Of a DNA stretch of 64,000 nucleotides, positions 1 to 64,000 are shown piece after piece. Source of the DNA: Ascidia mentula (Eukaryota; Chordata; Ascidiacea; Phlebobranchia; Ascidiidae); assembly GCA_947561715.1 (NCBI GenBank), contig OX387200.1, positions 19,842,501 to 19,906,500 of the forward strand, in the 5' to 3' direction. A program made the translations under genes and the position numbers. How positions within the stretch are numbered: position 1 is the stretch's first letter; the number at the start of each line of letters is the position of its first letter. The notes under the pieces are model-generated. The model worked only from the letters and a program-made list of their open reading frames with translations, was not told the DNA's origin and did no database searches.

Positions 1-246
1 ACGCACAGTGATGGTTTGACGACCTGAGGTGCAAAATGTAGAAGTATTAACTGTTTATGGTGTGAACAAGTTCTAATCCGTTCTTTTTTGTCGTTGAATA
101 TTTCGAAATTTCAAATAAAACAGCTGTATGTATTAAACTTGTGCAAGGGCTTTTAAAGCAAAACGTGCTCGACAAGATTCGTTTGATTTTTAAAGTCTAA
201 TGGACTTAGAAGGTAAGGTTACAAATTTAAAATGATTGTGGTTTAG

Positions 247-372
247 GTAGAGATTGGGAACACATTCACAAAATTCATGCAGGAGCTTTCTACAGGGAAA
301 TTCCCATTTCGTGATAATTGTTTTACGCAAAGGACGTTGTTGAATCGAATTACCTCTTTGGGGTTGATGTAA
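247..372 (+). CDS. Possible last coding exon of an unidentified plus-strand gene
   Basis: An acceptor-like pyrimidine-poor tract ending in TTTAG at 246 is followed by 41 open codons in phase 0, ending in TAA at 370-372. The peptide includes FMQELSTGKFPFRDNCF and TQRTLLNRITSLGLM and has the composition of a real globular C-terminus. An AATAAA hexamer overlaps the stop at 372-377. I do not recognise the family. The gene would run in from the left edge and converge tail-to-tail with ninein. The 185 bp between 373 and 557 should hold both 3' UTRs; I see no clear poly(A) signal for ninein there. It may also be a chance ORF. Confidence 0.3.
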   Translation, partial: VEIGNTFTKFMQELSTGKFPFRDNCFTQRTLLNRITSLGLM

Positions 373-557
373 ATAAATGCGGCATTACTTCGGTAAAAGG
401 TACTATTGAACGCGGAACACACATACCGACCGACAAAATAACAGACACGCGTGATAGTGAAAAAAAAAACGTTAGACAAAAATATAAGAAATCATCAAAA
501 AAACATCACACAGCCATGATAATAGAATAGGAATAGTAGAAAAGGATTTAAAGGCGA

Positions 558-3500
558 TTAGGGAACATCAGGACAGACTTGTTGCAGCAGACGACCGAGG
601 GCTTGACATCTGTCCTTCTCGTCCTCGCATCTCCTTTCCGCTTCCTTCTGGCGCGACTCAGAAACCTGCAGCGCCCTCATGAGGTGGGAATTTTCGCAGT
701 AAAGTTCTTTTACGAGCGTTTCGGACTTGGAGAGCTTGGAGTACTGGTGGACATACATCGAAATAGTAATAGATAAATTACCACGTTGAGCGCTGGTCTC
801 ATAAACTGGGGAACAGTGAAGTTAGTTGTAAAATGTGGGTGGCAGAATTCGCTTACATGCGTCCACTTATTTTGCGTACGAGGCGTTTCGTTGACGTTGT
901 GAAGCATTGAGCATAAACGTGATAATACCTTAACCCCATATCGTGGTTTCTAATAGAGCTGACAGTGCAAATAGCTTAATGTCAGGTAACTACACACAAC
1001 AACAAGTGTTTATATAAATGACAGAAACAACAATTTTGGGTTTCTAAAATCGAAAAAAATGAACTTTCATAAACCGTACCAAATCCTTCGTTCGCCTCAT
1101 CTGGGTATTCAGCTGTTGTCGAGTCATCGTCAACCTCGAACGTTCACTGCGTTGCGAGGAAACGCTCAAACCGTCCACGTCATCATCGTCTGTGTCAGCG
1201 TGTTTCGGATGTTCGTCGCACAAGCTCTGGTTTGCAATTTCACTGGCGGCCAACTGAGTGAGCTGAGCTTTCAAATCGGCGATTTCCTGCGTATACGGAG
1301 ACCAGAATACGCGTTTAAACGTTAGTATATAAGTTAACTAACTTATGCTAAATTTCCTAAATTAAAGGATGTTTCGTTACGCAAGGCATTTTTGTTAATT
1401 CACAAAAGCTAGTCTTGAGATCATTTCTACACTATGCGATTCAACTCGTTTATAAAATCATGAAAATAATGTGGCACATCTCCCAAAAAATTCAATTAAT
1501 TTCAAAGCAGTTTACAAACTATGACATCACCATTGTAATCCCATCAGTTTGGGATGTCATGACATTACAGGAAGCACCAGGCGGTCACCACCACAACTTC
1601 CCAACTTACTCGCGTCATTTCACTGATCTTCTCCTCGGCGTGTTTCCTTCCCTTGCTCTGCTCCTCATCGTGGAGTTTGGATTTCCTCCTGCTCCGGACG
1701 CGAGGAGAAGGAACGGGGGAGGAGATCCCGCTCTTTTCCAGTTTTTCACACTTAGCATTGAGTCCCGCGTTTTCGAGACGACAAGTCAACTTTTCGTGTT
1801 CGAGTCCTCGAACCTGTCGTGGAAATGAAGGTTTATGTGTAAGAAGGTGTCTCAGTGTTTCTCAAATACCCGGGAAACATCTAAATGTTAATAAGAACGT
1901 TAGAAAATTTGCAGAGCACATCAGGCATTATCAAAGATAGTACGAGTAAAGAAATGCCGCTCGGAAAACGCAACGATCGCTTCCTGTCCCTTGTCATACA
2001 ACCTCTGAAATCATCAGGATTTAGTCATGGCCCAGCATCTCAAAGTAAATAAATGAAGGTTTCTAACCTTCTCTAGCAATTCGTCGTATTGTCGTTTAAG
2101 ACGAATGTTGTCCGTTTCCCACATCTCAGTATTGTTCTGTAGACGGGAGATGACCTGGGATTTCTCCTTGTTCGTGTCTTGCAGGTCGTCGATCTAAAAC
2201 GGCAAAAATGCAAATGGTCAACCTTACTATAAATAGGCTTTTAGCTATTGCACCACAGCGCAGTGAGCACAAGTGGGTGTAGTTGCATGAAAATTGTTAA
2301 GGGGTCATCACAAATGCATTCTTTTGAATTTGCGAATTAAAGTTCTAAATTTAAACGCGCTAACCTGGCTACGAAGACTTAGGTTGAGTTGTTCCTTTTC
2401 CGTCAGCTTTCTGTTGACGTCACCAATTCTGTCCTCGAGAAGAGACGAATTTCTGACGTCATCATCGCCCATACGTTTTCTATGGTGGTCGCGAAGATCG
2501 GAGTTTGCTTTCGAGAGAAGTTTTTCAAGATCTTGGTTCCTTGTCTGTGGCACAAAAATAATAGAAATACATATTTACCATTGCGGACGCCGGGACGTGA
2601 ACCAACAAAAGACCTTTATGACATCACAGTGCTCATCGTGGCGAGTTCAAACCGTATTGAAAACTAGTTTTTTACAGCCTTTTCACACTTGTAAGTTGGA
2701 TGGCTTTCGCCAAGTTGTATACCGGCAATGGTCCCAGCTCGCCTGAAGCCTTTATATTACATCTTGTTTTGGTAGATATTGGGTAACTGAGTGCTGTTGG
2801 CTGCAAGATATCACGAAGAAAAACGTTTGACCACCTTAAGGTCGTCCAATTGAGAGCGGACGTCGATCAACTCTTCGTTTTCTCTTCTCTGTTCTTCCTC
2901 CTGAAGACGGAGGTTGCGTTCCGACTCCTCCAGTTCATCCCGTTTCTTCTTCATTTCCTTCTCCGTTTCCTCTGCGAGTCTCTGCCGCAACGAGGCCACC
3001 TCATCACTGTTGAATCAATAGCAACTTTCATACTTAGGGTTACAATGTTAACAGAACATCAGAACCCGCTTGCAGACTTAACCCGATAAACGAACTACGT
3101 TTGTAGAGACAAAGGTTTGTTTATTAAACATGTAATTTGAAGTCCCATGCACCTTTTAACATTGGTACATACATGGATATTAAACACACGACCCTATTTT
3201 TAAAAATAGTGTTTGTTCTTTGCCGAATAAGAAGGTCAAGGTTAAAGTCAAATGCAGTCAACATTTGGTGGTAGAATTAACTCCACTCGTATGGTATTAT
3301 ATCTGTTTGCAGTTCAACATGGATTAAATCGGGAAATTAGCAGTTTTACTACATTTAAGATAAAACAGCAACATACTTGAGTTGCTGGCGTAACTTTGCT
3401 TTATCACAGTCAAGGATTCGTCTCAATTCGCCCGCTTCCTTTTCGAACGCTTCACGCATCTGCTGCAACCGATCATGCATGTCCCTTCGTTCCGCTCCAA

Positions 3501-6500
3501 TGCTCTCTTGCAGGCGATCCAGTTCACTGCACATCGAAGCGCTCTCCTGCGCCTGCGTGCGGAAAATTGTAGAAGTTATGCATAATGTACGATAATGATA
3601 ATGTTTAATTTATGGGCATACGAGCATTGTGGACTGAAATTTTTCGCGCAACAAAAGGTTTCGCACTCATGTATACCAAGAAAAAGAGTAAATCTAACTT
3701 GAAGTAAATCCAAGCTAACTATAAGCAGGAATGTGGGTAAACTAATCAACAAAATCTGTGTGATTAAGATAAAAATCGGCTGCTTTTAACACTAAAAAAT
3801 GTGCTACTTTGTAAAAGCAAGTAATTTGGATGATTTGTCTACAAAATGAAAACCTTTTCAACGATTGAATGCATTTTCAATCTTGTGTAAAATAATGGTT
3901 TGCATGCGAAAAAAAGTTGAAACTTCTAACACCTTTTTCGAATGTTAGAAAAAACAAGCACATGAACGTTAGCCATGCAAGTATACGAACACAAATCCAT
4001 TCATTTTACCTTGCTTTTCTCAGCCAGTAACTCTTCCAACTTCGCTTCCAAGCCACGTTTGACGTTTTCAAGTTCGGATGCGTGTTCTTGCTTGAGGCGG
4101 TTTACCTCCGCTTCAAACTTTTCAGTCAATTCCCTCACTTTGCTCGCTCCCGTCGAACTGTCAGCGCACACTGTTGCACCATTTCTGCACAAATTACAAG
4201 TCGAACAGTCAATTATAGATACCGATACGTCACCACGTTACCCCGGACCACAGGTAAGTTGTAGATGACCGCGGTCACTGTGGTGATTAAAATATTTAAT
4301 TGGAATGATTAGATGGGAGATTAGCCAACATTTTAGCCAGTTGCCAAGAGAAAACAATTTACCGGTTTAAGGTAAAAAACAAGGGCCAAAATCAGATTGG
4401 ACAAAAATTACGCGGGTTTTATAAAAATTTTGCATGCACGCAAAAATAGGAAATTGCAATTGCTCAGATCAAATTTGTAATTTATACCTTTTAATTTTAG
4501 ATTTATTTTGAAACAAATTATCAATTTAATAAAAATAAACAGGCTAAAACCTTAGCGATAAAAACAACCTACAAATGCTTTGTTTTAACTTCAAAAGAGG
4601 GAAACTTTAAAACAAGTTGATCTACAAGATACCTTTCGAACTTGGATATAACTTCCTGGTGAGCAGCGAGTGCCTCATTGTGTTGGAGACGTTCAGTTTT
4701 TAATTGTTCGGCGAATCTCTCGCTGGCTTTCACCTCCTCCGTAAGTCGACGCTCAATCGTTTCCAGTTTGGTGCAAACTTCCTTCATCTGGAGAAATTGT
4801 CAACACATTTTCTTTACACTTGATTTGCATATGTTCAAGTGTTTATGTGACAAAGACTATTCAACTCGCTCTTGAAACAAATGCAAAAAGTACCCTTTTC
4901 TGATCCTTTGATCAATGATTGATACCCTAACAGTTTGTGCAAAGTCCACATGGTCTATAATATACAATTAAAATACCAAATAAAACCAGCCAATGTTGTG
5001 TATCTGGTGGTTCAGTGGTTCTCAACCTTTTTACATTACATGACCCGTAAAATTTCAAAAACTTTTATGGCCCAGTGATTTTGAAAGAAAACTGGATAAA
5101 AATGTGGTAAACGCAAGGTATTTATATATATAAATATTTTTATAGGGCAAAAGTATGTACTACGAACCAGAAGAAATCCACTACTTTTATGGCCAAGTGA
5201 TTTTAAATAAAACTTGGCCAAAAATAGAGTGGACTCAACATATTATTAAAAAAAATATTTACAAGTGAAAGCATGCACCTCGAATCAGAAGAAATAAATA
5301 CATACTGAGGGCCAGCAAAAATGCAGACTGTCGAGAAACACAGTGCTGAGAGCAAGAAGTTACCTCTTCCTCGTGCTTGGCAACTACTTCCGCTTTTTCT
5401 TGGGCAAACTCTCTACACAAATCTGCCATTCCATGTTGACTTTCTGATGATTCATCTTCAGTCTTTTGCTTGAGCTTGAGGTACTTGCTCTCCAACTGGA
5501 ATATAAAAATAAAGTAGTTAATTTTTGCACAATTTCTGAGACTGCATAAAGCGGCAAGTTTTGCTGCCTTTCTTGCTTTTAGGAAATAATTTTTTTTTTG
5601 AAGAACTCCTTACTTTTGTATTCCCACAACATAAAACAAAAACGATGGAAACGTACAAATAATAATTGTAAACACATGGTACCTCATCCTTTTCTTGTGT
5701 GATTTGTTTGAGAAGTCGCATGGTCGATGTTTGTTGTTCCTCCACTGCGCGATTGTCGTCCAATGGCATAAACTTTGCTTTTTCGTCTTCAAGGCGAATT
5801 TGGAATTCTTTTTCCATCTGAGCCTTTAGGTGTGCCTAGAAAAGATGAACTAATTGAACAATTTATTTACAGAAATGTAGCCATAGTAAAGCATGATAAA
5901 TGGTTGGAAAATATATGAATATAAAGACCTTCGTAGGGCTAGTTGAGAGCTGCAGACAGGGTATACACGTACTGTTTCGACTTGCAAGGTCTCAGTACAA
6001 AACAACAGAGACCAACCACCGTGTTTGGTACTCAGTATAGGGTACCCAACGGATCCACATTGACCGAAAGGTACCACAAAGTGGAAATCAGTGTGCCCGC
6101 TAGCATAAAAGCTAGCACAGTGCCACAGTCAACAGCTGCACTGATTGGACCTTACAGGTCGAAACAGTGCGTGTACACCCTGCCTGCAGCTCTCACTTAT
6201 TATGTTTTTTTTTGCACATATATTGTAGGACTAATTTGTTGAACCTTTTCTTCAGCGATTCCATCCATGTAATTTCTCTTATCAGCTCGGAGATCTTCGA
6301 CAAGTCGTTCCAACTCAGCCATTCTCATATTTGAGAAATCCTTGGATTCCAAACGCTTTCGCATCGGCTCAAGTTTTTCGTAATGATCAAATGTAGCATC
6401 TAAAAAAAGAGATCTTAATTGTCGAAATGTTCACCGAAATGTCAAGGATTCCATGAACTACTCTCGGAAGTTAGTTTTAGGCAAAAATTTAATTTGTTCT

Positions 6501-9500
6501 TCAAGACTTTGGGGAATAAATGCATGAGAACAAAACCAAAAACATGATAATTTAATTTCAGGAATTTTTTCGGAAACACTACCATGAGTTGATCTGAAGT
6601 TGACTTCAGTGCATTCAATGTATCTGCATTGACACTGCTATGTTACAAACACAAACAGACATAACATACCATTCTCCATGTTGTGTTCAACGTAATCCGA
6701 CAAATTGGAATCTCTTCTCTGGGGTTTCTTTCTTTTTGGTGAAGAACCCTCTTTGAGTCTCTCTTCATGAAATGAGCTTACGCTGTTACTGCGGTTATGG
6801 TCACCTGATTCAAACTGTTTTAACCTTCCATGCAATGATTCCACTTGCATCGCCAATTCATCATTTTTATCGGCCAAATGCTAAAAAAACAAGAGCATTT
6901 TATAAATTCAAACAATAACTATATATGCAAATCATCCATAATAATCATTCAATTTCTTCAATTTGCCGTGTCAGTCTCTGATCTATGAATATATTGCTTG
7001 CTTGTGCAATAAATTTTATTTTGTTTGACATGTTATTTGCTGCACCTGAAGAAGCGAGATCAATCTCGTGAAAGCTCATGCTAATAAAGTGATTTCATAG
7101 TCAGTCCCTTATAAAAGCATTGCACAAGCAAGCAATATATTCATAATAATCATTGAGAGAATAGCTTTCAAAACACATTAACTGTTTACATAATAGTAAA
7201 CTAGTGATACCTAAGACTTCTGGTAACTACACCAACAAAAAGGTCAATGCTCTCAGATTTATAGCAATGGACATAAAAGTATGTTCTGCATCTATGAAAA
7301 GTCTGTTATTGACAAAGAGAAATTTAAGCAAAGTTTATTGATGAGCTCCAACCTCTACTACTCTGCCTTGTAGCATCTAAAAGTGATAGTGATAATGGGT
7401 GGAATTGGAAAGCTGTTTAAAGCCCAGTATCAGAGGAAATCAAACACAAGATGTCATATACCTCCCTTAAGTCAACACTGCCATTGTAACAATTGAAATT
7501 ACATTGGCAAATATTTGGGCTTAGTGAAAAGAACACACACTAGTGAGACTTAAATCCTTACAAAAACATTTATATGTCAGCAGCTTGCAATCTACTCCCA
7601 CTTGAAAACTTAATGCTTTGAAAAAAACATTTGCATACATGGCACAAAGAAAAGATTATTATTATAAATGCTTATTTTGTTTGATGAATTTTGAAAATAA
7701 AACCTAATAACTTGCTAGTTAACATTGTGGCAATGCAATTGTTTCAAAGACTAATTTACTATGTTCATCATCAGTGCATAAGAGTATATATATAACTGAT
7801 TAACAATTGTGCATTTTACACAAAAAAGGGTTTTAAATAAATCACACATTCATTTGTTTTTTTTTTGCCCAAAGTATTTCAGCAATAGAAAGATGAGGAA
7901 TGTGAGAGTATGGGCAGGGAGACGCTGGATTAACCTTCAGGTTTTCGGTGCTAAGCGTCACCCTTTGTCTAATTACTTAACAACACAAGATGAAAAATGA
8001 AAATGAACAAGAATACATTCTAATAATCAGCCAAATTTTGTAGCTTCACATTCATTGCTAATTACCCTGCACTGATTTTCATATTCCTTTATGATGGCTG
8101 CAAACTTTTCTTCTTGTGAAGTGTTCATGGGGTTTGAGGAATTGTTCGTCTGCAACCGAATGTAAAGTTAGAGTAGCTAATTGCTTTACAGTCTACAAGT
8201 GAAAAAAACCTTTTCATTAAGAAGACACTCCAGATCTTTCCTTAGTCTATCAGCATCTTTTTCAGCTTCTGATAATTTGTCACACAGTTGTACAGTTTCA
8301 TGTGATAACGAATCATTTTCAGATTGAAGAAGTCGCATTTTTTTGCGCAAACATTCCTCATTATACTGGAACTGATCTGGAATTAAAATACTGTTTGTCA
8401 AGACTGGATTTATAACACTGGAGGTGGTGAATGCTACTAATGGTGTAGTTTAGTATGTTTTATTTGTTTTTTATTCTTTAAAATAATGTGTTAATGTACC
8501 TTAAGAAATAAGTCTTTTAACCCAAGTTTATGTGTCTTTTTCAGATACACATATAAATGTTTCAATAAATAAGTATAATACTGTGGAAAAGTATGAAATT
8601 CAGGCTGTATTGCAAGCAAAGTGTTTTTGCCAAACACAAATCGACTAAACATCAAGTAGTATATAATGTTTTTGTTGCTGCCAGGCATATTGTAACTTAA
8701 TAATCTATTTTGCCAGAAGAACAGATTATTAAGTTATCAAGTAATATATGTGACTGATTTGTCACCCGACTTAACTGGGAAACAACCAAACAAACAATAC
8801 ACACAAACTAGTGGACAAAGGCTCACTAGTGTTAGGTTTACATAACACCTGATCAACACACCAATTTCTTTATGAAACAACTCTTTGTCCTGGTTGAACT
8901 GAATAAGCATTGTGTCCCTCTCCCTTTCATGGGCATGTTGCACAGAGCTGAGCTTTTTTGCCCATTTTCTTTCCACAACACTTAGTTTTCGTTCATTCTG
9001 TTGGTCCATGCTAAGATATCTGTCGTCTACTTCATCGATTAGTTTCGAGGTCCGAAGTTCTGATTTTTCCAAGTCGTCTTTCATTTTTTCCGTCAGGTTT
9101 TTGTACTGTTCTGTCTCAGAACTGCAAAAAACAATTCAAATGAAAAGTATTAAGGTGATCATCATATATGTTCATCAAACACTGTAGACATTACTTTGTT
9201 ACTTAAAGGGTAATTAGAACAGCCAACAGTAAAAAAACTAAAATTGTCTAAGCATTCCAAACTAACATTTTAATATAAGTTATTCGCAACAAAAAATTCA
9301 GAAAAAAATCCCACATACTTGACAAAGTGAACAAATCCTTTGTAGCTTGTCACCAGGGCATATGTGATAGAAGCATGAAGCCGAGAGTTGGTGGCAGATA
9401 GAAGTGAAGTGTCTGACATTACTTCTTTTTCAAGGGCAGTTGACAACTCGAAAGCATCGATGAGTCCGTTTCGATGACTTATGTCAAGTGCCTGTCATAC

Positions 9501-11400
9501 CAAAAGGGATATAAATGTTCTGATTACTTGATTCCTGACAGTTTATTTTCAGCTGCACTTGCAGTCAGAGGGTATTAAGACAAAAGATCAGAAAATGAGC
9601 ATCAACTCGAGGCAACTTACTTGCAAATATGTGGGATATCTTTATGAAAATAGCATAAATTTATTGGATGTTTTTCAGATATCTTATTGAAAATACTTTC
9701 TAAATTTGCATAAAATTCGAATGTAATAAGCATGTATATATGTATAAAACTCATGTTGTCATGTTAACATTGGAAGTTATTTCTAGTTGTAAACATGAAG
9801 CTATGAGCACTTATACTTGAAACAAAAATAGTCAGCGGCACAGTACTCACTACAAACACTAGACCACACCTCAAGTATTTGAATTGGATCTTCAACCCCA
9901 GATTTTCTCCATGATTCTACCAACGCTTCTGTTTCAATTGTTCCCGAGCCGTCAGGATCAAGTTTGGAAAAAATATTTAAAACACTGCCATCTTGAAAGA
10001 AAGTGCTGTTTGACGTTGCATCTGTCATGGAACCCTGAGAAAATGAAAGTCTGTTTATTGTTTTTAGGCCACAGACAGTATACAGTCTATTTTAACACAC
10101 CATATCTTCAGTGGACATGGCAACTATCTCAATGGTTCGGTCTTTTGCTTTGTTCGTTGAGGCTGTGGTGTGATTTGTTTTAAAATTGCTTGTTTTGTCT
10201 GGAACATCACCACCAAATCCTGGCTCATAATATATTTTGTCTCCAACCTCCATTCCATCTTCATCAGAAGACATGAGCATTTCACCAGCCCTGGACCAAG
10301 TACGTATGTTAATATTTATTCAAACACAACATGTCATCAGCAAGCATATGATAAATATAAACTTAATAAAATAACACAAATACAATGTAGGACTAGCATA
10401 GCAAGGCAGGATTGCCCTGCTGCAAAGACCTTTACTTGGTAATATTAGTCATTCGTAGTATTGGCATTACAACCAACCTTGATCAGAGTCAGATTTTCTA
10501 TGCAGCTTTTCGATTCATCAATGATATAAAGTATTTTAAGCATGTTCATATTAATACTGTGAATAAAGCTTTACCAGTGATTGTTGGTGGCAACATCCGG
10601 GTTTTCATTGAAGTCAACTGAATGTTGAATGTTGCTAAGATCAAGGTTTGGGGCAGACTTCCTTCCATACTTTTTGCCACCTCTGACTAACCTCGGCTTA
10701 ATAGAATCTAAAGAAATTAACGACAAAAATATTTTCAATCAGTAATTTCAACCATTTACTGTAGATCTGCAATACCACAAAAAAGATTAGTTTTACCATA
10801 GAATTATGACATGAAAATACCTTCATTATCTTCAGATGCATCCGATGATTTTTCATTAGTTGGTGCTTCAGATATCTCAGATAATACTGATACAAAACAT
10901 TGACAGAACTGGTCAAATGCAATGCACTCATCAATTGGAATCTCCACAAACTCTATATCTCCAAATGCCAAGTGGAAGAGGCGACTGATAGAGTCAGCAT
11001 TCAAAGACAATCTAAAATTTGAAATATGTATTTTAATAATCAAATGTGTTGGGTTTTTGCAAGCGTTTGGCATATTTTTATTTAATTTTCTGAGCAATTT
11101 GTAAATTTGTACCAAAATATTATAAGCGGCATGTGTATGATGCAATCTTTGGAGTGTGCATCAGTGCATGGCAATAATAGTTAAATACCAATAATATTTA
11201 AATGAAATTAATTTGTGGTCCCTAGAACGAATCCATTTTATGGTAACTAATGCTGGTATTAGACTAATAGCCTTGAACTGACAACTCTACCTTTCGGCAA
11301 GTGACAAAAGCTGTTCTTTGTTAATTCCAACCGCATGATCCAGGCAAAACTCGTTGAAAATTTCCTCCAATTGTTTTACGTACTGATCGTCGTTCTCCAT
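558..11400 (-). CDS. NIN: Ninein / ninein-like centrosomal protein, complete
   Basis: Coding exons on the minus strand: 11400-11291, 11011-10821, 10707-10575, 10290-10101, 10034-9870, 9491-9319, 9121-8862, 8376-8210, 8149-8066, 6880-6670, 6399-6245, 5835-5683, 5495-5364, 4787-4633, 4184-4010, 3552-3377, 3006-2835, 2544-2365, 2193-2068, 2004-1975 (micro-exon), 1813-1610, 1286-1080, 743-558. Joined they give 3,735 nt, or 1,244 aa, in frame throughout. Family marks are a divergent N-terminal EF-hand pair; VRGGKKYGRKSAP (exon 3), the ninein VRGGKRYGRRS motif; an EF-hand loop DPDGSGTIETEA; a long coiled coil with an EYENQCR segment; and a C-terminal LVKELYCENSHLMRALQ block typical of NIN/NINL. In vertebrates the family anchors microtubule minus ends at subdistal appendages of the mother centriole; the same role here is inferred. 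The start ATG follows an in-frame TAA in the 5' UTR. Vertebrates have two paralogues (NIN, NINL) and I cannot assign one. Confidence 0.93.
5013..5310. repeat. hAT-like non-autonomous fragment in a ninein intron
   Basis: The block opens with CAGTGGTTCTCAACCTTT, which resembles the terminal inverted repeats of many hAT-superfamily elements (Charlie-like). It contains an imperfect internal duplication: the stretch ACTTTTATGGCC is found near 5060 and again near 5182, each followed by AGTGATTTT. I could not define the other terminus or a target-site duplication, so the right end is approximate. Confidence 0.45.
5943..6200. mobile_element. Foldback / MITE-like element in a ninein intron
   Basis: The two ends form an imperfect inverted repeat of about 50 bp. 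The left arm begins GAGAGCTGCAGACAGGGT; the right arm ends ACCCTGCCTGCAGCTCTC. Both arms contain the core CTGTTTCGAC/GTCGAAACAG. The interior has a further small hairpin (GCTAGCATAAAAGCTAGC). A relative lacking the left arm sits at 53195-53405, and shorter remnants near 48630 and 59236, so this is a dispersed family. No clear target-site duplication was found. The open frames across it are incidental. Confidence 0.6.
6986..7143. mobile_element. 158-bp MITE with 25-bp perfect terminal inverted repeats
   Basis: Positions 6986-7010 and 7119-7143 are perfect reverse complements (core ATATTGCTTGCTTGTGCAAT). The element is flanked on both sides by TA (6984-6985 and 7144-7145), as expected for a Tc1/mariner-type insertion. 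It has no coding capacity. It lies in the largest ninein intron (between exons 8149-8066 and 6880-6670), away from the splice sites. Confidence 0.8.
7144..8065 (-). other. Rest of the large ninein intron; no gene seen
   Basis: This is the upstream part of the 1,185-nt intron between two ninein coding exons. It is AT-rich with T-runs and short simple repeats. I found no conserved coding segment, RNA gene or complete repeat element in it on either strand. Confidence 0.6.
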
Positions 11401-11517
11401 TCTTAACGCACATCACCGCAAATATTTTCTGCAATTGAGATCATTAAGTCGCGCAAACTACGGTGAGAAACCTTGCACACTCACCTGCGGTTTTCAACTT
11501 ATCCTTCAAGTCAACTT

Positions 11518-11525
11518 CATCAACC
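11518..11525. repeat. 8-bp target-site duplication, copy next to left hAT end
   Basis: CATCAACC lies immediately outside the left terminus of the hAT element and is repeated exactly at 14506-14513. Eight bases is the standard hAT target-site duplication length. Confidence 0.95.
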
Positions 11526-14505
11526 TAGGGTTCCTCTATTTCCCGGATTTTTTACTTCCCGGGATTCGGGAAATAAAAAAAAAATTTCCCGGGATTCCCG
11601 GGATCCCGACAAAAACAATGACATTTTTTTTCGTGCGTAAATGCATCATTTAAACGACTAAATTTTGTCTATTACACTTGCAAACATTTAATTTAGCAAG
11701 ATCCCGTCAAGTAATGTCACATTCGCCAAGGTTAAGCTACAAAACTTAAAAAAAAATACACAGAATTTTTGTACCGCTAGGTTGCGCCCTAAAAAATGTG
11801 TACGTTGTCCTTACAAATGCGTACCAACGTCTTTTGTAGTCTAAGTTTCCGGCAAAAAACTGATTTAACTTTTAACGTTTGTTTGTTGCTGAGCTATTGT
11901 TATTTTGTATTTCAAACAGGTTTGTAATGTTTGTTTATTTGTATTTTACGCAGCAAAGAAGAAAAAACAAATTGGATAATTAACACTATGCGAAAAATAC
12001 ACAATATAAACACAACACAAATACGGAAAATGCTTCTGTACACTTTTAATTAGTTTTAAAATAAGATTTAAGAAAAGTCAGAGCATTAATTGACGAATCA
12101 GACAAATTGCTTCGCAATTTCGTTGCGAAGTATCCTGCGGCAGAAAATGCTCGCTCTGATTCAATGCTTGTCGGTGGCAACGACTTTAAAGCTTTGTACA
12201 GAATTTCCAAATTGGATGTGCGGCAACCAGTTCCTTGAAATGCTTTAATTTCTTTTTCTAATGTGGTGACGCGACTTGCAGCTTGTTTGAATGATGTTTC
12301 CGAATCGTATTTGGAAATGTTTTTTTCCAACGACTTTTCGCTGCTGACTTCTTGGTTGCTGCTGATGGAAACTTCTTGATCCATTTCTTCACTTGTTGAT
12401 GTATCAGTAGGAAAAAGCCTCCTTAGAATTAATTTTGAATACGCCAGTATAACATTTTCGTCAGGCAAAGCGAAAAAACCTGTTTCGTCAGGGTCGTGTG
12501 CAAGGTCCGGGTTGTGCAGGAACTTGAGAAGACCTACAATAACACCGTTTCGGCGTTGCGTCAAGCGATTTTTAACAGATGACAGCACCTCGCGGCAAAT
12601 TTGACTCGGTTCTAATTCCAACAGCGAAAAAATGAATCGGAAGGCACCATCAGCTGTCATCAACGTTGCATTCTGCGTTGAAATTTTCTTTAAAGCCTGT
12701 TCAACAGGAGACAGACTTTTTGTGACACTTTCCAGTAACTTTAACTCTGCTGCAGATATCGCAACGTCAATGTTGAAATCAATTATTGCCTTTGCCACCT
12801 CGTTCTTTATACGTAAATATGTCTGGATCATGTACAGTAAACTGTTCCACCTAGTTTTGCAATCCAAGCTTAGTTGAAGTTCGTTGCCAAGCGCTTCCTT
12901 CACGTAATCTTGCAGTTTATCATTTTTTAGAGGAGAATGCCGAAATGTCCTTGCCAGTTTTCGTACTTTTTCTACGGCCACAAAAATCTCCTGTCTTAGA
13001 ATGGGTAACGGCACACTTTCATCCCTTGTCTCTTCCCAGCCCGATACGGTAGACAAATCGTCTGTGTCTGAATCTTCCCCGGTAACCGTTGTGATGTCAT
13101 CGGTATCTTCCTCAGTTGCCCATTGCTCTGTTTCAATGGGCGTGCTTTGGGGTGATTTATAAATGACATCACATACAGCAAGATGCAAAGCATGAGCGAA
13201 ACATTGCTGATGTTGAGCAGGTGCCAGTTCGCCGAACTTTACCATTACAGATGCACCGTCTGTTACACAGCCGAAAATATGACTGTCAAAATGTAAACCA
13301 AAGTCTTCAAGACGACTATAAACCAGTTGTACAGTCTTTGTCGCGGGTAAGCTTCCAATAACCCGAACCATTCCAAGGCTCCAGAACTTTGCGTCGTGGG
13401 CATGGACATTAATATTCACATACCTTCTGTTTTTTACAGACGTATACTCGTCCAGAGATAAGCTGAATCGCTCTGAATTTGCAATGCGATTTTTAAGTTC
13501 CTTCACGACCGAATTCTTTGCCGTCTCGTAGAACTTGAAAACAAATTGTCGCACTTTGTCTTTTCCACGAGGAAATTTAAAACCTTCGGCGTCTAGAGCC
13601 TTTCTTATGAATTGGCTGTTTTCAATTTGCCGAAAAGTTAGACCATCAACAGCTGCTAATCTTGCCACTGTCTCTTCCAAACTTCCTTTTTTTGTTGTCA
13701 GCATTGAAAGAATTGAGCCCTGCTTTTTGGGGATTTCGATTCCCGGTTCTCCACTGCTCTTTCTTTTTATTTGATGCTTGTTTTCCAAATGCCTCATTAA
13801 ACCACTTGTTGAAGACCCTTTGCAGCTAATAACAGAACTAGGACAAATATTGCATTTTGCTTTTTCTGTTCCTGGAATTTTGGTAAAATGCGCCCACACT
13901 GACGATTCTTTGGTTTTGCTACTCGAACTCTGCATGTTGACAAGATAATATACTTTCGAATGTAACGTGTTGATAGCAATGCTTAACAAGTAATAATGCG
14001 GATGTGGTGGAAAACACACAACCGAATGACGAGACGTCCCGCTGACAAAAACAATTACTTTTCGCCCCTTTAAAATGGATCGCCCACAATTAAACCGTTT
14101 GCAGCTGCGAAAACAGCGGGTGACTTCGCACAGTGACCTCTGTTTGTGATTCCTACACGAATACATCAAATGGTCAGACGTCAACCCCACTGCTTTTTGT
14201 TATCAACTCCAATATTAAGCACGCCACTTCTCTCGGGATAAAACACAATTAATTTGTTTCGTCCAATAGTCGGCGCACTTGTGTGTAAATACTAATTCAC
14301 GACAGGTTTGGTTGAAAAACACAAAACAGGGTCATCGTTTTGATTTATAGGATCCAAAAAAGCAAAAAATATTCACTACTTAATCAATTTTGCTTTGTTG
14401 CCATATTCCCGGGAAGTAAAATCAAAATTCCCGGGATTCGGGAACGGAATATTGACGGGAAATCCCGGGAATTTCCCGTCGAGACATTCCCGGGAAGGAA
14501 CCCTA
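11526..14505 (-). mobile_element. hAT-superfamily DNA transposon, apparently complete (2,980 bp)
   Basis: The ends are short inverted repeats (TAGGGTTCCT at 11526, AGGAACCCTA ending at 14505), bounded by a perfect 8-bp duplication. Both subterminal regions (11536-11605 and 14405-14500) carry many copies of TTCCCGGGA-type motifs in both orientations, which fits the subterminal transposase-binding repeats known for hAT elements. The interior holds one long uninterrupted transposase ORF on the minus strand. Intact ORF, perfect duplication and matching ends indicate a young and possibly autonomous copy. It lies inside ninein non-coding exon 1, in the same orientation as ninein. Confidence 0.95.
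12046..13935 (-). CDS. hAT transposase with N-terminal BED zinc finger
   Basis: The single-exon product is about 629 aa from the ATG at 13935 (MQSSSSKTKESSVWAHF). The frame stays open upstream to 14190, but the extra 85 residues look like leader translation and I prefer the internal start. Near the N-terminus is a BED-type finger: SVWAHFTKIPG, then CNIC and a spaced H-x4-H (RHLENKH). The central part has the RNase H-like segment with CVTDGASVM and the insertion domain. The C-terminus has the hAT dimerisation motif (SIESERAFSAAGYF, then LRSNLSD). It cuts and pastes the surrounding element using the terminal repeats. No internal stop was seen. A domesticated role is unlikely given the intact termini and target-site duplication. 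Confidence 0.93.
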   Translation of the reverse strand: MQSSSSKTKESSVWAHFTKIPGTEKAKCNICPSSVISCKGSSTSGLMRHLENKHQIKRKSSGEPGIEIPKKQGSILSMLTTKKGSLEETVARLAAVDGLTFRQIENSQFIRKALDAEGFKFPRGKDKVRQFVFKFYETAKNSVVKELKNRIANSERFSLSLDEYTSVKNRRYVNINVHAHDAKFWSLGMVRVIGSLPATKTVQLVYSRLEDFGLHFDSHIFGCVTDGASVMVKFGELAPAQHQQCFAHALHLAVCDVIYKSPQSTPIETEQWATEEDTDDITTVTGEDSDTDDLSTVSGWEETRDESVPLPILRQEIFVAVEKVRKLARTFRHSPLKNDKLQDYVKEALGNELQLSLDCKTRWNSLLYMIQTYLRIKNEVAKAIIDFNIDVAISAAELKLLESVTKSLSPVEQALKKISTQNATLMTADGAFRFIFSLLELEPSQICREVLSSVKNRLTQRRNGVIVGLLKFLHNPDLAHDPDETGFFALPDENVILAYSKLILRRLFPTDTSTSEEMDQEVSISSNQEVSSEKSLEKNISKYDSETSFKQAASRVTTLEKEIKAFQGTGCRTSNLEILYKALKSLPPTSIESERAFSAAGYFATKLRSNLSDSSINALTFLKSYFKTN

Positions 14506-14513
14506 CATCAACC
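14506..14513. repeat. 8-bp target-site duplication, copy next to right hAT end
   Basis: CATCAACC is the exact repeat of 11518-11525 and marks the right border of the hAT insertion in ninein exon 1. Confidence 0.95.
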
Positions 14514-14580
14514 GCGTCTCGAATAACAATTCGAGCCGTGCGCCCATAACAAAGCAACGAAGCGTGACGACCAAAACCGG

Positions 14581-15207
14581 GCAATCTTTTTTATTTTTTT
14601 TCGGGTGGATATGTTTTTTGGATATTTCTAGCATTAGAACAGATTTTTATCTGCACGAAAATTATACAAATTTTTTAAAAATAGTATTTGCTTTTCTTTC
14701 GTATTTTAGCTACTTTTGATAGGACTTCCTTTTTGGCTGCATAAATTTCTCGTCATTTAAAAATCCATGTTGTGATCAATGCGTTATTATTTTGTATTGT
14801 TGTGTGCACGATTTTTAATTTGTAGACAATTCTGTTGCAGCGACTGATTTTAGCAATATAGGTTACCCAAAGGCAGAGGGGTCGGCAACCACTGGTACGC
14901 GTACTAAGTTTGTCACGAAAGTTGATTACTTATGGCACGCCAATAGATTAAGGCTACGAGTTCATACCCCATACGTTGTCGTACGACTAGAAAGGTTAAA
15001 AAGCTCCTATCTCCGGAAATTGTACGCAAAACATTCAATACCACGAAACATTCAATTTGGAAATAATTTACTGCGCTGAAAAAAACCTATCTTGTAAACA
15101 TGCAGTCGAACGATTTCAGAAACCTGTATTCAAACGTCAATAACTTGTATGCAAACATCAATAACTTGTATGCAAAAGTCAAAATTCCATTCCGAAACAA
15201 TACTGAG
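14581..15207. other. Intergenic spacer between divergent ninein and gene A; hAT-end remnant
   Basis: This spacer separates the ninein 5' end (leftward) from gene A (rightward). It is AT-rich. A segment starting at 14874 (CAGAGGGGTCGGCAACC) resembles the terminus of a hAT-superfamily element, but I could not find its partner end. I see no coding region. Confidence 0.4.
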
Positions 15208-15335
15208 ATCTCCCACAGGGCACGAAACTGGGATTAGCAGGGAGTAAGAAATGTGATACGCTTGTATACACAACACTGTACTTGCGTGCTTTTTATGAAC
15301 AAAACGATCGGCCAAAGCCTGGGGATATACGAAGG
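15208..15335 (+). promoter_or_regulatory. Conserved upstream block of gene A
   Basis: The segment from CTCCCACAGGGCAC to about GCCTGGGGATA matches, with scattered changes, 20397-20523 upstream of gene B and its copy upstream of gene C (CTCGCACAGGGCAC to GCCTGAGGACATA). It lies 185-310 bp before the start codon in gene A. Conservation outside coding sequence between older paralogues suggests a shared proximal promoter, though it may only reflect common descent. Confidence 0.4.
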
Positions 15336-15450
15336 TTATGGTTGGATGTGGCTCAAAGAAATTGTAATAGCAACATAATATTGCCCTTAGGCGGTTTGAA
15401 CTTGCAATTTGCATGGAATAAAAAAAACTTTAAAACGGATTTGGTGGGCC

Positions 15451-15460
15451 TATATAAAAA
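15451..15460 (+). promoter_or_regulatory. TATA box of gene A
   Basis: TATATAAAAA lies 60 bp before the ATG of gene A, so the transcript would start about 15480-15490 with a short leader. Genes B and C have only a weaker AATATAAT at the comparable place (about 20585 and 26875). Confidence 0.5.
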
Positions 15461-15519
15461 ACCAAGGTGTCAACGAGATCAGCATATTAGAATGTCAAGT
15501 GATACTAGAATTGGCAGCA

Positions 15520-19856
<4,337 letters not shown>

Positions 19857-19895
19857 ACCACTTTTGTGTTTTATTGACATCGTAACCGGATTGTA

Positions 19896-19901
19896 AATAA
19901 A
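19896..19901 (+). terminator. Poly(A) signal of gene A
   Basis: AATAAA lies 40 bp after the stop codon and is followed by a T-rich stretch around 19920. Confidence 0.75.
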
Positions 19902-19995
19902 CCTGCATTTAAAACAAAGTGGCATTTTTTCGTTGTCATTGTCATTGCGAACGAAAATTCTCTGTCACCTCAAAAACAACTAAACTAATGATTGA

Positions 19996-20190
19996 TCGTC
20001 ACGCCTCGTTGCCTTGTTATGGGCGCACGGCTCGAATTGTTTTTCGAGACGCGGTTGAAGAAGTTGACTTGAAAGATAAGTTGAAAACCGCAGGTGAGTG
20101 TGCAAGGTTTCCCACCGCAGTTTGTGCGACTTAATGATGTATCCGTGAATTCAGTTGCAGAAAACTTTGCGGTGATGTGTGATAATGTCG
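19996..20190 (+). pseudogene. Ninein 5'-end fragment copy, inverted relative to ninein
   Basis: Starting TCGTCACGCCTCGTTGCCTT, this plus-strand segment matches the minus-strand sequence of ninein exon 1, its short intron (CAG|GTGAGT to TTGCAG) and the first bases of exon 2 up to GCGGTGATGTG. After that it decays: the sequence around the ninein start codon is no longer coding. It has no hAT insertion and so shows the empty site (GGTTGAAGAAGTTGAC). It ends about 490 bp before the ATG of gene B and could act as promoter or leader for that gene. Confidence 0.8.
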
Positions 20191-20396
20191 ACGATAGTTA
20201 ATAACACGACAAATCAAGGTTTCAACTGTATCCAATCACATCATGCTTTACAAATTTGTGTTCAATCGTCACAATTTGCGAAAAGAAATTTGCAGTGGGT
20301 CGTTTTCTTGAATTTAAACGTGGACAAAATGACACAACGTACAAACGATATCATGACAAATAAAGAAAAATCAACATTCTGAAAAAATCAGGTTTA

Positions 20397-20523
20397 AATC
20401 TCGCACAGGGCACAATATTCGGATAATCAGGCCTCAAGAAACGTGACACGCTTTAGTGAACACTACACAGTGCTTGCGTGTTTCCAATGGCCAAAACATC
20501 GTGTAAAGCCTGAGGACATATTA
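20397..20523 (+). promoter_or_regulatory. Conserved upstream block of gene B
   Basis: Counterpart of 15208-15335 upstream of gene A, with the same order of short conserved words (CACAGGGCAC, CTTGCGTG, AAAGCCTG). It lies 157-283 bp before the gene B start codon. Its duplicate lies upstream of gene C at about 26690-26815. Confidence 0.4.
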
Positions 20524-20679
20524 GCCAATAGTTTGCATGCTCTTTGGGCGGTTTTGCACCTGCTTCTTCCATTGAGTAGAGATAATATAATAGCAGCAAC
20601 TGTTCAGCAAAATACCAAAGTGTAGGTTGGATTGACTTTTCTTGCAGGGTGTCAAATTGTTGCACCAGAATCAGCAGAA

Positions 20680-26145
<5,466 letters not shown>

Positions 26146-26184
26146 ACCACTTTTGTGTTTTATTGACATCGTAACCGGATTGTA

Positions 26185-26190
26185 AATAAA
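26185..26190 (+). terminator. Poly(A) signal of gene B
   Basis: AATAAA 40 bp after the stop, in the same context as that of gene A because the 3' ends are duplicates. Confidence 0.75.
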
Positions 26191-26284
26191 CCTGCATTTA
26201 AAACAAAGTGGCATTTTTTCGTTGTCATAGTCATTGCGAACGAAAATTCTCTGTCACCTCAAAAACAACTAAACTAATGATTGA

Positions 26285-26480
26285 TCGTCACGCCTCGTTG
26301 CCTTGTTATGGGCGCACGGCTCGAATTGTTTTTCGAGACGCGGTTGAAGAAGTTGACTTGAAAGATAAGTTGAAAACCGCAGGTGAGTGTGCAAGGTTTC
26401 CCACCGCAGTTTGTGCGACTTAATGATGTATCCGTGAATTCAGTTGCAGAAAACTTTGCGGTGATGTGTGATAAATGTCG
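26285..26480 (+). pseudogene. Second ninein 5'-end fragment copy
   Basis: Near-exact duplicate of 19996-20190, carried by the 6.29-kb duplication. It keeps exon 1, both splice sites and the decayed start region, and lacks the hAT element. It ends about 490 bp before the gene C start codon. Confidence 0.8.
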
Positions 26481-26969
26481 ACGATAGTTAATAACACGAC
26501 AAATCAAGGTTTCAACTGTATCCAATCACATCATGCTTTACAAATTTGTGTTCAATCGTCACAATTTGCGAAAAGAAATTTGCAGTGGGTCGTTTTCTTG
26601 AATTTAAACGTGGACAAAATGACGCAACGTACAAACGATATCATGACAAATAAAGAAAAATCAACATTCTGAAAAAATCAGGTTTAAATCTCGCACAGGG
26701 CACAATATTCGGATAATCAGGCCTCAAGAAACGTGACACGCTTTAGTGAACACTGCACAGTGCTTGCTTGTTTCCAATGGCCAAAACATCGTGTAAAGCC
26801 TGAGGACATATTAGCCAATAGTTTGCATGCTCTTTGGGCGGTTTTGCACCTGCTTCTTCCATTGAGTAGAGATAATATAATAGCAGCAACTGTTCAGCAA
26901 AATACCAAAGTGTAGGTTGGATTGACTTTTCTTGCAGGGTGTCAAATTGTTGCACCAGAATCAGCAGAA

Positions 26970-29900
26970 ATGCATTTAACGATTGTTACTGGATTGGTAA
27001 TTGTGAAATTTGCTATTTTGTTGGAAATAACGGCAGCTCAAGGTAAGACCGTTTAAACTTTCGAGGCATTTAATTTTTGTTATTCTGTTTACAATCATGA
27101 AAAATCTTTCCTGGGCAACACAAAGTCTTCTTAACCCTTTAAGATTGTCTTTGGTAATTCCTTTGTTATGGGCGTAACGTTATAGTCAACGTTTTGAGGG
27201 CGAATTTGGTCAAAAGTTACCCTAATTCCTCAACTACCAAGAACTTTGCGGGTTGCGCCTGGTTTGGGTACGCAATGGTTGACGGAGATCATATTCATCA
27301 CAAAGCGGAAGTCTTGCTCGGCTAGTTGTTCGTTGTAAGTGCCACTACAGCTGCACTGATGCTACCAGCTGGTAAAAACTGTGGCCCTGTCTGCAGTCCT
27401 TTGTAAAACAGTTTTTGTGCTGGTTATTTCAGTAAGCCAGTAGTACCGCTGTTGAAACGTTAAAACCTGATCGGGATTCGTGCCCAGTACATCCTGGATT
27501 CATATCCCGGTGTGGTAAAAAAAAAACAAAAAAAAAACACCGCGGAAACACTGGCTGTTACTTGTTATAAGTTTTAACAACTTTTTACTTCAGCAAACTG
27601 GAGCAACTGGGGAGAGTGGGGATCTTGCAATGTAACGTGTGGACGAGGAGGGCAAACCAGGACGAGACAATGTGTTGGATCTGGAACTTGTGAAGGAGAT
27701 TCAAGTGAAATAAAAACATGTCTCCATGCCTCTGTTTGCCCGTAAGTTTGCCCTTGCACGCCTAATCTAGTGTATGCTGATAATCAAACAAAGTTAGTTG
27801 ATTCTTTTTAGTTTCAGAAGAACGTATCACATTACTCTGCAAATGTAAAGGAAACATTTTTTTTGCTTTATAGGTGCGTATGTGCAGAATGTGCGGATAA
27901 TTTTCCAATCAAGTGTCCTCTCCAGACTCAATATTGTGGCATCAACTGGTTTGCGTCGTATTGCAAGAAGACATGCAATATTTGCAGTTGCAATTGTGGT
28001 AAGTCACGCTTTGAAAGTTTTTATAATGGGTTTATTTGGTAAAATTTCATGCATTTATACACAAATACTCTCACACAATCATACACAACACTTAAATTTA
28101 AGTTCTAAGATCATTTTAACGAAGTTATGCTTTGTTAAAGCATTTGTTTCGTACGGAGCAAGAGCCCGAAATTTCCAGTATGCTGATGTAGATTATAAAC
28201 TAAAAATTGAAATAAAAGAACTTGAACTGAAGGCTTGACATGTTTGTTTTATTAATATTGAGGTTCCTGGTCAGACTGGTTGGCGTGGGGAAGTTGCCAA
28301 GCAACGTGTGGAAATGGAATGCAAGCCAGAATAAGAACATGTCTGGCAGGTACAACGTGTAACGGACCCGCAAGCGATTCTCGATCCTGCTACAGCCTTC
28401 ATGCCTGCCCAGGTATTCTATAATTGAAAAAAGTTAGGCCTGTATTTGTTTTAATTTGTGAAACCACAAAATTATGGATTTGTTTGTGGTTTAAACGATG
28501 TTAACCATAGTGTCCACCAACAATTTGAGGGACCTCTTGGCTTAATATTTCAGCGACGCCTCGCAGCCGGTTGTGGTTATTTTAACCACAGATTACATAC
28601 CGTTCGGTAAGTTCCGACCGCAGATCCTTGCAGTGCTTTTGCGCGATTGGGTATGAGGCAAAGTTGTTTAATTGCAAAGCAATGTTTTCAGCAAAGGTGT
28701 GGAAGCGCACAGATGTGTGAATGATTTATTGAAATGTTTAGGAATATCCGTTAGCACCTGAAAGCTTTTGGGCTAATACCTGCATTTTTATATGTTTATT
28801 ACTTTCACATGTAATACAATAATGATGGAGATGTTTGTTTGCTTAAAATATAAAAATAGTACTCGAGATATTGCGGTGGATTTCATTTAAGTGCAATTCA
28901 AACAACTGTTGCATTATTCGTATCCGAACTGGACAAAAACAAACTTGCCTGAGTAAAATTTAAACGATAATTCTTTAGAGTGGGTGCAGTGGGGCGAGTG
29001 GAGTAACTGTGGCAGAACGTGTGGTAACGGATCAAAATCACGAACTAGAATCTGCAACAACGGTCCATGCGTAGGTTCTAACACCGAGACAATGACATGC
29101 AATACCCACGACTGTCCATGTAAGTCAACGTGCATAGGCCTGATTCATGTTTTCCTTAGAATCATGATTAGTTTTCATATCGAGTCATTGAAACGATTTT
29201 AAACATCTTGTAAGACATAAAAAAAACTGTGATACCCTGTGACGTTCGTGTTATTTGCATACGCTTTATTGTTGTAATTACAAAAGTCACCAAAGCACCA
29301 AAGTCACCAGAGAAAATACATGAAGGGAAATATTCGTGTTTAGGTCGTTATACGGTTTACAAATAAAAAACTACACGTTTGATATTCTCGCGTGGTCTGG
29401 ACAAACCGGGTTTATGAGTTGTGAGTCAAAAGTAGGTCGAAAATCTGCATTTTGTCTCAGTATTTCATTGTCCAGCACCGTGCTTTCTCTATGAGCAAAC
29501 GCAGCATCAAATGCCCACTCTCTGTTGTTTGTTTATAGCTGCTAGCAATTAGCTTCTCCATATTGAACTATTGTTGAAAATAACTTTGTAGCTTGGACGG
29601 AATGGGGCCCCTGGGGAAACTGCAACAAAACGTGTGGGGAAGGAGAAAGAACACGAAGCAGAACTTGTATGAATGGACCATGCGATACCGGATCCGATAC
29701 TCATACCGAATCTTGCAATGATGGCTTGTGTCCTGGTAAGACTATTGCAAAAGTATATTCTGGGAAAGCTACTTTAGTGTTGAAAGACATGCGATATTTC
29801 TACTCAGTAAATGGAACCTGGGGTCCTTGTTCACGAACATGCGGACAAGGAACAAGAATAAAACGAAATGCAAACGGTAGTGTGGAATACGACGATTGTC

Positions 29901-32900
29901 ATGTCAGACCATGTCCACGACGTAAGTAACTACAATAATAATGGAAAACTTAAAATTCCAATCCATTATAATAATATTGATTGTGCCAATGAAGAGACTG
30001 CGCCATACTGTTGTCAGCATTTTCATTTTTCATGCGTAAAACGTTTCGGCAAGCACTTATGCCATCATCGGATGTCGGATATGATAGTGTAGTAAAAGCA
30101 AGAAACAATGTTTTGTGGCCTGCAAATGGCAAACGGTCGCCCAGAGGTGGAATGATGAAAAGACGTTTCCTTGTACATGTATTGACATGACGCATGATTG
30201 TCCATAAAAATATCAGTCAATCGTAGCTGCATCCTGGTCCTCAGCTAATACGACTGAGTAATACTTTTCTCGTCGGTCGAGTTGTTTTGAACGTGAATTC
30301 TACTAGTGTCGGTCAAACCATATGCAAAGTTTTGCGGTCCAGAGAATCTTTTTTTTTTATTATTAGTTCAAAATTATCGTCGAGATCACCAAGTGACTTC
30401 AAAAATTGTCATATGTACATGCGACACATGCAAAATCGGCACAATCTACCACGAAAAATACAGTCGCTACAATATTTGATAATTTTTAAAATAATTCAGG
30501 GAGATGCATTCCTCCACTAATGCGACGATATTCTGTGAACCAACATTCGTGTTGTGACGCTAAACGTGTTTCTTTTTGTGGAGTGAGTTCAAACCGTGGA
30601 AGAATAATCAATGGAACACAATCCAAAAATCGGCAATGGCCATGGATGGTATGGATGCAAATGTTATAATTTATCAAATCATATTCCAGGACTTATATTT
30701 AATCTGTTAACGTTGTAAACCTCGCAACATTCACACATGGCATTTCGTCTAAACTGGAAAGTGTTATTAGGGTGACACTTGTATTATAGGACGTAATTCC
30801 AATGTCTATATCGCGCTTTAAAGGTGCATCTGAAATTCCTGTTCAGTCAAAAATTTATGTGTGGAGGAATTCTGATCTCAGACTCCTGGGTGTTGACTGC
30901 AGCACATTGTGTCGAGTAAGAATGTTTCGTTAAAGAGTTAGTGGCAGAAATAAACAAAATTTGTTGTCCATGAAAATCCCTAAAAACAGACTTGACACTG
31001 GTGCCTTTGCATCATCAAATGCGACTGACTGATATTGCGATTATTTAATCTATTACGCTGTTGCCTTTTGCAGCAACTCCGCATCTTTTATTATCGCAAG
31101 ATTTGGGGCTCTCCTAAATAGCGAAAACAGAGCTCATGTGCAGGCTAGGTTGGTATATACAAGAATAATTCACCAACTGTACAACAGTACATCTTTCCTC
31201 AACGATATCGCTCTTTTACATGTAAGTGCAAAAAACATTTTCTTAAAAAAAATTTTTGAAAATAAATTATAAAGGAAATTCTTTAAAAAATCGTTTTGGT
31301 TGAAGAACTGAAGTTTTTAAAAACACTGGCGAAATGTAGTTTGATAAGAAAATGCATGGATGCAGAACAACAAGACGTCATTTTGGATTTGACTGAGTGC
31401 TATTGCCTTTTAGCTTGACATTCCAGTCTACATTGATTCGTATGTTCGACCAGTCTGTTTACCACAAGGCGAGGAAGCTTTGACTGACAACATGTGTGTG
31501 GCTACAGGATGGGGTACTGGGGTAGTATAAATTGTAGTTAACAGCTGGTAACGTTGCTTAGCATATTGTACCTAATCAATATTTTCCAAAATACCTATGC
31601 AGTAAATCCTGAGCCAGTGAACATAATGAACGATAGCTGTGATTGCCAAGTAAGTCAAGGAGCCTTTAATGCTCACATTTTGAATTATGGTAGCCCCTGG
31701 ATCACTTCAAACTTCCCACACTTTGATGGAGACTGACCTTCGGATTCTTCCTGTAAATTATTGCAATCAAGCGAAAATGCCGCCAACGAAACCATTTGTG
31801 GGAGAGAAAAATATTTGTGCGGGGGCGATCCGTGGTGGGGTGGACACTTGTCAGGTGAGTTTTTCTCAAATAATCTTTCTTGATGGACAGAATGGCCTAA
31901 AGGAAAGTTATTTTTTATAGTTTATTGATTAAAATTAAATAGACAATACTTTGCACATGGAGGACTGAGTTTAAAAATGTTTTCTAATAAACGAATGCAA
32001 AATACTTTAAGGCGAGTACTATTATTAACTGGGGCCAAGTTTCAATTCATATCAGTAAATGGAAGCGATTTAATACAGCACTGCTAAGAATCGCTTTCAA
32101 AATACCCAAACATGGACAAATGAGTATTACCGATGACTAAATCTAGATTGAGATTTCAGTGTTATTTAGTGAAAAATGCTCATCACCTGATAAAGTAATG
32201 ATACACCATTTACAAGCAGGAAAACAATGGTGGTTCTCTTATGTGTCAACGATGTGCAAACTGTGATTGGTTTGTTGCTGGCATCACTTCGTTTGGACTT
32301 AACTGCGATCAACCGAACCAACCTGGAGTTTACACGAAAATCTCAGCCTACGAGAATTGGATCAAAAATGTTTCTGGTTTAGTACAGACTGCTCGGAACA
32401 TATCTGGAACATGCGAAGGTAATTCAGATAGAATGTGAATATGTCTTCGATAATAAGAATATATATGCAATCAAAAGTTGGAAGCGAAATATAGTTTTCT
32501 GGACCATTAAAACCTTACGTTTGAGAAACACTTGGCTTAGTGAAACTTGTTGTTGTGTAAGTGTGGTTACTGAATAATTTTGCAGCATGGACGGAATGGG
32601 GACCTTGGGGTGCATGCGACAAAACTTGTGGGGACGGAGGAAGAACACGAAGCAGAACTTGTATGAATGGAACATGCGATACCCGATCCAAAGCCAATAT
32701 CGAATTCTGCAACGAAGGCGCATGTTCGGGTAAAAGTTTACGTCAAACATTTTCGATTACTGGTGTTTTTATGATGATCTCACGCAGTCTGGATGACTTG
32801 GAAATCTTGGGGAAGTTGTACAGAAACATGCGGTGGAGGAACGAAATCCAGAACACGAACTTGCCCCAATGAACAGGAATGTGATGGTTCCTCATTAGAT

Positions 32901-35900
32901 GAGCAAGATTGTAACACACAACCTTGTCCGGGTAAGGAATTTGTGAACAAAATTCAACAGCTAAAATTCAACCGCTAATCCCTATAACTACTAACCTTAT
33001 AGCGTAAACATTCGTGAAGTAAGTGAATGTTATGAAAATATTAGAAGTTTCAAATTGAAGTCCCCTGGTTTATTAGTAATATTGAAAAATCGATTTCGCC
33101 TGCTCGAGCATCCTCATTCGTGAAGTATTTGTACATTTATGCACAGTTGCTCGTCAGCGAGGCCAAATATTTGGGACAGAAATATCCCAGTGGAGACCTT
33201 GGGGAAACTGTGATAAAACGTGTGGGGAAGGAAAAAGAACACGAATTAGAGCTTGCACGAATGGATCATGCGATACTGGATCCGATACCGATACAAAATC
33301 CTGTAACGATGGCGGTTGTCCGGGTAAAAACAGACTTGCTGTGAAAACATTGCGATATTTAGTTTCTTATTATGGTATATTAATCTTCGAACTACTTTTT
33401 AATACACGGTAGATGTAGATATAGTTTTACTTACTTACACACTGTTCTGAGTTCTCCCTGATTGTGTCGTTTATTGCCTAGCCAAGAAAATGGCGTTTGT
33501 TGTGGTGAATTTTTTTTAGTTCGAATGCGGTGGTAATCATAAAAACAAAAACATTCGTTGGGAAATTATCCCAACTAAAAATTATGTTTGTAGCATGGAT
33601 GGAATGGGGTTCTTGGGGAAGCTGCGATAAAACTTGCGGAATGGGAGATAGAACACGAAGTAGAACTTGCGATAATGGACCATGCGATACCGGATTCGAT
33701 ACAGATACTGAATCCTGCGATGGAAGCTCATGTCCGGGTAAATACACCTTTGCTTTGTAACCATTCCGATTTCTGTTTTTTCATATTTCAATAACAATAA
33801 AATTTCCTCTTCTGGTTACATTTCGACCTGTTGTAAATAATTTGTCATGACTTACGCAGTGGGAAAAATATAAAAAACAGAAACCTTGTTGGGAAGTTAT
33901 TACGACTTTTGATGTAGTATTAACCTATCACGGTAAATATTGATACTACCTATTTTTGGACATATGATATTTTTATTATGGAACCGTATAAAACATTCCG
34001 TTTTTCGTTGAGTGCGTTTATTGTCCTAACTTTCAAAAGTGGCGTCTTGGACCACGAAGTACAGTTATTGTGTTTTTAGCATGGACGGAATGGGGACTTT
34101 GGGGAAACTGTGATAAAACGTGTGGGGAAGGAGAAAGAACACGAAGCAGAACTTGTGTTAATGGACCATGCAATACCGGATCCGATACCGATGCAGAACC
34201 CTGCGACGAAGGCGCTTGTCCGGGTACTTAAATACCCGTTATGAAACTAATTTCATTTGTATTGTTTAAGCATTTCTTAACAATTAATAATCCTGTGACA
34301 TTGGCAAAAAACATAAACACCATTCAGAATGGTTGATACTGGTGTCCAATTGTTGGCCAGCTAGATAAGTGACATTTGTGGTCATGAATTATTTTTTTAG
34401 CATGGACGGAATGGGGACTTTGGGGAAACTGTGATAAAACGTGTGGGGAAGGAGAAAGAACACGAAGCAGAACTTGTGTTAATGGACCATGCGCTACCGG
34501 ATCCGATACCGATGCAAAATCCTGCGACGAAGGCGCTTGTCCGGGTACTCAAATACCCGTTATGAAACTAATTTAATGTGTATTGTTTAAGCATTTCTTA
34601 ACAATTAATAATCCTGTGACATTGGCAAAAAACATAAACACCATTCAGAATGGTTGATACTGGTGTTCAATTGTTGGCCAGCTAGATAAGTGACATTTGT
34701 GGTCATGAATTATTTTTTTAGCATGGACGGAATGGGGACTTTGGGGAAACTGTGATAAAACGTGTGGGAACGGAGAGAGAACACGAAGCAGAACTTGTAC
34801 GAATGGATCATGTGATACCGGATCCGATGCCGACACCGAATCCTGCAACGAAGGCGCATGCCCAAGTAAATTACATCCTTGTTTAAAATTATTCCCATTT
34901 CTAGTTTTTATTATTTCTTTTCAATAAAATTTCTCTTAGTTACTCCTTTTTGAAGCGATAAAGATGTTTGGAGTGATTTTGTTGATAAAAGTTGGAAACG
35001 TTTCTTCGTTTTTTCATTTATTACCTACTAGACAAATGCGTTGTTATAAAATTGGTTAAAATGTAACTCACAGCATGGACTGAATGGGGACCTTGGCGTG
35101 CATGCGGTAAAACTTGTGGGAACGGAGAGAGAACACGAAGCAGAACTTGCACGAATGGAACATGTGATACCGGATCCGATGCCGACACCGAATCCTGCAA
35201 CGAAGGCGCATGCCCAAGTAAATTACATCCTTGTTTAAAATTATTCCCATTTCTAGTTTTTATTATTTCTTTTCAATAAAATTTCTCTTAGTTACTCCTT
35301 TTAAAGCGATAAAGATGTTTGGAGTGATTTTGTTGATAAAAGTTGAAAACGTTTCTTCGTTTTTTCATTTATTACCCACTCGACAAATGCGTTGTTATAA
35401 AATTGGTTAAAATGTAACTCACAGCATGGACTGAATGGGGACCTTGGCGTGCATGCGGTAAAACTTGTGGGAACGGAGAGAGAACACGAAGCAGAACTTG
35501 CACGAATGGAACATGTGATACCGGATCCGATGCCGACACCGAATCCTGCAACGAAGGCGCATGCCCAAGTAAATTACATCCTTGTTTAAAATTATTCCCA
35601 TTTCTAGTTTTTATTATTTCTTTTCAATAAAATTTCTCTTAGTTACTCCTTTTAAAGCGATAAAGATGTTTGGAGTGATTTTGTTGATAAAAGTTGAAAA
35701 CGTTTCTTCGTTTTTTCATTTATTACCCACTCGACAAATGCGTTGTTATAAAATTGGTTAAAATGTAACTCACAGCATGGACTGAATGGGGACCTTGGCG
35801 TGCATGCGGTAAAACTTGTGGGAACGGAGAGAGAACACGAAGCAGAACTTGCACGAATGGAACATGTGATACCGGATCCGATGCCGACACCGAATCCTGC

Positions 35901-38900
35901 AACGAAGGCGCATGCCCAAGTAAATTACATCCTTGTTTAAAATTATTCCCATTTCTAGTTTTTATTATTTCTTTTCAATAAAATTTCTCTTAGTTACTCC
36001 TTTTAAAGCGATAAAGATGTTTGGAGTGATTTTGTTGATAAAAGTTGAAAACGTTTCTTCGTTTTTTCATTTATTACCCACTCGACAAATGCGTTGTTAT
36101 AAAATTGGTTAAAATGTAACTCACAGCATGGACTGAATGGGGACCTTGGCGTGCATGCGGTAAAACTTGTGGGAACGGAGAGAGAACACGAAGCAGAACT
36201 TGCACGAATGGAACATGTGATACCGGATCCGATGCCGACACCGAATCCTGCAACGAAGGCGCATGCCCAAGTAAATTACATCCTTGTTTAAAATTATTCC
36301 CATTTCTAGTTTTTATTATTTCTTTTCAATAAAATTTCTCTTAGTTACTCCTTTTAAAGCGATAAAGATGTTTGGAGTGATTTTGTTGATAAAAGTTGAA
36401 AACGTTTCTTCGTTTTTTCATTTATTACCCACTCGACAAATGCGTTGTTATAAAATTGGTTAAAATGTAACTCACAGCATGGACTGAATGGGGACCTTGG
36501 CGTGCATGCGGTAAAACTTGTGGGAACGGAGAGAGAACACGAAGCAGAACTTGCACGAATGGAACATGTGATACCGGATCCGATGCCGACACCGAATCCT
36601 GCAACGAAGGCGCATGCCCAAGTAAATTACATCCTTGTTTAAAATTATTCCCATTTCTAGTTTTTATTATTTCTTTTCAATAAAATTTCTCTTAGTTACT
36701 CCTTTTAAAGCGATAAAGATGTTTGGAGTGATTTTGTTGATAAAAGTTGGAAACGTTTCTTCGTTTTTTCATTTATTACCTACTAGACAAATGCGTTGTT
36801 ATAAAATTGGTTAAAATGTAACTCACAGCATGGACTGAATGGGGACCTTGGCGTGCATGCGGTAAAACTTGTGGGAACGGAGAGAGAACACGAAGCAGAA
36901 CTTGCACGAATGGAACATGTGATACCGGATCCGATGCCGACACCGAATCCTGCAACGAAGGCGCATGCCCAAGTAAATTACATCCTTGTTTAAAATTATT
37001 CCCATTTCTAGTTTTTATTATTTCTTTTCAATAAAATTTCTCTTAGTTACTCCTTTTAAAGCGATAAAGATGTTTGGAGTGATTTTGTTGATAAAAGTTG
37101 GAAACGTTTCTTCGTTTTTTCATTTATTACCCACTAGACAAATGCGTTGTTATAAAATTGGTTAAAATGTAACTCACAGCATGGACTGAATGGGGACCTT
37201 GGCGTGCATGCGATAAAACTTGTGGGAACGGAGAGAGAACACGAAGCAGAACTTGCACGAATGGAACATGTGATACCGGATCCGATGCCGACACCGAATC
37301 CTGCAACGAAGGCCCATGCCCGGGTACTTAAATACTGGTTGTGAAACTATTCCCTTTTCTTGTTTTTAATAATTTTTTGCAATAAAAGTTTCTCTTAGTA
37401 GCTCCTTAAAATGCGATAAAGATGTTTGGTGGGATATTGTTGATAACAGTTGGAAATGATTCCTCGTTTTTTTGGTTTCAAGTCGAAAAAAATGTGCTTC
37501 GTTTCTATAGGGTACATAAATTATGCTGCTTTACTCAAAATTTAGATCTTAACCAACATTTGACTCGCCACCTATAGTTTAAGGTAAATGTTCAATTATA
37601 AATACTACACACTCACATGTCGTACTTTTCCTTCATGTCGACTCTATTGAAAATGAGCTCATGTTTAGCCGATGGAAGTTGGGGCCCATGTTCACGAACA
37701 TGCGGACAAGGAACAAGAATAAAACGAAATGTCAACGGGAGTGTAGAATACGACGATTGTCATGACAAATGTCCCAAAAGTAGGTTTCTATCTAATATTG
37801 GCAAAATTTTATTTGTTTCTTGCAAAACGAAAACGTGTACCTGTGCTTGCAACAGAAAAGCATTTTTTTACAAGATACCATTTTACTGTTTAAAATACAA
37901 ACCAAATGTTTTTGTGCATGAGGCTAATTGCATATTTGCATGTTGCATATTTTTTCTGCATCGCAAATGCTAGATGCCGCATGCCTACTTACATATGTAT
38001 TAAGTATTATGTTCACAAACGAAATGATTGTCAGAAACATGCCCTCCACCACTGATACGTCGATACTCGGTGAATCAACATTCGTGTTGCGACGCTAAAA
38101 GCATGCCACCTTGTGGAAGAAGTTCAAACACTGGAAGAATAATCAATGGAACACAATCCAAAGATCAGCAGCAATGGCCATGGATGGTAGAGTACAGAAT
38201 AAAAATTTAAGTCCAAACCTCTAAACCCATTTGTTGGCTTTACTTCTTTATTTCTGTTGTAACGAAACGAATTTCACCGGTGAAAAATTCCTTTTTTGTA
38301 CTAACAGGATGTGCAACAAACGCTATGTGCAGGTCATCGCCTCTATTTGTTTACTTGTTTTGTGTTGATTGTAGGTGCAGCTGACACACACGCAAAGTGG
38401 AGCAGTAATGTGTGGAGGGATGTTGATCTCAGACACTTGGGTGTTGACTGCAGCACATTGTGTGGGGTAAGAATGTTTCTTTGAAAAATTCGTGGCAGAA
38501 ACAAGTAAGCTACTGATATGTCATTTCAGCGCAAAAACTAAAATGAACTACATCAGATAAAGACAGGCACATTTTTCTTCCCAATCTGTGTGCAGTGTCC
38601 ACGTACAAAGATAAATACGTACAAATGTTTTTTTTATTTGCAGAAACAAGAATCTAATACAGGCAAAATTTGGAGTCCTTCAGCAAAGTGCTAACAGCAC
38701 CCACGTGCAGACCAGAAAAATTAATGAAAGCATAATTCACCATCTGTACAACAATGCATCTTTACTTAACGACATCGCCCTTTTAAAAGTAAGTGGTTTA
38801 GAGGAATACATAACTTTGTTACCGCGGAACAGTTTCAAGTTGAAAAGGAACCGCAAAACTTAACGTCAAGTGAGTCTAAACGTTTTTTTACCAAGAGTGT

Positions 38901-41900
38901 TGTATTTTTTTGTACTTATTGGCTTCAATATTATGTCTGTGTTGCCTAACGAGGTTTATGGAACCTTTTATATTTTGTTATGGCACCCTTGGGTTTCGCG
39001 TAACCGACTTCAAAAATCGTTAATGCATATCAACGCACAATAACACATTACGTGAGAGAACGGTTTATCAAAAAGTGAAACCACAAGCACATGCTTCAAG
39101 CCGTTAGTTTTTAAACATTTTCTTTACGGCAATGTTCTAAAATATACCAGTACTGTAAAATATAATTTACTCGCATTTTACGGACAGGAGAATCTTTATT
39201 GCATAAACAAGTTTGTTTTATGACATTCCCCGCGAATAAATGCATCGATGCTGGACTGCAAGAATCTTACTTTATATCTTTTACTTCACTTTATACAATC
39301 CATAGCTTTACAGTCCTGTCTCAATTAGTACGTACGCTCGACCGATCTGTTTACCACAAGGCGAGGAGGATTTGACTGACAACATGTGTGTGGCTGCAGG
39401 ATGGGGCATAGGTAAAAAAAATATTTAAATTACATGCAGGTTTGTCCAGTTTTCGATCTGTTTGCCCAAAGGTCACAATAGAATATTGTGTGATAAGGAA
39501 TAAGATACACTTATAAACCCGGTAAATTTGTCAAAAAACGATTTGCGGTTATCAGTTTGTGAAGGAAGTCTGAATTTTTAGCTGGCCATAAGGAAAGTAC
39601 ATTGTTGTCAAATGAATAATCTGGTACAAGAAACACTATTTGCTTAGACCCAAAATAGGCACGTTGCTTGCATGGTATGGCAGTAATCCTATTTGCGTAC
39701 AAATACTGATAAATAAGTATACCTAATTGATAAACGAAGAACTTCCTAACATTTCAGTAGAATTTTAGCTTACATTTCTTTAGAATCCCATGGGACCACT
39801 AAAACTTCCTACACCTTGATGGAGGTTGATCTTCGGATTCTTCCTGTAAGTTATTGCAATCAAGCAAAAATGCCGACAACGAAACCATTTGTGGAAGATA
39901 CAAATATTTGTGCGGGGGCGATTCGTGGTGGGGTGGACACTTGTCGGGTGAGCTTTTAGAAAAAAACCTACATCGTTGGACAGAATTATTCTTAATTGTA
40001 ACCTTGTAATGTTTTTCGTACAATGTTCACAAATTAGTGGGAATGCGTAGTTATGAACATTGAATGTGCTATTTTGATGAATGCAAAATAATTCTACTCC
40101 GTGTAAATAAAATCTACAAAAGGGCGATAGTGGTGGTCCTCTCATGTGTCAAGGATGGACCAACTGTGCTTGGTTTGCTGTTGGCATCACTTCGTTTGGA
40201 CTTAACTGCGGTCAACCAAACCAACCTGGAGTGTACACGAAGATCTCAGCCTACAAGAATTGGATCAAAAGTGTTTCTGGAGTAGGGGAAGCAGCTCAGA
40301 ACTTATCGAGTAAGTAATGCGTTGGAGAAGAAACCCTTTTCTTGTTTTTAATAATTTTTTGCAATAAAAGTTTCTCTTAGTAGCTCCTTAAATGCGATAA
40401 AGATGTTTGGTGGGATATTGTTGATAACAGTTGGAAATGATTCCTCGTTTTTTTGGTTTCAAGTCGAAAAAAATGTGCTTCGTTTCTATAGGGTACATAA
40501 ATTATGCTGCTTTACTCAAAATTTAGATCTTAACCAACATTTGACTCGCCACCTATAGTTTAAGGTAAATGTTCAATTATAAATACTACACACTCACATG
40601 TCGTACTTTTCCTTCATGTCGACTCTATTGAAAATGAGCTCATGTTTAGCCGATGGAAGTTGGGGCCCATGTTCACGAACATGCGGACAAGGAACAAGAA
40701 TAAAACGAAATGTCAACGGGAGTGTTGAATACGACGATTGTCATGACAGATCATGTCCCAAAAGTAGGATTCTATCTAATATTGGCAAAATTTTATTTGT
40801 TTCTTGCAAAACGAAAACGTGTACCTGTGCTTGCAACAGAAAAGCATTTTTTTACAAGATATCATTTTACTGTTTAAAATACAAACCAAATGTTTTTGTG
40901 CATGAGGCTAATTGCATATTTGCATGTTGCATATTTTTTCTGCATCGCAAATGCTAGATGCCGCATGCCTACTTACATATGTATTAAGTATTATGTTCAC
41001 AAACGAAATGATTGTCAGAAACATGCACTCCACTGATACGTCGATACTCGGTGAATCAACATTCGTGTTGCGACGCTAAAAAAATGCCACCTTGTGGAAG
41101 AAGTTCAAACACTGGAAGAATAATCAATGGAACACGATCCAAAGATCAGCAGCAATGGCCATGGATGGTAGAGTACAGAATAAAAATTTAAGTGCAAACC
41201 TCTAAACCCATTTGTCGGCTTTACTTCTTTATTTCTGTTGTAACGAAACGAATTTCACCGGTGAAAAATTCCTTTTTTGTACGAACAGGATGTGCAACAA
41301 ACGCTATGTGCAGGTCATCGCCTCTATTTGTTTACTTGTTTTGTGTTGATTGTAGGTGCAGCTGACACACACGCAAAGTGGAGCAGTAATGTGTGGAGGG
41401 ATGTTGATCTCAGACACTTGGGTGTTGACTGCAGCACATTGTGTGGGGTAAGAATGAGTGAAAAATTCGTGGCAGAAACAAGTAAGCTACTGATATGTCA
41501 TTTCAGCGCAAAAACTAAAATGAACTACATCAGATGAAGACAGGCACATTTTTCTTCCCAATCTGTGTGCAGTGTCCACGTACAAAGATAAATACGTACA
41601 AATGTTTTTTTTATTTGCAGAAACAAGAATCTAATACAGGCAAAATTTGGAGTCCTTCAGCAAAGTGCTAACAGCACCCACGTGCAGACCAGAAAAATTA
41701 ATGAAAGCATAATTCACCATCTGTACAACAATGCATCTTTACTTAACGACATCGCCCTTTTAAAAGTAAGTGGTTTAGAGGAATACATAACTTTGTTACC
41801 GCGGAACAGTTTCAAGTTGAAAAGGAACCGCAAAACTTAACGTCAAGTGAGTCTAAACGTTTTTTTACCAAGAGTGTTGTATTTTTTTGTACTTATTGGC

Positions 41901-44900
41901 TTCAATATTATGTCTGTGTTGCCTAACGAGGTTTATGGAACCTTTCATATTTTGTTATGGCACCCTTGGGTTTCGCGTAACCGACTTCAAAAATCGTTAA
42001 TGCATATCAACGCACAATAACACATTACGTGAGAGAACGGTTTATCAAAAAGTGAAACCCCAAGCACATGCTTCAAGCCGTTAGTTTTTAAACATTTTCT
42101 TTACGGCAATGTTCTAAAATATACCAGTACTGTAAAATATAATTTACTCGCATTTTACGGACAGGAGAATCTTTATTGCATAAACAAGTTTGTTTTGTGA
42201 CATTCCCCGCGAATAAATGCATCGATGCTGGACTGCAAGAATCTTACTTTATATCTTTTACTTCACTTTATACAATCCATAGCTTTACAGTCCTGTCTCA
42301 ATTAGTACGTACGCTCGACCGATCTGTTTACCACAAGGCGAGGAGGATTTGACTGACAACATGTGTGTGGCTGCAGGATGGGGCATAGGTAAAAAAAATA
42401 TTTAAATTACATGCAGGTTTGTCCAGTTTTCGATCTGTTTGCCCAAAGGTCACAATAGAATATTGTGTGATAAGGAATAAGATACACTTATAAACCCGGT
42501 AAATTTGTCAAAAAACGATTTGCGGTTATCAGTTTGTGAAGGAAGTCTGGATTTTTAGCTGGCCATAAGGAAAGTATATTGTTGTCAAATGAATAATCTG
42601 GTACAAGAAACACCATTTGCTTAGACCCAAAATAGGCACGTTGCTTGCATGGTATGGCAGTTATCCTATTTGCGTACAAATACTGATAAATAAGTATACC
42701 TAATTGATAAACGAAGAACTTCCTAACATTTCAGTAGAATTTTAGCTTACATTTCTTTAGAATCCCATGGGACCACTAAAACTTCCTACACCTTGATGGA
42801 GGTTGATCTTCGTATTCTTCCTGTAAGTTATTGCAATCAAGCAAAAATGCCGACAACGAAACCATTTGTGGAAGATACAAATATTTGTGCGGGGGCGATT
42901 CGTGGTGGGGTGGACACTTGTCGGGTGAGCTTTTAGAAAAAAACCTACATCGTTGGACAGAATTATTCTTAATTGTAACCTTGTCATGTTTTTCGTACAA
43001 TGTTCACAAATTAGTGGGAATGCGTAGTTATGAACATTGAATGTGCTATTTTGATGAATGCAAAATAATTCTACTCCATGTAAATAAAATCTACAAAAGG
43101 GCGATAGTGGTGGTCCTCTCATGTGTCAAGGATGGACCAACTGTGCTTGGTTTGCTGTTGGCATCACTTCGTTTGGACTTAACTGCGGTCAACCAAACCA
43201 ACCTGGAGTGTACACAAAGATCTCAGCCTACAAGAATTGGATCAAAAGTGTTTCTGGAGTAAGGGAAGCAGCTCAGAACTTATCGAGTAAGTAATGCGTT
43301 GGAGAAGAAACTTGCGAAGGTACTTTGGGTGGAATACGAGCATGAGTGCAAAACAGTAGGCGATAAATGGTAGTCTACACTGTGCATCACACCAGCTCAA
43401 TTAGACATCCTTGTTGATCGTAGTGCCAATTCATTGCACAGTGAAAATATATGATAAGTATTCTAAACTTTTTGGTGCAAATCTTTCCACATTACCTATA
43501 GATGTAGTGTCAAAGTCCAGATTTTAGAGAAATAAAAAGACTGGTCCGCCATAATTCACAAAAAATTCTGTGAGTGTGAGTGTGAGTGTGAGTGTGAGTG
43601 TGAGTATATCTTTTCAATCAAATGCAGTTTGTCATGTATCCTTTTGATGTTTTCGTAAGTACTAAATACAACTTTGTAGGTTATTTGTTGCGACTTATTT
43701 TTATCATTAAAACACTACAGCCGGACGTAAGCGAAGCCAAACAAATGGGACAGAAGTTTCTGAATGGGGACCTTGGGGAAACTGCGACAAATCATGTGGA
43801 AAGGGAGAAAGAACACGAAGCAGAACTTGCACGAATGGAACATGCGATACCGGATCCGATACAGAATCCTGCAACGAAGGCGCATGTCCGGGTGTGACAA
43901 TTTTTTTAAAATATAACTTCTATGCTTTACGATATGTGAGTAGTTACACTGCTGTCAGTTATTCTAAAAGCATGTGAGGAAATATATGTATTCGTGATTG
44001 GAGTCTGTCGGAGGTGGATGTTTTCTGCAATCCTTCATAAGGAATTTCAGTTACTGCTGTACTTGTTTTATCAGAGTGTTGAAAGGCCACTTTACCTCTA
44101 AATCGTGCGGTTATATAAGTTCAGAGTACATTGTATTGGCAATGCTTTAGTAAACATTTCACAGTGAGCGATATATTCACCGACCCGAAGTCCTTCTTAG
44201 GCCAGATTCATGCCAACTAGAAATAATTTAAAGTGTGAAAGTTATTTAAAAACATATTTACAAGCAAAGCAATCTGTTGTTTTAGCCGATGGAAGTTGGG
44301 GACCTTGTTCACGAACATGCGGAGAAGGTACCAGAATAAAACGAAAGGCTAACGGAAGTGTGGAATATGACGATTGTCATGTCAGACCATGTCCACGACG
44401 TAAGTTGCTATAACAATAGGTAAAGCAGGTTGTGTAATACCGATGTAATAATTTTATATGAAAGGAAATGTATGTTACATAATTGAAAAAATATATTCAT
44501 ACGTTGAAACTTGTAAACGATTGGCTGCACTAATGTTGTGTATCGTAAGTATTGTTTAAAAATTTAAATATTTTGAAAAGATACAAAATATTTTTCTTCT
44601 CGGCAATGATTTGTTTTTCAGAAACATGCACTCCACCACTGATACGACGATACTCGGTAAATCAGCATTCATGTTGTGTCGCTAGAAATTTGCCTTCGTG
44701 TGGAGTGAGTTCAAACCGTGGAAAAATATTCAATGGAACACAAACCAAAGCTCGGCAGTGGCCGTGGATGGTAACACAGAATTACTTTATAGTTCAAATT
44801 TAAAATTTTGATTTTAAGTTCGATTTTTTGCATGCGGTTTTGTTTCAGCTGTTACGCTTCTCACCTCTTTCAGACAAAACATTTATTTTTAACTCAAGGA

Positions 44901-46701
44901 AGCTGAAAACGCCTTATTTCTCTGTATTAGTGATTTTGATATTTTTCAAAGGTGCAAATCAACTACATGTCAAATGATTTTAAAAACGAATTATTATTGT
45001 GTGGAGGAATCCTGATCTCAACCTCTTGGGTGTTGACTGCAGCAAATTGTTTCGAGTAAGAATGTTTCGCTGAACAGATATTGACAGGAGAGCAAAAAAT
45101 ATTTGATTGGTCGTCAAAGTGAGAATGATAAACCCCACTAAAGCAGAACGGACCCCTCCGTCGCTTCAAGCATTTTTCCCAGCTCGGCATTTCTGTCCTG
45201 TAATCTATACCATATTTTGTTTAGTTTTTACGTGGGTACCCTTAGCTCAGTAAAATAATTAATCTGTTCTTTCGGCACAATTAAACGTATAATTTTACTA
45301 TAGGTATATGCTATCAAACAGCTCTTGGCCGTTTGTATCTGTTGTAAGATTGGGAGCCCTTCTACAAGCGGATGCTGGCGCGCACGAACAACCGTTGGAA
45401 TGGATAAAAAAAATCGTAATTCACCCGCTGTACAACGTCACATCTGCACATAATAACATCGCTCTTATGCAAGTAAGTGGAAGTTAAAGTTTTTCATCCT
45501 TTTTTTGCAGGGCTATATCTGATTTGAAATACATTAAAAACCACATATGTGCACTGAGGTTTTAATTCACACCATACATCTTTAGCTTTACACTCCTGTC
45601 TCTATTGGTTCGTACGTTCGGCCGATCTGTTTACCACAAGGCGAGGAGGTTTTGACTGACAACATGTGTGTGGCTACTGGATGGGGCACAAGTACAAACT
45701 ATTTTACTTTTTTAAGTTCCTGTTTTTTACTTTTTATATATTTAAAAACAGTTGATAAATGTTGGCCTTTTAGAATAGAACATATATCATATCTGCCATA
45801 GCTCGCACTATATGTGCTTCACATCGTTTGTACATACAATTTGTCAGAAAACTTTGGAACAAAGGATTACCCTTTGATGGAGGCTGACCTTCGGATTCTT
45901 CCTGTAAGTTATTGCAATCAAGCGAAAATGCCGCCAACGAAACCATTTGTGGGAGAAACAAATATTTGTGCGGGGTCGAACCGTGGTGGATTTGACTCTT
46001 GTCAGGTGGGTATTGAGGAGTCGGTATTTCTTTAAATAAAAATCCGCCTGTGGAAAAAACCGTTCCCGTAAGTTCTCGTACCATCAGTACGATGTACTTG
46101 TGTAGCTGTTGTGGTTGATGATTGAGCAAATGTGCCACAGGAGTGAATAAGCATCACGCTCAGGCAATAATTGGATTAAAAAGCATCAACATGTGCAGAT
46201 TAATTTGGCGCAATCATTTTTTTACGGTTGAAGAATCTGTTAATGTTATTGGAAAACAAACAAAACTTGTCGATGAGAGTAAAGCTGCCGCTGATCAAGA
46301 AACCTGTAGTTTTTTATTTAGTTGCAACATGCAACGTTTGACAATATTGTTAATATCTGAATTATAATAATATTTTATTTCAAATGAAGTGATTTATAAT
46401 TCATTGCGCATTTTAATATACATATTTTCTGATATTACCCTACCTACAGGGTGACAGTGGTGGTCTTCTTATGTGCCAACGATGTTCAAACTGTGCTTGG
46501 TTTGTTGCTGGCATCGCTTCGTTTGGACTCAACTGCGGTCAACCGAACCAACCTGGAGTTTACACGAAAATCTCAGCCTACGAGAATTGGATCAAAAATG
46601 TTTCTGGTTTAGTACAGACTGCTCGGAACATATCTGGAACATGCGAAGGTAATTCAGATAGAATGTCGGAACACACAGCTCGGAACACAACATGTCAGTA
46701 A
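26970..46701 (+). CDS. Gene C: giant TSP1 protein with four trypsin-like modules (inferred single gene)
   Basis: Exons of the gene B-like part: 26970-27042, 27594-27741, 27874-27998, 28263-28412, 28979-29119, 29592-29735, 29808-29921, 30500-30648, 30824-30915, 31074-31221, 31414-31513, 31694-31854, 32220-32418. Then 14 TSP1 exons (32586 to 37323), module 2 (37669-40309), module 3 (40650-43286), TSP1 43754-43891 and module 4 (44286-46701). All junctions agree in phase; the total is 6,864 nt, 2,287 aa. Domains: signal peptide, 1 ShKT, 19 TSP1, four half-TSP1/linker/S1 units. There is no signal-peptide exon after 26970. Each internal S1 domain ends with a phase-1 donor just before a stop (EG|GTAATT at 32418; CGA|GTAAGT at 40309 and 43286), so the stops may be skipped by splicing or used for shorter isoforms. 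Alternatives: a gene ending at 32438 plus one or more 5'-truncated genes. Modules 1 and 4 lack full triads. Confidence 0.62.
27300..27539 (+). mobile_element. SINE-like composite copy in gene C intron 1
   Basis: Duplicate of 21010-21249 carried by the 6.29-kb segmental duplication, not an independent insertion. Same B-box-like core and A-rich tail. Confidence 0.5.
29808..32438 (+). other. Gene C protease module 1: S1 domain with lost nucleophile
   Basis: Half-TSP1 29808-29921, linker 30500-30648, S1 exons 30824-32418 or to the stop at 32436-32438. His (LTAAHC) and Asp (LNDIAL) are kept. The exon that should start GDSGGP reads ENNGGS at 32220-32237, replacing D194 and the catalytic S195 by Asn and P198 by Ser. 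The rest of the exon ([14 protein letters not shown]) is well conserved, which suggests a folded, inactive pseudoprotease rather than a decayed gene. Activation site GR|IING retained. Confidence 0.8.
32586..33737 (+). other. Four dispersed TSP1 exons of gene C
   Basis: Exons 32586-32729, 32788-32931, 33180-33323 and 33594-33737, each 144 nt and phase 1-1. The second differs in type (WMTWKSWGSC ... CPNEQECDGS) and resembles exons of gene E such as 58550-58693. The others are WTEWGPW/WRPW type with six cysteines. The intron between the first two is only 58 nt. Confidence 0.8.
34080..34721 (+). repeat. 321-bp tandem array: TSP1 exon plus intron, two units
   Basis: TSP1 exons at 34080-34223 and 34401-34544, followed by their introns, repeat with a 321-bp period. 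The next exon (34722) continues the spacing but with the sequence of the 351-bp family downstream. The encoded repeats (WTEWGLWGNC) are nearly identical. Confidence 0.88.
34722..37323 (+). repeat. 351-bp tandem array: eight TSP1 exons with matching introns
   Basis: Exons start at 34722, 35074, 35425, 35776, 36127, 36478, 36829 and 37180. From 35074 on the period is exactly 351 bp. Each unit is one 144-nt phase 1-1 exon (WTEWGPWRACGKTCG ... TRSRTC ... CNEGACP) plus a 207-nt intron. Introns are as conserved as exons, and the middle units look identical, so the array arose very recently or is kept uniform by gene conversion. The last exon ends PCPG with a different donor. Each unit keeps six cysteines, WxxW and CxxTCxxG. 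Confidence 0.95.
37347..40327 (+). repeat. 2.98-kb tandem duplication of a protease module, first copy
   Basis: The stretch beginning CCCTTTTCTTGTTTTTAATA recurs about 2,980 bp downstream at 40328 with very few differences. It carries an upstream intron and all seven exons of one half-TSP1/linker/S1 module. Confidence 0.9.
37669..40317 (+). other. Gene C protease module 2: complete catalytic triad
   Basis: Exons 37669-37779, 38035-38186, 38375-38466, 38644-38788, 39306-39411, 39784-39947, 40123-40309 (stop at 40315-40317 if unspliced). Activation site GR|IING; LTAAHC, LNDIAL and GDSGGP are present. D189 is present; position 192 is Arg (VDTCR), unlike Gln in genes A and B, which may alter substrate preference. 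Half-TSP1 lacks one codon (CHDKCPK). Predicted active trypsin-like domain. Confidence 0.82.
40328..43304 (+). repeat. 2.98-kb tandem duplication of a protease module, second copy
   Basis: Near-identical to 37347-40327, including introns. The left join puts module 2's 3' exon directly against the intron that precedes module 3, with only about 10 bp between. The copy ends shortly after the module 3 stop. Confidence 0.9.
40650..43294 (+). other. Gene C protease module 3: complete catalytic triad
   Basis: Exons 40650-40763, 41019-41167, 41356-41447, 41621-41765, 42283-42388, 42761-42924, 43100-43286 (stop at 43292-43294 if unspliced). Near-identical to module 2 with the full triad, D189 and R192. 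The half-TSP1 keeps the codon lost in module 2 (DRSCPK) and the linker reads TCTPLIRRYS. Confidence 0.82.
43569..43605 (+). repeat. (TGTGAG)n microsatellite
   Basis: About six tandem hexamers TGTGAG/GTGAGT in the gap between module 3 and the next TSP1 exon. Each unit contains GTGAGT, a consensus 5' splice donor. Confidence 0.9.
43754..43891 (+). other. Single TSP1 exon between modules 3 and 4
   Basis: 138-nt phase 1-1 exon, VSEWGPWGNCDKSCG to SCNEGACPG, with two codons fewer than the array exons. Its acceptor side (GGGACAG) matches that of 33180, so both belong to a sub-family distinct from the WTEW array. Confidence 0.75.
44286..46701 (+). other. Gene C protease module 4: S1 domain with His and Asp replaced
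   Basis: Exons 44286-44399, 44622-44770, 44952-45055, 45304-45472, 45586-45691, 45848-46005, 46450-46701. His57 is Asn (LTAANC), Asp102 is Asn (HNNIAL), and the serine motif is GDSGGL. The activation sequence is GK|IFNG instead of GR|IING. All structural cysteines and the PGVYTKIS segment are kept and the frame is open, so a pseudoprotease is more likely than a dead gene. The domain ends in a unique tail (GTCEGNSDRMSEHTARN) before the stop. Confidence 0.82.
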
Positions 46702-46749
46702 TGAAACTACGTGTGTTATGTTTACATGGGTGCTCACTGCCGGAATGTT

Positions 46750-46755
46750 ATTAAA
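46750..46755 (+). terminator. Poly(A) signal of gene C
   Basis: ATTAAA about 50 bp after the stop, followed by the CCTGCATTTAAAA context that also follows the poly(A) signals of genes A and B. This supports 46701 as the true end of the gene. Confidence 0.6.
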
Positions 46756-46844
46756 CCTGCATTTAAAAACGAGTTTAGCATTTTGTGGATTAACAATTAC
46801 TCTGTCCTCAACCAAGATTAACTTTCCAATTGCCATCAGTTTAT

Positions 46845-47020
46845 GCCTTTGCGTTTGAGGTTTTTCTTTTTTTTGACCACACCGGGGTTTGAACCCAACC
46901 CAGGATGTCCTGAGCACGAATCTCGATCAGGTTTTTTTCTTAGTGTGTGGTTCGGGCCCTTGACCAATGCTGCCAATCACCCGCATGCAGCTAAAGTTTT
47001 CCCGGTTAAGCCTCTCTGGG
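46845..47020 (-). mobile_element. tRNA-derived SINE-like element, minus strand
   Basis: Read on the minus strand: an A-box-like region (TTGGCAGCATTGGTCAAGGG), a core CCTGATCGAGATTCGTGC, a B-box-like GGTTCAAACCCCGG, then TGTGGTC and an A-rich tail. The core and tail match 21181-21249. Intergenic, downstream of gene C. Confidence 0.55.
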
Positions 47021-49202
47021 GTTATCGGAGAAGTTCGACATCAAGTGACGTGTACAAAAATATCACTGTGACCGCAAGGTGGAGCAATTGGTAAAGTCGA
47101 AAGAAATTTCTGATTTGCGGTGATTCTATTTCGAATAACCAAGCTCCGAAACAGAGTGTGGAAATAAATTTTGACCCGGGTTCGTAGAAAAGCTGAAGCA
47201 CTAACCCAAAATGTACTTTTGTAAATGAGCAAACAAGATATATTAGTCATCAGGGTAGGTTTACCGAGGCCATGCATCTTCTAATCTTACAATTTTAGAT
47301 TCCTGAATATTCACCCATTTATCCATGCGTTATAAGTTTCATACGAAATAAGTTTTCTATGTGTTGAACTGTATTCGATCGTTAAACATTATAAAAATGA
47401 CCAATATTAAAATCAAGTCAACACTCTTAACAAATCATTATCAAGTCTTATATTTTGGAAACCTTAAAATATTCCAGAGCAAAATATTTCAGGCTGACAT
47501 CGCCATTCCTTCAGGGTGACAACGGTTTGTTTGTTTTCGGTTTAAATTTTTAAGGGAATTGTGTTATATAGCTCACTTAGTTAATCAAAATAAAAGAAAG
47601 TACTGCAACCAAATTATTCTAATCATTTTCCTCTCACGAAACTGCAAAGGATTACGTCACTGGAAACTTATGTGCGTTAACAAGCGGTTTCTTCCTGTCA
47701 CAGCGAATATCTGATGTATTTTTATACCCGGTTTGTAATGGTTCGTGTAAATATATTCCTGGGATGGATTGACGAATAACGTTTGTCGTAAAAATGTCCG
47801 CTTCGTTATAGCAACAGGAAACGCCTGCTACTAAATCGTGATAACAAAATTATAAATTTACCCACGTTCTTTGAGGCCGCTTGAAACACGTGTTGACGTC
47901 AAAATAATGACAATTTTCCGAAACATCGTGCCATCGCTAAATATTTTGCATGGTTATTTTGTCTTTTTAAGACTTCGAAAACTATTTATAAATGAAAATT
48001 TTCCGAAAACATCGTTCGGTGAAATCGAGGCCTTTTAAGTGCCTCCAGGCATTCATTGTCATGGCGAAATAAGTAGTTAGGGAAAGATTTTGAAATGGTT
48101 AAACGTTGAATTTGAAAACTAAATAAAAAGTTAGTATTTTCACATGTAGCCTTTGTTTTAATGTGGATGGGGTAAACCGATATCATTACAAGTGATTCGA
48201 AATTGGTTTGATTCGACGGCCTTCGTGGCATTATTGTAAGGTGTGGTGGGGAAAGTGTCCACATCGCGAATGATTCGACAAGTTTTACCGACCTTACTTT
48301 AAAGCGGCATGCGGTTTGGTAATAATTGGGGTCTAATTAAGGCTTTAGCTGCTTCGAACGTAATTGCATAATTGCGATTAAAGTAACTACAGCGAAATTG
48401 GTCGGTTTCTGGAAAGTGCTTCAACGTTGGTAAAGTAGGAAAGCAACACTCAACATCAAAGTAGTTTTTGGCCAAAACAAAGCCTTATGTCTGCAGGCTA
48501 GCGACAGGGACGGGATAAACTGGTTTATTGCCAAGTTTCTACAAACAGGCTTGGTGTCGACGCTGCAAGACGTGCTACATACGTAAGCGGAAGAAAAACT
48601 ATTTCTACTGTCACCAAAAAGCAGCTTTGGTCTTCGACTATTGTACAGTCACTAAAGCTGCACTAACGAGACCGAAGAGGTCGAAACAGTGGCCCTATAT
48701 GCAGTTCACTAAACACAAATTATCGGTTTCAGATAAACATCCAAACAAACATTGTATTTAACAGAAGAGAGCTTAGCATAAATCCTAAGCATCAATATGA
48801 TGCTTTTTGAGTGGCATAACGTACTGGAAACACTACGTGCATGGTTCTTTAGCAAGATATGACAAAATCGGGGCAAAATTTCATTGACACGCATGTAACG
48901 TAGTGACGTCAAAACATAATGACCAAAATATCAAAGTGTTTTTTGCGCCTCGAGGTTTTAACTATGATGATGTTCGTGCGTTGCCGCCGGCGTTTGTCGG
49001 AATTCAGGCGCGCGATCTCTCACGGCGGTGAACGGAAATGCAGATGAAAAAAAATGGGAAAAAAGAATTCTGTGACGTAGTTTGTGAGGCTGGCATTCAC
49101 ATGCTGCTAGCCAGAAGAGCGTTTTAAGTGTTTGAGGGTACCTTCTGTTAGTAACCTAGGTGTCTACGTATTAAGGTACTTACTTATACTGTTTACAAAG
49201 AA
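47021..49202. other. Intergenic region before gene E
   Basis: I see no coding region in these 2.2 kb. A foldback-family remnant is near 48630-48712. A locally GC-rich stretch near 48975-49035 (with GCCGCCGGCG and GGCGCGCGATC) lies about 200 bp before the gene E start and may belong to its promoter. No convincing TATA box was found. Confidence 0.5.
48630..48712. repeat. Foldback-family remnant
   Basis: AAAGCTGCACTAACGAGACC and GGTCGAAACAGTGGCC match the right part of the 5943-6200 element and the 53195-53405 copy. Both ends are missing. Confidence 0.45.
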
Positions 49203-52200
49203 ATGGATTTTAAAAAGGCCTGCTTGTTCGCGCTCTTTGCCTGCTGTCTGACTCTAAATGAAGTAAAAGGCCAAGGTAGAATAAAGTCTAGTGTTATTAA
49301 TCACTGTAGAACAACGATTAAAGTGTACGCATGTTTATTTATTTAAACTTTTCAAGCTTCCGAATTTTACCTTTGGTGTTGGAAAATTGTTGTCCGACAA
49401 CTAACGTTCGTGTTCTAGCATCCTAATAGGTTTGCAATAATTCGTAACAACTGTGTTTTGCGCAGCTTGCATCGACAGAAACGCCCAATGTCCTTTATAC
49501 AAAGCCTATGGGATATGTAATCATCCAACATATCGTCCTTCTCTGGTGGGAGTGTGCGATAGGTCGTGCGAGTTTTGCACACCAGGTATGACAATTATTT
49601 GCACAAAAACATGTGATTATTCATGTATACATAGGCGTCGATTCAGCGGTGACTGGGGGTGACATGTCACCCCTCACAAACAAACATTTCGTTCAAACTA
49701 AAAATTGTTGTCAGAAAAACCACATACATTATGCTGTGCGTTAAGCTAGTTTTAAAAGATCTTTATTATCATCGTCACAATCACGACAAACACAAACGTC
49801 TCGTGGATTATCACGCAACGCAGCAATTGTTGTAACATAATGGTAAGAATCGGCATTGTTGCGTAATAGATTTGTTTGTTACTTCATGATTACTAAAATT
49901 TGCAATTGACCGAGTGAAACAAAAATGTCCCGCTTTCAGTAAGAGGATTCGTAATCGAAGTGTCTAAAATTTAGTGCTAGACCAACATGGTTCGGTGTAA
50001 AAAGAAACTGACACGAAACGGATTTTGCGTCGTTTCCTATGTTTAGGGCGATGCGACTGACGGAATGTTTTTTTGCGTGTTTTTAAAACCTGGAAAAGTC
50101 ACTCTTAATATTTGAAATATCGACGCCTATGCATGTATACAATCCTACCATGAATTTAAGTGTTATCGCACACATACCAGACCGATGTATTTTGCCTCTA
50201 CGATAAGTGAAGTTTACGTAACACAGACAGAATTTACTAGGTAAAAATACAAATTAACACACTTCAACCATTTTTTTGTTAACATTATGCGAATTGGTTA
50301 TCTGCCTAAACGTTCGGTTGCCCAATCCAATATTTTCAAAATTTGCCGATAGAATGACAAATATTGCATTCGTTCGATTATTTGTTAAAACATATATCTT
50401 ATTCCTTCCACTTATATATCTTCGGTGTAAGCAACGCTGATACATAAATAGCAGCAAACGTGATAGCCATCCGAAGTCGCTTAAAATCAAATTGCAATCA
50501 ACTCAAACCTTTACCCGCAAATCATATTTTGCATATTTTTGTTTTGAAATGTACTTATTACTTTTATGTACTCGTAAAAGGTGGAGCCCAGTGGAATGAG
50601 TGGGCGCAATGGAGCCCATGTTCGCAGACATGTGGAACGACCGGCACCCAAAGCCGGGGCCGAACTTGTGATTCAGGAAACGACTGCACGGGAGACGCCA
50701 CAGAGTCAAGAAACTGCAACAGGGTTCCATGTGGAGGTAACACGTTCTGAACAAAATAAGTGTTTTTCGGTTGACCTAATATGTTAGTTTTATTTGCGTT
50801 ACAAGTTTATTATGCCGACTTTTGGTAAAACGTCGCAAGGCAAAAGTTTGCAAACATGTTGAGTGACCCATGTAGTGTACTCTATTAGCAGAAGCTAAAA
50901 ACAAACTCTTTTGCGTTGCTTCTTTTTACAGTCCATAATCTGTATATAAATTAGAACATTATCTATACATAGATTTGTACCTGCCTCTTTCGAGTGATTT
51001 CTTCAATGAGGTGTTTGTTTTTGTAGCGTGGAGTAGCTGGGGACAGTGGGGAAATTGTGATGCAGCTTGTGGAGTGACTGGAACACAGACGAGGACAAGA
51101 TCATGTCTAAATGGGAACGACTGCGTTGGCGATCCCAGCCAAACAGGAAACTGCAACGGACCTGCTTGCGAAGGTATCAGTATGAAAACGTGTCCTTAAA
51201 TAAACATTATATCCTATAGGATACAAATATGTGACAAGGACAAAAACTTCGGTTTACATGAAACTAAACTTGTTGGATAATTTTTGTAATTCAATGAAAT
51301 AAAACCTTACCACGATTTGTGAGTAGCCTGGAGTCAATGGGGCCAGTGGAGTACTTGTAATGCCCAATGCGGTACGACTTCAACTCAGACGAGAACTCGC
51401 ACTTGTCAGAATGGAAATAATTGTCCGGGTTCAGCAACAGACAGTCGTACTTGTACTGGAGCTGCCTGCGTAGGTGAGAACGATATCGGAACAACGCAAA
51501 CAAGCTTATTAGTATTTATCACACTCGAAATAAATAAAGATACTTGTAGCACAGCAGTGACTGGGTGCCATTTGTAAATAGCGTGCCGCCAGCTGTTTTC
51601 CGTGTATTTACATGGAAAGTTTTGTTATATTCATGGTAACGAGGCGGGCGTTCTTTGGTTATCCAATGATTGCTTCGAAATATTTTTGTATTTTGTTGGG
51701 GAACCGTTAGCTGAATAAGGTTGGAAAGCACTGCTGTAGCACGAACAGTTTTTCGCAAATCGCTTCAAAGTAACTTTCAATACCTGCCTAATTTGTTTGT
51801 GGGTTTCGTCCAGGGTTTGCGTTTACACTGGTATTAATTTCTAGCTCTAAAAGTTCACTTTTTTTTCGCGAGTTTTCATCGCCCTGGATCCGATATCAAA
51901 ATATTTGTTACGTGCTTTTGAAAGGTGCTCACGGAAGAGTGGTTCAACGTTTATTAAAGTAAGAGTATTGCCAACCACACAAACTCTTTAACCGCGTTCA
52001 ACTTTGTTTTCAGCATGGAGTCCATGGGGCCAGTGGAGTACTTGTAATGCCGAATGTGGTGCAACTGCAACCCAGGAAAGAACTCGCACTTGTCAGAATG
52101 GAAATACTTGTCCTGGTTCAGCAACAGGCAGTCGTACTTGCAATGGACCAACCTGTGGTGTGGAGACATTTGTAAACTTAAAAGGCGTTTAGTTGTGCAA

Positions 52201-55200
52201 GTCAATTGAAAGCCGTATATATTATGAATTGCAGCAATTTTACGAAAACGCTATTTGAATATTCCGTACAATTATCGTTTTCTTGGCGACGTTAACATGA
52301 AAGTGAAAGTTAACTTGACAATGGATTGTAAATGGTTACAATACATTGTTTAACAAAACGATTTTTGACAAAAAATGTATAATCAACTACATTTGTTTAG
52401 AATGGGGCCCGTGGACCTTGTGGTCGGCCTGTAATGCTGCATGTGATTCAGTGGGCGTGAGACTCAGATCTCGCACCTGTTCCAATGGAGGAAACTGTGC
52501 AGGGTCGCCAACAGACACGGAATCGTGCAACGGAGATCCGTGCGGTGAGTGGACTAAAAGCAACATATCCAACCATGGCGCGCTGGTTAAGTTGTAAAAG
52601 TTCAATCTTGGGCATCAAAAGAAACAAGAATCTACGGGGCGCGTAATTTTGTACATGTTTAGATTCGTAAGAAGTTGGCAACAATATTCTAAGGATGAAT
52701 GCTTTAGAGAAAATAATGACAAACATACAACCATAAAAACACCTGTTATGTTTCTTCAGGAACTGCGTGGGATCCGTGGGCTGTTTGCAGTCAGTCATGT
52801 GGAACAGGCTTTCAGACACGAACACGTCCTTGTGGAACCGCATGCACCGAATATGGGAGTCAGCAATGTCCCCAAGCTTCCGATTGCTCGTACGCAACAA
52901 TTTGTTTTAAGCTTTTAGCAAAAACAAATTGTGCAATTTTTTTTCCAGTTGCGCTGCTGGGTGCGCTTGTGAAGATGTTGCATCGAATTGTTTCAACGTG
53001 GCATATTTTAACCAGTGTAATCATCCAAGTCTTGTTGCTTGGGTAAGACTAAACTGTGCCAAGAGCTGCAACATGTGCCCGGCATGCAATTGCGGTAAGT
53101 TTTGCTTCTCAGATACAAATTTTCGTTACCATGGCTAAAATTATTCTGACGAAATTATATTTCGGGCTTGTATCGTTCGGGAAACATTGAACACAAAAAT
53201 ATCACTATGTGGCACCAAAGAACGTAAAAGGACAAAATATCCGACTCTTTGGTACCCAACATATCGACGATTGACCGAAAGGTACCACAAAGTGGAAATA
53301 TGTGAGCCTGCTAGTCTACCAGCTAGCCCATTGCCACGGTCACCAGATGCACTGATGAGACCTTACAGGTCGAAACAGTGTGTATACCTGTCTGCAGCTC
53401 TCATTTACTATTATGGCTGTTTTGCGCATATCCGACTCTTTGTTATGGGAAAAGTTATTACGTGGAATATTTATTTACGTGTGACAAGAACAAAAAATAC
53501 GTTCACCTGTAATAGAACGAGTATATGGTTTAAATTTCTTTGTCATTGTATTCTGCGTTGTTGTCACTGTCGACGTACAATGTACCGGAAACGTTTAACA
53601 AGCCAACCACGTAATTTCGTCAAATATGCGGGTTTCCTAACACGAAACCCGCAGATTTGACATCACCGCCTCAGATAAACTTTGCGGTTATTTCAAACGG
53701 GTAATTTTGGTTGTTCTGTTTCCTTTGTTACCGCCATCCCCATGCGGAATTGAGCAAATCCATTCAAGTTAACAAAAAAGTAGTTTTAAGAAAAATTTTC
53801 GTGAAACTTTTAAAATTAAAAGATTCCGAACTGCATAAAACCAATGTTCTTGGAGAAAACTTGTCTGAAAGAATGAAATTTATTTCTAATCAATGTTTCT
53901 TCACTCGTTTCTTTTTTTTGGACGATTGCAAACAAACAAAAATTGACTGCAAGAAAAAAAGAAACTTTTAACAGGGATTAAACCATAGAACAAGACTTTG
54001 TCAAATCCTGCTAATGGCAAATGTAAAATAACACATACCGATAACATGTTAGTTCGGTATGTACAAAATATATTCCCGTGCATAATTGTGGAACTTAGGA
54101 AACTGTGTCATCGCAATTATTCTGTGGTTTCAGGTCCAGCGTGGTCAGCATGGAAGCCGTGGACTTCGTGTAGCGTCACTTGCGGTGCTGGAACAAGATG
54201 GCGCTACCGAGATTGCAACAAGGTTGCAGGATGCGGATCCGAATATTTCCAGACGGAACCTTGCAACGATGGAATATGCCCAGGTAGGAACTTTGAGTTT
54301 GTTTTAGTAAATGTCGACTGTGGCGGTTACCATTTGCGGAACAATGTTGAAATGTTTTGTTTACAATAACTTTGCAAATGAATTTCACGTAGCCGCTAAC
54401 GGGTGGGCGTGAAAAATAGTGTAGCACGCGAATAAACCAGCAACAAAAACCTAGTTTAAAAGTGAATTTTACATTTAAATCAACGCTATTTTGGTACAAC
54501 TTCATTTCAGTGTGGTCCAATTGGTCCTCGTGGGGCGCCTGCGACTGTGCAACGTCAAAGAGATCGAAAACTCGAACCTGTTCAGTAGCTAATGCATGCC
54601 CAGGTCTCGATACCATGACTGAAGATTGTACTCCTGTGAATTGCCCTGGTAAGGAAAAGAACAAGATAAACTAACAGATAAAAGCCCTCCTCATTAATTC
54701 TGGAAAATTCTGGCCCTCCACGTTAGGGCACAGTCTTTTTCCCTGCGACAACAAATTACTCATGTAATCTATTTGAATAAATAAGAAACTAACGATGCTT
54801 ATAGCGCTTAAGCGAAATTGACTTTTCCTTTAAATCTGCTAACGTCCATCAGACGTTTGTTTCCTCATTATCAAACTGAAACGAAGTGACAAAAAAACAA
54901 AACTTCACACCTTTGAGATAAGAGATATGAAATTTTGTTGTGATAAATAAATATTCTTCGTGACCTTTATCTCTTGGAAACAATTTTGGACCCATCGCGG
55001 AAATTAATGGGCTTAGTTCACCATCTACACTATTTGTCTTTAGAATGGAGTAGTTGGAGTTCTTGGTCAAATTGTGACGTGACTTGTGGTCCTGGAAAGC
55101 AAAGGAGAAACAGAAACTGCTTGAACGCGCCTGGGTGTCCAGGATCTTCCTCACAAACTAAAGATTGCGTTGCTGGAGATTGTCCTGGTAAGTTTTCGTC

Positions 55201-58200
55201 CCGACAATATCCTTGTCACGCATAAATTTCCGTTGCGAGCTCGGCAACGCGATTACAGAGTAAATTGCCGCGCGTGGAACAAACTACTTTCAGAGCAAAA
55301 TTGTAACGATTGCTTTGAACGGTTTTACTGAAACAGACTTTGTCCTCAACCGGTATCACTTATCGTACACATTATTGAATGCAGTTTTTAACCCTTGGAG
55401 TGTCTGGTCGTCATGCGACCAAACGTGTGGACCGGGAATGCAGAGCAGAACACGTACATGTACTATCGGAACCCTGTGTGAAGGAGATTACTCGGGAATG
55501 CAAAGCTGCAATGTCAGAGCCTGTCCATGTAAGAGGAAGTGGCATAATGTGTTGTTTTATCGTGTATTCCTGCCCATTCCATTCTCCATACAGTCTATAA
55601 CACGTTTGCCATAATAGCCCAACAACTTTTGACAACGAGGGATTGCTTTTTCGTTCATAATACGTCATTGTCAATAAAACGAGTTGTTTATATTGAATAA
55701 AAAAATAATGTTAATTTAAATTACAGCGCCCCTTGAAGTAAGTTTATTAAGGATTTCGCCGATCTCAGTAAAACCCCGAGGAAAATAATTGAAATAACAC
55801 CCAATCGTTGAATATATTGCCTGAAGAGGAAGAAGTTGTGATTTTCTGAGTGTTTCTCATGCGGATCGTTTGTTTGCAGTTTGGCTTAACTGGGGGAATT
55901 GGAGTCCTTGTAATGAGGCGTGTGGTGGGGGGACAACAACCAGATCGCGGACCTGCCAGAATGCTCCGGGTTGCGTTGGTATGAGTACGGAGACGTTGGA
56001 CTGCAATACAGAGACGTGTCCTTGTGAGTATACCATGGAAATCTTTGGGCTAAAATAAGGGTGATTTTCTTCGAAAAACTAAAAATTTAAATGCACCGAT
56101 ACGTCAATACCCAATTGACTATTCTGCCTGTGTATCATGCTCAGTTTGGCAACCTTGGGGACAGTGGGGTGATTGCTCCACAACATGTGGCGATGGAACT
56201 CAGACGAGAACCAGAACTTGTGGACAAGGACCATGCAGTGGAGATGCCCAAGAAACGCAATCCTGCAATATCAAAAACTGCCCAAGTAAGTTGAGTTTAA
56301 CAATTGTGTTGCAACTGTTAAACTGTTTGAGTTTCTTACTATTAACAGGATAAGGTGCACTGAACTTGCAGCCAAGGCATGGTGTGCTTGTACACCTGAC
56401 CATACCTTGATCCAGCTTGGCTGCGATGTCAGTGAGCGTAATAGTCGAAGTATATTTCTTGAGATCGTTTATGATGTAATAAAGTCACTTTTTGGTCTTT
56501 ATGACATATTTGGATGACCAGTTTGCCCAAAACCGTTTGGTGACCATCTAATGTCAAACAAGCTTGCACTACCATAAAAGGACTCTCTTTCATAATATCT
56601 TGAGAAGTTTAACTATCGAACAAGCTATCGTATTTTTGTCGTGACGAGGAAAGCTTAAAATTACTTGGTGCCTTCTGTGTAATTGCGTGCCCGTAGGCGT
56701 GTCTGCATGAGTAAAAAAATCTGCGAAGCGTTCAAGGAGGTCGTGATGGTACAAACTGTGCCGCCCTCAGGGAAAGTGACTACAGTATCCTTGGAATGAC
56801 GTTGGTGATGCATCTGTTTCTGTAAAATAACATACAGGTTTCTTATTTCTGTTTCGAATTGCCGAAGATCACAAATGCTTTGTCTGTCACGTCGAGGGAA
56901 AATTTACGCTAGAAAATGGAAATGAGTTGATCTTTTTTTGATTTTTCATATAGTAAGACAGCTTGAGTCATTCATAATAACTTATATCCTGTAGTAATCC
57001 AACTGACGCGAACTTATCGAAGCGTTAAAACACGAGTGCGTGTAAGTTGTTTAAAGTTGCTCCGAAACAAAACAACAGCCTGTACTAAGATGCGTGGAAC
57101 TTGGTCTCAGTTAGTTAAAGTTATCGCTAATTTCGCAGGCTGGACAACTTGGGGCACGTGGGGTAGTTGTGACGTGACATGTGGTGGAGGATCGAGATCG
57201 AGATCAAGAACATGCAACGACGGCCCGTGTCAAGGTTCCAACACTGACACGGAAATTTGCAACAGTAACAACTGTCCGGGTAAGTATTTATAACGCCAAC
57301 AACATTTTATGTTTACGAGGTTTATGCTCCAATGATTTTATTATAGACCCAGTCTTTAACCAACCCCTATGAAGGAGTAAAAGCTTCTCAGATTAACTGA
57401 ACTAAAAATAATTGCAAATAGAATCATTACGGCAACAAGGCCCAACCCTATGTCCACAGCAAATAATCATTTACGACTTTGACATTTACAACACGGTTAA
57501 AACTATTAGATTTGCAAAGAGTTGGTACAACTTAAAATTTTTATAATCTTACATTTGCTTTATCGCAGTTTGGTCAGACTGGAGTCAATGGGTAACCTGT
57601 ACAGCATCTTGTGGTGGTGGAACTAGTTCCAGAACACGAACTTGCGTAAATGGGCCGGGATGTGATGGCTCCGCTTCAGATCAGAGAACTTGCGGTACAA
57701 ATGTGTGCCCATGGAGTCAGTGGAGCTCTTGTGACCAAACATGTGGAGAAGGTTCGAGGATGAGAACCAGAACCTGTAACTTGGGTCCATGTGCTCAACT
57801 TTCCAACACCCAAACATCGTCGTGCAATACTCAAACCTGTCCATGTAAGTATTAAAAAACGCAAAAGTTTGGCCCAAGGTAATGCTGACATTTTTTGCAC
57901 TGTTGGTTGCATTATTACACAAAATCTTCAAACAAAACTTCTCAAAAAGTTATGCGCTAATTAATTGGGACTATTGTAAACACCCAAATTTCAACAAAGG
58001 TTTTCATGACTTGTTACAATTTAAGTTTTACCAGAGTTTATAGAGAGTTTATTATTTTACCGCAAAAAAAATTTTACTGTAACTAAAGAAGTCTCTTTAG
58101 CGTGTTACACACTGTTAACGTAAGTAACATAATCGAGGCGTCACGAACATTCCGATTCAATCGAATGCCTTGGTGCAATTATTCGGATTTGAATTGTAAT

Positions 58201-61200
58201 GATTTTGTTTTGCAAATAACCTGGCAATGGGCGACTGACTTGATAACCCAATTGTTTTTTTGTGTTTACTGTTCATGTGCTTGGCAAAAATGATTTAATT
58301 TGATCAATAGAACTAATTAAACCATATAGCTTTACGTTGGATAACGCTATTTCGGAGCATGACATGAGAAAAGGCGATAAATTCGGCTCAAGACATGTTC
58401 ACACTTAATGCAAGGATTTGTTTATACAGGAAATTCAGCCATTGCGTCAATGTTTTAATCGTTGTTCAAACAATTAAAAACAGTAATATTTCGACAAATG
58501 TAATACCCACCATCACAAACCATCTGGTTCTACATGTGGCTTTTTGTAGCGTGGTCCTCTTGGGGTACTTGGTTAACATGCTCAGCAACATGCGGGGGAG
58601 GAAGGCGATCCAGAACAAGAACTTGCCAGAACGGACTGAATTGTGCTGGTTCCGCTTCGCATGAAGAGGATTGCAACACGCAAACTTGTCCGTGTGAGTG
58701 TACAGCTAAACGGCCACTGATAATTCTTCATTATACAGAAACTGGGCTTGATGGTAGTTCTGTGAAAATTTTCCGCCTACTTCAGATTGATGAGGGACGA
58801 ATAAAAAATTTACTTTCGCGACCCGAATGGTTATCACGTATTTCTCCTCATTAATTTTAATTTGCCCTAATGTCATGATCTCATTCAACCTAACCAGGCT
58901 TTCGTTATTTAGCTTGGACGCCATGGGCTACTTGGAGCAGTTGTGATAAATCATGCGGAACCGGATCACAGACCAGAACAAGAACCTGCAACAACGGTCC
59001 GTGTGACGGTTCCGGCACTGGCACAAAGCAATGCAATACACAACCGTGTCCGGGTAAGTCTAGGGTTACAGTTGGTTGGATGAAACTACGGTATTTTCTA
59101 TTCAACATAAACCCCATCAGAAAAACCTCGTTTATTCCAAAATACTTACACGACATACTGTTACGACAAGTCCGTAAACATTCCAATCTATTTATATAAT
59201 CACAAAGCTACCTACAGAAGCGCACACTCTGTGGACGTTAACTGAAAAGTACCACAAAATGAAAATATCCGCCTGGCTCGTTTAGCTATAGTCCAGAGCT
59301 ACACTATATTATCGAAAACTGAATTTCTCACTAGCATAAAATGTTTCGCTATTAAGTATGACATCAGCAACATAGAAAGTTGTTGGATATGCGAAATAAT
59401 TTATTAGGAAAACTTAACCATCAACCTTAAAAAACAGAAAAGGGGTGGTTTAGGTTTCCTAAACTAAAACCATTTCAGTGCAAAAATAATTTTGTAGCAT
59501 GGACTGAATGGGGACCTTGGGGAAGCTGCGATAAAACTTGTGGGGACGGAGAAAGAACACGAAGCAGAACTTGTTCTAATGGACCATGCGATACAGGATC
59601 CGATACCTTCACCGAATCCTGCAACGAAGGCGCATGCCCGGGTAAACAACAGCTTCTTGTTAAATTTCAAATTTTTGTACCTTAGAATTTTTTTGCAAAA
59701 AATGGGATTTCAAAGTTTGTTGCAATCAAAAAAAAATCAAAACAAAACCACGCTTTAAGTTTTGTTTGTATTCGAATCTTCTGTTTTTATTCAAGCAAAC
59801 TGGAGCAACTGGGGTCAGTGGGGATCTTGCGATGTAACGTGTGGACGAGGGGGGCAAACCAGGACGAGACAATGTGTTGGATCTGGAACTTGTGAAGGAG
59901 ATTCAAGTGAAATAAAAACATGTCTCCACGCATCTGTTTGCCCGTAAGTTTGCTCTTGCACTCCTAATCTAGTGTATCCTGATAATTAAAGATACTTGTA
60001 TATATGTAGGTACACATTGCATATATATTAATTAGGGTCAAGATAAATGCGCCAAAGCAGTCCAAATGTTTTGTTTTTTAGGTGCGTCTGTTCTGGTCCA
60101 AGCTGTGTAGACACTTACACCTCCTATTGCCCAACCCAGTCTCACTTATGTGGCAACGGCTGGTTTGATCCGTATTGCAAGAAGACGTGCAATGCATGTA
60201 GTTGCAACTGTGGTATGTTGTGCTCTATAATGCCCCATTTTAACCCTGATACGTCCAACTGGAGACATGTTTTAAAAGTTTGGCAAACCTTGTCCTGCTT
60301 ATATGTGAGAATAAAATGTAGGTTTCTTAGTCCGCAACACTATACGAGTTAAACTCCAAGCATTAACAATATCAAACCTCAGAGGCACAATTTGGAAGCT
60401 GTTGCAAGTCAATGAAACGTTTTCTCACTTCAACTTGTCGCTAACTCATTGAAGCTAAAAATTAGAAAGTATTAAGTTTGTCACACGAATGTAGCAGTTT
60501 ATATACGACTAAACCCTAATTGTGGTAAAATACTCGTCTTATTAAAAATTTGGATTATTAAAAATTAGTTTAATTTTAAATGTTTGCCTATGTATTAATA
60601 ATTGTTTAGGCACATGGTCTGATTGGTTAGCGTGGGGAAATTGCCCAGCAACGTGTGGCGATGGAGTGCAAACCAGAACCAGAACTTGTCCCACAGGTTT
60701 CACTTGCAACGGTGACACAACTCAAACTCAACCCTGTAGTCACCCCAATGCCTGCGTAGGTAGGTTATCACAAATGATTAGGTGGCAAAAATACGTCAAG
60801 GTGTTTGGTTGATAACGTGTGAAGCTCAAATATATACTTGCCTAAAGAGATCTGGTTAAAATACGGCGACAAATCAAACTCCAGAATGTTTATTAATGTT
60901 GACATGATATTAAAATATTGTTACGAGGTATTTCTATCCTCCGTGTTTATGTTTCAGTTCTGTGTTTTTCTAAGTATTGTAAATAACACAATGTTTATGT
61001 ATAAAGCCACATGGTCGTCATGGTCCTCATGGGGTTCGTGTACTGGACCATGTGGGTCCGGATCGCAGAGCAGATCCCGTACCTGTGTGGGAGGATCAGG
61101 TTGTCCAGGATCTGCCACCGAAACTCAGTCATGCGTGGTGACTTGTACAGGTCAGTTATTTGTTCAAGGAATAAATTTCAGAACGTGCCGAAGTGGTTTC

Positions 61201-63722
61201 GTAAAAGATGTTGCGAACAGGAATTAAATTTTTTAAGCCAGAAACATTTTTTTTACAAACAACACAAATACATGGAATTGAATGCCAAATATAACCCTTG
61301 AAAAAAACAAAAACATTTCACAATTTTTTCCGCGAAATCAGTTTGTTTAATGATGAATAAAAGGAAAAAAAAAAATTTTAAAATTGAAACCGTATTTATG
61401 GTGGCATTGGAATTTCTGTTCGTTTGTTCCACAATATTGACATCGGTATATAACTGCCCTCTCACAATACACAAAATTCATCGCAAAAATTATAGTCTAT
61501 GAAGAATCCATTACTTTACGTGTATAAGTTTATACGTTTCGTCCATACCAGGTTGGGGAAACTGGAGCCCGTGTTCACGATCGTGCGGAAATGGAACAAG
61601 AACCAAGCAAGATTGTGCGACCTGCACCAAGTCCTACGAAGATTGTTATGACCAAGATTGCCCTCAACGTAAGCTTGCAAACTTTATGTGATAAACGCAA
61701 CTTTTCGCGCGGCCACTTTCTCTTCAAACAGCTTTTATCAGTCATGGTCATTCATGGTAAATACTTAAGGTTTTTCTTTTGATTGCGTGGTAAAGAGAAT
61801 AGTTCACCTTCCTGCATTTGTCAGTGTTTTTTTTAATATTGGACGCGTTTAATTTTTTGCAAATATCGTCTTTTTGTGAAAGCTCATATGTCATAGACGA
61901 ACGCTTTCCCCTCAAACCCATGAAAGCTATGTCTAAAGATTTGGTTCATCATTCATGGTAGTTACTTAACGGCGCGTTGATCAAATAGGCTAAAAAACCG
62001 CTTGTATTTGGAATTTTGAACAGTTGTTTATTGTATAGCCAGTAACCATTCCTTCCTTTTTTACAGAAACCTGTTCGGGCGGTTTGTTGAAACGTTACTC
62101 GTTCAACAAACACAAGTGTTGTGACCCAAGGGTTACATCGTCTTGCGGGATTGGTACACTAGATGGACGAATCGTCAATGGAAGGCCATCCAAGGCAAAA
62201 CAGTGGCCGTGGATGGTGAGTACGCAACGAATGGACACCACGTCATTCAAACAGACCGAAAATAACAGACAACATTCACTGTTTGATGTGGTGTTGCAAA
62301 GATTTTTTTTGATAGTTTTTATTTTTCATATTTGTACTTTTTTGAGAACTTGTGCCTTATGTAGTAAAGCAAACTTGCATAATATGTGCAGGCGTTCATT
62401 CGCTTCATCAGGTCAGCGCGCAGCAGTTTGTGTGGAGGAATGCTCATATCAACGAGATGGGTCCTCTCGGCAGCACATTGTTTCCAGTAGGACCAAAAGT
62501 TTTTACATATGTTAAATACCATAAAGTTACTTTTTTATAAGTTAAGTGAAAATAGAACTAATCAGAGAAACAAATAGTGCGAACTGGCGTGTTTCGGCTT
62601 TTGAAGTTAATATCATACAATTTAATACCAACGAGATTGGCAGTGAATAAAAAGTCAATATTCATAAACCAGTCTATTTTTCATACAAACTATTTCTCGG
62701 TGTGCCTTCGGATACATCATAAACGCTCCGACAATCATGTTTCCAAACCTCAAAATACGGTTTTAATGCCAGTGATCTACTTTTTATGCAGAGGGGTCAC
62801 GGCTTCGACGATTAACGTCCGCCTTGGAGCCCTGTTGTTCGACGACAACAGCTTACACGTACAAAAGTTTGGCGTGATACGAACTGTTATACACTCGCAG
62901 TACGCTTTTCCAAAATACGACATTGCACTGTTGGAAGTAAGCATTAGTTACGCGATCTGTAGTTACTTGTATTGTTGAGTGGTTTTCAGGTTATGTGAAC
63001 CAAATTTTGTTTCTGGTATAAGCCCATGTTATAGAATATGTTGTTAAATTGTTTAGGCTTAAATTTCTGCGACATGCATTAAATGTAGGACTACTTGTCT
63101 ATTTGTAACGTCATTTATACTCAAGATAACCATTATAAATCTTTCATTATTCTCTTTTCAGCTTAACGGCTACGCTAGCACTGGGGATTATGTGAAACCG
63201 ATATGCCTACCACAGGGTGAAGGGACACCCACAGATAATATGTGTGTTGCAGCAGGCTGGGGACTTTGTAAGTTTGCATAGGTTTTGTAAATATTAATAC
63301 ATGTGTGATTTCATATTACGCTATGACACAAGATTGAAATTTATGAGACTTGCTACTCAAAGCCCGCGTGGGCAAATCGAGGGCATATGTGTAGCCTATA
63401 AAGCTGTTTACACGCAGCCTATAAACCTATGTCTAAGTAGGCGAAATAAATTTATCATTTAAATGTTTGTGCAACAACTTGGGTATTTGCAAGGCTGCTG
63501 TTAATTGCTTATACTTCAAAGTCTCGTTTAACGCATGTTTAGACACAAATATTAACCGTTATGAATCGTTCAGTGGCAGAAGGAGCCAGTGTTCCCTCGC
63601 AACTGCAGGAGGTCGATCTTCGGATTTTGCCATTTGAAGTCTGCCAACGTGCTTACGGTTCGGCCGAGCAGGCAATCCATGTTTGTGCCGGAAAAGTGGC
63701 AGGGGGCGTTGACACTTGCAAC
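49203..63722 (+). CDS. Gene E: large secreted TSP1/ShKT protein with S1 protease domain (3' end outside window)
   Basis: Thirty exons seen: 49203-49275, 49466-49585, 50581-50736, 51027-51173, 51327-51473, 52014-52157, 52401-52544, 52760-52889, 52949-53094, 54134-54283, 54511-54648, 55044-55187, 55385-55528, 55880-56023, 56145-56285, 57139-57279, 57569-57844, 58550-58693, 58913-59053, 59498-59641, 59796-59943, 60082-60212, 60610-60759, 61007-61150, 61552-61668, 62067-62215, 62392-62486, 62792-62936, 63162-63267, 63574-63722; 4,248 nt in frame (1,416 aa so far). Order: signal peptide ([20 protein letters not shown]), ShKT, about six TSP1, ShKT, 13 TSP1, ShKT, two TSP1, half-TSP1, linker ([12 protein letters not shown]), S1 domain. 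Activation site GR|IVNG; LSAAHC and KYDIAL present; D189 present (VDTCN). The serine exon is beyond 64000. Likely a multidomain extracellular or mucus-type protease; binding partners unknown. Confidence 0.88.
49630..50131. mobile_element. 502-bp non-autonomous hAT-like MITE in gene E intron 2
   Basis: The ends CATAGGCGTCGAT (49630) and ATCGACGCCTATG (ending 50131) are a 13-bp perfect inverted repeat. CATGTATA is duplicated exactly outside both ends (49622-49629 and 50132-50139), an 8-bp target-site duplication typical of hAT elements. Near the left end is a palindrome, GGGGGTGACATGTCACCCC. No transposase is encoded, and its termini differ from those of the complete hAT at 11526. Confidence 0.85.
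53195..53405. mobile_element. Foldback-family copy in gene E intron
   Basis: Shares GACCGAAAGGTACCACAAAG, CCTTACAGGTCGAAACAGTG and the end TCTGCAGCTCTCA with the element at 5943-6200, but the left arm is missing. It lies between the second ShKT exon and the next TSP1 exon of gene E, in a 1-kb intron with no other recognisable content. Confidence 0.55.
56286..57138 (+). other. Long gene E intron with a small hairpin repeat
   Basis: An 853-nt intron. Near 56365-56440 GCAGCCAAGG and CCAGCTTGGCTGC form an imperfect inverted repeat, similar to words near 15810 in gene A. Otherwise I see no coding or RNA feature. Confidence 0.45.
57569..57844 (+). other. Exon of gene E encoding two TSP1 repeats
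   Basis: 276 nt, phase 1-1, 92 codons: [18 protein letters not shown] to GTNVCP, then directly [14 protein letters not shown] to SCNTQTCP. All other full TSP1 repeats in the window have their own exon of 138-156 nt. The join CP-W leaves no linker, consistent with exact loss of one intron. Confidence 0.88.
59796..61150 (+). other. Gene E block homologous to gene A exons 2-5
   Basis: Exons 59796-59943, 60082-60212, 60610-60759 and 61007-61150 match gene A exons 15998-16145, 16300-16433, 16942-17088 and 17338-17481 in order, phase and most bases. Stretches of intron (for example TCAATGAAACGTTTTCTCAC) are also shared. One codon was gained or lost in two of the four exons. Confidence 0.85.
61552..63722 (+). 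other. Gene E protease module (final exon outside the window)
   Basis: Half-TSP1 61552-61668, linker 62067-62215, S1 exons 62392-62486, 62792-62936, 63162-63267 and 63574-63722. Same intron positions and phases as genes A-C, but the most diverged sequence of the set and the only one with the canonical-like IVNG N-terminus. From 63723 to 64000 only intron is seen. Confidence 0.82.
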
Positions 63723-64000
63723 GTAGGTTCTTAATGTAATAAACTAAGTATATAATTTATATTTCGGGTCATTATACGACTCGTAGCCTATATAGGCCTA
63801 AATGCAACAAGAAAAAATTTCCGAATGCTCACCATTGGTACATTCGTTATTGTTGTTACTGATTTACGTCACGTACATTCAACCCAGGTTATGCCCTTGA
63901 TGCGCAATCGCGACAAATTTTTTATTTGGTCGTAACGTTTAAGTGCCAGACATGTCAATTAACCGCCAGATCATCTAAATGTATCTATCCTTAGATACCG

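Follow-up and report, generated by a model that had tools for sequence, protein, structure and literature searches.

The 49 exons at positions 26970-46701 (+ strand) of the window, by which we mean the whole analysed stretch of 64,000 nt (C67:19842501-19906500 within a 195.8-Mb genome), probably belong to a single gene within a TSP1/S1 protease cluster, which would encode a secreted chain with four S1 domains; we put the probability of this reading at roughly 0.6. It is favoured by the counts of signal exons and 3' ends, by strong splice donors where they are needed, by the organization of a second cluster and by distant relatives in the same genome. An initial annotation of the window had proposed a single secreted polyprotease in which two S1 domains are active and two are not, and this is still the best-supported reading, albeit that internal donors of B and E are weak, that in-frame stops lie 8-20 nt past the junction donors and that weak signal-like ORFs are present.

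Exon model and domain content

An exon-by-exon rebuild confirmed the total of 6,864 nt, including the stop codon, and sets the length of the predicted chain at 2,287 residues (earlier given as about 2,290) with no internal stops; all exons are open and have GT-AG borders. The junction donors (32418, 40309 and 43286) and acceptors (32586, 37669, 40650, 43754 and 44286) that had been proposed are all present in the sequence. The total is indeed a multiple of three, as had been put forward in favour of one gene, but this carries little weight: each module is a phase 1-1 unit, so that divisibility by three is nearly forced. The order of the modules is signal - TSP1 - ShK-like - 3 TSP1 - S1(B) - 14 TSP1 - S1(C) - S1(D) - TSP1 - S1(E), with a short TSP1-like module before each of the four S1 domains. 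The features are as follows (a slash marks an exon border or a cleaved bond).

26970-27042, + strand: signal-peptide exon of B (25 residues), phase-1 donor AAG/gtaaga; A (20680) and Z (15520) have exons like it
27594-27741, + strand: TSP1_1 (Pfam TSP_1)
27874-27998, + strand: ShK-like exon of B (PF01549)
28263-29735, + strand: TSP1_2 (28263-28412), TSP1_3 (28979-29119) and TSP1_4 (29592-29735) (Pfam TSP_1)
29808-29921, + strand: short TSP1-like module of B (exon model)
30500-32418, + strand: S1 domain B, six exons (30500-30648, 30824-30915, 31074-31221, 31414-31513, 31694-31854, 32220-32418), predicted inactive; weak donor after 31513
32419-32585, + strand: B to TSP1_5 junction intron, donor GAAG/GTAATT; in-frame TGA ends at 32438
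32586-37323, + strand: 14 TSP1 exons, TSP1_5 to TSP1_18, with TSP1_12 to TSP1_18 within a 351-bp array
37669-37779, + strand: short TSP1-like module of C (exon model)
38035-40309, + strand: six-exon S1 domain C with a complete triad; predicted active
40310-40649, + strand: C to D junction intron, donor CGA/GTAAGT; in-frame TAA ends at 40317
40650-40763, + strand: short TSP1-like module of D (exon model)
41019-43286, + strand: six-exon S1 domain D, nearly identical to C; predicted active
43287-43753, + strand: intron at the junction from D to TSP1_19, with an in-frame TAA ending at 43294
43754-43891, + strand: TSP1_19 (Pfam TSP_1)
44286-44399, + strand: short TSP1-like module of E (exon model)
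44622-46701, + strand: S1 domain E, six exons, terminal, predicted inactive; weak donor after 45691, stop TAA at 46699-46701
46702-46784, + strand: 3'UTR stretch of E, similar to those of A and Z; ATTAAA 48 nt past the stop

The four S1 domains and 19 TSP1 repeats that had been read from the sequence are borne out by Pfam: the Trypsin profile matches B (5.4e-52), C (1.5e-61), D (1.2e-61) and E (3.8e-53), and TSP_1 matches four stretches in B, 14 in the middle block and one before E. Of the four short TSP1-like modules in the model, a single query of mixed C and D residues scored 20.7 bits against a TSP_1 cut-off of 21.6. The B unit thus has TSP_1 and Trypsin matches above the cut-off and an ShK match below it (19.7 bits against 20.9); it is one of two such sub-threshold matches among the three ShK-like exons tried, the profile giving no match to that of Z. 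Domains C and D contain TAAHC, NDIALL and GDSGG, which in meaning and numbering we take to be the motifs of the His/Asp/Ser triad, i.e. they combine the domain and the triad by which S1A trypsin-like peptidases are assigned, whereas the complete triad is absent in B (ENNGG for GDSGG) and in E (TAANC at the His position and NNIALM at that of the Asp). C and D are therefore predicted to be active and B and E to be inactive. The predicted peptide at the C to D junction is AAQNLSTDGSWGPC.

The gene cluster and a second cluster on the minus strand

The cluster in and around the window (cluster 1) comprises seven S1 modules, Z, A, B, C, D, E and F, of which Z, A and F belong to genes with one S1 each. 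Gene F (49203-64227) ends just past the window and has its signal exon at 49203, an ShK-like exon, 21 TSP1 hits before the S1 domain and an intact triad; in the next 19.8 kb searched after it no family match was found on the + strand. A second cluster (C67:19976001-20056000, minus strand, units at about 19.98-20.04 Mb) contains five pairs of an active and an inactive S1 domain, arranged in five copies of the unit signal exon - TSP1-like - S1 active - TSP1s - TSP1-like - S1 inactive. A sixth unit has the same signal exon followed by TSP1s and an inactive S1, with no active S1 between, and the cluster also holds two extra partial inactive S1 ends.

Splice donors beside the stop codons

In 20 S1 modules we recorded every GT within the 39 nt that precede the in-frame stop; donor scores, like the hydropathy scores given below, are simple measures (a generic matrix for the donors) and not the output of trained programs. 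A phase-1 donor scoring 6.0-9.5 lies by the stop in all eight modules that directly precede TSP exons (B, C, D and the five active ones of cluster 2), and none above 0.2 is found in the 11 terminal modules (Z, A, F, eight inactive ones of cluster 2 of which two are partial). The modules are paralogs, so this comparison comes down to about three lineages on either side: B, C/D and the active modules of cluster 2 on the one, and A/Z, F and the inactive modules of cluster 2 on the other. Module E is not a clean terminal control, because it has a phase-1 donor of 5.2 by its stop and because the donor sequence of B (score 9.1), which in E stands 53 nt before the stop and thus beyond the 39 nt scanned, reads as exon there. 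The stop of gene F adjoins a GT (CGAG/GTATAA, phase 0, score 3.5), though F is terminal. By way of a baseline, which is rough because stop and donor positions are partly linked, such donors occur in 13 of 1,553 coding and in 602 of 20,000 random 39-nt stretches. The earlier statement that every S1 module ends with a phase-1 donor before its stop accordingly holds for B, C and D, and fails for the neighbours A and Z.

The active S1 domains of cluster 2 end in SSCEG (four) or SSCKG (one) followed by a phase-1 donor GTATGT or GTATAT, and in this respect resemble B (GTCEG/GTAATT). A relic of the same kind is seen after the in-frame TAA of D, where the same frame (43295-43325) reads ETCEG with a donor TGCGAAG/GTACTT at 43320, resembling the junction donors of B and of cluster 2.

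No donors in the model score lower than the S1d donors inside domains B (1.6) and E (1.2). Both A (25258-25275) and B (31510-31526) lack a GT at the position used by Z, C and D and have a weak in-frame GGG/GTACTG instead, while E does have the GT.

Stop codons, 3' ends and poly(A) motifs

The in-frame stops past the donors of B, C and D follow after 20, 8 and 8 nt, respectively, and in an ungapped alignment with A the TAA of C and D falls one codon short of A's own stop, because of which it may still be a real stop. We consider it unlikely, but the best surviving alternative, that these are composite terminal exons: B would then mostly yield a product ending at 32438, with the exons further downstream confined to a minor long isoform, or several nested isoforms would be made. 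The closeness of donors and stops would fit this, as would the alignment of C and D with A and the fact that terminal exons (Z, A, E, F and the eight inactive ends of cluster 2) stop one or two residues past a Cys, a Cys-then-stop arrangement that the active ends of cluster 2 (CEGM or CKGI) and B resemble. A stop near a donor is, however, nothing special: among the other phase-1 donors, nine out of 28 are followed by a stop within 18 nt. We consequently discarded the immediate stop, taken by itself, as an indication of a designed switch.

The sequences beyond the stops also speak against composite ends. The 3' tail of A matches that of Z (98% of 144 nt) and that of E (72% of 109 columns, 1.5e-10), and its matches to B, C and D end inside the exon or reach no further than its stop codon (42, 59 and 59 nt); nothing like the 3'UTR of A, Z or E was found after B, C or D. 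Among B to E it is thus E alone that carries the 3' tail and 3'UTR of the single-S1 neighbours A and Z. The 3'UTR of E by itself also has a weak match at positions 50031-50088 in the region of gene F (69% of 59 nt, 5.6e-4).

Poly(A) motifs do not help to place gene ends. The initial annotation had noted the lack of an AATAAA before the next TSP1 exon, which is correct for the gap after B, but one is present in the gap after C (40363, 46 nt past the stop of C and within a copy of the TSP1_18-to-C intron) and another in that after D (43531). Since 23 of the 48 introns of the model contain the motif, it is uninformative, and we rejected it as evidence on gene ends. In cluster 2 an AATAAA follows the stop of the inactive S1 at 92 nt in all six full copies and that of the active S1 at 233-256 nt in all five.

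Signal exons and the possibility of separate genes

Signal exons were sought on the + strand between 15,000 and 64,000 as an ATG with a hydrophobic stretch (hydropathy of at least 2.3) and a phase-1 donor scoring at least 3. Five hits resulted, i.e. the signal exons of Z, A, B and F and a fifth that was taken as false, as it runs into a TSP1 exon of F. There are consequently four family-type signal exons (ending in QG, AAG/GT) for the seven S1 modules of cluster 1, and none on the + strand within 27,046-46,701 in this strict scan. In addition, the upstream-plus-signal region of A matches, within the window, only Z (15,181-15,597) and B. Judged by the matches of the upstream and signal regions and of the 3' tails, B to E have a single recognisable 5' end and a single recognisable 3' end.

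The absence of a further signal-peptide exon, as claimed earlier, thus stands at the strict threshold; with the hydropathy cut-off lowered to 1.0, 11 weaker candidates appear in 27,046-46,701 (19.7 kb), and it is possible that some of these signal-like ORFs serve as starts. C, D and E might then be independent genes, or cistrons of an operon that is trans-spliced to a spliced leader (SL), whose 5' ends go unrecognised. This we regard as distinctly improbable. The candidates that would suit it best are an ATG ORF (hydropathy 1.14) that is continuous with the first module of C and of D, and one in the gap between D and TSP1_19 (43622, hydropathy 1.65, donor 3.6); two ORFs of higher hydropathy (2.17; at 37422 and 40403) have no qualifying phase-1 donor. 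Against separate genes, family-type signal exons are absent before C, D and E, the 167-nt gap after B contains no ATG-started hydrophobic ORF, and the loose candidates are no denser inside than outside the locus (12 in the 12.0 kb of 15,000-27,046 and 12 in the 17.1 kb of 46,701-63,800).

Cluster 2 bears on the same question. There the signal scan picked out six exons of the family type and six other hits, with none of the 12 in the five gaps between an active S1 and the following TSP1s, and there is one family signal exon per active/inactive pair. Those gaps do contain a signal-like ORF, M[AP]IILLVVSSQSFCASAADYTIPPA, in five out of five copies, and a second ORF (MTFVEPSYN...) in three of the five, both of which would fit separate genes. 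We first took the former for a conserved signal exon of separate genes and then set it aside, because ATG and frame are lost in the diverged sixth unit and no phase-1 donor of at least 3 follows the ORF.

A broader argument for cistrons comes from the genome as a whole. The 16-mer published as the Ciona spliced leader (PMC7986045) occurs 2,157 times, against zero for the reversed control, and the host looks like an SL-using ascidian. About one fifth of Ciona genes are described as residing in operons, which are often wrongly predicted as fused genes (PMC2760879). In the four SL copies read, a GT follows in all four and the published Sm motif AGCTTTGG is found within 60 nt in none. Among the matches listed, the 16-mer occurs in runs with a spacing of 719-720 bp at C1:15239666-15297871.

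Distant relatives

The one-gene reading is also favoured by a more remote locus (C67:16986001-17006000) with two S1 domains that have long TSP1 runs at 136 and 125 nt downstream. Phase-1 GT-AG introns of 84 and 76 nt can be read at the two junctions, so that in these relatives S1 and TSP1 appear to be joined by splicing; in the second of them the S1 frame stays open well beyond the donor. At a third distant locus the gap from S1 to TSP1 is 292 nt and contains stops. From the junctions of the distant relatives, an S1 domain followed by TSP1 repeats in one chain thus seems ordinary in this genome. ShK-like hits occur at two places in C67:16986001-17006000.

Duplication history and selection

The cluster bears marks of tandem duplication: A and B go back to a duplication of 6,290 bp and are 93.9% identical across 5,830 aligned columns, C and D go back to one of about 2,980 bp and are 98.8% identical across 2,985, and TSP1_12 to TSP1_18 lie in a 351-bp exon-intron array (34720-37472) of which six complete units are 99.1-100% identical and of which the copy number is perhaps variable between individuals. 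The end of S1 B (32309-32436) and that of S1 E (46539-46666) are identical over 128 nt, a stretch that spans the donor of B and ends just before its TGA; to judge from the sequence this is a recent gene conversion or duplication. In a tree of 18 modules C groups with D and A with B, followed by E and Z, while F groups with the inactive modules of cluster 2 and the active ones of cluster 2 stand apart.

Pairwise dN/dS values, which are averages over both branches, are 0.40 for C-E, E-A and A-B and 0.44 for C-A, where the comparisons with A cover 215-233 codons, the last S1 exon of A being left out. The inactive modules of cluster 2 have higher values (0.58-0.82); in comparisons with the active ones silent sites are near or at saturation, and C and D differ by too few changes (3 and 5) to judge. 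That the TSP1 block and some of the S1 copies are unexpressed remnants of a recent tandem duplication, or that their order is partly an assembly error, is very improbable, for, although the near-identity of C with D and of A with B, the lost active site and weak donor of B and the 128 nt shared by B and E would suit decay, all exons are open with proper borders, the pairwise dN/dS within cluster 1 is about 0.4 and the window contains no N.

Proposed origin and function of a four-S1 chain

If B to E are one gene, the locus would have grown by tandem duplication of phase-1 modules, of which the internal copies would have lost their recognisable 5' ends and 3'UTRs and would splice onward by way of a phase-1 donor beside the old stop codon. 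Shorter isoforms are also to be expected, because a donor that is left unused leads into the in-frame stop and ends a shorter product. In its most specific form, which we put forward tentatively, the locus would encode a tetra-S1 polyprotease (pseudo - active - active - pseudo) with 19 TSP1 repeats, in which the donor by each old stop acts as a splice-or-stop switch that yields nested products with one to four protease domains, and the active/pseudo di-proteases of cluster 2 would have evolved by the same route.

In such a chain the TSP1 arms may bind matrix or cell-surface sugars and so hold it in the extracellular matrix or on the cell coat. C and D would be trypsin-type zymogens activated at R/IING; this sequence and the Asp before TCRGDSGG, both of which are read in the C/D translation, are presumably marks of that type. 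A cysteine in the prosegment could keep each nicked protease tethered, B and E may be binding or regulatory pseudoproteases, and fertilisation, the tunic or immunity are candidate settings of action.

The finding, if true, would constitute a polyserase-like chain that exceeds in size the human ones with their two or three S1 domains and that arose by the fusion of neighbouring genes through donors beside their stop codons, and hence a clear case of the origin of a multi-protease chain in which possible intermediates stand side by side, namely the single-S1 genes A, Z and F, the di-S1 repeats of cluster 2 and the tetra-S1 locus. It would also bring working and inactive proteases together in a single molecule rich in TSP1, which would open the role of the pseudoproteases to testing.

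Comparison with known systems

Both ShK-TSP1-trypsin units and tandem-S1 chains have already been published. Human polyserase-1, -2 and -3 have several S1 domains per chain, some of them catalytically dead, and for polyserase-2 and -3 secretion as an undivided chain is described (PMC1435904), in agreement with the earlier remark that tandem S1 domains in one chain occur. In that respect they are like the chain proposed here; they differ in having two or three S1 domains and, in the description of PMC1435904, no TSP1 or ShK, whereas here four S1 domains lie between TSP1 arrays. Polyserase-3 was moreover cloned from cDNA (PMC1435904), whereas the B to E chain is predicted from an open 49-exon genomic model.

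In cnidarians, the Ap_Trypsin-like TSR protein is described as having two ShK domains, four TSP1 repeats and a C-terminal trypsin in one chain (PMC5446238). Gene A looks like a unit of the same kind. The earlier remark that no described protein with this TSP1/ShKT arrangement was known thus needs qualification for the single unit; for the multiplied form, the searches made in an open-access library gave no description of a chain of four S1 domains with TSP1 arrays. The cnidarian protein has one S1, whereas in the present locus several such units occur, which the modelled splicing, if real, would fuse.

Ascidians themselves have TSP1-bearing proteases on their sperm (PMC9265791), i.e. the tunicate Tasts, which are described as astacin metalloproteases with TSP1 repeats encoded by five genes, four of which are contiguous (PMC9265791) and as located on the sperm surface (PMC11673157). 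They differ from the present proteins in being astacin metalloproteases and not S1, and in being type II membrane proteins.

Among solved structures, the best matches of the S1 domain of C/D are the S1A proteases enteropeptidase, acrosin, prostasin and plasminogen (7wqx, 2.3e-50), which have one S1 per chain and other accessory modules.
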